From Bryoerythrophyllum caledonicum (taxonomy: Eukaryota > Streptophyta > Bryopsida > Pottiales > Pottiaceae): a stretch of DNA of 64,000 nt. The notes beneath the pieces were generated by a model, which worked only from the letters and a program-made list of their open reading frames with translations, made no database searches and was not told the DNA's origin. Numbering within the stretch: the stretch's first letter is position 1; every line of letters begins with the position of its first letter. The position numbers and the translations under genes were made by a program. Below are positions 1 through 64,000 of the stretch, one piece after another. The DNA is taken from NCBI GenBank assembly GCA_963971425.1, contig OZ020521.1:11921519-11985518 (forward strand), written 5' to 3'.

Positions 1-1780
1 GGCATGTTTTTGAGTATTGAGTTTGGTATGCGGTCTGGGCCTGGGGCTTTATTATTTCCAAGATTTTGAAGGCATGTGTCGTATGTGGCTCTGTTGAGGT
101 ATTTATGTAGTGGAATTTCTGGTTCGCCTCGTTTGTCAAGGGTGTATCCATCCAGGTCATGCCATGGGTATTAGCGTACTGCACATGTACATTCTATTGT
201 ATGTTGTGGCTGGTAATTACATGTTGGTACTATTGGTTTGTTGGATTTTGTTTGTTGATTAAATATTTCATTCGCAATGTCTTCGGGGCTAGTTAAAATA
301 TTATTATATTGATCTCTGATACAGTCCATTCGCGGGGATTCAAGGTTTTTGAAGACTTTTTTGTTAATTTTTTTTGGGCTGGTTTTGTATAGTTGTCTAT
401 ATTTTGAGATGGTTTTTTTAATGTTTTCTTTGGTGTATTTTGTGATTATTTTCCGGGCTTGTATGTTGGCATTTTTTGCAATTAGTGCGATATCTTTTAT
501 CCATGTGTCGTGGGGGAGGTCCAGAGGTGGCAAGGTAGAGATTTTGATGTGTTGTAGAGTTAGTAGTTCATTGTGTATGGGGTGGTTACGCCATTGGGGG
601 TTGTTTTTTACAACTCTAATGGTTTTGCGTATGGTGTGGTATGTGGTTAAATGTTGTTTCCAAATTTTTGAAAGTTTGCGCGGTAGGTACCCGCCTTGTT
701 GAGAAGTTTTGTTTGTCATTTGAGGTATTGGGTGTGCTCTACAAGTTTGTTCTAGTGTATCAAAGATTTTATTGATAAGTTTATCTAGTGTGTGGCATGT
801 TTCTTGCCATTGTGTTTGTGTTAATTGACTGTTATTTTCCAGAGTGTTTATGAGGGAGTCTATTTGTACGGAGTTTTCTTCGAAGAATTTTGTGTTGAAT
901 TTTTCTATGTTGGTTTTTGGGATGGGGTTGAGTATGCGTCTAGTATCTTTGTTTGGGATTATAGGAGTTCTACTTATTAGTGTGTTATTTGGGATGTGCA
1001 ATTGTACAGGTGAGTGGTCCGAGTTGAGAATAGTGTCTTTGTTTGTTGTGGAGGTGTATTGTGTATTGTTGTTTGTGTTTATATAGAATCCATCTATTAG
1101 ACTCCAGTCACTATAATTATAGCCACCTTGTCTAGAGAATTGTGTATCGGTATTGATGTAGGTGAAGTTTAGGTTTTCTGTGAATCGACGCCATTGGTAG
1201 TTAATGTTTTGAGGGGGGGTGTGATGGTTTCCATTTTGGCGGCCAATTAGCGCTATGTCTCTGTTGAAGTCTCCACATAATAGGTATGTATGATTGGGAT
1301 TATTATTAATTTGGGATGTAATAGTGTTTTGTATATCTAAAAGAAATCTAGTATCTTCGGGATGGGATGGCATATACATGTGAAAGATTAACCACGGTTG
1401 TAGTGGGTGATTAGTGATTTTAATTATTTGAATGTATGGTGATATGTGCATTGGGGTAGGGATTTTGTTGATGTTGCCTGGGAATGTATATTTTTTGTAT
1501 ATTAATGTAATGAGGCCACCGCGGCCCGGTGTGTATGGTCTCCTTTGTTGCATGCATCTTGTAAGTGCATGTGTATTGTTAAAGATGAGTTTATAGTTTC
1601 GAAATATATTTTGTAGATTTTGTGGCGATTAGTTTTGTTTCTTGTATAACTATGAGGGCCGGTGGTGTATCTGTGTTTGTGACTAACGTTTGTAAGCTAG
1701 GAAGGGCAGTGTTTAGTGAGGAGGCATTCCATGTGATTATGTATGTATTTTCTTGGTTTGATCTAGTGTTTTGATTTTGA
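1..1780 (-). pseudogene. LINE copy 1, ORF2: AP-type endonuclease and start of reverse transcriptase (broken, cut by window edge)
   Basis: Second ORF of a non-LTR retrotransposon. Reading leftwards, an endonuclease/exonuclease/phosphatase domain starts near 1770 (WNASSLN, then IQETKL with the catalytic Glu), loses frame near 1600, and resumes in an open frame from about 1553 to 171 that contains GDFNRDIAL and SDHSPVQLHI, the late catalytic motifs of APE-type endonucleases. At about 171 a TAA replaces a Gln codon that is intact in copy 2. The same frame then continues to the edge with NNKAPGPDRIPNSI, typical of the first motifs of LINE reverse transcriptase. This domain nicks target DNA to prime reverse transcription. 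The frameshift and stop make this copy inactive. The identification is firm; the exact N-terminus is not. Confidence 0.85.
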
Positions 1781-3283
1781 GGGGGGATGTAGGGATAGGT
1801 GGAGGTGGGTGGGTGTATTCTGGTATAGGGTCAAGACATTTCAGTGATTCATTTATGAGGTTGTTAGGGAGGTAAGGGAATTTTCTTTTTATTGTATTAT
1901 TCGAGGGTGGTATGGCTTGATTATGTAGAAAGTCGTATAGTCTATTATGTATTGAATTCTCATCGTTTATAATATTTTGATTGTCTACCAGGAATTCAGT
2001 GTAAGGGTGTGGGGTGTGAATGTGTCGTTCTGGTGGGTTTTGTAAATTTAGTAAATTTTATAGAAGTGTATTGGTCCATGTAATTGTGTTCAAATTTTGT
2101 GGATTTAGAAGGTGGTTACATTCATCTATTTTTGGGTGAGTAGTGATTACTAGTGCATATAGAATGTGGGATGGTGGATGTGTATTTTTTTGTTGTATGT
2201 ATTGGGCAATGTTTGGGTGGGAAGTGTTGTGTATGTGGTGTAGTGTATGTGTGTGTTTTAAAAAATGTGCAAAGGATTTAGCAATGTGTCTATATTCTGG
2301 TTGGAGTTTTATGGTATTAGGTATGAAGTAGATTTTGGCATTTTTTTATGTGTTCTGGGGTGTCTTATTATATTTGGCATGGGTCCGGGGTTGGTTTCTA
2401 TGTCACCTCCTAGAAGTAGTAAGAGTTTGTTATATGTATGTTTAGTGTTGTATTTTAACTTTTTTGTTTTTTGTAGAATAATAATTTTCTTAGGCTTTGT
2501 TATGTTATTAGGGTCTTTTTTTTGGGGGTAGGTGGATGTTTATATTTTGTATGTAAATAATGGGTTTTTTGTTATTGGTTTCTATAGTAGGTGTAGTTGA
2601 ATTTATTTTTAACTTTTTTTGTGCCCGTGTGTTTATTTGTTTAGTGGTTGTTGTTTTATTTATGATGTATAGGTGTGTGTATGTTTGTTCGTATATTTTT
2701 GTGGTTGAGTTTGGTATGTGGTTATTATGTGAAAAGGTATTTGTATATGGGTTTATGTTGGTATTTTTAGGGGTATTTAAGTCGCTTTTATATGTAGTTG
2801 TGTCAGTATTTATGTTGGGTTTTAAAGTGGTGTTTGTTTTGGTGTATATATTAGTATGTATTTCAATATTTGTACTATAGTTTGTACTTGTATTTGTACG
2901 ACTGTCAGTATTTTTGTTTAATACTGTATATGTATATGTATATGTATTTGTATATGTATTGTACACATAGTATTTGATGTAGTATTTGTATTTATTTTTT
3001 GTTTCAATATAGTATGAGTATTTCATCCATAGATTGTATGGCGTATACACTGTGGGGTACATGTCTATGTATATTGTTATGTATTCTACCATGTATTCTA
3101 TTGTGTATATCACTATATGTATGGTGGATAATAGTATACGGAATACTAGGAGTACTACCTTGTATACTACTATGTATTTTGATTCATAATGTGTATAGAT
3201 AATGGGATTACAAGGTATGTATACCTTGTATGTGGCATATAATGGTATATGTATAATACCTTTTTCCTTGCGGTCTTCTATCT
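1781..3283 (-). other. Inter-ORF, low-complexity part of LINE copy 1
   Basis: Between ORF1 and the endonuclease the minus strand has an open frame at 2508-3287 of about 259 codons. It is almost entirely Tyr, Thr, Asn, Lys and Ile (TNTYTYTYTV-like runs) and opens at a GTG overlapping the ORF1 stop, with no ATG. It shows no domain. From 2508 down to 1780 frames are short and interrupted. It may be the low-complexity N-terminus of ORF2 or simple spacer; plus-strand frames here are its shadows. Confidence 0.5.
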
Positions 3284-6118
3284 TCACATTTTTGACGGTC
3301 CATCTTCAATTCTTGGTGTGTTCATGGCTTCGGTTAGTGCTTGCAATGATGCAAGAGTTGCACTCATTGTGTGTTGAATGCCAAGCATTTGGGTCTTCAA
3401 TTCATCGCTCTTCGTGTCCGCATATGCTTGTGTTTCCAATCTTACTTTCTTGTTGCTTTCTTCCACCGCGGTCTCCACTATGGCAAGGATGTCCTTCTTC
3501 GTGATGCTTTGAGATGTCTCCTCCATCTTGAAGGCTTCCACGGTGTTAACAATGGCTTTGTTAACATCAGAGAAGCCAAATTCTTCAACTTGCTCCTTGG
3601 TAGGAGGCTCAATTCCGTCAAGGCTTCTCCTATGTGGAGCGAAGTCCACATAGTGTCCTCCTAGTTTGATGACCTTGCCTACAAACTTCCTGTAGATTAT
3701 AGCATTAGTACAATGGACATTTGCACTTCCATTGTGCCTATGTCCATTGTCACGATGGAACCAAATGTGATTTATGTTACCCATTCCCATGACATTGTGA
3801 ATTTCAGCCTTGGTATCTTCAACATTCATACGGATAGGCAATTGAGATAGGGTTAGAGTAATGGCATTCTTCTTTGCCTTGCTCTCCCTTGTATTGCCAT
3901 GTGATGTTTCTCCTGCATTGCCCGTTGGTTGGAGTATCTCGTGATTAGTAACGACTTGGTGTAGCTTGATCTTTGCCGCTTGTTGTGGAGTTGATGCAAT
4001 GATAAATGCATGGCTTTCTTCTTCTCCTTTTTGCACACTTATTACTTCAAACTCAAGCCCACGGTTAAAACTGTTGCGTAGGATGTCAACAAAGAGAGAG
4101 TTAGCGGAGATGCCTTTGAGGGACTCACTTTTAATTTTTGTGGAAAGATTAGAGTTCCTTGCAATGGCATGATAATTTTTACATACTTTTCCTATCACAT
4201 ATTTTTTGTCTAGTTTGAGGATGAAAGGTCTAAGACCTTTAAGGAGGCATGTGCCATCAATTTCGGGCTTTTGGAGGTGTAATTTAATTACACCCGCCCA
4301 CACCCCTTTCTTCCCGGCATTTTTTACACTCATGCAAAGGATGGAGATAGGGTCAATAATCTCATTACCTACTTCAATTTCCATGAATTTTATCCTCTCA
4401 ATCACCATGGTTTTGACATCATCATGCATGAGGGTGAGATTGCCTACCTCAAAGTGGATGGATACGTGGAAATCAAGGGCGAGTTTGGTAGTTTCACTTA
4501 CCGGGATGTCGAACGGTATCTGGGTTATGTTGTAATGTTGCCCAACCGCCTCCTTTCTTGTGCAAGGGTAGAGGATTTGAGGAATTCTTGGGAATGCCGG
4601 GGTTGCTAAGGTGATTTCCTTGGCTTCTATTTCTTTAACTCCTCTTGTTATAATGTCGAGTATGGGCTCATCATTGATTAGTGGCTCAAGTCCCTCCTCC
4701 TTGGCCATGTCCTCCATAATTTGAAATCCCAACCAAAACTTGAAGGGGGGGGCAATGTGGTCAAGTATGTGCACCGTACCTTCATCATTTGAGCTCTTCT
4801 TTTTCTTGGTCGAAGGGAACATTTCTCCTTGGCTTGTTGCGGGGACAATACTTGGGGACCTCTTGGGCTTTTCACCGGTTGCTTCGATCTCCATGGCGTC
4901 TCCGTACATAAGTATACGTCTGCTGCCCCATTGTTCCATATCTGCGTTGTACTCAAATGCTTGCTTAGTCAAGTTAGGGTTTTTTTTAAACTTATTTAGG
5001 GGATCTTTGTTGAGGAAACTGGGGTCACTACTTAGAGGGCCAGGGTCACTATTGAGGGGACTTAGGTCGCTACTTGAGTAACCAAGGTCACTACAGGGGA
5101 AACCAGGGTCGCTACCTAGAAGAAGAGGGTCGCTAGTTGATAAGCGAGGGTTGCTACTGGAGGTGCTGAGGTTAATACAGGGAGAACAAAGGTCGATACC
5201 GAGAAGGCGAGGGTCACAGCTTGTGAGGCGGGGGTCGTTTTTTGAAAAACGAGGGTCGCAGTTTGAAGAGCGAGGGTTACTACTGTGAAGCCTAGGGTTG
5301 CTGATATGAAGTCTAGGGTCGCTACTGTGAGATTGAGTGTCGCTATAGGGAAAGAAGGGGTCGGTGTTGGAAAAACAGGGGTCGCTACAGGGAGAGCATG
5401 GGTTGCTGTAGGGAGAATAGGGGTCGTTGTAGGGAGTATAGGTGTCGCTGAGGGGAAAACAGGGGTCGCTACAGGGAACCCAGGGGTCGATACTAAGAAA
5501 ACCAGTGTCGCTACAGGGAGAGCAGGGGTCGCTGCAGGGAAAACATGTGTCGCTATAGGTAAACCAGGGGTCGACATTGAGAAGACCAGGGTCGCATTGG
5601 AGGTAACCGGGGTTGCTATGTCTGATGCTGGAGTCACTTCGGAGAGAACAAGGGTCACTGTGAGTCAAGTCTAGTGAGTCTTGATGGGAGAGATTGAGAG
5701 GGGAAGAGGGAGGGGTCGGGGGAGGGGAGAGGGAGGGGAGTGGACAGGGAGAGGGAGAGGGGGTGGGAAGTGGATAGGGAGAGTGAGAGGGGGAGGGGAG
5801 CGGACAGAGAGAGGGGGAGGGTGAAGTGAGTTTACGGGGAGAGTGGGAGAAGAATGGACAGAGAGAGGGGGAGGGAGAGGTGTGGATACGGTGAGAGTGT
5901 GAGGGGGAGATGAGGGGGCAGGGAGGGGTGATTGGGTTGGGAGCAGGGTTCGGGAGGGGAGGGGGATACGTGAGAGGAGTGAGAGAGGTGAGAGGAGGGG
6001 GAAATGCGTGGGGTGTGAGGGACGTACCTCCCTGTGATGTTGTGGATCTCGTCTTGATTTGTTGTCGCTTTGAGCTGTTTCTTGATGCGAAGTTGTTGCA
6101 GGTACCTCCTTGCTTCAA
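3284..6118 (-). CDS. LINE copy 1 ORF1: repeat-rich, probably RNA-binding protein
   Basis: Uninterrupted 944-codon frame upstream of the endonuclease frame, in the place of a LINE ORF1, whose products usually coat element RNA. Residues about 30-150 are Pro/Ser-rich. Residues about 150-385 are tandem 9-residue repeats of the type SDPCFPCSD. Residues about 400-800 look globular, with a KKKK basic stretch near 440. Around 765-850 a segment from ITLTLSQLPIRM to GGHYVDFAPHRR resembles an RRM fold. The last 70 residues are helical and polar, a likely coiled coil. No CCHC knuckles are present. The first Met may not be the true start. An intact ORF1 next to a broken ORF2 suggests fairly recent insertion. 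The RNA-binding role is inferred from position and fold impression. Confidence 0.7.
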   Translation of the reverse strand: MKQGGTCNNFASRNSSKRQQIKTRSTTSQGGTSLTPHAFPPPLTSLTPLTYPPPLPNPAPNPITPPCPLISPSHSHRIHTSPSPSLCPFFSHSPRKLTSPSPSLCPLPSPSHSPYPLPTPSPSPCPLPSLSPPPTPPSSPLNLSHQDSLDLTHSDPCSLRSDSSIRHSNPGYLQCDPGLLNVDPWFTYSDTCFPCSDPCSPCSDTGFLSIDPWVPCSDPCFPLSDTYTPYNDPYSPYSNPCSPCSDPCFSNTDPFFPYSDTQSHSSDPRLHISNPRLHSSNPRSSNCDPRFSKNDPRLTSCDPRLLGIDLCSPCINLSTSSSNPRLSTSDPLLLGSDPGFPCSDLGYSSSDLSPLNSDPGPLSSDPSFLNKDPLNKFKKNPNLTKQAFEYNADMEQWGSRRILMYGDAMEIEATGEKPKRSPSIVPATSQGEMFPSTKKKKSSNDEGTVHILDHIAPPFKFWLGFQIMEDMAKEEGLEPLINDEPILDIITRGVKEIEAKEITLATPAFPRIPQILYPCTRKEAVGQHYNITQIPFDIPVSETTKLALDFHVSIHFEVGNLTLMHDDVKTMVIERIKFMEIEVGNEIIDPISILCMSVKNAGKKGVWAGVIKLHLQKPEIDGTCLLKGLRPFILKLDKKYVIGKVCKNYHAIARNSNLSTKIKSESLKGISANSLFVDILRNSFNRGLEFEVISVQKGEEESHAFIIASTPQQAAKIKLHQVVTNHEILQPTGNAGETSHGNTRESKAKKNAITLTLSQLPIRMNVEDTKAEIHNVMGMGNINHIWFHRDNGHRHNGSANVHCTNAIIYRKFVGKVIKLGGHYVDFAPHRRSLDGIEPPTKEQVEEFGFSDVNKAIVNTVEAFKMEETSQSITKKDILAIVETAVEESNKKVRLETQAYADTKSDELKTQMLGIQHTMSATLASLQALTEAMNTPRIEDGPSKM
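4960..5670 (-). repeat. 27-bp minisatellite inside LINE ORF1
   Basis: Imperfect 27-bp units, recognisable on the plus strand as repeated GGGTCGCTACAGGGA-like words, encode the 9-residue repeats of ORF1 on the minus strand. Because the unit is a multiple of three, long open frames also appear in a second minus frame (5116-5658) and on the plus strand (5285-5674). I regard these as repeat artefacts. Confidence 0.85.
5690..6010. repeat. GA/GGGA-rich simple repeat (5' part of LINE ORF1)
   Basis: Purine-rich plus strand built of GGGAGAGGGAGAGG-like units. On the minus strand it encodes the Pro/Ser/Leu-rich N-terminal tract of ORF1 (PSPSLCPLPSPSHS-like). Confidence 0.75.
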
Positions 6119-6930
6119 TGTTGCTACATGTTGTGAGTTTGGTGTAGATGTTGCGTTTGTTGCAGAAGCTTGCAGTGGATGGTTGGCAGTCCTCTTATTG
6201 CTCTCTTATGTTGTCACCTTGTGTTGTTGTTTCGTCGTTGTGTCTTGTGCTTGTGCACTCCTGTCGAGGTGTCGTCTGCTTCAGTGCTGATGTTGTGTAT
6301 TCTTGTTGCTGATGTGCAGGTGGATCTAGATCCGGGAAAATTTTCCAGCGCTTCCGTGTTCGATCTACACTCCCGAGCTTAGTAGGGTTCAATATTAGAG
6401 TTCTAGTGTGGAGATTTATGTGCGTGTTGTTATACTGAGCTTGCGGTGTTCTACATCTAGTGTATGTGAATGTGGTGGTATTTAAGATGTCTAAGGTAGC
6501 TACTAGTGTGTAAGTGCTGTGCAGATCTCTTTGTATCATTGATGTACTGAGAGGTGTAAGAAAATCTAATACTAATAAACAAGCAAAAAAGAAAATGCAA
6601 TGGAGTAAGGTTAGATCGAACCTAGGCACTCCAGGGGTGGAGTGCTGGCTGCTTGGCTTCGTGGTGTTGGCGCTCTCCTTTGTGTCTGATGTTTGCTTCA
6701 AAGCTTGTATGCACTTTGGGTCTTGTGATCGTCCTTGATCGTCTTCTTCCTCTCGCGTTAGTCCTAGTAAGCGGTCTTCTGTGTGAACTACTACTATCAC
6801 AGGTCTGTGTGTGGACTTCAGATTGTATGCGTAGTGGTTTCTGGGTCGGGCAGCAGTTACAAGAAGTCTAAGTGGGCTTAGGGCGATACAACCAACACAA
6901 GCTAGATCTGCACTTGTGTATCGAATTTGA
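6119..6930 (-). other. 5' leader of LINE copy 1
   Basis: No convincing gene. The stretch between the ORF1 start and the head of the oppositely oriented LINE copy is probably the 5'UTR and internal promoter region of copy 1. The word AAGGTTAGATCGAA occurs both here (6607) and near 6940, consistent with related leaders meeting head to head. Short frames here have no family resemblance. Confidence 0.45.
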
Positions 6931-7309
6931 GTTCTAAAAGGTTAGATCGAATTCCAACACGGGGTCCCAATGCTTTCAGGTCAGCCCACACTCCAATCTT
7001 CTTTCAGATCTCTCAAAGTTCGTATACCAAAGTCAGATCTAACTTACCCTACCCCTTCCCAACACAAACGCCTCTCTCAAAGCCCACTATTGCCTCCGTT
7101 CTAAGCTATGAGCGGGGTAAGCAACGGATCCAGCTACTTTCGTTGCGCTCACACCTCTTCCCAGAGACTAACTTCTTTGTGCACCTAACCAGAAAAAACG
7201 GAGCTCTCAGCTGATCTCAGACATTTTTTTCCCACCACACCACACCAACTATGCCCTACCATGCGTACATAGTCTACTATCTCACACTAACATACCTCCC
7301 GCCATAATT

Positions 7310-8520
7310 GCCATATAAGAAACTAAATTTACTACCACAAAATCCACAAAATATATTTTAAAAATATTCTCCGCTTACAAACTCATATTCAACAACACCC
7401 ATGCACTTACACAATGTATCCAACAACAAATGCCATACGCACCCGGACTTCTCATGCTCATCACTAATCCTACACTTTTCCTAGAAATATTTCCAAAATC
7501 CCTACATCGGCTAATATACCGCCGTACCTACAAATGATTGAAATTGCTAATTGTCCTCTCCAACCATGGCTCATTCTACATTTGTCATGCCTTCACACTC
7601 AAAAGACACTAGGCTCATTCCAGATATCCAAAATTGTATAACCACTTAAATAAACTTGCACACCAATCATACAATAGTACTATGCAGAGACTTTAACCAA
7701 GATATTGCCCTCGTTTGAAGACAAATTGGCCATATCTTTTTCCCTCTAAAGGAAATAGACTACCAGTGGAGAAACTACACAGACAACCTTGAATTTAGCT
7801 ATATTCCAATTGGCACTCAATACTCTAGACAAGGCGGACTCAACTAATGTAGAGGCACCCAATTCCAATTGGCCACCCAATTTCGATCAATAGAGTATGC
7901 ATGGCATGGTGCATGAAAATGGTAAATGCATGAAATGGTGCATGATGCAATCCAAAACCGATAACTCAAAATCTGAAAACCCCAATGACTATTGGCATTG
8001 GATCATCAAGTGTGCAATTTTGGGTTGCTCCACTTCAAATGATCTCTCATTGGTGGCCTTGCCTCGAAAGTCAAACAAGGCCGTTCAGCATTGGGTACCC
8101 TCCATGAGTTGGTTATCCATGGCATGTCTTCACTCTTTTATTGACTCTCACTTGTTGGTATTGGGTAAAGGAGGGCTCCAAATCTCACCTATTCTACAGT
8201 TTGATCATAGGCTCCAATGATTTTTGGGCTTTTAAATTCTATATCATTTCCAAATCTTTGTAATTAAATTTGAAAAAATATTTGTTGAGTCTCATCCCTA
8301 ATTCTACATCTTTCTACATAAATGTTTTTGACATACAATGTCATTTGAGTCCCAAACTGCCTTAAGAGATTGGAATTGGGCGCCTCTACCTTACACTCAT
8401 ACTAGCCTCATTGATGGATTTTACATCAATACATCTAACCCCATCCTATACACATCTAACACTAACATGCAACCAACTTAAACTTGGACCACTTCCTAGT
8501 CCAACTCAATATATCCCATA
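7310..8520 (+). pseudogene. LINE copy 2: AP-type endonuclease domain
   Basis: Decayed counterpart of the copy 1 endonuclease. The VLCRDFNQDIAL segment at 7675-7715 aligns with LLCGDFNRDIAL of copy 1, and the LIDGFYINT segment is recovered at about 8408-8430, after the inserted MITE. Stops and frameshifts are frequent, so no product is expected. Confidence 0.75.
7849..8389. mobile_element. MITE inserted in the LINE endonuclease
   Basis: A 541-bp insert bounded by inverted repeats: GTAGAGGCACCCAATTCCAA on the left and the complement of GTAGAGGCGCCCAATTCCAA on the right. It interrupts the endonuclease reading that is continuous in copy 1, which confirms the insertion. No transposase is encoded; the 107-codon plus frame at 7897-8220 lies wholly inside it and has no family likeness. 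The target duplication is unresolved, so the superfamily is unknown. Confidence 0.8.
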
Positions 8521-10960
8521 ACACCTTTTTTAATAGACCTCTAACACCCATGAATTCAAAAAATATTAAAATACTTAACTCCATCCCCAAAGGATATATT
8601 CAATACTTTAATTCAAATTTCTGTGAAGAAAACCCAATACAAATAGACAACCTCACAAAGACCTTTACAAATCACAAAAACCTCACACAAATACAGTGGC
8701 AAGAAGCTTGCACCACCCTTGATGAGTTAATAAACGCAATCTCTAGTACGCTAGGAAAAACCTGCAACCCCCCATATCACAACTCACACCCAGAACCGCA
8801 CAACAAGGGGGGTATCTCCCCCGAAAACTAGCCAAAACTTGGAAACAACATCTTGCTACATACCATACCATACGAAAAAAAATCTATATTGCTAAAACCA
8901 ATCCAAACTAGCATACCCACCTTATCATTTCCGAATTACACAGCTTACGCCACACTCAAATTCCACAAATACGACCACATGAAAAATGGCTAAACAAAAT
9001 TGCAACCATTGCAAAATATGCCAATAAACAAGCCCGAAAAATAACTACTAAATACACAATGGATTGCATCATAAAAGCCATTTCTAAATACCGCCAATAT
9101 ATGAAACAAGCCCCAAAAAGATTAACACAAAAGTTTTCAAAGATAATGTTAATTTATCCCTTGATTGAGTATTTGATCAATACAACAATATTTTAACTAG
9201 CCCAGATGACATTGCAAACGAAATTCATTTCCAACAATCTATAAACAATAGACCAACTACCCCATGTGTCATTATCAACCACATCATACACCCACATGCA
9301 AGTGTGAAGTGCGACAATATCTGTGGCATGATTTAGATGGATTTACCATGATTGACAAAAGAGGAGAACCAAACATCCCACTTCATACATACTATAATAG
9401 AGACACATACGATATGTGCCTCAAAAACTTGGGAAATAACAAAGTCCGTGGCCCATACCACGTACCTAACTCAATTCAAAAAAACATGTCCCTAAGATTT
9501 CACAACCTACTAAGGCTATTCTTTTCTCACTACTACAAACAAAAATTGGTAACTTCGTCTTGAAAAACAAGTCTCACAATTCTACTATACAGAAAAGGAA
9601 ACCCATCCATACTACCAAACCATCGACCCATAGCTCTAGCTAATACAATTTATTAATTATACACTAATACATTGACATCTATACTACCGGCATATGGAGA
9701 AAAACATAAAATATTGCATGATAGTCAAGAAGGGTTTAGAGCCGAGCAAAGTACCATCCGTCAACTCCAAACTCTTATTGTCACGCTAAAGGATGCAAAA
9801 TTCTTTAACCTAGATAATTATATACTCTACATCAATTTTTAAAATGCATTTGGATCCACTGATCACCCCAACTCCTCGCTATCATAGGATTTCCAAGAAA
9901 GGCAGTTACACTGGTTGGCAATATCTACCCCCAATCTACCACCACATATGTCGGAGAATACTTCGGTAAGACTTGACTTATCCCCATACAACGTGGCACC
10001 ATCCAAGGCGATACATTGAGCCCTTATCTCTTCATCATTTCCCTAAAACCCCTATTTCGATGGATCCAAAGGAATATCAGTGGCTACACCTTTGGCACCT
10101 CAAAAATTACCATCAACTCTGCTGCATACATCGACGACCTAGCCGCCCTCTCTGGACACCTTAAACCACTCCAAACACAACTTGACAAAATAGATAGATA
10201 TTGTCTATGGACTGGTATGGACTTGGGGTTAAAAAATGAATTGTAACCGGGTGCCCCAACAAATCTAAAATCAATCCGACCGACTTCAAAGCCCTAATCA
10301 AAGCCACCAACATCAACTACCACAACCAACCAATTCCGGTTCTACGTCAAAATCAACCTTACATCTATCTCGGAATAAACCTTGTTCCACCATTAAAATG
10401 GAGAATACAAATCCACATCACTACCACAAAACTTATTCAACAATGCACACAATTAATGCCATGTCTGGCTAGAATACACCGTTATACGCCCGGGAATCTC
10501 ATATAGCGTCTACACGGTCCCATACTCAATGCCTACCATCAAAAAACTAAACCAAAAAATCATAGTTGTACAAAAGAAAGTATGGAGACTCCCCAATTGC
10601 ACACCCAATGTCATAACACAACCCCCCAAAGTTTATTTGGTCTAGAAGCCTTCTCCCTAAAAAATGTCTATCTTTGTTGCATTAAAGAAAAACTCCAAAA
10701 GGCCCTTAATGACAAGGGATGACTCCGTAAAATTTACAAAGGACTTATTTGCCATATCCTCCTCAAATATAGTTGTGCCTAAAAACTCCAAAAACATAAA
10801 AAAAATATGTTTGCATGGGTTCTACTATTACTAGTACACTCTTCCTACTCAAAACGGAAGGCCAAATATTTCTATAAAGCACATTGAAGACTTTCTACTC
10901 AACCCCGCATCACTGGAACAAATTTCGTCAAACAAAATCCATAACCTCCTTAGACTAAAC
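8521..10960 (+). pseudogene. LINE copy 2: reverse transcriptase domain
   Basis: Fragments in several frames reproduce a LINE reverse transcriptase in order. They are a linker homologous to copy 1 (EENPIQIDNLTKTF), LGNNKVRGPYHVPNSI near 9430-9480, SQEGFRAEQSTIRQLQTL near 9722-9775, a motif A remnant LYINF*NAFGSTDH near 9826-9865 in which the usual catalytic Asp reads Asn, GDTLSPYLFIISL near 10008-10046, and AAYIDDLAAL near 10120-10150 with the paired aspartates. The domain copies element RNA at the nicked target. Multiple stops make it non-functional. Confidence 0.85.
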
Positions 10961-11124
10961 CCACAATTATCCTCTAAATTCTTAAAGAAACTATTATCCA
11001 TAAACATTACCAATCTAAAACAAATCACACTTCCAAACAAAACACACCTTATAGATGAAATAACTACAAAAAAACTATGGCACCCACCCAAACTTCTAAA
11101 CAGTGCACTCAACATTGCTAAACA

Positions 11125-12330
11125 TTGACTATTCTGCCACCCCCATGCCTATCTACATGTATTACCTCATGCCCCACTCACGCTCCCCCTCACACACTTA
11201 AAGACCCATACATCATTAATAACAATGACATCCAACCTGACATTAACCCTCCACCAAACCCTCCCGCCACCACACATATTAAAAAATCCTCCAACATATC
11301 CTGTAAAAAACATTCCCGGCCATAAACATAGAAAATATGTAGACTCTGGTACAATAAGCAAAAAAGACACAACATACCTATGCCATTGACACCACGACAA
11401 CACCACCTATAGTAAATGGCTCCCACAAAGAAACCTTTTTCCTTAGCACAATCGAAACACCTCTCTCCATAACACCAAAATCCTCAAAGAATACTACCAT
11501 AAAGTTCAAAACAACCTCTACCTAGATATCATAAAATTGCATCACCTCCAAGAACAACTTAGAGATACAAGGTTTGTTATACCGCCCATCACCATCCCCC
11601 TCATCAACATCTTGATGGCCAAATGTAATCCCGAAACCAACATTCTCACACAAACAAACACAATAAAAATACAACAAGACAATGCCTACATATATAAAAG
11701 AGACGGTAGACACCTAATTACTATATTGGTTGCTATATTACAATGGTAGTGGAACCAATACCATGACGCACTACAAACCCCCATTAACATTGAACCAACA
11801 CCCCAACCATTTGAAACCAAAATTGTTTGCTATACCAAAGATACAAATATTATACACCAAAAAATGACCCCCTTGATCATGCACACTACACATTATCAAT
11901 CCCTATACTAGACTCTCTTATCACATCGTTTAATATAACACAATCATACTTCTCATCTCATGTCACATGTTCTACAAAAAATTTCAAAGTTCTATTCCCC
12001 ATTCAAACGGAATAAAATATTTGGCTCACTTGGAAAAGCATTTGAGTGTAAGTGGAACGGAATAGGCCTTGCACATCCCTACAATGACAAAGAAACACAA
12101 CAAGTAGTTCATTGGGCACGACTTGCGGAAAACAACGACCCTAATAATATCACCACTATTTTTATCACACCCGACACCAATTGGTATCAAAACTTTAAAC
12201 CACAGCTAGGCCCATTTCTAGACTCCCATATCATAGCATTATTTGAAGCTAACTCAATGACATATACGGAACCTACTTATCCACCAAAAATACAAAAACA
12301 CCGACTTGAGCCATCAACCCTATAGGTCCT
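11125..12330 (+). pseudogene. LINE copy 2: unassigned domain between RT and RNase H
   Basis: Roughly 400 codons in interrupted frames separate the polymerase from RNase H. The best preserved part (11960-12325) reads KIFGSLGKAFECKWNGIGLA, then HPYNDKETQQVVHWA, and later TTIFITPDTNWYQNF. The spacing of an FG..aF..W.G..(N/H)P-Y element and a following hydrophobic strand ending in P-D-W faintly recalls phage-type N6-adenine methyltransferases, but the usual Asn of the NPPY-like motif reads His. I do not assign a function. Confidence 0.4.
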
Positions 12331-12559
12331 ATGTATACATCACCAAAATCGAGAAATTGGCACTTTAGAAAACCTTGCTCAACTTACACTAATTGCAAAA
12401 AATCTCAACATCAATAATGTATACACCAAATTGCTCCACCTACACCTACGCTAACTCGTGTAAACCACAATAAAAAATGGTCTAAGACCCCCTCTGTAAA
12501 CATCTTCACACCACTAACTCCTCCAACCCCATTACTCTCTAAATACCAAATTCACACCC

Positions 12560-13010
12560 CCAAAAAATTTGACCCCAACTTTAGTTATTACACCGATGGT
12601 TCCTTCAAAGAACCAACCAAAGTAAGTCCGCGGCATTGGTACCAGAATAAAGCCGGCTATAGAATATATATAACCCCACTAGACGAATCACACTTGCCAA
12701 AAGACTACATGGACTCCAAAACATCCTTAGAGCCAAAATGATGGCTATCCACAATACCCTCAAGATAATTACCATGCAATACTCCAACAAACCGGCACAC
12801 ATTTTCACGGGTTGCATTAATTTATTATACCTCGTAAACACACACATAAAACACCCCACTCAACACAATAGTCACCCGAAGCAAACTATCCCAACATCCA
12901 TGGTCGAAATGCTCCAAAATTGCACACAAACCACCACACTCCATAAAGTTCGAGCTCATGCTAACATTGATGGCAAGGAACAAGCCGACAAATTAGCAAA
13001 AGAAGGCCGA
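12560..13010 (+). pseudogene. LINE copy 2: RNase H domain
   Basis: YYTDGSFKEPTK at about 12588-12623 supplies the first catalytic Asp of an RNase H fold. VRAHANIDGKEQADKLAKEG at about 12949-13008 matches the C-terminal active-site segment (H, N/D-G-x-E-x-A-D). A middle stretch of about 90 residues (MMAIHNTLKIIT onward) carries the intervening helices. The enzyme would remove element RNA from the RNA/DNA hybrid. Stops and a frame change between the two halves make it a relic. Copy 3 is truncated within the same domain. Confidence 0.8.
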
Positions 13011-13049
13011 GAGAAAGCCTACCAAGATGCCAAACATCCCTATGAATAC

Positions 13050-14020
13050 GCTCATGCTACCCCATACTACTCTCATAGATATGAAAGGCCCTCTATGCAC
13101 AAAACCCCCCGACAAAGGCCCCATAAGATTCTTGGATAAATACCTCAAAAAACACGACCTAAAAATAGTTTGGAAATACTTACAGAAAAATTCCCTAATA
13201 TTGATAAATGGACCGGTAATACAAACATTGACAACGAGCTCTCCACCAACTTTTGGAGTAATTCCATAATCACGGACTCACAAATATGTGCCTAATCAAA
13301 TTCCACACCGGACTGTAAACAACTCTTCTTTGGCATAGAAAGATTCCCTTCCATCACATGTTCAATATGCAACACTATGGACCCGGACACATGGTTACAT
13401 GTTTTACTCAAATGCCATAACCTACATAAACACTCCCTAATTGTCAAACGTCACAACAAAGCGGTATGGACAACTATTTAATTCATTGTGTCATCAAACA
13501 AATCCCATTGCTTCATCTTCATGAATGCCAGAACCTTTAGTGACAACTCGCAAGAAAATATGGTCCCCCCATGGTTATTACCATGCACTTTCGGTACTCA
13601 AAGATGTCATTGTAATGCAAGATTTAAACCTGACCTATTAAGGCTACCATACAGAGACACTCCACCAACCCGCATAGACCCGAATCTCACTATTTAATTT
13701 ATTGAATTCAAATATTGAAATGATAGATTCTCACTAGAAGCTATTGCAAACAAAATAAATAAATATCAACCACTACTCAATGATATTCAAGCACTTGGAT
13801 GGAACGTAGACCCCCTCATCGTTGATGCTAGAGCCACCACCTTTATCCCCTCAATGACAACCCTTGAAAAAACATTCAAAATTCCCATGACCTCAATCAA
13901 GACTACCTTACAAATATTTAGACTACTGCAATCCAACATACTATGTCCATACTCCTACAAAAAAAAGGAAACTCGAAAACAACCTACCCATCCTGGACAC
14001 GCTTGACCCCCCATGAAAAC
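13050..14020 (+). pseudogene. LINE copy 2: C-terminal CCHC and restriction-like endonuclease domain
   Basis: Decayed copy of the C-terminal domain that is open in copy 3. Recognisable pieces are a cysteine/histidine knuckle near 13365-13420, VKRHNKAVW near 13444-13470, ARFKPDLLRLPYRD near 13618-13660, and NKINKYQPLLNDIQALGWNV near 13750-13811. The pattern CCHC, R-H-N, K-P-D, later acidic residue, K..KY..L is that of the restriction-like endonuclease of R2-type and Dualen-type LINEs. Confidence 0.7.
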
Positions 14021-14243
14021 CTACCAAATACCTTATCGCATTAAACTCTGTGGTGTCTTTGGTTGTTCGTTCTTGGTTACTTGTTACGTGGTACATAGTG
14101 TCTATCCTCAAGAGGGGGAAGTAGTTCCATACTACTAACCCATATCTAGTGGACATGGACTTAGTGATGGTACAAACAAATACTTTATTCACGCGGGCCC
14201 CATCTGCGAACCATAAGTCTTCTTCTTCTCCTTGTTCTTTTTT

Positions 14244-14572
14244 GGGCCGCTTCACACCTAGCCGAGTCGAGAGTCCGTCCGACAAAATTTATGCCCAAAC
14301 AATGGCAAGAGTCCAAACTTTTGGATTAAAAAAACCATTAAAATATATATTGAAGCCTTTGGGCGGCTGTGGTGTGAAGCCCCAAAGCCCAAGTCCAAAG
14401 TTCAAACCCCATATCATTACGCCAAAAAAAACCAGCCAAAAAATTTGCCCTCTTTCATCCAATGGTCCAGATCTTATCAGATTTTGATTATTTAATCAAA
14501 AAAATTAACGAACTCTCGAAGGCAATTTGGGTCGACTAAAAATAGCAACCCAAGTTTGCTCGAGAGTCCTTA
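14244..14572 (-). mobile_element. Partial inverted copy of a Harbinger-like MITE
   Basis: Begins with GGGCCGCTTCACAC and, read on the minus strand, matches the right half of the adjoining full element, including the words GACTTGGGCTTTGGGGCTTC and GGCGTAATGATATGGGG. It has no terminal repeat at its inner end, so it is a truncated copy abutting or interrupted by the next one. The 112-codon frame at 14149-14487 is not a gene. Confidence 0.65.
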
Positions 14573-15150
14573 GGGCCGCTTCACACTTGGTGGCCAAGTC
14601 GAGAGGCCGTAAATTTCCATCAATGAGATTGCTAGAATGGCCAAAGTCCGGACTTTGGGCCTTCACACTTGTGACGAAACTCCAAAGGCCGTCGTCCTAC
14701 ATGGCAACACTTTTGGGTTGTTTTGGCACCAAAGCGACGGCCTCTCGAGCAAAACTTGGGTCGCCCATTTTGCTCGACCCAAACTACAATCGAGAGTCCA
14801 TCGAATTTATTTATTAAAATAAAAAAAAAAATGACAAGATCTAGACCGTTAGATGAAAGAGACCGAATTTCTGGGCTGTTTTTTTTTTGGCTGATTTTTT
14901 TGCTGATTTTTTTTGCTGATTTTTTTGGCTGATTTTTAATGGCTGATTTTTTTGGGCTGATTTTTTTTGGCGTAATGATATGGGGTTTGGACTTTGGACT
15001 TGGCTTTTGGGGCTTCACACCACGACCGGCCAAACCTTCAATCTATATTATTTAATGTATTTTTTGGCAAAAAAATTTGGCCTCTCGCCATAGTTTGGCC
15101 ACTCATTTTGACGGTCGGCCTCTCGACTTGGGCATAGTGTGAAGCGGCCC
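14573..15150. mobile_element. PIF/Harbinger-like MITE with TTA target duplication
   Basis: A 578-bp element with inverted termini GGGCCGCTTCACAC...AAGTCGAGAGGCCG, flanked by TTA at 14570-14572 and 15151-15153. A GGGC-type terminus and a 3-bp TTA duplication are hallmarks of PIF/Harbinger. It encodes no transposase. An internal tandem of TTTTTTGGCTGA-like units lies at about 14874-14966. Confidence 0.8.
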
Positions 15151-15153
15151 TTA

Positions 15154-17422
15154 GTTTTCCTTCTCCACTTTCAAGCATACAAGGAAATCGAAGGCGCTCT
15201 GGCAAGCTGGTTTCCGAATACAGACGCTCTGGCAAGTTACACTGTACCAGTCTAAATTCCCTCTCCACGTTTTGCTCTCATCCACCTTCAAAGCGTCGGT
15301 GACTGTCATTTTTAGCTGTCAAACTGAAGGTAATTTTATATAAAAACCACTGCAGGGTAAGAGCTTCACCACCTGAATTGAACGCAGTCTAAAACTCTAA
15401 CCTAAAACATGGCAACTAAAACTCTAACCTATCTATCCAATATAATACCTATCAGAATTTCTTTTTTTTTGGCTGAGAGCAAACATATTACTACCAATAC
15501 ATGAGGACCTCTCTCTAAACACTCTTGGTAAAAACTTCATCAATGTAACAGTTTTCAATCAATTAGTGCTGGTAACACAATCAGGGACAATCGGCGTTTA
15601 ATTACAGATGTGATGTAAAGACATGCAAGACAGTACATTGGCTGGATTGTATGCGCATCTCGCTACATCCCTGAAGAAAAACCAGGAAAACAATTAAAAT
15701 GAAAAACAAGAGTTTCATTTTCCAGAATAATCTAACCTCACCGTCAAGCCTACGAAAACGTGGATCTGCAAAAAGAATTCTAGTCAACTCGAAGAGCAAT
15801 AAAAAAAGTGAGCCCGAATTTCCGAGTGGTTTTCTTAGAAATTATGAAATGATCAGACGTCAGCTACGCGATCGATGCATTCACAGGTAGGCTATATTTC
15901 CAGCTATTGCGAGATCGGTAACCAGTGGTACAAAATCTGGGCGCAGTTCGCTGAAAGGTGGCAGGTCTGGCTATTTTCCCAGAGCCGCAGCTGGCTTCTC
16001 CTCCTCCTCCTCACTGGAAATACATTTGCTCTCAGGCTCCAACTTCACCCCTCATTCTTCGTGACGATCGAGACGTGACGTTGCGGTGAAGAGTACCCTG
16101 CTTCCGTCCTTCTCGCCCGTTTGTTCGTGCGCACCTGTTTCAGACTCACCAGGCCCTTCCTCTCATGGCGCGGATCGTGCTCGACTGATGGTGAGCTCCG
16201 TTTTCCGCATCGTCGGAGGTGCTGGCTCCTTTGGTGTTGTGACTGCAGGCCATTAACCGATCAAGTTTTGTTTTCGTTTCTGGTTTATGCACTGATGCTA
16301 GCTTGATGGGGAGAGGTGGGCGTCGTTTGGGACTGAATTCTGAACTTTCGATTCGAAGGTGGACCGTAGATATTGATTCCTTTTGGCAGTTTCGGGGCTT
16401 TGAGTTTTGTATTCATGCTTAGAGAAGTAGGTTCGTAAGTTAGGAGAGCTGCCTTCTTGAACCATTAGCGAGTGACTTGATCAGACTAATTTTACTGGGA
16501 TGCTAGAGGCTTTTGAGCGTGAGTGTGGTAGTGTGAGTGCCTGGCCGAGCTTCGGAGCGGCGGGAGGTACTAGACCTGTCGATTGTCGGTGCACGGGGTT
16601 GTTATTCATGAATCTGGGGTATGAATCGATCTGTGTTGAGTCTCGATGATCGCCGTTTGTGTGCGAGCCAGATACTGAATCAATGGGTCGTTTTGCCGTA
16701 CAGGTGACTCAGATGGTATTTTCAGTACCGCAAGCTTGAAGTTCAGACTGATGACTCGAATGTCTGCCACAGCTTGACAAGGGAGATATCCAATCTACTG
16801 CGTCAACTATCTCGATCTCGGAGCGGCTCTCTCAAGGCAGCAGAGTTTGATGGGCGTTGTCTTCGATTGAGACTCGCTCTATAATCTCAATTGCAGTTTA
16901 CTGAAGGGTTTAACCATGAAGGTACGGGTTTCTAACAACATCGTGCTCCCACTCCAATCGGTCTCTGTGATACCATTGACAGCTCACCGGGATCAAGCCC
17001 CAGGCGGTTCCGCATCGCTTTCAGAAGCGGGAAGTTGCTAACTTTGTTCTAGGTGCTTACTGCGAGGCACACGACTCGATGATGATCCGTTCGCGCGAGT
17101 GGATTTGGTTCAAGTCTATGTCATTTGCTACGTTTTGTGGAGTCTATGGTTTTTGCGCCCGGATAGTAGTAAATTGACGCCAGCGTTATACTGTTGGTGT
17201 GCTCTAGTTATTCGGATGGGGCAAGAGCAAGGAAATACAACCGCAGACCGTTCTACAGCAAGTCAAAAACTCAGGTGCATGCACTTTCCGCCGTTCTCCA
17301 TTGCTCATGAAGCTTGACATGAAGACACGTCTTGAATTTGAGTGTCAAGTCTCACGATCGGTTTTAATCGTTGCACAGATCCGCGGAGCAGCAGCCACCA
17401 TGGGCTGAATCAGGGGGCATCG
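15154..17422 (+). other. Intergenic region and probable 5' leader of the LAZY-like gene
   Basis: No coding gene recognised. GC and CT content rise from about 15950, as expected of a promoter or leader. A good-context ATGAAG followed directly by GTACGG lies at 16916-16921; LAZY-family genes are known for a very short first coding exon, so this could be it, but I could not join it in frame to the exon at 17.4 kb. A perfect-context ATG at 17400 opens only two codons. Confidence 0.4.
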
Positions 17423-18881
17423 ATGGGTCCCAAGATGCCGTGCAAAGGCGGTGGGATCCGGAACAAGCAACAGGGGCTGTTCGGAGTGGACGACGACGGG
17501 TACCTGCACGTCCCCAGCAGCAACCTCAAGCAGACGGTGGACGCGCCGAGGTGCGATGAGAAGCTGCAAGACACGATCCGGTTCATCTTCAGCCACGAGC
17601 AGGAAGGCCTACTCGCCATCGGCACGTTCGCGCTGGATCAGCTCACCGCAGTTCGCAACGCCATCGACGAGCATTACCAGAAGACCGGCGCAGGCCAGGA
17701 CGGAGACCAGTCGTATACGGGCATGATGCAGAGCTCTGACGACGAGGATGGGAGCTGGCCCACTAGCGCCCGGAAAAACATGCCGGTGTATGGATCAGAC
17801 ACGGTCGCCGGCGTTGAGTCAGATCAAGCGAGCGACGATGACCAGTCAAAGACCCTCGCGCTCTACAAGTCCAACCGCACACCCATCGCGGGCGTGAAGC
17901 CTATCGTGCTCCTCACTGCGCTCCCGCCCGAGCTCCGACAGGTCTTTGACCCTGCGAACTTGCTCTACCGGAAGTCGCAGCTGCCCAACTTCGTCCCCCA
18001 CTGGACAGACTCCGTGGCGCCCCCCGTGCAGCTTGCGCGAGCGGATGGGCCGTGCGCGGACGACGAGTTATACTACACGTCGCGCTTCTGCGGCCTCTTC
18101 GGTTCCAAGAAGAAAGGTACCACCAAACGATTGAGCAAGCGCGGCACTGTATGTTTTGACAACGTCGACGATTTGGAGAAAAAACCCGCTATTAGCCAGG
18201 ACGCCAAGAAATCCAGCTTGTTGAGCAGCTTCGGCAGTAATGGCATGCCGCCTTTCGGGAAGCTCGCCAAGATGTTGAGAACCAGCTGTAAACAATCGTC
18301 TGCTAGAATCGCGCCGAAGAGGAGTCCTTGCTCGCCTCGACCATCTCAAGTATTCCAGGTAAAGAGGCAGATTTAGCATCAATCATTTACTTGGGCAGTT
18401 TCATGTTTTTCAGAATGAGATTTTCAGTTGCACTACACATTCTGCCAAAGTGAACTTGTTTTGGCCGTGACCCTGGATGGATTTTCAAAAAGAATTGGTG
18501 TTTTTCGATGCAGGGAACACTAACTGGGATGGAGAGAGGAGAAGTTATAACTGCTCCAGCTCGTCAGCCCCAGGATCAGAGTGCCCCACGTCGGATCCCG
18601 CCGGGCGCATGCAACCCAAAAGTTGCAGAATTCAGGAGGAGAGTGGCGATGCAGCAGGAGCTGAATAATTTGCAGGCGAATTCTCATGAAGGAGAGGTCG
18701 CAAGAGTTGGCGTCGGAACGAATCGGGGCTATGATGGTCACTGGATCAAGACCGATTCCGAATGTAAGTTGCGGCAACTCTAGTTTTTTCTGTTGTTGAC
18801 AGGAGACAAACTTCAACTGATTGTCACCATGATTCTGACTGATGTCTGTGTGGTAACTCGGCAGTTGTGCTTGAGATGTGA
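17423..18881 (+). CDS. LAZY-like: LAZY/DRO1 (IGT) family protein, three recognisable exons
   Basis: Join 17423-18358, 18514-18763, 18865-18881, about 400 residues. IGT-family proteins control gravity-directed growth angles and act at the plasma membrane. Residues 61-70 read EGLLAIGTFA, the family's defining IGT motif. The C-terminus, created only by splicing, reads WIKTDSEFVLEM, the conserved family tail. Introns are GT-AG: CAG|GTAAAG to GCAG|GGAACA, and GAAT|GTAAGT to GGCAG|TTGTG. The last exon encodes just five codons and the stop, again typical of the family. The middle is disordered and Ser/Asp-rich, with a conserved-looking patch near FGKLAKMLRTSC before the second exon. The start is uncertain: the frame opens at 17342 without an ATG, 17423 is the first ATG, and an upstream mini-exon is possible. 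Confidence 0.8.
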
Positions 18882-20342
18882 AACATTGGACGGAGATCTT
18901 CTCAAATAGTTCGACATCGACTAAGGGCGATGTGTTGCTTTGAACCAATGTGCTGACGTGCATTGGCTGTGAATAATAGCTTTTGAGCTTGGACTCACAA
19001 TCCCTTAACTATGTTTCCGGTACTTCTTCAACCACTGCGGGGTTATGACAAAGCCCGTTGCCTTCCAAACCCACCCCAAACTCATCCTATGATCTGCAAA
19101 TAGTGAGCATCATAATGCCTTCCGGTGCCTGTCTTCGATCAGCTCGGTTTCGTTGCGTCACATTTCAAAGGCACCTTAGCATTCTTGAGCCATATGCTGG
19201 CCCTTGCATAGCTGAATCTACAATACTTCGTCACACTCTCAGCTTCAACCACTGCGTTACACTAGAGCTGACTTAGCAGGAGGTTCGAGCTTTTTACCAC
19301 AGTTTTCCGTCGCCTTCCTTCCACTAGATGTTCTTGCATTATAGAGCCCTAAAAAGCTTCCGATGATGTATCCTATTTGTACATTGAGTATCCTATTCAT
19401 ATGAAAGCATGTCGCTGGTATTGACTTTCTCTGATAATGCGGTATTTCTTTTCAACGATGATGTCCAGAATTCAAATGCGGGTGACCACGACGGTAATCA
19501 TGAATTTCATAAATGGCCCTGAATACATACTCGCCATTAAGTTTTCAGCCGATGTTAACTTTGTAGTTCGCAGATATGACATGTCATTTGCAGATTCCGT
19601 GGTGCAGTCATCAGCAGACTGAACTACACCACGTTTCTGCAACATAAACTTTACGCTGAGTTAGTTCTGCTTATTGCTGCCAAAGTTTCAAAATAGATAC
19701 CGCCTTCTGAACTGTAGCGTGCTGTGATCAATGACAAACAAGGCAGCTATTGCATTCATGATTGTAATGCAATTCGTCTACATGCATGATAAGAGGACCA
19801 CTAGACTTCACAAAACAGCAGAAGACACGAAAGAGCTAAGCAAGTTATGATCAAGATGAACCGGTGACATTACAGGTGGAATGAAGCTTGATTTCAGTGG
19901 CGGAACCTACTACATGAACCACATCGAAAGAAACCCTAATTCAAAAACACCTCAGGGTAATCTCCAAGCTGATACGAGCGACGAGGGTTTTGAGACTTCC
20001 TGAAAGAAACTGACTACCCGAATTTCAAATTACAAGCCTATAGAATTCCTGCAAGGAAACAGAAAAACTTGGACAAACGCGACAATCGCTTGGTTTCGGG
20101 ATCAGCCAGGGCCAGGGTTGCAAGGCACCTTATCCAGACAAATTTCACACTCTTGAGAAGAAGCAAACCCTTGGTGCTCCGAAAATCCAAAAAGGAATAC
20201 AGGGGCAAAGGAGTAGAGCGCTTCTATAGACAGGTCCCTGAAATCAAATCAAAAGGAGTCTGCCATAATCCTTTTCCTCGCACCCACATCTATCCGATGA
20301 CGGAAATATAAAAAAATTGGCCATGGACAGTTGCAAAAACCG
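18882..20342. other. Intergenic, no gene seen
   Basis: 3' flank of the LAZY-like gene and 3' flank of PAM68. Short frames only, none with coding character or family resemblance. No repeat recognised. Confidence 0.6.
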
Positions 20343-20930
20343 CTATCGCGACTTGCCGGCGTCACGCTTCCCCCGGAACGTTTCCCAGAAGACGGGCCAG
20401 TTGAGCTGCGCCTCCTTCCACCCGAGCAGCGAGCCTTCCCGCTTGGGATCCCAGCTCGCCGACAGAACCCCGTACGTGATCCCCGCGCCGGCCGAACCAA
20501 AGGTAAGAAGCGACGTGAACAGCGGGAGCCACTCCGGAACGTCCACCTTCTTCACCGCCTTCAGATAATAGTACAAGACGAAGAACGCAACTCCGACAGC
20601 GAACGGAATGCCCACCGTGAACGTAATCCGCTTGAGCATGCGGTTGGTGACGACCTCCGGCACCACGTCGTCCTCAGGCTCCTCCTCGAACTCCAAATCC
20701 GCGCCCACCTCCCCACCTTTCCTCTCCTTGAGCTGCTTCTTCTCCTTGTCCGCCGCCTTGCCGAACCCCTTGGGCGACTTCTGCACGGCGAACACGAGCA
20801 GCCTCTCGCCTCGTGTGGAGGGGAGAAGCCGAGGGGCTAGACTGGGGAGGAGTGAGCCTGAGCGGGAGCCGAGGGGAAGAGCATGGAGGGAGGTGCGGGC
20901 ACAAGTATAGCAGGCCGCGGAGGGCAACAT
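20343..20930 (-). CDS. PAM68: PAM68-like chloroplast thylakoid protein (photosystem II assembly)
   Basis: Single-exon, 195 residues. PAM68 (DUF3464) is a thylakoid membrane factor needed for photosystem II assembly. Residues 1 to about 49 are Ser/Leu/Arg-rich without acids, a chloroplast transit peptide. They are followed by a Lys-rich then Glu/Asp-rich linker (50-90) and the diagnostic core: PEVVTNRMLKRI at 91-102, a first membrane span at about 104-124, KVDVPEWLP, a second span at about 134-157, and ASWDPKREGSLLGWKEAQ with NWPVFW at 158-182. Length and order match the plant family. The ATG at 20930 gives a sensible transit peptide. The overlapping plus-strand frame of 169 codons is a GC-rich shadow. 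The neighbours are unrelated. Confidence 0.95.
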   Translation of the reverse strand: MLPSAACYTCARTSLHALPLGSRSGSLLPSLAPRLLPSTRGERLLVFAVQKSPKGFGKAADKEKKQLKERKGGEVGADLEFEEEPEDDVVPEVVTNRMLKRITFTVGIPFAVGVAFFVLYYYLKAVKKVDVPEWLPLFTSLLTFGSAGAGITYGVLSASWDPKREGSLLGWKEAQLNWPVFWETFRGKRDAGKSR

Positions 20931-21447
20931 GGCTGGGAGATGGATATGGCGTTATCTACTTGGGGAGTGATTCTGGAAGAGCGTTGCCAGGAGAGTGACG
21001 AAGGCGGAGATGGTATCGAGAGTGGAGACGTCGAAGGCCAAGCTAGTCACTGTTTGAGTCTTATCTAATTCCAATCTTCACCTTGCATGGCTTTTACTGA
21101 TTGACTCTTTAACCTTTGGAGCGGACCTCTATATTTCGGTGGCACGAGCTTCTTCGGGGAGGTGGGCCCTTGTCCAAATATTAAATAGGGACTAGGTTTT
21201 GGATCTCTTCATTTAATGTAGACAGATGTCACGGAGGGTGGGCCAGGGGTAGGCATCTTTTTTTTGCCTTTTTTTAAAATTTGGGGGGTACAAAAGTTTA
21301 TTTGGGATTTTTTTTGGCAAATTTGGGCGTTTGGTCCGAAGTTTTCCTAGGAGCGTCCGCCTTGGTCTAAATAGGGCCCACCTCCAACATAAAAATAGGG
21401 GCTAGGTTTTGTCCACACCCCCCTTCCTATACCTTCGGTCTATTTGG
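20931..21447. other. PAM68 promoter side and intergenic DNA
   Basis: Upstream flank of PAM68; GC content falls sharply by about 21.2 kb. No gene seen. Confidence 0.5.
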
Positions 21448-22379
21448 TTTAACCCCTACAGGACCAGAGTCTCCTTCGGGGGGATTTCTGATCTAGGCAG
21501 GTTCCTAAAATTCAAAAAAAATCCTTTTTCTCTGAAATTTTTATTCTAGATTGCCTCTGATAAGAGCTTCGTGGACATATTTTTATTATATTTTTTGGAT
21601 TTGTGGTTTGAAAGTTAGTACCACTTAAAGCCAAAAGTGGGGACACCGGGCACCTCCAAATTTTTTGACAAAAGTTTCTATTGACATTGAGATTTTTCAC
21701 ACATATAAAGAATATTTCCTTTTCTGAAATTTTTCCAAAAAAAATCTTGTCATTAGTGTAAAAAGGCATTTAATTCCAAGTCAAACATTTTCACACATTG
21801 TCGAGCAACGGGGGAAAAAAACTTCATCTTTTCTACATAAAACCTAGAGATCTTCATATTTTTCACTTTTTATTTTTTCAACAACAATATGTGGTGAAAA
21901 CCTTCTTATTGACTGTTTGGATTATCATTTGAATACATACGTAGTTCACAAAATAATAATACGTGAAATGGCAGTTTTTGAACTTCCACTCCTCGCACGC
22001 TTGTTTTGAATATGCTACACCCCTTTTTTACCTCTAAAAATTGGTGTGTTGGGAAATAACATCATGCTAAACAACAATAAAAGATTTAGACCTTATACAA
22101 CGCAAAAATTTGATACAAAGTGAAGTCAAAGTCTGCTGATCTACTCAACCCAGGGAAGAAAATGAACCATTGTTTTGACTTTAAACACTAAAATCTATCA
22201 ATCCGTGCGGTGGATTGCAACCAAAATTTAACAGCATGTTTATATAGAAGTCTATTTTAAGATCTTACGGTTGAAAATCCAAAATTCACTTTAAAATGTG
22301 ATTTTCATGTCTCTTTTTGGCAGTGGCAATTTTGGACTAGTTTTAGAGCGAAAGTGGTCATGGTCCTTTAGGGGTTAAA
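21448..22379. mobile_element. Non-autonomous inverted-repeat element (TTTAACCCCTA family)
   Basis: About 932 bp bounded by a 19-bp near-perfect inverted repeat, TTTAACCCCTACAGGACCA at the left and the complement of TTTAACCCCTAAAGGACCA at the right. The interior is AT-rich without coding frames. Words such as CCTTCTTATTGAC and AAACCTAGAGATCTTCATAT recur in opposite orientation near 40.1 and 50.5 kb, showing a dispersed family. Confidence 0.65.
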
Positions 22380-22489
22380 GAGATCCCTAGGTTTTACCCC
22401 ACCCCCCTTCTAGAAGATTGTGCTACCAAAATAAAGAGATCCCTTTAGAGCCCACGACACCCAAGGTGATCTCTGAATTTTTTTAATCT

Positions 22490-23145
22490 CAATTTGCATG
22501 AAATCCATGAGGGATTAGGTTGTGAAATTTGAACTTTAGTTTTGCGCTCACATGATGGATAAATTAAATGACAATCTGGAGTAGGAGAAAAGCTAGGATT
22601 ATATTGCAAAATGCATCAAATACATTGTATATCTACAAATATCATGCCACATATTATGTTGTATTTCAGACACATGCAAAATGCTTTTGGTCTTTAACTG
22701 TGATCGAGATTTGTCTTCAAGAGGCTCTTCATTGCCTTCGGATTGTTGATCTTTCTCATCGCATACAAAACTTCCGTTTTAATTCGTATAAGTTTCTATA
22801 CGATCAAGTAGGTGAAATTAAAAAATCATCGATAACCATGTATAAATGTTTATTTCATATTTGATACATCAATGCGAAGCTATCAACCTAGTGCACATCT
22901 AAACCTCTTTCAATCAAACTTGTTACAAATTTTCTTGCAGGAATCTATTGATGGATAAAGTAGTATACCTTCATAAAATCACAATTTTCACACCCACTAT
23001 ACGGTAACTGTAAACACTATAATTCCATCAGCCGTTGGATGTTGTGCAACTTTTTTCCAAAAGTCTAGGTCATGCTTTGAATTCAATTTCGTAAGGTTAG
23101 ATATTGAAATTAGGCATTGTATTTCCATCAAAGTCAGGTAAAAAA
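22490..23145. repeat. Dispersed repeat, homologous to 58.55-59.21 kb
   Basis: Co-linear, same-orientation similarity with the element at 58.5-59.27 kb: CTCAATTTGCATGAAATCC, TCTATTGATGG, CGTTGGATGTTGTGCAA and TTGTATTTCCATCAAA occur in the same order at similar spacing. Non-coding. Its own ends are not clear. Confidence 0.65.
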
Positions 23146-24367
23146 AGCCTATGTCTGGTACTAATCGCGAGGGGGAGTGCGCATGAAGGAATTTTTCCGC
23201 GAGATTGCATAAGTCTCGTTGGCAAGGGAGTATTGCCTAATGAGGGGGTTTTCAATGAATTGGAGCATAAATTTTCTCCCCGCACATGCACCCAGAAAGC
23301 AGGTTTCAGGGACCTGACCCCTGCTTTTCGGAGCACTTTCTAGAAATTTGTCCCTTACATGCTGACCATACCGTCATGTAAGTTTGGGATGAACCAAATT
23401 CTGAACCAAATTCTGAATCATGTGCGTCGACCAATTGTCCGTGCATTCCGTGAGGGGAGGAATTCTCCTTGCCGGGCTCCGCTTCCACCCTTGCCCTCCA
23501 CGTTGGGTCTTCACCTCCCGTGAGGCACTCTCACGGACACTCTCACACCGTCCGCGTATTACAAATATTTGATGGGCTTGTAGAATCTGGGTCTTGTTTA
23601 ATCCTGAAACGTCAAAAGGTGCCACTAGTGGACATAGTATTCTACATCTAGAATGTCGTATTTGAACATGATAAGATTATGATATTGAAATGATTTCCAA
23701 ATGAAGTTGTTAGTTAAAGAATCTACAATCGAAAGATGTAATTCTAGCTAAACTTGAATACATTTTATGGCTCCTACAGAGTAAAACACATGCGTGTATA
23801 ACAGTTCCGGACTGACGTTTAAGGGTTAAAGTGAATGGTATAGCCCCAGCCTCAGTACTTCACAGAACAGTTTGGAGCTGTTCTCGGATTTAGGATTTCC
23901 GTTTCATTTGGTCTTTTTGATCTGTATTCACCTTCCTCGTTGTCTTGTCCAGATTGCTTATTCTCACAGTGGAAGTAGTGCTTGAATACTCCAATAAAAC
24001 ATGGACCCTAACTCCATATCAGTTGGGCTTCATAGCAACGGAGCTTGACAAGCTCCGACCCTCACTTGGTGAGCTTCTGAAGAGAGGATTGAGAAGCGAA
24101 TGTTGATGAGGATAGAAAGAGATTGCAGCCCAATGCGACCATGTCTTCTATCATGGAACCTGTCTTATTTCGTAGATAGGATATTGATGAGGTTACATGT
24201 TTGCAAGCTCTGTCATGAAACCTGTCTTGTTTCGTAGAAAACATTGGTCCATCTGCTCTATGTTGAGATGCTATCATACTTGCTAGCTCTGGCGATCATT
24301 GTGCAAACTGTTTTAGCGCATTGAATGTCACATGACTTGTTGATGGAACAGGTTGACGGATCCATCA
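23146..24367. other. Intergenic, no gene seen
   Basis: Short frames without family resemblance, apart from a TTTAAGGGTTAAA word at about 23820 that may be another MITE end. 3' flank of the thaumatin-like gene. Confidence 0.5.
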
Positions 24368-25444
24368 CTAGGGGCAGAAGACCACTTGGTAATCGCTGCC
24401 GGTGGCGCAGCTGTACACCGAGCCGGCGTCGTCCTTGGAGTAGGAGTAGGACGTGGGGCAGCGGGCCCGGAATGCGCGCGTGCCGGGGGTGGCGAAATTG
24501 CCCGTGCCGTCCGTGTTGAAGCATCCGTTCCCCGGCAACCCCGTCAGCTTGTTGGGCGCCTTGCAGAAGGCCGGGAGCTCGTTGACAGGGATGTTGCAGA
24601 CAATCGATGTGCATCGCGTTCCCGATGACGTCACTCCTCCTGCGATCTTCGTCACCGCCATCTTCATCGGCAAGTTGTAGGCATTCTGCAGATCAAATCT
24701 TCAGGAGTAAGAAAACACGCTATTCCCTTTTGGATCAGAACGTAGATTGCGGTGTCCGTTCCATGTGGTCTTTTGCATTCAACTTCCTGATGTTCATGTG
24801 CACACATATCTCTGATGGACGTAGCGCTCAATCCTATGTTCCTGATATGAAGCTGACTAGTTTCAGTGAGGTTTTGGAAAATGGGCATGATGTTACTGAC
24901 CACGTTGCTGATGTCGTACCAGTCTTGGCCTCCGGCGTTGATGGTGATCTCGGCGAGGTTGGCCTGAGGCTTGGCGGCGTTGCCGAGCGATGGGTTGCCG
25001 CTGTTGCCATCAAACCCCCAGATGAGGCCGGCCTCCCACTTCGCACCCACATCGATGGTGGTCCTGCCGTCGCCGCCGTTGAGGACATAGCAATTGACTG
25101 GGGCGTTGCAGCAACCGGTGGCGCAGACTGTTTTCACTCTCAGGCATCTATTGACAAGCTCAATCTTAGCACCTGCACAATGTATACACATGACAAATCA
25201 GATGAATGCTCAATGTAGCAGGGTAAGACGTGAAATTCTCACGATGTTGTCTCCCTATCCCTCATCTCAACTTCGTCCTGCTAGTACCACTCCAAGATGA
25301 ATTAAGCTCTGATGAGGAAATGAGCAGAACAGTTGTAAAAGCTCTCCAATGCTACTAACTGGAAGGAACTGATCCAGAGAGAGTACCATTTACAGGGCTA
25401 AGCGCTAAGAGGAAAATGGCAGCAAGCTGAAGAAGCAGCGCCAT
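24368..25444 (-). CDS. Thaumatin-like protein (PR-5 family), secreted, three exons
   Basis: Join of 25387-25444, 24901-25172 and 24368-24685 on the minus strand, 215 residues. Exon 1 encodes a signal peptide (MALLLQLAAIFLLALSPVNG), so the product is secreted. Splice sites are AATG|GTACTC to GTGCAG|GTGCTA and AACGTG|GTCAGT to CTGCAG|AATGCC, and phases 1 and 0 agree. The family signature is clear: ANLAEITI, DWYDISNVNAYNLPM, RAFRARCPTSYSYSKDD and DYQVVFCP at the C-terminus. The mature part has twelve cysteines. The acidic-cleft segment that usually reads VDGFN is VNAYN, losing one of the five REDDD residues, and the usual Arg/Cys-rich N-terminal third is divergent. Antifungal or glucan-binding activity is therefore uncertain. 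Confidence in family and exons is high. Confidence 0.9.
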
Positions 25445-25829
25445 CGAAACACTTGATTCCGGCTCAGGAAGGAAATGCAGGCACAGGAAGGGCTTGCAGA
25501 CTGTGAGAATGGGGGTGAGTAATGTAAGTTACTCTGGAATGGGGGTGAGTTAGATATGCTGCCAGACTTTTATGTGATGCTTTGAATATCGTTTTCCTCT
25601 TACCGCTTACAGCATATTATAGTCATACCTCTGGGGGTTATTTCCCATTTACCACATTTTCTGAAATACTGTGCCATCCAGGATGGCATTCTCGTAAGCA
25701 GACATGGTTTTCAACAAACACTCGTTGCGCGATCTTAACTCTGACAGTTAGCTGCATTGCCTGTTCTTTTAATTGACTTGAATGCCATATTGCTTTTGGA
25801 TTTCTATTGCTGACCGATTTTGTTGGACG
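25445..25829. other. Upstream flank of the thaumatin-like gene
   Basis: Contains a short direct repeat (GAATGGGGGTGAGTTA-like, near 25507 and 25540). No gene seen. Confidence 0.5.
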
Positions 25830-25831
25830 TA

Positions 25832-27410
25832 CAGTGACAAACAAAACCGAGTACAAAATCTGAAAGTGCAACTTTCAAGATCAATTATAGAGATTTCAAT
25901 GATTGCTTTATAAATCTGAAAGTTGCGTGGAACAATACACACAGTCTTGTACACATGTGCAAAGTTGCACATCAAATTGATGACTAAGCATCCTTCTACA
26001 AAGTCAAATCAACAACTATATCTTGTACTCAATTTTGTTCAAAGAAAATCTTCAAACTTCAATATTGAGTCCAATAACCTTTTGCTTCCAAAATAGCTAA
26101 AATCCTTCTTGGCATACTTTTTGTATATTTTCTCACAATCTTCTGCATCAAAACTAGGGTAAATACTACAAACATTCTCCCACAATTCTTGAACACCTCT
26201 TGGCCTTGGAGTGACTTGGCTTAAACGTTGTTTGAGAAGGGCCCAAAAACGTACCATTGGATTCAAATTTGGAGATTGAGCTGGCCATTGAAGGAGCTGA
26301 AATGGCTGTAAAGAGAGCCAAAACTGAACACTTTTTGCCGTATGTTTGGGATCATTATCATGTTGAAAAACCACCTTAGTAGGATCTAAGTTGTAATTCT
26401 CTATGGTACCTTGCAAGTAGATTTCCAAATTTTTTTGTACAAGTGTTGCTCCATTCTACCTTCAATTTGATACCAAGCACCCGGCCCAAAAGCAGTCATA
26501 CAACCCCAAATCATGATTGAACCACCATGTTTGACAATTTTACTAACATGTTTAGGTCCAAGTCGTTCTCCTTCTCTCAACTAACACCAAGATCTACCAT
26601 CTGAGTTGATTAGGTTAATCTTTGTCTCATCACTAAAAATAACCCGTCTCCAATCATCAACACTCCAATTTTTGTATTTATAAGCCAAAACTCAACCTCG
26701 CACGAACATGTCTTTTGGAAAGTAGAGGCTTCTTTTGTTGCACACAAGCACCCAAACCAGCTTCTCTCAAAGCACACCTCAAGGTGATGTCTGAGAAGTG
26801 TTTACCTGTTTTTTCTTGAAGTTGTTTTGCAGCTGCACTTGTCGTTTTGAGACAACCAGCAGTGACAAGGTGCACACCAAGTTGCTTCTCTTGCTCTCCT
26901 AAAACCTTTGGACGTCCTCCTCTTTGCTTTTCTAGTTCACCACTATCTCCCTCCTCAGATGAGATACTGAAGACTAACTCATTCCAAGTGAGTCTGCAAT
27001 TTTTCTTGTAGAAACACCACTCATAAGCTACACCAATGTTTGGTGCTTCAATGATTCACACAATCGAGGCATAGAGATACAATGAACAAATCAACTCTCA
27101 CTATAGATAGTACACAACAAGAGCAACACAACAAAAAAAACGCCCTCAAATCTTGCAACAAGGAGTGCACAATGTAATTTTAAAATTCAGCAAGAAGAAG
27201 CAACCAAAACTAAGTACGCACGTCTGTGTGCTTCTACAATACTTTCCTTAGAAACCCTACCTCAAATGATAATGATATTTTTCATCCATGTAGAGGACCG
27301 GATGAATACACACAATGGAAAAGTAATTCTATCAATTGACTTATGTGTCAGTTGGAAGGACCAATGAACTATGAATGTTCAGATTTAGTACTTGGTTTTG
27401 TTTGTCACTG
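25832..27410 (-). mobile_element. Tc1/mariner-type transposon, complete ends
   Basis: 1579 bp with inverted termini beginning CAGTGACAAACAAAACC and continuing with few mismatches to about 33 bp, flanked on both sides by TA (25830-25831 and 27411-27412), the Tc1/mariner target duplication. It contains the remains of one transposase gene on the minus strand. Confidence 0.9.
26039..27090 (-). pseudogene. Tc1-like transposase, degenerate
   Basis: Pieces in the right order are an N-terminal HTH part (GCLKTTSAAAKQLQEKTGKH, 26678-26875 and upstream), RRVIFSDETKIN near 26620-26655 with the first catalytic Asp, FQHDNDPKHTA near 26340-26372 with the second Asp, and WPAQSPNLNPMVRFW near 26235-26280. 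In the last, the usual NPIENLW glutamate is replaced by Val. Internal stops (near 26585 and 26690) and the missing third acidic residue mean it cannot transpose itself. Confidence 0.85.
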
Positions 27411-27540
27411 TAGGTAGCATATTTGAACATTGAAATGAGGGCGGGTCAACGCTAACTTGTTGTTTGGACAAAACAGTGGACATGACCCTTTCTCCACAGA
27501 AATGATCCTCCATTGGACCAAACTTCCACAAATGGGGTTT

Positions 27541-27835
27541 TTTAAACCCTTTAAGGACGAGTGACCCATTTTGGGTTGTTTTAGCACTATAATTTTAGTA
27601 GCAACTGCTACAGGCCAGCTCCATGAGAGACTTAAACTATGAGAAAGAGTTGGAGGAAGATGGGCATCTTTTGGGACCGGCGTCACAAAAATCGGTGCGA
27701 GCATCGGCGAGCTACAGCGATTTCCGTGAAGTGGAGTCATGATGAAATGTACCTTGGGCATAGATGTTGTTCTGCATGATCTAGACCTTTCGTGGATTCT
27801 CATTGGCTAAAAGAACTCCTTGGCCTTGAAGGGAT
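27541..27835. mobile_element. Short MITE, homologous to 58.16-58.46 kb
   Basis: About 295 bp with termini TTTAAACCCTTTAAGG and the complement of TATCCCTTCAAGGCCA. The interior GAGGAAGATGGGCATCTTTT and GAGCTACAGCGATTTCC are shared with the copy near 58.2-58.4 kb in the same orientation. Non-coding. Confidence 0.7.
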
Positions 27836-29409
27836 AAAGCTTGGGAAGGTTCATAGGGTGTCAATTTTGTTCTCTTTAAGAATTTATTGTAGATGAGTAC
27901 TTGTACAAGCTTTGTGGGAGTATTTTTTTCTAATCAATAATCCACCATTTGATAAAATAGATGAGTTACTCAAAGCAGTTTTGCAAGAGGGTGGGCACTT
28001 TGAGCAATTTGTAGAGTTACTCGAATTTTTTTGAAATATTGTACACAACAAAAAAACAAAACTTCCTCTCAGATTTTACAAAAAATGCATTCCTATAGTA
28101 CAAACATTTCACACCAAGAAGAGTCAAAGTTTTTTGGTACGATGTGAATAAAAACTTTTATTCTTCCAGAGAAAATGCTTGTATTTTGAGATTTTGCACT
28201 TTCCAGTATTTTGTGTTTTCTTTACCGTTTGGTTTGAGATTTTATATCAAAAGCCCATTTCTTCTAAATGTTGTCGATGCAAAACATTCAGTATGTCCTT
28301 CTAATGTTCAATCATATTCTTATGACTAGACTTAAAATGTACAATAGCTATAGATATCTTTTCTATAGTACTTAAAGAAGTATTATGTACTATGTATTTC
28401 TAGGTGTATTAATTTATAGGTGTATATCTACAAAGTATAAGAATATATATATTGTTCTAAGTACCTAATATATTGTTGTGACATACGTAGACAAATGAAA
28501 GAGTGACGTAAATGAATGTGTGTATTGACCATATATGATGGCAAGTGTTGAAGTTATGGATTTTGATGATGTGAGTAATGCATCATTGGGCTCATTGTTT
28601 GATCTACTTGTATTTAGAACACCTGAGGTTTTACAAGTACTATGATGTAGTTCACATCAATCTTCAAAAGGAATGAGCATCAATGAGGTGGTTGAAATAA
28701 TGAGCAATGGATTTGACTTTGTACATGGGACCCTAATGTTGGAATTTGACATGGTAGATTTCAAAACAATGCACACGAGTTAATGATAGTGTTGAAAGTT
28801 GAGTCTATTTTGCATGGCAATCCAATAAGGCCATATTCTTTCAAATGAGAAACAATGTGAAATTTGAGACAAAAAACCTATTATGTTGGAATTAAAACTT
28901 ATAAAAAGTAATCGCAAACTAGGACATACTTTGTAAAACATAAGAGAAAACATCTCAAATTCTTCAAACGAACAACATGATCAATGCAATACTCCACAAT
29001 AGAATTACACATATATACTATTGATAGATCAAAACACAATTTGGAGTACTATATTAGTCCTAGAGGATTGAATGGGGTACAAAACCATAATAATAAAAAT
29101 ATATTTCAAGGTACTGTTTACCAAACGTACAAGGATAAGTAAGTATCTATTTATAGTACTCACAATTTAAACTATTGTGTCTATAACTAAGTGGAAAATT
29201 ACTATAGTAGCTTCTACAAATCCAAAACTGCAGTATCATTTTTACTAAGACTCGGACACATTTGATCCAACTCCACGTGCCTTTAGAAGCAAAGCTTCTT
29301 GCGCTTTCACTTTTGCATATCCAATCATGATTTCTTTCCTCCGGGAGCAAGGTTTACACTAATCATTCGCTTCCAATTGCTTCACTTTTCCCAGATTCAG
29401 AGGTGGTAG
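27836..29409. other. AT-rich intergenic DNA, no gene seen
   Basis: Only short frames. It could contain the left boundary of the large element to the right, but I found no terminal repeat. Confidence 0.5.
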
Positions 29410-30138
29410 CTAACATTCAGAACTATCACGCCTAAAACCATCACCTACTTGAGAGGATATTGACTTCCGACGATATTGTGCACATGCAGAATCCAGACGT
29501 CTTCGCTTTACACCCAGTGGCTGAGTTTCCAACTCGCGTGAAGGAATAGGAGGTTTTCTAACCCGAAAAGCACCTTGAGATCGAGTACACTGAAGGCGTC
29601 TTTGCTTAACGGCGGGACAAGTAGGCTTGAAGGGCGAACAAGAAGACAGAATAAGATGAGAAGAAATAAGCTTAGCTTCCTGCACTAGGTTTAGATCAAC
29701 TACTTCATCGACATAGAGCTGTCGTTGAGGAGCACAATCTGCTTTAGGCTCTACAAAAGAGCACATCCGCTTGAGAAGAGAAGGGGATGCCATAGGCGTT
29801 ATCCCAGCCCTACGCTCTCGAGGGCTATCCACAACACCATCATCGACTTTTTACTTGGAGAAGTCCATGATAGCAGAGGCAGCATCAGCTGCAGTGCACA
29901 TAAGATACGGCTTCGATTGAAAAGACTGGGCAATACCTCCATGAAAAGACCCAGAGTACTCAGAAAACGAGTCAACGTTGGAGGGTAGTTTACTACAATC
30001 ACTCTTGCAAGGGGTAGGTGTGATGCTAGCCTCCACGACTTGCAATGAGATTGATAACAAATCAATCAGAATGCTAGCCTCCACGACCTGCAATGAGAAA
30101 TCAATCAGAATGACAATTTTACGTTGAAAGTAATCCAA
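29410..30138 (-). pseudogene. Basic C-terminal tail frame, unrecognised, one in-frame stop
   Basis: One reading frame runs from 30138 to 29410 with a single stop at 29851-29853 (after AIMDFSK). The second half is rich in Arg, Ser and Pro (VKRRRLDSACAQYRRK) and looks disordered, with a possible nuclear localisation signal. Near 30005-30115 there is a short tandem duplication of GCTAGCCTCCACGACTTGCA-like sequence. It lies just downstream of the phosphatase remnant and may be its last exon. No function assigned. Confidence 0.4.
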
Positions 30139-30460
30139 CTTATCGTCGATCCGAGGATAAATAGTAAACTTGAACCATCAATAACTATTTGACACAATCC
30201 ACTGATCAATATCGGCTCGACCCAAATATAACAAAGAAGCACGACACATTATTAAATATTATGCTTGATCCAACGATAAATAAACGTCTCCACAAATGAA
30301 TTTAAGCTCACGTGAAATGACTATAGGAAACAATAACAATGTTACAGTACAAAAAAATCAAGTCCATATATTCACCGATGAAAAAATATATTTTCAAAAT
30401 TTACGAAGGAGTTTTTTTCGTCAAAACATACCGCCTACTTTTATACATTAATAAACACAG

Positions 30461-31226
30461 CTACAATCTAGCAGATGATGTAGCAACATCTGGAATCACG
30501 TACTCCACACCAAGGTTCTTAGAGGAGAGATCCATTCCATTTGTGATATACTTCATCAAAGGACTACTAGCCGCCAACGGCGGAACGCCAATGCGGCTGC
30601 TATTAACAAAATCCTTCAACTGCCTGACAGGGCATTCAAAATCCAAACGACGTAGCCAAGGAAGAAGTACTTGAATCAGGAACTTATCATCCTTAGCTCC
30701 GCGTCGCTATGGATGAAGGAAAATGGCGTTCCCAAAATGATTACAAATGCTCTTCTCCGGGCTGTCATCTATAAGAAGAGTGTTGTCGGAGTTCATGACA
30801 CCCAAGTCATCTTGACGGTCAAATACTAAAGAAGACAACGTTTTCAAAAAGATCATCTTCTTTGAATTAACCTGAGTCATCAAAAACTTATTTCGTGATG
30901 TCTCAATCTTCTTACAACTCTCCTGACCAAGAACGAGATCCGGAGGAGACATATCACGGAAGAGATAATTTGCAATCTCCTCTATAGTGGATTTCATCAT
31001 TGAGCTCGAGATGACAACAGAGTTCGAAAGTTCTCTGGTGTTCACCAGAAACTCACGCACGCTAGGACGAGTATACATAGCTTTAGGACCTATGTACGCG
31101 GGAACGGTGGGCAAAAACTCCGCCCGACTCCCGGAGCACCTCGACAAGGCAAGTGCATATGTAGCCTCGCACAAGATGCCATTTAAATCCAGGACAATAT
31201 TCAGCCACTTCAAAGGCCGAATAATC
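30461..31226 (-). pseudogene. FCP1/NLI-type HAD phosphatase domain, one premature stop
   Basis: After a plausible acceptor (TTGTCCAG), the frame reads IIRPLKWLNIVLDLNGILCE, a HAD motif I with nucleophile Asp and Asn in place of the second Asp. It continues with PSVREFLVNT, VVISSSM (motif II), and NTLLIDDSPEKS (the acidic metal-binding motif). FLHP is then followed by a TAG where related proteins as I remember them have Trp. The same frame continues to 30461 through LPWLRRLDFECPVRQ and NSSRIGVPPLAASS. FCP1-like domains dephosphorylate Ser/Thr residues on protein partners such as RNA polymerase II. The domain is well preserved apart from the stop, which suggests recent loss. Its place in a transposon-like block is unusual. 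Confidence 0.7.
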
Positions 31227-31688
31227 TGGACAATAAACTGTAGGCACATTCCTACGAGGACCATCCTGGTATAGGACAAACACACAAAACAATCAACGGG
31301 AGGAAACAGATGAAAGTACCTGATGAAATGCAGATTGAACAACATGAAAAGGAACTGTCACTGATTGCATGAATTCGACTCCACATAGCAACTGCTGGCA
31401 AACTTTTCCATTCCGAGGCTTCAGGGCAAGAGGACGGTGAACAATGTCATCCAAAGTCATCTGAGAAAACAATTGAGTAAAATTGAATTGTTAAACAATT
31501 CTTTAAATTATCAACAGAGTGGTTTTACACAAAATTTGTACATTCGTCCTACTATACATCAAAAATTGTAAGGATCTGACACCTGCAAGCCACTACAAAT
31601 ATAGATAAGACCTATTGCGACTAATAATAATTTTTAAAGGAGGCACGGCTATAGCACGTCATGAAACCATGAAAAAAGACCAAAATGG

Positions 31689-33033
31689 CTAGCCAACCTT
31701 ATTCTCCTCAGACGCGCGCAGCCCACGACCTTCAGGTGAGGACTCATAGTCGACTTGATCCTCGTCCACCATGCAGACATCCTCCCATGCCAAAGGTGCC
31801 TTCACGCTAGTGGTCTCTTCGACGCACTCCTCGGGCTGTTGAAGAGGATCCGATGGCGTCGCCAACACCAGAACCTGCTCCTCTGATACCTCTGGACGGA
31901 GCATCGTGTTCGTCGTCCACTGATACCTCTGGATTTTGCAGTAAGCAATTTATGCTTCTATCCTCAGATCGAGGATACTCTACGGACCCCCTTGTTGACG
32001 GTAATAGCTCCTCAGAATAGACCTATACCTCAGCATTGCCAGCCAAGTCATTCTGCTCAAGACCAGCGGAGGATGGTCTTGCAGTTGGTTCAGAGGAGGA
32101 GCACCGAAGAAATGAAGACGACAAAGGGTCTGCATTATGAAGCATAGAACCAACATTATCCTCAATGCAAGGATAAGTTGACATAAGAGGTGTGACGGAC
32201 AACAATCGACTTGAGGAGACAGAGTGGGTCAATTGAGCGCTTTGAGAAAACATCAAAGCCAACTCCTCCTTCATTTGAGCTTGAAGCTCAGCTCAAAGCT
32301 CTGCCGCCATCCGTTCTTTCTCCGATGCGGACTCCTCCATCTACTTCAGAAGAATAGCCTCCATCTCCACCTGCCTACGGTTAGACGCTTTCAACTAGTC
32401 CAAGATGTCATGCTTCTCTTTCTGCTCCCGAAGGCGTTTGGTTAGAATGTGCCTAAAGTAGTCACCTCCAGGTTCGTACTTAACAGGTTCTCCGAGGGCA
32501 TGGGCTTCACCGGCGGCGTTGAAGAAGAGTGGATCCTGCGACCCGGAAGCTTCATCCAAATCCATTTCCACAAGGGGAGCCGGATTTGCCGACCAACTGC
32601 TTGGAACGGGATCTCTTCCACCTTCGTCATCACTGGAATCCGACAGCAGAATGACAAAATCATTCTGAGCATTCGGTGCTAAATGATCTAGAGCAACCAG
32701 TTCTGTTGGAGGCTCATCCTCAAGACCTCCACGCGGTGAACTTGGGATACGAGATGGCACGACTTCATCACACGCTTGCAAATCGTCATCTACAGCAGTA
32801 GGTGGTGATGATAGAGATGATTCACTGCTAACGTCAATATCAGCACGAGATGGTCCAGCCTCATCCTCGCGAAGGTTTGAAAAATCCACACCTTCACTGC
32901 TCCCATAAGGATTGAATTCCAAACGGTCCTCCGGGACACACCAATTAGATCCAATAGGTGAATGCAGGGAAGGTTGTTGTGTTGGAGACTCCATATCCTC
33001 ATCATCCTCAGGCTGAACCCACCTTGAATCCAT
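31689..33033 (-). pseudogene. Acidic disordered protein remnants, unrecognised
   Basis: Main frame 32395-33033 (212 codons, ATG at 33033) is rich in Asp, Glu, Ser and Pro, with a SDSSDDEG patch and a charged end (KRLREQKEKHDILD). A second acidic frame at 31689-31904 (PEECVEETTSVKAP) follows. Between them frames are broken and a palindrome lies at 32155-32177. They look like exons of a disordered regulatory protein of the large element, upstream of the phosphatase domain in the same orientation. No known family. Confidence 0.4.
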
Positions 33034-33159
33034 TACGGGAGCAGCACCATCGTCGAATCTGCGGCTAGGAGATGAAACTGCTGCAGATCAAGGGGCCGAG
33101 GCAGTTCGTCCTCCGGTCTGCGTGGTTCTGCAATCTGAGTTGCTCCGAGGTGCTGCAAT

Positions 33160-33347
33160 TTATGTGGTCCTGCGTACTGAGGTGTCGCGAGGCGCTGCGG
33201 ATTGTGGAACTCCGGTCATAGACCCAGCATACGCACAATTATTATGAATGAAATCATTCATGTCATACTTATATATCATCTTCGTATTAAACTTGTATGA
33301 CAACCGGTAGTCTTTGTCAATGACCCCGTAGACGACGTTCCAAACAT
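33160..33347 (-). pseudogene. Probable exon of the ParB-like gene (C-terminal)
   Basis: After the acceptor TTCTGCAG, the frame reads DVWNVVYGVIDKDYRLSYKF and then MIYKYDMNDFIHNN before degenerating. It is downstream of, and in the same orientation as, the frame at 33562-33996. The sequence between them contains two palindromes and looks like an intron. Confidence 0.4.
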
Positions 33348-33561
33348 CTGCAGAATACAACATACAATGTGATATAAGAATGAAACGGCACAAGCGCACA
33401 GCATATAAGTTTCAATGAATATGATTTTATCCTCAACCCGAGGATAAATAACTTGTTCTAAGTAAGGCTAGATTGGTGCAAGGGAGAATCAAACATGAAA
33501 AGCATTCGGAAACACATAATCCATGTATACATCACAAGAATTATCAGGATTACATAACACT

Positions 33562-33996
33562 TTATCGGAATAAGTTTATCCTCAAGCCGAGGATAAACTC
33601 AACAATGAAGAGGGAACAAAATACTTTGCTTGCCACCACAAATTTTGAGCTGCAGTATACACCAAATACACGGTCCCCATAGTTGGAGAACTTCGAGATG
33701 AGTTCCAGGTAGAACTCTATCCGCAATTCACAGCCATGGACTGCGTAACATGTCTCTAAGTACTTGTTCTTCTCCGTGTAATATGGTGTGTCCATGGCAG
33801 AATAACATGGTAGCATTTTTTCGAGCAGAGCGAGGGCTTGAGGATGGTCTTTACGAATGAGGAATAGAAGATATACCTCCGAACATTTTGACCTCGACAT
33901 TCCCATGTTGAGCCGCTCGAACGCTGATGGCATGTACGCGGAGGAAATGGATTTGTACTTCTTCATCCATTTCTCTGCATATCTCCGTGCATGCAT
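33562..33996 (-). pseudogene. Fragment of large unrecognised protein, possibly methyltransferase-like
   Basis: 144-codon frame with AFERLNMGMSRSKCSEVYLL and, near the end, LISKFSNYGDRVFGVYCSSK. A Y/F-x-x-x-G-D-x-V segment followed by small residues faintly resembles the SAM-binding end of amino-methyltransferases, which often accompany ParB-like domains in phages and integrative elements. That resemblance is an impression, not a demonstrated homology. The frame differs from the preceding block, so an intron or frameshift intervenes. Confidence 0.35.
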
Positions 33997-34266
33997 TGCT
34001 CTGTCCTGAGAAGAGGTGATCCAAACCGAGACGGCTGGAGTGTTAAGGGTCGGAACCGTCTTCTAGAAGAGCACAGTCTTCATAAAGGTAGAGAAGTATG
34101 GCTCCTCTGCCGAGTCCTCCTTCGATGCCTACCTAGGGACCTGACGAAGGTCAAGTAGTCCAAGAGGCCACTCTTTGTCCTCAGTTGGTGGGTCAGAATA
34201 CACACCAAACTCCATTTTTTCCCCATCGAAGTCCCAAAGCTTAGAAGGACCATCGTGTGGGGAGAA

Positions 34267-34946
34267 CTAGTTCTTCACGAACAAGAATTTTGTGAAGAAT
34301 GGAAGAACATTGGGAAACTTCTCCACTAAGATTGAAGCTCGCTCAACTTCCTCGCATTTGTCATCCGCATGGAGAAGAACTCCTTGTCGGGACGATAGAG
34401 GGGCATGTTGTAGGTTGCAGAAGACACGCGGTGATCTTCCTTCCACGACTTCCACACCTTGTCGTCAACGGACCCGTCTAGTAGTAAAAACTTCAAAGAT
34501 GGGTCAATTGTGATCAACTCTTGCATGACAATGCGCTTCTTCTTCCTGCAATCCACCCAATCCTCGTAATGGAAGCAAGAGCCATGAGCCACGCTCATTC
34601 TTCAGAGAGTAACTTTTGGGTACCTTTGAGCTCGGCCGCTCTCTACTAGGTAAGTAAACAAGTCCCTCAAGTCTTTATCGGTTAGATGTCCCAGCCTCTT
34701 GAAGAATTCGTGGTGGATAGGAGAAACTTTGTTGCCCTTCGACTCGTTATAGGGAGTCATGGTGTTAGGGTTTATAATCTCTCCCCTGCTATGCATTTCA
34801 AGGAAATCCTCCCACAACTTGAAGATGTCATCCGGAAGTGAGATCACCATGATCTCATTTGTCAGGTCGGATGACTTGTTAACCTACTTCCCTTCCTTTG
34901 TTGGATTGATATTCTCGAAGTGGTTGACAATGAGCTTCGAAAACAG
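34267..34946 (-). pseudogene. Central part of the ParB-domain protein, stops present
   Basis: From a clear acceptor (TTTGCAG at 34947) one frame reads LFSKLIVNHFENINPTKEGK, stop, VNKSSDLTNEIMVISLPDDI, continues to YPKVTL, stop, and then runs MSVAHGSCFHYEDWVDCRKK to KLSELQS. It is therefore a single reading frame with two or three nonsense codons. Family unknown. Position and orientation tie it to the ParB-like exon on its right. Confidence 0.5.
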
Positions 34947-35167
34947 CTGCAAACACAAGACAGGATTTGTCAAATCTAAAACATAAAATGTCTGAAGAAG
35001 CATGTTGTCCAATATAAGGGACTCAGATGTATTTTGCAAAGCGGCATTGCAAATATGTATCCTCGACTCGAGGATACAACTCTGAAGGACAACTTAATAA
35101 TGGACTCAGATGTATTTACCGAAGGTTATTGCAAGTCAGTATCCTCGACTTGAGGATACTGCTTAGA

Positions 35168-36556
35168 AGGACAACTTATCAGGTACTTCTCTGTGTCAAA
35201 GACAGCGCCATTCATCCGCGTTGCCCCTTCTTCTTATTGATAACTAGGACGTCCGGAGTTGAGCCAAATTCGACGGCAACTTGAGATCTGATTCCCCCAA
35301 GTCGGTTGGGCATGGTCGAGGTAGTTGGTGTCATTGTAAAACTTTGAGATCCTCTACAACTTCAGAGGATCTTTCAACCATACCACATATGCATCTCATC
35401 GCTACATGTCTCTTTTTCGAGTCTCTTCACAATTTTCACTGTCTTGCAGTCTCTTGGATGCCTCGACACTATACTGTCCGTTGATAAGCATGAACTTGCC
35501 ATCCTTGATAGCCTCCCATGAGATGGGCTTTGTCTTGATTGGCTCCCCATGCTTATTGATTGGACAAATGCAGATCTTCTGGCGGTGATTGACTTCGCCA
35601 AGCTGCACGAGAAAGTCCATCGTGCTTAACACGATGCGTTCCTCCATCCCTCGAATCACGAACTCTGCCTTTGAGACCACACACTGCTGGATTCGCACTA
35701 AATATGAGGACTCGAAAGGAAAGCACCCTCTGCATTCCTCCCAAAACCGGCGCAGTGATTCGGTGATCTTCTGAAAGTCCACCTAAGGGTCATTTCGCGC
35801 TTTCATGGGGGTCTTGGCCTTCGTAACAGTGGATGTTGAGTTACCGCGAGCGATGGGCTTCCTCTTCTTGGTTGACGGTTCCCCTGGCGTCGCAGGCACT
35901 GTTGATGGCTGTCGGAGAGGAGCACAACTTGAGGTACGGGGCGCCGTCGATCCCAAGGGATTGGGCTAGACTTTAGCTTTTCCACGTGCTTAAGTATGTG
36001 GATTGGCTTTGACTGGAATTGGTCGGCCCTCAAATGTCGAGAGCAACAGGTGAATTCGTCCCAATCGCTTGTTAATTTTTTTCGCATCCTCGTTTGTCCA
36101 GGACTCATACTTTTCAAACGCCTCCCTTAGCAACCCCTGACTGTTTCTCAATACACTTTCAAGCAATTCGGGAAAGTCAAATTGACCGAGGGGGGTACCA
36201 ACTTTCACGACAATGGAGTGGCAATGTGGCAGATCAACTCCAGCTTCGTCAAATGCCTGAATGTCGAGAACAATGTACTCCCTCCACTACTACTCAACAA
36301 AAGCAACCCGCTCGTTTCTATTGAGTGGCACAAATGGGACGTCGTCGTTCACCTTGAGCAATACTTGAACGACCTTCCCAAACTTCGAGATTGACCAAGA
36401 CTTGACGGTGTCCTTAAACATCCACAAAGATCCATAGTTCTCCACGACATCGTCTATATACGGAGACGGTGCCAAAGGATTTTCAAACCTCTTGATAAAA
36501 ATCTCACAGGCAGAGTAATTGTAATTATCATCATCTTGCTGAAGTTGAGATGCCAT
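35168..36556 (-). pseudogene. ParB/sulfiredoxin-like domain protein, one frame with several stops
   Basis: Starts at ATG 36556 right after an acceptor (ATATTGCAG) and keeps one frame for about 460 codons to 35168 despite some seven to ten stops. Acidic N-terminus (QLQQDDDNYNY); a helical part (KWNEDAKKINKRLGRI-like, near 36070); a basic NLS-like PSTKKRKPIA near 35870; then the domain: FLVQLGEVNHRQKICICPI, ISWEAIKDGKFMLINGQYSV, EASKRLQ, followed by DAYVVWLKDPLKL and RISKFYNDTNYLDHAQPT. The I-(D/N)-G-Q-(H/Y)-x-V-x-A-(S/A) block is that of ParB-type domains, which bind palindromic DNA and can hydrolyse CTP in bacteria. The role in this plant element is unknown. Palindromic repeats flank it on both sides. 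Confidence 0.6.
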
Positions 36557-36603
36557 CTGCAATATACAGACACACGCATGTGTTAGTTGCAATCTTGTAG
36601 CTA

Positions 36604-37346
36604 TATCCTCAAGGCGAGGATAATTATTGGATAAATAATCCCTTTTAAAAAAAGCCAAGATAACTTTTATCCTCAAATCGAGGGTAACTTTTACATCTTT
36701 GCTTCTAATTTGTGGTACTGAAAAACGGTTGCAATTTTATATGATTTTAGTGCATTTTTGTGAAACCACCTATGGGACTTATATAGAATAGACGCAGATT
36801 GACGAGAGTGATGGATTATTATCAGTAGTAAACAAATACAAATCTTTTATTTTGACCTTTGTATGAATTTTGATTATTTAGTAAAATGATATCACGTACT
36901 CTGATTAGCGCACTTTGACAGAGTTGTTTTTTATAGAAGTTGTTTTAGACCTGTAGTATCCTCGACTCGAGGATAACTTAGAGTTGTGTTTTTAGAATAC
37001 GTGGATGATGAAGTGTTGTATTACTTTCTATGGACTGTTAATGCAGCACAATTAATTTCAAATGTTTTATCCTCGACTCGAGGATAGAACATGTTTTTGC
37101 ATGGTTCGTTTAATCTTATTCTAAACTATTCACATCCTTCCACTAACAGTTTAGAAATGCCAGGCAAGATATCGTGCACTCTATCGGACATGGAGTTTAT
37201 CCTCGACTCGAGGATAAACTACGACTTTAAAATGGTCGTTTGGCAATGTCTGACGTCTTAATTCGTTGGCCTGACACTGCAGAATTGATGGTCTACAGTT
37301 TCAAACGATATAATACATGGAATTTATCCTTGGCTCGAGGATAAAC
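36604..37346. repeat. 19-bp palindromes, central-left cluster upstream of ParB-like gene
   Basis: Six sites in under 750 bp: 36604-36622, 36668-36686, 36957-36975, 37068-37086, 37198-37216 and 37325-37343. Three are perfect TATCCTCGACTCGAGGATA. The 37198 site extends to a 27-bp palindrome with AGTT/AACT arms. This is the densest array in the window and lies directly upstream of the ParB-like frame. Confidence 0.9.
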
Positions 37347-38104
37347 TGCGAGTCCAATATGGTGGTTCCAGCAATGCTCTAGCCATACACTCTGCATCAC
37401 ACTCCTAGAATTGGTGAATTTCGTATTATTCAATAGTAAGTCATTCAGCATTGGCCAGATTTATGAAATGTTTCATACCGCACCTTTGAATTACCAACAA
37501 TGTTGTTGATATGAAATATGTTGTTAATATGCCGTTCGAAGCCTGCTGCACATCAAGTTCATTTGTAAAACGTTAGTTCCATCACAAAGCAGACAACACA
37601 TCCAGACTCAAACTTACAAATGTACACACATTTGACTCCACAGACATAAATAAACACATACACATGGTTTCAATACTGAATATGAAAAGTTGAAATCAAA
37701 AGGCAATCTAATGAACTTACTGGATGCCTATAGAGTAGATGAATCGACACGCTTCCCAAAAGCACACCGCCAGCAAAAAGAGCCGACTTACAAATCCTGT
37801 CGCTCACACAACAATCCCAATCTGATAATTGTTTGTTATACTTATAGGACACTCAATTCTACTTCAACGTCGAAGATTTGCAATGAGTACTTGCAGAATC
37901 GATGTAGGTGAAATGTTTGCAAGACTCTCGAACAAGAATTTATTTCTGTCAGAGCTCACTCAAAACACTGTTTGAACTCCTCGCGATCTAGGAACCTTGA
38001 AATTGCAAAAAAAAGACTGCTTGCAAAACTATCGATCACACGAAACCCTTGCAGAACCTCACAAAACCCTTGCAAAACAAACCTCACATACCCTCGCGAA
38101 ACTA
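37347..38104. other. Upstream region of the ParB-like gene
   Basis: No coding gene seen. Probably first non-coding exons and promoter of the minus-strand gene set of the large element. It is cut on the right by the LINE insertion. Confidence 0.4.
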
Positions 38105-39450
38105 GAAGAAGAACGCCGGTCCCCGAAGGGGGCCGGCGTGAGTAAAGTGTCCGTTCATTCCACCACTAAGTCCATGCCCACCGGGCATGGGTTAGTAGTA
38201 TGGAACTACTTCCCCCTTTCGAGGGTAGACACTATGTACCCAGCAACAAGTAACCAATATCAAAGGACCTTAGGTCCCAAAATGTCCCAGAAGAGGGAGG
38301 GCATGTACGGTGAAATACAAATGCAAGTGTAGATCTATGGAGGGGGGTACGAAGCGTCAGGAAGGGGTTGGTTGTTTTCAAGTTTACGTTTATGTAGGAG
38401 TATCGACATAGCATGTTGAATTGCAATAATGTTAATATTTGAAAAAGTGGTTTTGATTGAAGTGATGGGGATTTTAAATTTCTCTTCAAGGGTTGTCATT
38501 GAGGGAATGAAGGTGGTGGCTCTAGCACCCGCGGTGATGACAATGAGGGGGTCTACTTTCCACCCTAGTGCTTGAATATCATCAAGTAGTGGTTGGTCTT
38601 TATTAGTTTTGTTTGCAATAGTGTCCGGAGAGAATCTATCATTGCAATATGTGAATTCAATAAATTGGATGGTGAGACTAGGGTCTATGTGGTTTGGTAG
38701 GGGGTCTTTGTATGAAAGTCCTCTAACACATAGTAGGTCCGGTTTGAATCTTGCATTACAGTGGCATCTTTGAGTATGACAGATGCATGGTAATAGCCAG
38801 GGAAGGACCGTATTTTCTTGTGGGTTGTCATTAAAGGTTCCGGCATTCATGAGAATGAAACACCGGGATTTGGTTGATGATATAAGTAGTTTACGAATAG
38901 CCCATACGGCTTTGTTATGTCTTTTGACAATTAGTGAGTGTATATGGGGGTTTTGGCACTTGAGTAAGACATGTAGCCATGTGTCCGGGTCCGTGGTGTT
39001 GCAAATCGGACATGTAATTGAAGGGAATCTTTCTATTCCAAAGAAGAGTTGTTTGCGGGCATTGCCCATGTATTGTTCGGTGCGGAATTTGATTAGGCAT
39101 GTGATTTGTGGATCCGTTATAATGGGGTTTTTCCAGAAATTGTTGGATAGTATGTTATGAATGTTTGGGTTGCCAGTCCATTTATCAATGTTGGAGAATT
39201 TTTCTATAAGTTTTTCTAGGTTATTAATATGATCATGTTTTTTGAGGTATTTGTCCAAGAATCGTATGGGGCCTTTATCGGGAGTTTCACCCATAGAGGG
39301 CCATTCATATCTATGAAAGTAATATGGGGTGGCATGGGCGTGTTTGTATGGGTGTTCGGCATTCTTGTGGGTTTTTTCTCTTCCTTCCTTTGCTAGTTTG
39401 TCGGCTTGTTCATTGCCATCGATATTAGCATGAGCTCGGACTTTATGGAG
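38105..39450 (-). mobile_element. LINE copy 3, 5'-truncated, with 12-bp target duplication
   Basis: Flanked by identical CTCGCGAAACTA at 38093-38104 and 39451-39462. The insert begins (5') inside the RNase H domain and ends (3') in the family 3'UTR, with a strong hairpin GCCGGTCCCC/GGGGGCCGGC at about 38114-38136 and a (TTC)n-type tail. Truncated 5' end plus target duplication is the usual outcome of target-primed reverse transcription. The long open frame suggests it is young. Confidence 0.93.
38335..39450 (-). CDS. LINE copy 3: RNase H tail, CCHC knuckle and restriction-like endonuclease
   Basis: Open for 319 codons from 39294 and preceded by the truncated RNase H end (HKVRAHANIDGNEQADKLAK). 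Counting from the first in-frame Met at 39294, a CCHC knuckle uses C95, C98, H108 and C113. R125-H126-N127 follows (VKRHNKAVW), then K184-P185-D186, an acidic E213 in FIEFT, and K232 in the NKxQPLL segment. This succession matches the restriction-like endonuclease module of R2-type and Dualen-type LINEs, with a longer P-D to acid spacing. Copy 2 shows the same module downstream of an AP endonuclease and RT. The fragment has no start of its own, so expression is unlikely. Confidence 0.75.
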   Translation of the reverse strand, partial: LHKVRAHANIDGNEQADKLAKEGREKTHKNAEHPYKHAHATPYYFHRYEWPSMGETPDKGPIRFLDKYLKKHDHINNLEKLIEKFSNIDKWTGNPNIHNILSNNFWKNPIITDPQITCLIKFRTEQYMGNARKQLFFGIERFPSITCPICNTTDPDTWLHVLLKCQNPHIHSLIVKRHNKAVWAIRKLLISSTKSRCFILMNAGTFNDNPQENTVLPWLLPCICHTQRCHCNARFKPDLLCVRGLSYKDPLPNHIDPSLTIQFIEFTYCNDRFSPDTIANKTNKDQPLLDDIQALGWKVDPLIVITAGARATTFIPSMTTLEEKFKIPITSIKTTFSNINIIAIQHAMSILLHKRKLENNQPLPDASYPPP

Positions 39451-39462
39451 CTCGCGAAACTA

Positions 39463-39848
39463 CACAAAACACAATGACAACTTCAGTTTCTACGCACGCA
39501 CATACACGTGCACACACACGCACTCACAATAATACACTCACTTACACACACAACCAAACACACACCTCACAGACACTCACTCACTCGCCCACACAAAGAA
39601 TAATTGCGACACCGAAAAGGAGGACAGTGAAATGGCGGCAGCGGTTTTAGCTGTGCATTCCTTTCTCGTTATCCCATGACCGTGCGATGGATATCATCCG
39701 TCGCTCAACGGTCGCAACGGATGATTGACAAATCATATTCAAGTGGAAATTTCATGGAAATGGTTCGTTTGTTCGTTTAACACTTTATGAGAAATAAAGA
39801 AACTTTCACTTTTTTTACTTCATTTCATATGCTTCCAAAATCACTTTT
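39463..39848. other. CA-rich simple sequence and spacer
   Basis: About 39480-39600 is rich in CACACA and CACTCA words, followed by unremarkable sequence. No gene. Confidence 0.6.
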
Positions 39849-40580
39849 ATAAACCCCTAAGGTACCGTAACATTTTAACACCAAAAACCCTCCAAACTTT
39901 TTGGATTATAGTGCAATGAACAAAGAAAGAAATAATAACTTTTATTTCTAGTTTTGACCGTAGGATCTCAATTAAGACTTAAAAAGTAAACCACTCACTA
40001 AATTTCATAGATTTTGACTGCCCACATTGAAAGATTATAGTGTATGAAGTCAAGAAAATGGTTCAGTTTCTATCCTTTGTTCCATGGTCAATAAGAAGGT
40101 TTGCACCACATATTGTTTCGGAGAAAATAAAAAGTGAAAAATATAAAGATCTCTAGGTTTTATGTTGAAAAGACGAAGTATTTTTTGATATCTTGCCAAC
40201 ATAGAGTGACAATGTCTCAAAATGTTACACTTGGGTTAGTACTAGTATGCTACTTGTTACTAAAGTCAAGAACTTTTTTGGGACAGTACAAAGGAAATTT
40301 TCAATACTTGCGAGTATTGAAAATCTCACATTCAATAGAGTGTCCTAGCAAAGGTGTCTCGATATGCCTGAGGTGCGTGCACCCCCCATGTGAAAATCTA
40401 AACCTTATACCCGTTTCATCAAATCTCTAATTCAAGAAAAAATTGTTCTCACTACGGTCTAAGTAATGCCCTTCTACAGTAAAAAAATTTAAGAGGACTT
40501 CTGGAAATTGACACCATCGGAATCCGACTGAACTTTCAAACAGCCCATTTTGACACTTCGTCCTTTTAAAGGTGTTAATG
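39849..40580. repeat. Dispersed non-coding repeat (family of 21.45 and 50.05 kb)
   Basis: Begins ATAAACCCCTAAGG and shares, in the same orientation, TGGTCAATAAGAAGGTTT, CACCACATA, and TCTCxAxxTTTTATGTT with 50.5-50.6 kb. It shares them in reverse with 21.8-21.9 kb. Ends are eroded. Confidence 0.6.
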
Positions 40581-43500
40581 AATATTCTTCAATGTGAATA
40601 ACTTCCAACATTATGGGAATTTTTCATCCATTCTATACAATTTAGCAAGATTGATTCGTTCACTACCAACTATTGCACTGTGTTGCATTATGAACATATT
40701 TTGGCAAATTACCAGAATTTAAGGATAAAATTGGGTGTAATATCATGGATATCTATGTAATTTAGAATGTCTCTCATATGTACATATAAATCACATAAAA
40801 AATCTATTTTGAATGTCAATCTCCAAATTCAAAAGAATTTTGTCCTCAATGAACTAATTCAATCTGTCTCTAAATATAACTTAATAACATTGAGTTAACT
40901 CGGTGATTCATTAAAAATTGTCTTGCAATTTAATAACATTCTAGAATACTTTTATAAAATAATTGAAAATAAAATGTATCTATTTATAAAATCCATCTCA
41001 AAATCCCTAAAAATATATTTTTGACTAAAAATTTAAGTAAAGTTCCCTACGTTTTCTTTCACAAATTCAACCCCCAATATTTCCATCACAGGTTTCCCTC
41101 TAAAACACTAGGCGGCAGCTCGTGTAGCTCTTTGGCAAGTTGGCAACCAGCAGAGCGAGTTTGGAAGCGTGATTGGTTAGAAAGCCCCTCCAATAGCACC
41201 TAGTCAAATGCAGGTAGCAGGTAGCCTCCAAGAAACATCAATTTGACTTCTTTGATCATAAAAAAGCCTTTACAAACTTTTCCTAGTATCACTTCTGGAA
41301 TTTTTCAGTCTACTGCAAAGTGTACGTAGAAAAGTAAAATAATGTTCATATTACCTTTTTCAACCATTTGATCTTTTTGTATGCTACTAATTCTCCGTTC
41401 TCACAATTTTTTGTACCACTCGGGCGTAGAGATTGGAAGATTACAGTGTTTGATGTGAAAAAGATGCTATAATGCCAAAACACTAGTAATACCCTCCACA
41501 AATTGTATTTGTCATAAATATAAAAAGATTGTATTGTTTCAAAAAGACATGCAACATTTTTTTTTAATTAGGATACAAATTTTATAGTTATCATAAGTAA
41601 ATATTTTTACAAAAAAACTGAAATAATGGATAATTCTTTGTTACAACAAAAAAACTCTTGACAATTAAATTTTTTTATTATGCATACAAATTATTAGCAT
41701 ACTAAACCGACTTTCATTAGTTGAATGAAACCAAAATCTATAATTTAGAAGTGTGCAATATTTTGGAAGCATAGCATCTTCAAGATTCACTAGTTCAATT
41801 TTTTGTTTCTTTCGCATATTTTAACAAATTGCTATGCTTGATGTTTATTCATTAAAAAATTTAAAAAAATAGATTTCTTATGAATCTTTATTTTGGTTCT
41901 TAAAAATGACCTACTATTTTATGCTTTAAAATTTGATCATCAAGTACTTAGGGTAAACAATGTTTTAAATTAATTGATAATAAATTTAAACCTTTATCTG
42001 TAAGTCTTGAAGAAGGTGAAATACATTTTAAATTTCATGCATTTTAAACAAAAGTGAAATATCATCTCGGGGTATGCACTAGCAAAAGTTGTAGAAATTA
42101 CGTGCAATTAAAAGTAGGGCCTAATTTATTCATTATGGATTAATATTGAAAAGAGAGCAATACATGTTAAATACACTGCTTTAACATTATGAAACTGTAC
42201 GATTATAGGTAGAATTGCATTAGATTAAATACTTAAGATTTATGTACTCAATACATATATCTTACCATGGAAAAATCTGGCATAGGGACTGAATGATAAA
42301 CTCTAATAAGTATTTGTTGTCTATTTTTCTAGAGCTTTAGCAGCTAACTGTATAGTTTTTATGATCTTTCCATGTGTTAGATGCTTTGCAAATTTGAATT
42401 TGTATACTACAAGAGTACATGCATTTTTGGTTGCACACTTTTCTAAACTATTTAAGTACACCATATGCTTTGATTTCTCCCAGGAACTCTAGAATCTTGA
42501 CTATAAAAACTTTTAAGACTCTTGAAATTTGTTTTTCAACAAACATACACGTTTTTGTAGTGTTTGCGTTGTTTGGATTTGTTTCTGCATTCATAACCTT
42601 GTTTGGATTTCGTTATTTTTCTTCAATACATGTGTTTTGAACGTTGCTTTGAGATTGCTATGGACTTTCACTATTATGCTGAAGTGGTAAGAAGATTACA
42701 TATAAACAATACGAGGTACATTTTTAATGACCCAATGAAGAAATGATGAAAACCTATATGGTACAAACCCTCACAACGATTTACCTTTAAAATTTCAAAA
42801 AATACCATGTCGTGTTATCTTTTCTACTAGGTAAATAACCCTCCAATAAAGACTACATTACTCACGTGTATACAAATTTCAAGAGAGAATGCCCCCCCTA
42901 GAATAACCTTTTTGGATCTTGCATATAGGAAGTCATATTAAGTGAAAATGTATTTCTACTTCTTTGCAAAAAACTCTACGTTTCTTGATTTACATTTCCA
43001 TTGAAAATTAGTTTGATGATTGTCACTTTCTCAAAGTGACTTTTAATTTCAACTATTTTTTTTTTCGGTTTTAGTATATAAATTTTGAATAAAGAATTTT
43101 TTACAATTTGAGTTGAATATTTCATATTATATGTGCTCAGACTAGCCATTAAGTTAGTTTGACTTTCTTGTTTGAATAAAGTTATTATTAATGATATATT
43201 TTCCTTTAATAGCAATCAATATAACAAGATTTAGACATCTTTTAAAATCTAGATAACTATAGGATATTTATAATTGATATTGGTATCATGTTTTTAGTTT
43301 TCTATTTTGGTGCAAAACATAATTTGTAACCTTTTTGTAAGGAATTTTTTTGGGAGAAAAATAAGGTTATTTCGTAGATTTTCTATAAAATTAAAGTTTT
43401 TCTCACTTTTATATTTTGTATTCTGAATAGTAATTAAATTTTGTTTTCTTTTTATTTCAAAAAGAATAGTAAAACATATTAAAAAGATCAAATATTTTAA

Positions 43501-43780
43501 GTTGTAAAATTTTTGTTATTCAAATTATTTTCAATTACATATTAAGGTCATTTTATAAATTTAATTCAATTTATTTTTTTATCAAAAAAAATATATTCTA
43601 AAAATAGTTTTTAATGTTGTTTTAATTATTGGAAAAAAACTAATTTTCAATTTACAAACCATAAGGAGATCCTATTTTTAGAAGAATTTTTCATTTGCTT
43701 TGTATTCAAATGATTAAGATTCATAGCTAATTTTATTTTGTTTCATTGGGGTCGGTTGCCTTCTTAAATTAGTGTGACCC
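40581..43780. other. Long AT-rich stretch without genes
   Basis: Very AT-rich on both strands, stops in every frame, no recognisable repeat or gene. Confidence 0.6.
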
Positions 43781-45235
43781 CGATACCGAGAAATGCTCTT
43801 TGTCAGATGTAAAGTAGTGACATTATTAAAGTATATTTGTTTCTCGCCAGATAATGTTGCGATTGAAAATTTCCTTTCCCGCCCAGCTCCGATTTTTGTG
43901 CACGGCTCCGCTCATGACTTTCATAATTTCAGTTCAAGAAAGTCATTTCTTTCTCTCACCTCTCTAGTCATCTCTGGAGTTCACCTCGGCTCCCTTGTTC
44001 GTGCTTCAAGATCTTGCTTCTTTGCAGTAAGATATTGTATTTGTCGATATTGTTGAAGGGTTTTTATGTAGAAGTGTTAGAGTCCGTGATTGTGTTTCTT
44101 GTCCTAGGATATGCTAGTGTCGCACTCCACATTAATCCGTGGGGCAGTTTTTGTATGCTCTTCTTGTCAAGGCTGAAGCCATTATGGTTTTTACTGTTTT
44201 GTTCTCCGACTTCCGTTTTCGGTGTGAAGTGCACAAAGAGTGAACTTTGTAAAAATGTTCCAAAAATTTTGGGATTACTGTAGCATTGGGACCATCATTG
44301 AATATTGTATATCTGTATAAATTTCTATCGTCGGGTCAAGGATAACAATATTTTGCGTGGTTGTATTAGAGGGCTATGTAACTGTCTAGTTAGTTTATAT
44401 TCCATCAGATGTATCCTTGACTCCAGGATAAAACTTAAAGTAAAACTATTCATTACCACACGTGAATAATAAAGTGTAAACTGATCATTGAGTATAATAA
44501 AATGTGATAGTTATTCTCGAGTCAAGGATAACTCATCTTAATTTTAATGCTATTAAAAAAATCTGAAATCCAAAGTAATCACAGGAATGCTCATTCAATT
44601 CGTAAGTATGATGCTTATTTGTATAATCCTTGAACCAATAAGATTGAATATATTTAAACAAGTTTTTTTGATTCCATAATAGTTTCTTATAAGGTTATCT
44701 TCGAGTCGAGGATAAATGCCTTAAATCTTATGATACACAAATTGCATAACAAAGATTAATTTCAGATTTCATCTTTTCTATGATTATGCAATGGTTGTGT
44801 CTTTTTTGATACAATCTGTTTGTAATAATAATTTTCAGATTATCCTCGAAGTGAGGATAATTTGGAGCGTCCTCATTGAGGCTACAATGATGTCGTCAAT
44901 GATATATTCCAGACATTTATGTTTAATAGGATGTTTTCAGACGGCAACATTATAGCGGTAGAGTAATGATGACCACAATTTGTTTGGTGTGTTCTTATGA
45001 TTATTTAGCTTGTTCTTTTAGAGAACAGTTTTATGCTTGATGTTTTCCTAGAGTCAAGTAGATATAAATACCCGCCTAAGACATTGACAAATCCAATTGA
45101 TGAGGGATTATCCTCAAGTCGATGATAATCAATATTTCATACAGTGTATTCCCTATTCTTTGAATTTGTGTTATGACAATTTTTCGAACAATTTCCTAAT
45201 GATTACTTGATCCCTTTGAATGTGATCTTTTGTAG
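43781..45235 (+). other. Probable 5' leader and promoter region of the transposase gene
   Basis: Base composition rises at 43860-44010 (CT-rich, TCTCTCACCTCTCTAG), like a promoter or first exon. The stretch ends with a good acceptor (TTTTGTAG) directly before ATG 45236. The palindrome cluster lies in the presumed intron. No other coding sequence seen. Confidence 0.4.
44326..45130. repeat. 19-bp palindromes, right cluster upstream of transposase
   Basis: Six degenerate sites at 44326-44344, 44412-44430, 44512-44530, 44696-44714, 44841-44859 and 45109-45127, all keeping the 7+5+7 spacing. They occupy the 0.9 kb before the transposase frame starting at 45236, mirroring the cluster upstream of the ParB-like gene. 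This group is more diverged from the consensus. Confidence 0.85.
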
Positions 45236-48232
45236 ATGGAGGATGCGTCATATGATAGAGGTGTTCGAGTGCGACCAACCTTGCCTCCAGGTGTTGCTGC
45301 ATGTGAGGGTATTCCTCGAGCATCTTGGTTTTCAAAGCACGTTGTCCTTCGAAACCTGTTAGGGGCTGATGTTGGAATTGGACTGTGCCAGAGTGTTGAT
45401 TCTAGTTTTGTTCCTGAAACTGGTGGTTAGCCGTTTGGAGATGATCATGTTGCGATTCTAATCGTCGAATCCTTCAATGAAGATGACATTCCTCTGAATT
45501 GGATGTTCGCTCTCCGAGCATGGCCAATTCGACACGTCTTCCTCCGTCATATGAGTTTATATGACCAAGAGCAAACAAGCATTTACAACGCTGCTCTTAA
45601 AGTATTTCGTCGCGGACCAAGAGTTGGTCTTTGACAGTATGAAAGCAATTGTCAGAGGGCAGTGGATCATTCTCCATCGAAGAAAGAAGTATTTCTTACT
45701 ACAGAGTCGATAAACTCTATGGCAAGCACCGTCTGTTGTACCGAGGAATTGTACGCAACGATTTCCACGGTGTATAATTTCGGTACTTTGCTCCCAAGTT
45801 CATCGTGACATTCGAGGTGTTTATTTTCGGAAACATGTTTTGCTTGATGTGCAGAGGCAGATGCATATGGATTCCACTCGGAACCATGTGGTGACGCTTG
45901 ATGGAATTGATGTTTGCCACGATGCGTGGTGTACTATCATGGGGTCAGCCGAGCTACATTTTACTGGTACAAAAGTGATGCAAAGGATGAAGTGCGAGTC
46001 GGGCCACATGGCAATACAAGTACAAAGAAGCCCCGCACTTATACCCTTCAGACTATTGCTACTTTGCACAATATACTTGATGATGCTGATGATCATAGTC
46101 CTAACAAGACTACTACACTTGGCACTGGGAGAAGGTCATCTCTAAACATCTTTCGTCCTCCTTTCAGTGGGGTGCAGTGCTACTCAAAGTGAATGTAGTG
46201 AATGCCAGATTTGGCCTCAATCTAATATCCTTGTCAGGTCTTAGTCGAATTCGAAGCTCTAAAGTTGAACAATACTCCATAGATAAGCCTGGTGACAACT
46301 TTGCTCGCCAGGCTTCTCTGTGGAGTATTGCAACCAACTTAAGCAATTAAAGAAGGCTACCACACGAGGATCCTCCGCATATCAAATGTGGAAAGTCAAA
46401 TTACAGTTACATCAAGCCTCTCAACAGACTCATCGTATCCTATATTATGGGAACCAAAAGAACTCAGAGGAAAATCCAGATGAGGTTGTGTGCATCATCC
46501 ATGATAAAATAGACCACAGCAAAACAACATCTCTCTATTTTTCTCATAAAAATAAAGCAACGGAGTCTTTTATGAAACTCCCTGTGGCTGTAACTGGAAT
46601 GATTGCGCATGGACATAGAGATGTTCGCTATGCGCATTATAGTCTTGACATCTTTCCCACCGACTCCAATCACACTGTTGGATCCATTGCTAAGTTATTT
46701 TGGGACTTAGAGAGACCCCCCGTGTATTCCTCTCGTGAATTATTTGCAGGAGGGAGAGCTTTTCCTCTATTTGAGGCAATGCTTGTAGATGCTAATGTAT
46801 GCCTTGGATCTCTTGTTGTTCCACCAATTGAATCTCTTCCAACAAAACAATTGCCACCAATTCTCCAAATGCAGTTGGATAATGCCACATGGGACAATTA
46901 GAATAGATATTTGTTTTCTTTCTTCTCCCTCCTTGTTCATATGGGTATTTTTTGTGAAGTGTATGTCAACTTCTTGCTTGTTGGTCATACTCACGAAGAT
47001 ATTTATGCAATGTTTAGGAGATGGAGTACCAAACTTAAGTCAAACAGCTATCCAACGATCCCACTCTTGATGAAGTCATTCATAAATGCTCAGGTGAAGC
47101 CAGTCATACCACATCTCATTGAAGAGGTGCCTGACTTCAAGGGCTTTTTAGAAGGGTATTTGTGTGTTGGCAAGGAAGCCCTTATAGGTCATACGAAGGG
47201 CCAACAATTCAAGTTTTACAGTGACTCAAATGGTTTGCCAAAGACGTAATAAACACCATATTCATTATATTGGGAGATTGTGAGCCTCCCAATTTAATAC
47301 GTATGTTGCTCTTGAGCTCTAAAATGTACCCACTATGCACATTCAACTCGAGTCGAGCTGAATGTGCACTAGATCAAAATCATGGAAATCTCCCAATATG
47401 ATGAATATGGTGTTAATACAAAGTTCTTTGTATAGATAGGGATTGGTCGCCAATGGAGAATGGAGGAATTCAACTTTGGAAACTAATGGCGGATGGTAGG
47501 CCAATATTGCCTTGTAGATAGCCGCTTCGTCTCATTCCGCTACGTCATGAGAATTATGATGAGGTTTTGAAGGGCATCTCTGGGTTTCTAAGTCTTTGGG
47601 AGTCTATGGCAAACGAGGATCACTCAAGTGAATACAGGAGGAAGAATGAACATATTATGTACTATTGGAGGGGTGTTAAGGCTGCTCTCGACGTGCCATT
47701 GGAAGAATCGCCTTCCCTACGAGAGGGATTTTGGCCACTATTTAGATACACTCCATCAATGGTGGATGAATATGAGATTGACGATACGCTAAGGGAGGAT
47801 TACGCAGAAGATCCTCCATTCATTGGACAACGACGTCATTGTCCCCCCCCCATCGTTTTGGCTTAGTAGAGATGTGCACGAGGGTTATTTGCTTGTGGTA
47901 CGTCTTGCTGATAGAGATGTCCGCCCATTTTGGATTGCCTTAGCGTTGACAAATCCGCATCCGGATTGTGAACATTCTCAAGGGATTAAAGTGCAATACT
48001 ACAAACCTGCATCCATGCGTCATGTGAGTCCGGACACATACGAAGGGTGGGATTCTACTCATGGGAATAATTGGGTCAAAGAAACTGAATCTGAACCAAC
48101 GTAGGTGTATACCGATTGTATTATAACTGCTTGGAAACCTAGGTTGCGTGGAAACATGAGCTCCTCTAGGCCCAAAATTCCAAAAACTCAGGTGGACATC
48201 ATCAAGGCATCTTTAGCTGAATATTAGATTTG
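45236..48232 (+). pseudogene. DUF7869-type (KDZ-like) transposase, broken
   Basis: ATG follows an acceptor. N-terminal part 45236-46192 has stops but keeps one frame, including VCHDAWCTIMGVSRATFY and GPHGNTSTKKPRTYTL. Main catalytic part 46320-47249: VVCIIHDKIDHSKTT (first acidic residues), SLDIFPTDSN, LQMQLDNATWDN, a TAG replacing a probable Lys at 46899, NRYLFSFFSLLV, VYVNFLLVGHTHEDIYAMF, then RRWSTKL. The D-N and GHTHED-I blocks are the hallmarks of the DUF7869 domain found in large transposon families of bryophytes, corals and oomycetes. A MITE interrupts it at 47251. Downstream, 47567-48104 continues (YYWRGVKAALDVPLEE, FWIALALTNPHPD). The role is mobilisation of the surrounding element; it is inactive now. 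Confidence 0.75.
47251..47414. mobile_element. 164-bp MITE inserted in the transposase
   Basis: Inverted arms AAACACCATATTCATTATAT and its near complement, continuing through TTGGGAGATT, bound an insert at the codons after SDSNGLPKT. Reading resumes with YKVLCIDRDWSPMENGG. The interior has its own palindrome, GCACATTCAACTCG with CGAGCTGAATGTGC around 47337-47367. The target duplication is unresolved. Confidence 0.8.
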
Positions 48233-50045
48233 AATGATTTTTTGTGGATTGAAGTTATCTACCAAATATGAAATCGGTGGAAGTTCATATTTTGGTTATT
48301 TGAATTTGTGTTGCCCTTGGATTGAATATCCTTTTAAGGCTTGTAACAAATTTGTATCTAATATGTGATGCAATCGCAGACTATTGTGTGCGTAGCATAT
48401 TTGTAGATAGAATTTGATAACAAGTTGTTTCATCAAGTGATGTATTGTGTTGTTTTCCATAATATACGACGTTCCCATTATTTTGTTACATTGTTGACAA
48501 ATGAACCTTGGTCCACATTGTGAGTGTGAGTATTTGTACATTTATCCTCGTTGCATTGATGTCTCCTATTAATAGTAATTCTTTAATGGATTGATGTAAT
48601 ATATGTTATCTTCTCAATGACCATTTTGTTTGGAAATTGTATAATCTTCTAAAATTTGATTTTTTTTTCTTCCAAATGAAAAGATATTCATTTTAGGTGG
48701 TTTGTGAATGAGTTTATATGTGTATTTCAGTCCAATTTTGAGCCCTACTGGGGTTAATCAGATTCATTGGTTATGGCATTTTCATGGGTTCAATTTAATT
48801 CTTGTTATGCTATTTTTTTCATGATGTATTATTTTTTCTTAGATAATATGCTCCATATTCAAATACATTCTTGATAATCTAATATCTTTATACACGAAAT
48901 CATATCAAAGGCCTACTCAATTTCATACAAAAATTATTCAATAATCCATGTTATATTCAAATACTTCAAGATTTTGAGACAAGATTGAGTCTCAATTTAA
49001 TACATAGTCTCAAATTAATGAAATAATGAAATGCCTTAAATTAGGCACCATGATAAAATGAGACTCTGAAATGTCTCATTTTAATGAATATGGCGTTCAA
49101 TGTGCTTGTTTGAAGGATGACTTGAAGATTTAGGTGCATATCAAGTGATGCATCCCGTAATTCAAATGGTGTCGGACATCATTAATGATTACATAGTTTG
49201 TTGTAAACTTGCAGCTTGTTGAAAAAAAACAATATCTTCTCACAACAATATTACAAAACATATTGGAGTTTGTAAAATTAGGTTTTGTAGGGGTAGAGGC
49301 TATACCATGTGATTATATTACTTGGTACATAGTATTTTGGAATTGAGTCTATCTAGCGGAGCTAATTTGATTGCATATCAAACTAAAAAAGAAGTTTTTC
49401 TACAGCTACTCAGAGCAAACCAGCATTCAAAGCTCATAGAGACTTCATTTTTGCATGGTTGCTTGTCAAATAATGCCCTTGCACTTGTGATTGTTTGGAA
49501 GAGAGGTACTATTATAGATGGTAGCTTATGTATCTATTTGGAGGGTGTTACAAAGTATAAATAATCACCAATTGACCCATAGGAATATCAAGGGTGGTTA
49601 TGGGCATCATTGATAGTTGAAAGGTTGAAGAAAGCTAGTGTAAAAGAAGGATATAATTGCATAAATAGATGTTGCGTTGAAGAAGTTTTTAGAGTTAATT
49701 ATATGAGGATGTGAGTAGTTGATGTAGTCTTCCATGTTATAATACCTTAAAGATGGTGGTAGTAGTAATAGATAGTAGGTGAAGCGCATGTTCTTAGAGT
49801 GGTAGTTTGACCACTAATGGTTTTTAGTATATGGTATGAAATGTATTGTAATTTTTTTGGATATGAATATTGTATCAATAAGACTATATGATCTATTTAT
49901 ATTTTTTAAATAATTAGATTGGATTATTTTTACCACTAGTATAATATGTTGAATAGTTTATTTGGTTGGCTTAACTAATTTAATGGTTAGTTAGGTGTGG
50001 TTTTGAATGCCTAGAATGTATTACATTTAATTATGGCATGGTTGT
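48233..50045. other. AT-rich flank, no gene seen
   Basis: Contains a half palindrome (TTTATCCTCG at 48541) that may be a remnant of the element's repeats, and short internal inverted words near 48980-49090 (GAGACT/AGTCTC). The right boundary of the large element could lie here. No gene supported. Confidence 0.45.
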
Positions 50046-51000
50046 CTTATCCCCTAAATTTCTTTGATAATTTCACACTGACAACACTTCAAACCTGCTT
50101 ATTTCAATGCAATGTGTAAGGAAGAAAACCAAAACTCCTATTTCTAGATTTAACCATAGGATCTCAATTAAAACTTATTCTGTAACTTACATTTTAAAAA
50201 ATTCATAAAGTTTGACCACTTGGATTGTAATATTATAGTGTTTGAAGTAGAGAAAAGGGTCCATTTTCTTCCCTGCGTTTAGTAGATCAGGTAAAATTTG
50301 ACTTCACTTGTTGTCAGATTTTTGCACTACACAAGGTCAAAATTCATTACCATCATGTTAAGCATGATATTAGCTCCTTCTACTCCAATTTTTAGAGGTA
50401 GAAAAAGGGTGTAGCGTATTCAAAAGAATTGTCCAAGAAGTAGAGGTTCAAAAATTGCCAATATGTGTTATATTTTTTTGTGAACTAGATATGGTTTAGA
50501 AAGAGAATCCGAATGGTCAATAAGAAGGTTTACACCACATAATGCTGCAAAAAAAATAAAAAATAAAAAATATGATGATCTCAAAGTTTTATGTTAAAAA
50601 CAAGAAGTTTTTTTGGTAGTTTGCCCAACAATGTGCGATAAATGTGTGAAAATGTTCGACTTGGATTAATATGTTTTTTTTCACCAAAGATAAGAGATTT
50701 TTTTATAATATTAAACGAAATAATATAATTAGCTAGTATAGAAAACCTCACATTCAATAGAGTGTCATAGCAGAAGTTTTTGGAGTTGCCCGACTTGCCC
50801 ACTCTCCCCATTTGAACTTCAAAGCCCTATAACATTTTCATTAAATGTTGAATTTAGGAAAAAAGAATTGGACTCACACAAAGCGTTTAGTAATTTCCAT
50901 CTACGTTGAAAATTTCAAAGAAAACTATTATAAAATGTGACACCATAGGAACCTGCCCAAACCTTCTAGAGTCCTCCAAGGGGACTCTTGGAAATTTTGG
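50046..51000. repeat. Dispersed non-coding repeat (family of 21.45 and 39.85 kb)
   Basis: Co-linear with 39.85-40.58 kb: ATAGGATCTCAATTAA, TTTGACCACTTGGATT-like, TGGTCAATAAGAAGGTTT, CATTCAATAGAGTGTC. Non-coding. Confidence 0.6.
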
Positions 51001-51960
51001 AGTTAATATTATGTTGAAGAGTATTTTTTAATAACCATGGCCCATCATGATAGAAGTATATTTATGTTCTAATCCACAATTAACATGTTTGAAAAAGATA
51101 TACAAAGGATGATCAAATATTCTATTTACCATGTAAAATTAATTTCTTCACCTATGCCTATTGGCAAAAGGTTTGACAACAAATCTTATTCTCTTTCTTG
51201 GAAAAGTATTTTTTTGTCTTGTACCGTACTTAAATAATCGGATTCTCTATCATTTGTTAAAGATGATATTTTGGAGTGTTTCAATATCGAACGATATATC
51301 ACAATCAACACTCATAATTAAATATTTTCAATCATAGCTATCATGATTTTTTTGTTATCTAAGCACAATCTTTTGACTTCATTAGCATGATTATTATCTC
51401 AAGTAGATGATTTTAACTTGTTGGATAAACCCAATTTTTTATCATTATTTATTTTGATATATTTGCTAAAATGAAAAATTATCAACCATGGGTCATTAAA
51501 TACTCCAAAAGCCAACATCAAAGTAGTATCATTGTATTGTAATTTAAAACATGAAGTATTAATATTTTATAATATGAATGTTATAATTGTGTGTCATTCT
51601 TGTTCATATATTAAAATGATATTCCATGGTGATTTTATGTCTAAAATTCAAATCCTACCAAAAAAAATATTTTAGATGACTATAGATAGTAATGAATCTA
51701 ATCATGTTTTTAGATTTGATTACGTCTGAGAAATCGACGTGGACTTTAATTTACAGTTCTATTCTTGAAAAAAAATTTGTCTCCAAAGACAAGTTTGAGG
51801 GTCGCTCCGCTTTACCCGAATCCATACTTCACCAACAAGCCCCATTCATACAAACATCTCACCAGACAACCGACGCACCAACGCATGAGCCATAACTCCA
51901 TAGGCATCAAAGGTACTCGACTAAACCAGCAAAAAAAGCAGAACATCATTCTGCACTCAC
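51001..51960. other. AT-rich intergenic DNA
   Basis: No gene seen. 3' flank of the left histone gene begins near 51960. Confidence 0.55.
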
Positions 51961-51981
51961 ACAGCACCACGCCTCTTTGGT

Positions 51982-51997
51982 GGGTTCAAAAGAACCC
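51982..51997 (-). promoter_or_regulatory. 3'UTR hairpin of left H3.3 gene
   Basis: Perfect 6-bp stem with 4-nt loop (GGGTTCAAAAGAACCC) about 55 bp beyond the stop codon, duplicated at the same position after the right H3.3 gene. Conservation in both copies suggests an mRNA 3'-end function, but simple recent duplication could also explain it. Confidence 0.5.
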
Positions 51998-52052
51998 CAA
52001 ACTTTTTTTATAATTTTTTGGGTTTTTTCATACAAAGTCCGGGCGAGTCGGC

Positions 52053-52944
<892 letters not shown>

Positions 52945-53497
52945 CTACAACTAACGAAAAACAAATGTTCGAAATGTGAGACCAAACCCTAGAGTATATT
53001 GACCAAACAAAAACCACAACAAGCAGAAGTCATTGGTCCACCTCGAAGGAACCACGACAACTCGCGCTCAAAAAGAAAACTGAGTCACATGGTTTTTGAA
53101 CAAACCCACACACTCTCTCAACCGCCTCACACACTAAAACACCCGCTCAGACAACGTCTCATACCAAGAAGTACACAGACCGACTCACATGGTCTTAAAC
53201 AACCGGCCGTAACTTCACACACTGCACGATAAAGCAAAGAAAACACAACCGTCTCAAACTACCACCTAACCAAGGGTTTCGTCGCCACTTCCGCCCCCGC
53301 CAAAGAAAACCCCCGCAACTCAACCTAAAGCATCAGAATCACGACGGCCACGCAACTCACACACGCCTCCTCACAAAACAAAGCCGAAGGCGAACACACA
53401 ACAAGACACCCTCCCAGACGAGGGTTTCGTCAACAAACCCCAGGCCACACACTTCACCGACACGGACCTAAAAAAAACGGCGATGCCGCGCACATAC

Positions 53498-53660
53498 CTT
53501 GTAGGAACGGGACGGCGATGCGGGCAGAATGCGTGCGACGAAACTCACACAAAACGCGAGAGATGGCGATGGCGAGAGCGAGAGACGAGAAATGTGAAGA
53601 GCTTACAACAGAAGTGGGAAAGGTTGCCAGGAGCTTGAAAGGCCGTCTTTAGGGCGCCGT
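53498..53660 (-). promoter_or_regulatory. 5' non-coding exon and promoter of left H3.3
   Basis: CT/CG-rich leader (CTCTCGCTCTCGCCATCG on the minus strand) matching the leader of the right copy near 59.9-60.0 kb up to the donor ACAAG|GTATGT. GCCGTCGGAT-like words lie just upstream of both. Confidence 0.6.
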
Positions 53661-54959
53661 CAAAAGCAGCCTGACGAGCGCCCTCTGCCGTCCGATCTGT
53701 TCTTCATCCACGGTCGGGATGTCCGCGGAGCCGAGACCTGATCTCAGCCGTCGGATCTGAAACCACATCGACCGTCGATGTGCTATGATCTTACGATAGT
53801 AATTTGATTTGACGAGTTGATAGTAATTCTTGGATTGGTGGAAGTTGTTCTCGCTATGAAGAAAAAGTAAAAGTAGGGATATTTTTGGAAAATACTTGAA
53901 GAAGATTTGGAGATTTGTATCTTTGATTGAAGTGTTATTAATGAAGGGTTTATTTAAGATCCTTCGATAACATTAAGAGAACTCATAGTATTAAAATCAA
54001 TAATTCTCAAAAGTAATAAAATATGTGTATTTTTTAAGAATAGAATTTCTGGGATAATTATTTTAAATAATCTTTACTACAAGATCAATATGTTTTATGT
54101 TAACTGAATTCCACATAAGAATCTATAAAAAATAAATTACAGTATTTTTCAAAATATTTGAAAATTACGTCATCGCATTTTAGAAAAATTGTCTTGAAGG
54201 ACTTTGGGGTTTTTTTAATTTTAAATCTTCATTCTGACATCCTTTATTCCGTCTTTTCAAAATAATGAGAAGAAGAATTGCGGTCTTTGAAGGAAGATTT
54301 TGTCCCTTTGTGAATTACTTTTGTTTTTTTACGATTCTACTTGTGGAATTTTATGTCATGTTTGTAGTTGCTCCTTAAAGTTTTAAATTACCGACCTCGC
54401 ATTCAATTTTTACACATCAACCTTCTTTTTATTTATTTGAAGATTGATTTCATTTTAGTCCTTGATTTTTAAATTTTCTTCATGTGCATGTAACATTCTA
54501 AGATTTGTAATTACGTCTATGATATAAGGGTTCTGTAATTGAATATAGTTTCCTTTAATGCCAAGGAGGCCCAAACCAGGCCTCTTGGCACTGTTTTTTT
54601 CGAAATCTTGCATTGTGTGTTGTTTGTCGAGCTTCAATGTACTCGAAATGTAGGTGCTCGCTATGTCCACGGATCACTCACAACAAATTTTGGTCAAATT
54701 TGACACATGTAGCTCCAGATAAAGTTGATTGTTCAATTTGTAGACTCCTCAATCATTTCTTTTTCTTTTCTATGTCTTTTGATAACAATCATATTTTTGT
54801 ATTCACAATTGCTACTTCCATATCGCTCGTTGCTACCAACTTGGAGCTAATGTAGGTTTTGCTCAAGAACCTAACAGTTTTGGTAAATATCTTATGCGTT
54901 CTCCTACAGGAGAGACCGTTTATTCAAGAAAGGTCCTAGTGTCTACACATCTATAGTTT
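53661..54959. other. Intergenic, no gene seen
   Basis: Turns strongly AT-rich by about 53.9 kb. Short frames only. Confidence 0.55.
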
Positions 54960-55315
54960 ACATATTCTACTATGATAATATTTATAAAAAATATTGAATT
55001 TGAATGCTTGTCATCGTCATAAGATTATTTCATACAACATCATCACTTACATATTCTACTATGATAATATTTATAAAAAATATTGAATTTGAATGCTTGT
55101 CATCGTCATAAGATTATTTCATACAACATCATCACTTACATATTCTACTATGATAATATTTATAAAAAATATTGAATTTGAATGCTTGTCATCGTCATAA
55201 GATTATTTCATACAACATCATCACTTACATATTCTACTATGATAATATTTATAAAAAATATTGAATTTGAATGCTTGTCATCGTCATAAGATTATTTCAT
55301 ACAACATCATCACTT
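54960..55315. repeat. Perfect tandem repeat, 4 x 89 bp
   Basis: Units start at 54960, 55049, 55138 and 55227, each beginning ACATATTCTACTATGATAAT and ending CATCATCACTT. I see no differences between copies, so the amplification is very recent. Non-coding, AT-rich. Confidence 0.95.
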
Positions 55316-56707
55316 ACAAAAGGTGCTTGAATTCATAAACAACATTTTCCAAATTTCTACTAGCAATAACAACCTTTTTTTTTAAATGGTTGAAAAAATA
55401 CCATTCACAATGTTTCATTTTTAAAATAAAACACGTAAATATCAGCCATTTATTTTTTTTGTTTAGTAAATATATGGAGCCTTTTGATTTATTTTATACT
55501 TTTGATGTCATTCAACAATAAATATTATCTAATCAACAATATCTAATTTATTTAGATATTTTCTTTTATATTTCCTCAAAGCTAACAATCAAAATAATGT
55601 ATGGATTCATTTTATGTATTTAATCATACTTAAATATAAAACATTCAATTGAATCACTCTAATTACATTATAAAATAATTCAAATTGTATTGTTTTCTGT
55701 TTCTAGCTTTATATTTTCAAATTTTGAATATGATTTGTGCCACAACAATATTTAGTTTCAATGAACCTACATATTCATCAAAATATTGAGACTCAATGTA
55801 CAACTTTCCATGAATATTGTTGAAAACTTGACAATTTACTATTAGTTGTTTGTAATTGCGTGGTTAACATATATTGCTCTGGCAAGATAGTATCTATATA
55901 TTACATCCCTCTAGTGCAATTCGATCATTGAATTGTTCTCATAGCACAATACATGGTTGTTTATAATATGGTTTATTGTTTAAAATTTATGTTTCTACAT
56001 CAAAAAATATTTAAAATATTTTAATTGAGAAGGAAGTAGCCACAGTTAAATAGTGTTCTATAGACATACATTATATTTTCATTATTTTCATATATTTTGC
56101 ATATTTTTTAAAATGTTTATTTAGGATGACCATGTCATGGTACAACTTGAATATGCAAGAACTGTTGAATGAAGATTTGATTGATTATTACTTGTTTCAC
56201 TACAATCCTCCCAATCAAGAGTTCAAATACTATAATTCTAGAATCACCAGAGTTTGCAATGCAATTATGGGATAAAAAATCAATCTCAAATGTACGTCAT
56301 GTGAGTTTGGGATGGCTGATTGATTAGATCCATTGTATATATGCTTCATCACAACTCAAACCACTAGATCTAAGCCTATTGTTAATCTCAACCCTTTTAA
56401 TCTTTACAATGTGAAACCATACATTTGACTTGTACCTTCACACACTCATTAGGATTTAACTTAAAATGTCATTACTTCACCAAGTCTTCATAAAACCCTT
56501 GCTTAGCACTTCCTAAAACCGTCCAACAACTCTTTAGAAACCCTAGCAACATTACATCATCTCCTTCCCTAATTCTTTAGCTCCTCATTATTGTTGGAGG
56601 GAGAGGGAGAGGGAGGGAGGGAGAGAGAGAGAGAGTCCTCCCTAGACAACTAGACTTTCATGCATCCGATTAACCTTGTTATCATCCACAATCATCAAAA
56701 AATTACT
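55316..56707. other. AT-rich intergenic DNA with a GA microsatellite
   Basis: No gene seen. A GGGAGA/GAGAGA microsatellite is at about 56595-56638. Confidence 0.6.
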
Positions 56708-57074
56708 ACCGTAGGTGAACCTCTAGTTCGGCTTAAAATAATTATAAAAGTCCATGCCGAATTATGTGGATTTTTTTTGGTTGAAAATGCCGAATTTATT
56801 GGGAATGTATATTTACAGATTTTGTCACATTGAGTACATCAAAGAGGTTTGAGGCTTGGAAAGGTCTTCATTCATGGCCTCTCGTACATGAACCTTAGTT
56901 TTGGAATCCCGAGGTCTTGAGTTCAATCCCCATGGATGTCAAAGTAGGTAAAATACAATAATCTATGACTTCATGCCAAAAATTACATTATTATTACCTT
57001 GAATGTCGAATGTCATTTTTCACTTTAATTAATTATTCGGCCTTAAGGTGCCAAACTAGAGGTTCACCTACGGT
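56708..57074. mobile_element. 367-bp MITE with ACT target duplication
   Basis: Inverted termini ACCGTAGGTGAACCTCTAGT (left) and its exact complement (right), flanked by ACT at 56705-56707 and 57075-57077. The interior around 56870-56940 has GGTCTTGAGTTCAATCCCC, which resembles the B box and T arm of tRNA-derived promoters. No coding capacity. Confidence 0.85.
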
Positions 57075-58163
57075 ACTCAACCCCTTATAACTCCTATTTC
57101 CCCGGTGAACTAGAAATTTGATATATCCTATCAATTTACAACTTAATTTTTTTTTAATCTAAAATCAAAAGGTTATTCTTCTTCAATTTGGAAAACTTTA
57201 ATTTCATAATAGATGATTTCAAATCATTCATTTATAAATTTGCATCATAAATAATCTAAAGATATCTTTTGGTAACACATTTCTTAATGAATAATTCCAT
57301 TTTTTGAAGAAAAAAATTGACTCATATGCTAATGCGTAGAAATCTTAATTTTATTCAATTCATTTAAGAAGTAATTTTAAAGACAAAATATTATTTAGAT
57401 TCTAGGCAAACTAGGAGGTATAGTAAATCTAAATGATGGCATTTACATTTCATGCATTCTATTCTAATTTCTTTAATGAAAACAATGTAATCTACCCCTA
57501 GCTCGTCCAAGTTTCCTAAAAGTACTTCAAGTTCCCCTACATTTGATTTAAAAATATCCAATATCTTCCACACATTTCTAACCCCAAAATTCCCAAGAGT
57601 CATTGGAGGAAACCTTTAAAGTCCCCCAAGAAGATTGTTGGGAATTTAGAGGTTAAAACCTAATTGCATGGATTTTTTCTAGGACCATGTGGGTTGAAAT
57701 TACTACCTTCAGGGGCAAAAATGGGCACAAAAAAAGAAACTACCCCTTTATTTATGTACCACTTGTATTATTTACCATGCATGACATTTTAATAATAGCA
57801 ATGTTAAGGTGTACCACTAACTTCCTTATTTATCACCGCCATCCTATATTTGATCTCAATTCCACCCCACATTCACCTCATTACTACCCAATCACTCTTT
57901 GTCAGCTCTTGTTTTAGGCTTACTATTGGTCAAGACGTGTGACTTTTGGCCAACGCTCAAGGGCGGTACCTAGTGGCAGAATTAGGCCAAAGTAGCAACA
58001 CACTTTGAAAATTCATAACTAGTTCAATTTTCATTGGAAAAGTAACAAATCACTTGGGATGAGATTGTAATTTTATTGTCTATCACAAAAAACTAAATGT
58101 ATGATTATTTGGGTTTTGCATATATGCACATTGCTCAATCTGGTGGTCATAGGCTTGTAAACC
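57075..58163. other. AT-rich intergenic DNA
   Basis: No gene supported; a possible eroded repeat end lies near 57600-57655 (AAGTCCCCCAAGAAGATTG). Confidence 0.5.
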
Positions 58164-58463
58164 TTAACCTTTTAAGGCCGATCAACCATATATGGATTGA
58201 TTCTCGACAAAAACCTTTATAGAGAGCGCTATAGGCCACCTCAAAGGAAAATGTTGACCAAGACTTAGAGGTGGAGGAAGATGGGCATCTTTTGTGACTA
58301 TCGCCACCGCAATTGGTGCAAGCATCGACGAGCTACAGTGATTTCCATGAAACAAGTTTGTAGATTTTTGGTCTGAAATATAACCATAGATGCCCTTCTA
58401 CATGTTATAGAACACTCGCAGATCCTCACATGCCAAAAAATCTCATTGGCCTTAAAGGGTTAT
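58164..58463. mobile_element. Short MITE, homologous to 27.54-27.84 kb
   Basis: Ends TTAACCTTTTAAGGCC and the complement of TATAACCCTTTAAGGCC. The interior GAGGAAGATGGGCATCTTTT matches the copy at 27.65 kb. Confidence 0.7.
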
Positions 58464-58490
58464 ACTTATCTTACACATGCACAAGGCTAC

Positions 58491-59266
58491 TTAACCCTTT
58501 ATCATCCACAAAGCCCAAAATGGGACTCCGGAGGGGCTAAAACTCAATTTGCATGAAATCCATGAGGAACTAGGCTTCGAGATACAAGGTTCATATTTGC
58601 GCACTCATTACACAAACACTCTCCAACAATTAGATCATGATTTGGATTTATAGAACTCTTGGAAAAGCTAGGAATACAACACAAAATACAATGAATATAG
58701 TGAATACTGTGCCACATACTATGATGTATTTCACACACATGCACATCGATTTTGGTCTTAAATTTTGATTGAACTTCGTCTTTATGACATTCTTCATTGT
58801 TTTGTGGTTGTTGATATCTCTCCTCACATACAAAACTTCCGTTTTGATTTGTACAAGGTTGGAACATTTTTGTATGCAACCAAGTAGAAAAAAGCAAAAA
58901 AATCACCAATAATTGTGTATGAATATTTTTCTCACATATGATATGTCTATGCAAAGCTATCAACCTAGTGCACATGTGAACCACTCTAATTCAAAGTAAA
59001 AAAAATCATGCAAGAATCTATTGATGGTCAAAGTAGTACACCCTCCAAATTCCACAGTTTTCACTACCAATATACGGTAACATTAAACACTATAATCTAT
59101 TCCATCAACCGTTGGATGTTGTGCAAAATTTCCCCAAAGTTGAAGTCATGGGTTAAGTTTTGTAAGGTTAGCTATTAAAATCAGGCGTTGTATTTCCATC
59201 AAATCCGGTTCAAAGAAAAAAAAAACTTGGTTTTTCCAGAAACATCCCAGGGCGGTAAAGGGTTAA
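58491..59266. mobile_element. 776-bp non-autonomous element, TTAACCCTTTA ends
   Basis: Left end TTAACCCTTTATC, right end complement of TTAACCCTTTACC. The internal part is co-linear with 22.49-23.15 kb. The minus-strand frame of 146 codons at 58544-58984 lies inside and is not conserved in the other copy, so I do not call it a gene. Confidence 0.7.
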
Positions 59267-59860
59267 TAAAGTAAAAGCGCACTGCAGCATACAATGTAAG
59301 CAGATCATCTGTCCACGCTTCACGAAACATTCAAATTTCAACAAGTTCCCGCCCATTCTCCCGCAGCCCCGGAACCGACCCGGATCTCCGAACCTAGTTT
59401 TGTCAACCGATGCAGCCCCACACCGTCCACGTGACGCTATCTGAAGGCCCGGATCATTATTAAAAACCGAACCAAAAGCCGCGACCCAGTCCACAAAGAA
59501 ACCGGTACCCGGACCTGGGCACATACCCGATGCTCTCCTGTGACCACGCGCCACAATCACTCAAAACCGTCATCAGACCCTAAACCAACTATAAGAAAAT
59601 CGGTAGATCCCAGAACTGGCGTTTCGGAGAATAGGTAGAGTTCAGCGATGAGCGAGACAGTGTCGGATTTAGGTGTGTGAGGTACCAGGCTCGCCGAAGG
59701 CAGCCGTCGGATGGAGCGAGATCGGAGGGTGGATATCGGCTATGGCAGGTCAGCCGTCGATGCGGGAAGGATCCGAGGGCGAGGGTGAGCGGGAGGCTCG
59801 GCAGGGATCCTTTTGGCAGCACCCTAAAGACGGGCCTGACCTTACGGGTTCCAATTCCAA
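59267..59860. other. Promoter side of right H3.3
   Basis: GC-rich compared with the DNA to the left; no independent gene supported. Contains AGCCGTCGGATGGAGCGAGA, like the words upstream of the left copy. Confidence 0.45.
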
Positions 59861-60606
59861 CGAGGTTTTCTGGTCCTGTTGCAATATTTCTAGAGCTCTC
59901 TCCAGCTTGGCTTCCTTGTTCTCTCGCGCGCTCTTGCTCTTGCTCTCTCGCGTTCTGTGTGAGTTTCGTCGCGCGCATTCTGCCCGCATCGCCGTCCCGT
60001 TCACACAAGGTATGTGCGCGGCCTCGCCGTTCTTTGCCGTTTCTATTCGTGTCGGTTATGTGTGTTGCCTGGGTTTGTTGACGAAACCCTCGGTCCGGGA
60101 GGGTGTCTTGTTGTGTGTTCGCTTTCGGCTTTGTTTTGTGAGGAGGCGTCTGTGAGTTGCGTGGTTGTCGTGATTCCGATGCTTTAGGTCGAGTGTTTTT
60201 TTGGTTATTTGGCGGGGTCTGAAGTGGCCATGAAACCCCTGGTTAGGCGGTAGTTTGAGTCGGTTGTGTTTTCTTTGTTTTTTCGTGCAGTGTGTGGAAT
60301 AGTGGCCGTTTGTTAAAGACAGTGTGAGTCTGTTTGCGTACTTCTTGGCGCGATATGATTTGAGACGTTGTCTGAGCGGGTGGTTGGTGTGTGAGGCTGT
60401 TGGGAAGGGGTGTGACTTTGTTCGGAGAGTATGAGTTGTTATTTCTCAGTTTTATCCTGCTTTTTTTTTGGAGCGCGTGTTTTGAATTTAGTTTTCGTGA
60501 ATGCCCCGAGTTGGACCGACGCTTTCTGTACGTCGTGGTTGTTTTTTGCTCATGATACTCTAGGGTTTGGTTTTATTTACGGACGTGACTTCTCCGGTAC
60601 TTGTAG

Positions 60607-61514
<908 letters not shown>

Positions 61515-61568
61515 GCCGACTCGCCCGGACTTTGTATGAGAAAACCCAAAAAAATATAAAAAAGTTTG

Positions 61569-61584
61569 GGGTTCTTTTGAACCC
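61569..61584 (+). promoter_or_regulatory. 3'UTR hairpin of right H3.3 gene
   Basis: GGGTTCTTTTGAACCC, 6-bp stem, 4-nt loop, about 55 bp after the stop, matching the left copy. It is not the classical metazoan histone stem-loop. Confidence 0.5.
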
Positions 61585-61614
61585 ACCAAAGAGGCGTCTT
61601 CTCGAGTAGGTGGG

Positions 61615-63747
61615 GTGAGGTTGTTACTCGTATCTTGTTTGTGCAGTGACGAATTAGCTGAGTGTTCATTCTGTGGTGGAGTGGGCTTTTGAGAGGTGGT
61701 GATTGGATTTGATTATGTTGGTGTGTCGTGTCCTGGACCTATCGGTTACTTCCATGGAGTTCTGCTCGTTGTGAAGTATTTTCTTGGTCAAGTGGTTCGT
61801 GGGGATTACCAGCAATTATTGCGGATATATCATCTGGTTGTGCGCAGAGCTCATACAGTTGATACAGTATAAGGTGTTAATCATAAAATGGGACTTGTCG
61901 TACTTCACCATGGCTTGACAACCTTTTGTCTCGTATCTTCTTGTAGTGGGTGAGGTCTCTGTTTCTTAAAGTTCCTGGTTCCTCTCATCGTTTTCGCACC
62001 GTGCCAAGTTCGTGGTGTGTTTTCTTGTTCAGTACTTTGGCCTGAACATCTTTGAAACTGTGTGGCGCGATGAGTGTTTCCGAGAGCGTTCGATGACGAC
62101 ACTGTATATCATGGTACGTGTAGATAAGTTTCGCTTGAATTTGACATGGTTAGTCCCTGATTAGGCGGCGACAAGTTTGTGTTGCTACGCACAGCTGGGT
62201 GTTTACAGGTGGTGGGAGACGACAAATATCTCCGGTGGCTCGGTGTGAGCTGCTTCATGTGTCCTCTTGAGATCGATACACACATGCACTGTTATCCACT
62301 CCGTAGTCAAGTATCACATGATCGCTACGAGTTGCACATCTTCCTGCAAACGTCAAGCTGCTGCATCGTCTACCTCATCCCTGCAAACTGCTCAGGTAAT
62401 CTCAATGTTCTAAGCGTTGCTGACACTTACGCGCACCCACATCAGACGACCTCACGTGAGGACACTTCAGATTAGCCATCTGTTGGAGAGGAAGTGCCTT
62501 TTGAACCAGCACAAACGTGTCGCCCAAGTTTCAATTGCTGCAGTGCAGGTCCTACTCCATATTCGTGTAAGCACCAGGTATCTTCCCTCATCTGACTCCT
62601 CTCGAAATTCGTGAACACGAGCTAAGTAATATCCCTCTAAGATATTCTACTATGAGTCACAGGCTCACCGGTACTGTACCGGTTATTTTATGTTTCTGGA
62701 TCTCCAAGATTAGCTTATTTATCTACAACGTATTTGACAATTGTTTTGAAACCGGAGAGAGGGGTTGAAGTTGGAATCAGGCAACACCCTGCAACAGTCA
62801 GTTTGGATGAGACAACCAGGCACATCACGCGACTGCAGAGATGACTTCCCCGATATCAATGGCTGTCTGCAATAGTAATATTGTTTCCACCCTGACTCAG
62901 CTCGGGAGGAACAGCTGCAGGACGATTGCGGCGGGGATCATCGCCAGATCGAACTGGACAGATTGCATGCGGAAGAGCCGCAGAAGCATCCGAGGCTGGC
63001 TGCTGCTGACTCACGTCACGCCAGCCAAGTTCATGGTTGCAGGCTCCTTCACGCCAACAAAAGCTCGATGCAGTCGCCATCACGAACTCACACTCTTTCC
63101 TGTCTCTCTGGGGACCACACCACGCATCGCTTCTTGTCCTTGTCCTTGTAATTCTTACACTCCAGAGTTTCACTGATTGGTCTTATATTCTCTACTTCGT
63201 GTGGACGTTTCCTTCCTGATCAGGATAGCTTGACGTCTGGTTCATTTCTCCCGCTTGGAGTGATCAGGTGAGGTTGAGTTTATCACGCTTGATTTGGACG
63301 TGTTATGAGTTAGAACTAAGCTAGTATTGTTTCTTAGTGGAGACGTATTGCAGGACATCAGTTTTGGTGATCCTTCGTTTCTTTGTCGTTCTTCAACAAA
63401 TGGTTTCACTGAAGCTTTTTTGCGACTAGCATGTAGTAGGAGCTGGCTGTCTTGATGTTGTTATTTCTGATCGCGCTTCGGAGGCGAGGTCTGCTAGTGT
63501 TTCATTACTATATTATTGGTTTTGATGTAGAGTTGGGTTTCTGTATCGTTTTATGCTAGTGTAACGAAGTTCATGGATGCTCGAGGTTGCAGCTGGTGTT
63601 GGATGGTTGTCAATTGTTTCTAATTCGCACCTGCTTTGTTCTGTCGTTAAGAGGTTTGGCTATGGCGAGTTGATGGTTCAGTGTGCTTAATCAAACGTAC
63701 TGGCCTTGCAGACTGACTGCGTAGGCTGCGATACTCAGACTCCCAAC
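61615..63747. other. Intergenic and probable 5' leader of the next gene
   Basis: No convincing coding sequence. GC content and GT-AG-like words suggest that the 5'UTR exons or intron of the gene starting at 63748 may lie in the last 1 kb; an acceptor (CTTGCAG) is at 63705-63711. Confidence 0.4.
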
Positions 63748-63857
63748 ATGGCGACGGAGGCGAAAGTGACGAAGCTTCGGCGTCTTACCAGCATGAGAGA
63801 GCGAGTTCAGGGTTCAATGCAAGATAATCCCAATCAACTTCTCAACCTGCTTCAACG
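63748..63857 (+). CDS. SUS: Probable sucrose synthase, first coding exon (gene leaves window)
   Basis: Sucrose synthase reversibly converts sucrose and UDP to UDP-glucose and fructose in the cytosol. Only the first coding exon is present: MATEAKVTKLRRLTSMRERV then QGSMQDNPNQLLNLLQ, split in an Arg codon at the donor CAACG|GTACAG. The pattern L-x-S-M-R-E-R-V, followed about 9-10 residues later by N-x-L-L-x-L-L-x-R, is that of the N-terminal regulatory region of plant sucrose synthases, which lies in a short first coding exon. An acceptor 36 bp upstream implies a 5'UTR intron. The rest of the gene lies beyond 64000, so the call rests on 36 residues. Confidence 0.6.
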
Positions 63858-64000
63858 GTACAGTGTTCAAATTTCTTGCTTCGTGTTCACTACGTGGTCG
63901 CAAGTTAACTTCGCCATTACTCTTCATCCTAGTTTTGACGAGATTACGGTGCTTGTCTTCATATAGATGCTGGACTTAGAAAACCCACGGGTCCTTTTCT

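Follow-up and report, generated by a model that had tools for sequence, protein, structure and literature searches.

The window, meaning the whole 64,000-nucleotide stretch of DNA analysed here, contains a decayed copy of a large DNA transposon with terminal inverted repeats (TIRs), 4-bp target site duplications (TSDs) and two genes in head-to-head arrangement, an element that also carries 19 palindromes (Table 1). Its ends, which start AACACC, were placed by aligning copies, taken from the 200 kb of host contig C1 that surround its first sites; there the sites adjoin the same exons as in the window. Read by eye, the TSDs are CAAT/CAAT in the window, TGAA/TGAA in copy G2, AGGG/AGGG in copy H and, with one mismatch, TTAT/TTGT in copy B. 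A transposon-like element had been suspected from the sequence alone, and the TIRs, the TSDs and the many copies found bear this out: the genome holds at least 90 copies of the first exon of the ParB-like gene and at least 96 of the DUF7869 gene. Among the best 90 matches to the former, 55 have one of 96 DUF7869 matches within 25 kb (median gap 11.2 kb) and 54 of these 55 pairs are head-to-head, against a mean of 1.83 and a maximum of 8 pairs in 500 circular shifts. Because the two genes are paired in this non-random way, we assign both to one element.

Table 1. The transposon, its genes and its palindromes, in window coordinates.
Feature	Position	Strand	Remarks
Whole transposon, 20,271 bp	28827..49097		inter-copy homology stops here; ends, TSDs; ParB-like gene minus, DUF7869 gene plus
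Left TSD CAAT	28823..28826
Left TIR	28827..28852	+	decayed; AACACCATATTCATTAAAATGAGACA in other copies
Right TIR	49072..49097	-
Right TSD CAAT	49098..49101
Last exon(s), ParB-like gene	29410..30177	-	approximate; open frames compared by eye with copy B
NIF/FCP1-like phosphatase domain exon	30461..31357	-	Pfam PF03031, E 1.2e-6; limits approximate
C-terminal tail exon, low-complexity, coding	31689..33346	-	two sites inside; limits approximate
Second coding exon, P0004-like	33576..34952	-	match extends slightly into intron 2
First coding exon, PH-like and ParB N-terminal fold (in relative P0001)	35138..36555	-	9 in-frame stops; match extends slightly into intron 1
DUF7869 gene, putative DDE transposase	45237..48210	+	stops and MITE insertion; PF25273, E 3.3e-40; limits approximate
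MITE, TIR similar to element's, TSD AATA	47252..47414		inserted in DUF7869 gene
Palindrome	30141..30159		ParB-like gene, predicted intron before last exon
Palindrome	31959..31977		ParB-like gene, coding tail
Palindrome	32157..32175		ParB-like gene, coding tail
Palindrome	33428..33446		ParB-like gene, predicted intron 2
Palindrome	33577..33595		ParB-like gene, predicted intron 2
Palindrome	35058..35076		ParB-like gene, predicted intron 1
Palindrome	35140..35158		ParB-like gene, predicted intron 1, near 5' splice site
Palindrome	36604..36622		ParB-like gene, predicted 5' UTR intron
Palindrome	36668..36686		ParB-like gene, predicted 5' UTR intron
Palindrome	36957..36975		ParB-like gene, predicted 5' UTR intron
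Palindrome	37068..37086		ParB-like gene, predicted 5' UTR intron
Palindrome	37198..37216		ParB-like gene, predicted 5' UTR intron
Palindrome	37325..37343		ParB-like gene, predicted 5' UTR intron
Palindrome	44326..44344		DUF7869 gene, predicted 5' UTR intron
Palindrome	44412..44430		DUF7869 gene, predicted 5' UTR intron
Palindrome	44512..44530		DUF7869 gene, predicted 5' UTR intron
Palindrome	44696..44714		DUF7869 gene, predicted 5' UTR intron
Palindrome	44841..44859		DUF7869 gene, predicted 5' UTR intron
Palindrome	45109..45127		DUF7869 gene, predicted 5' UTR intron

From their order and strand we infer that the PH-like part, the ParB N-terminal fold, the tail and the NIF/FCP1-like domain, which recurs in copies B, C, D, F, G and H, make up one protein; the ATG of its first coding exon directly follows a predicted acceptor. 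Beside the window's first exon with its nine in-frame stops, 30 of the other 89 first-exon matches listed show no internal stop (counted by eye), so copies with an open first exon exist. The ParB-type domain that the sequence-only reading had seen in the block stands as an N-terminal fold but not as a match to curated ParB sequence models. In relative P0001 the structural match covers the N-terminal CTP-binding (ParB/Srx) fold only, residues 280-410 (best Foldseek E-value 3.3e-3), and the alignments stop at residue 410, before any helix-turn-helix (HTH), the residues beyond being modelled with low confidence. None of the ParB models of Pfam and NCBIfam matched 16 relatives (E up to 0.5), no Pfam ParB model matched the window protein (E up to 1), and no Pfam families were found in P0001, P0004 and P0007. 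For the second exon the structure model was unusable (pLDDT 40.9): a methyltransferase fold, an idea taken from the sequence, was dropped on this too-poor model and the lack of any Foldseek match at E <= 0.001, and a PDB profile search gave weak Sin3 matches alone (E 0.14 and 0.91). Catalysis by the NIF/FCP1-like domain is doubtful, since its first motif, DLNGIL in the window copy and DINGIL in B, departs from what we take to be the expected catalytic motif.

On the plus strand, the DUF7869 gene has relatives that retain acidic motifs such as QLDNA and HTH(D/E)DID, and this retention suggests that DUF7869 is a DDE transposase. We found no mention of DUF7869 in the literature searched, and no match in IMG/VR for two exact palindrome patterns, the ParB protein or DUF7869. 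Between the two genes lies a 319-aa open frame (38335-39294, minus strand) with no Pfam match that looks, we assume, like the 3' end of a LINE, and a dispersed repeat at 39.9-40.5, 50.0-50.9 and 21.4-22.3 kb is common to the element's spacer and to sequence outside it. Elsewhere in the window, positions 171-1553 (minus strand) are likely a LINE, going by a weak match to an endonuclease-reverse transcriptase (PF14529, E 3.1e-5) that falls short of the curated cut-off, and inverted copies of presumably histone H3-like exon pieces, with intron-like sequence between the pieces, lie at about 52.3-52.9 kb (minus) and 60.6-61.2 kb (plus).

The palindromes are 19 copies of TATCCTCG-RNY-CGAGGATA at 30141-45127, defined by arms that stand 5 nt apart and match at 12 or more of their 14 bases: the arms TATCCTC and GAGGATA, around a 5-nt centre, are perfect at 10 sites, score 13/14 at 6 and 12/14 at 3. 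All 19 positions at which the earlier reading had placed its roughly twenty 19-bp palindromes were recovered, and shuffled sequences gave none; a scan allowing up to three mismatches returned 18 of the 19 sites as 35 strand matches (shuffled mean 0.00, largest 0). Other spacings from 0 to 15 yielded two 12/14 matches and none higher, at 31951 (spacing 13, overlapping a site) and 35348 (spacing 10). The 7+5+7 layout first proposed holds in its 5-nt spacing at all 19 sites, and we refine it to a core of 8+3+8, since conservation among 58 non-redundant sites reaches one base further inward on each side; these sites were picked by their 7-base arms, so that only the eighth base is independent evidence.

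No sites had been noticed outside the block, and indeed none of at least 12/14 occurs in the 43,729 bp of the window outside the element. Genome-wide (assembly 437,360,962 bp) there are 2,245 perfect sites, compared with 0 for a reversed-pattern control. The four complete copies B, G2, H and window hold 21, 22, 16 and 19 sites, respectively, that score 12/14 or better, while their flanks hold 0 in 77,292 bp, so that where tested the density of sites is not equal inside and outside the element. Four of the first 50 genome sites listed (C1) looked isolated: two lie in degenerate DUF7869 copies and two within tandem arrays (42-bp units) built on a related palindrome, with the element genes absent from the 8 kb fetched. 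Such arrays of ~42-bp units, each unit with the palindrome TATCCCCGGGCCGGGGATA, occur on C1 at ~112 kb (L026 3482-7844) and 1.226 Mb (L027 3796-5781), with no homology to element genes in the 8 kb fetched per place. The TATCCCCGGGCCGGGGATA type has 560 perfect sites genome-wide (reversed control 1), and among the matches listed (100) all fall in the first 1.52 Mb of C1.

By a gene model built solely from open frames, splice-like bases and homology rather than RNA data, 17 of the 19 window sites lie in predicted introns and two (31959, 32157) in the coding tail. The minus-strand gene has six in the predicted 5' UTR intron, two each in intron 1, intron 2 and the tail, and one before the last exon, and the remaining six fall in the DUF7869 gene, all within its predicted 5' UTR intron. 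Few sites occur in the spacer that parts the two genes and none at the element ends, so the sites are not simply present in all non-coding DNA. Coding sequence holds two or three sites per copy, and with these an intron-only reading was abandoned: copies B, H, G and C have an open frame across both tail sites, which are read as YPRxED-like peptides, while stops separate the tail sites in copies F and D, which have three site-like places each, and in the window. Among residues identical in B, H, G and C, codons are also identical at 48 of 57 positions in site columns and at 249 of 449 elsewhere, a comparison of related and not independent copies in which a column counts as a site if any of the four has one, so that some non-site codons are included.

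The association of palindrome and ParB-like gene, claimed earlier for the block, is seen both in the fetched stretches of the host genome and in relatives. P0001 is encoded on a contig of a cyanobacterial MAG (L001) that, by its look, we infer to be misbinned plant DNA, with five perfect sites, four in the predicted 5' UTR intron and one in intron 1. Where protein predictions of relatives read through into intron 1 or 2, the translated palindrome appears in 25 of 40 read-through tails of at least 12 residues, a count in which no donor was recognised for 25 of 82 proteins (among these, P0030, P0076 and P0077 carry the motif) and a few rows had the automatic donor placed too early. The same patterns give 5 matches in 25,355 exon-counted residues, 3 of them in unrecognised tails, and 0 in 120 DUF7869 proteins (42,228 residues). 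The same intron retains the palindrome across proteins that share about 40% identity. The relatives' arms are either TATCCTC/GAGGATA or TATCGTC/GACGATA, both arms changed together; P0018 alone has unlike arms, P0007 has both types, and the host genome has one site of the second type.

On a protein tree of 28 relatives the arm type changes twice, compared with a shuffled mean of 9.3 (0 of 500 as low), the tree being a quick one of 28 of the 82 relatives with several weak forks and manually assigned arm labels. For P0007 the first site decided the label, for P0013, P0055 and P0057 near matches or a later site did so, and P0044 received none; the tree omits P0018 (unlike arms), P0004 and P0005 (other exon) and relatives with no readable site. 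P0007 branches near the base of the second arm-type group, on an open fork. This pattern fits co-evolution of site and protein, but common inheritance of intron and protein would group the labels as well. The test does not single out which element protein reads the site, and in a comparison of candidate specificity-determining residues, which had few rows and is confounded by the tree, the best-separated columns fell outside the ParB domain.

The reading we prefer, at a probability of about one half, is that this TIR transposon with its two genes uses the palindromes as DNA sites for a protein of its own, most probably the ParB-domain protein as a dimer, to control its expression or silencing. 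A dimeric element protein is suggested by the symmetric core, the element specificity of the sites, the codon bias and the co-variation with an element protein, and we place the ParB-domain protein first among the candidates since the arm type tracks its tree, as it would that of any co-inherited element protein. Such a protein would bind the palindromes throughout all copies, and binding would sustain expression of the element's genes or hold silencing off them, the role that VANC has in VANDALs. Loading at the palindromes followed by spreading, in the manner of a ParB clamp, is one possible way. We regard it as a tentative and rather doubtful extension that the family took over a ParB-type clamp together with parS-like palindromes, in which case the protein would load at dozens of sites per copy, spread and shield the genes from silencing, with site and protein specificity co-evolving.

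A host protein could bind the sites instead, acting either as a transcription factor to drive the element or as a silencing factor to repress it. The clustering of sites in the predicted 5' introns of both genes would suit this, as would the half-site GGATA, which we take to resemble plant MYB/GARP factor motifs. Since the arm type follows the tree of the element's own protein and the sites are element-specific in the stretches tested, we think a host factor unlikely. The ParB fold and the many sites per element would also be expected if the sites served transposition or DNA handling, through assembly of a complex as by TNPA in En/Spm or through ParB-like segregation. We judge this improbable given sites inside genes and no site closer than 1.28 kb to any TIR end in the four complete copies; a reading of the palindromes as subterminal motifs was set aside on the same lack of sites near the ends.

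We had at first favoured RNA stem-loops in the element's pre-mRNAs, steering splicing or processing, for example near the 5' splice site. In the first 24 sites the flanks were self-complementary, the covariation score was 0.217 (shuffles 0.138, none of 500 reaching it) and the innermost pair showed 7 G-U against 2 other mismatches on the sense strand. Most window sites are in predicted introns, and the intron 1 site of relatives lies mostly ~18-34 nt past the predicted 5' splice site, with one at 81. Beyond the core the flanks are hardly conserved in sequence, yet they are self-complementary site by site in the 58 sites (window, L001 and C1 copies), with 82 pairs at positions 1-3 against 57.7 shuffled (0 of 5000 as high). 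A selected RNA stem should, however, favour G-U over A-C mismatches. In 111 sense-oriented sites, a set that leaves out those of unclear gene sense (D 7888-8811, all of E, F 6312, B 16068-22390 and H 19163-20578), the G-U:A-C counts are 25:22 in the arms and 30:32 inside; in the 58 non-redundant sites they are 11:10 and 15:14 in the conserved part. An excess appears in the flanks of the 111 sites (43:32 at positions 1-4, 65:33 at positions 5-8), which is probably base composition because it is largest where pairing is weakest. On the sense strand, the centre of the 58 sites is GAGTC in 17, GACTC in 7, GGGTC in 5 and GACCC in 5, and the preponderance of GAGTC over GACTC, which a stem-loop could accommodate, is possibly an orientation bias.

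The unbiased 111 sites and the coding sites lowered our estimate, the 5' UTR intron sites lie far from the predicted splice site, and Rfam has no match at E <= 0.1; we now hold RNA stem-loops to be highly doubtful. DNA sites appear likelier than RNA hairpins since the arms lack a sense-strand G-U bias, and we retain them on the grounds of co-occurrence, codon bias and an arm type that tracks the protein tree. The self-complementarity of the flanks, copy by copy, is not predicted by a plain protein site, and possibly comes from quasi-palindrome correction or cruciform formation. Lastly, that the palindromes are functionless by-products, small mobile palindromes or imperfect ones perfected by template switching, would suit flank complementarity that varies from copy to copy and the related palindrome in tandem arrays elsewhere, but is very improbable given retention in the same intron between such diverged proteins, the codon bias at the tail sites and an arm type that follows the protein tree.

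Among known systems, bacterial ParB/parS and Noc/NBS share with the element a ParB-type N-terminal fold and dispersed palindromes linked to the gene. Noc sites are scattered along the chromosome, the parS-binding element of bacterial ParB is an HTH, and bacterial ParB carries a GERR-type motif. Here, by contrast, the system sits on a eukaryotic transposon, no HTH was found (the P0001 match is confined to the residues given above) and the position of the GERR-type motif reads NGQHS in relatives. En/Spm (CACTA) elements, with CACTA termini, a 3-bp TSD and subterminal TNPA motifs, likewise combine an element protein with many short cis motifs, whereas this element has AACACC ends, a 4-bp TSD and motifs that are not subterminal. 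The TIRs and 4-bp TSDs recall Sola elements such as Sola2 (PMC3627910); the Sola2 TSDs described in that paper are AT-rich, and those found here are CAAT, TGAA and AGGG.

In its anatomy the element appears closest to VANDAL21, an anti-silencing transposon of Arabidopsis, and its protein VANC. VANC21 is reported to bind short motifs that lie in VANDAL21 introns and in its intergenic and terminal non-coding regions, with local loss of methylation (PMC5735166, PMC10398659). Like VANDAL21, the element is a multi-gene transposon with many short motifs in introns and non-coding parts, and in both the type of motif shifts from one subfamily to another together with an element protein, a parallel that here depends on hand-set labels. 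The VANC21 motif is a 9-base non-palindrome in same-orientation arrays, whereas here it is an 8+3+8 palindrome found also in coding sequence; the MuDR-type transposase and the VANC family were not found here, and DUF7869 and a ParB-fold protein stand in their place. Among the literature matches listed, no title or abstract start describes such an element. What would be new is a transposon that brings its own regulator and array of sites and in which a ParB-type fold replaces VANC. The question is directly testable, as the site and a candidate protein are defined, copies with an open first exon exist and the two arm types provide a natural specificity swap. If the ParB-fold protein binds the palindromes, a parS-like system would operate inside a eukaryotic genome, on a transposon with at least 90 gene copies, and would be a second case, beside the VANDALs, of a plant transposon with a sequence-specific regulator and a matching array of sites.
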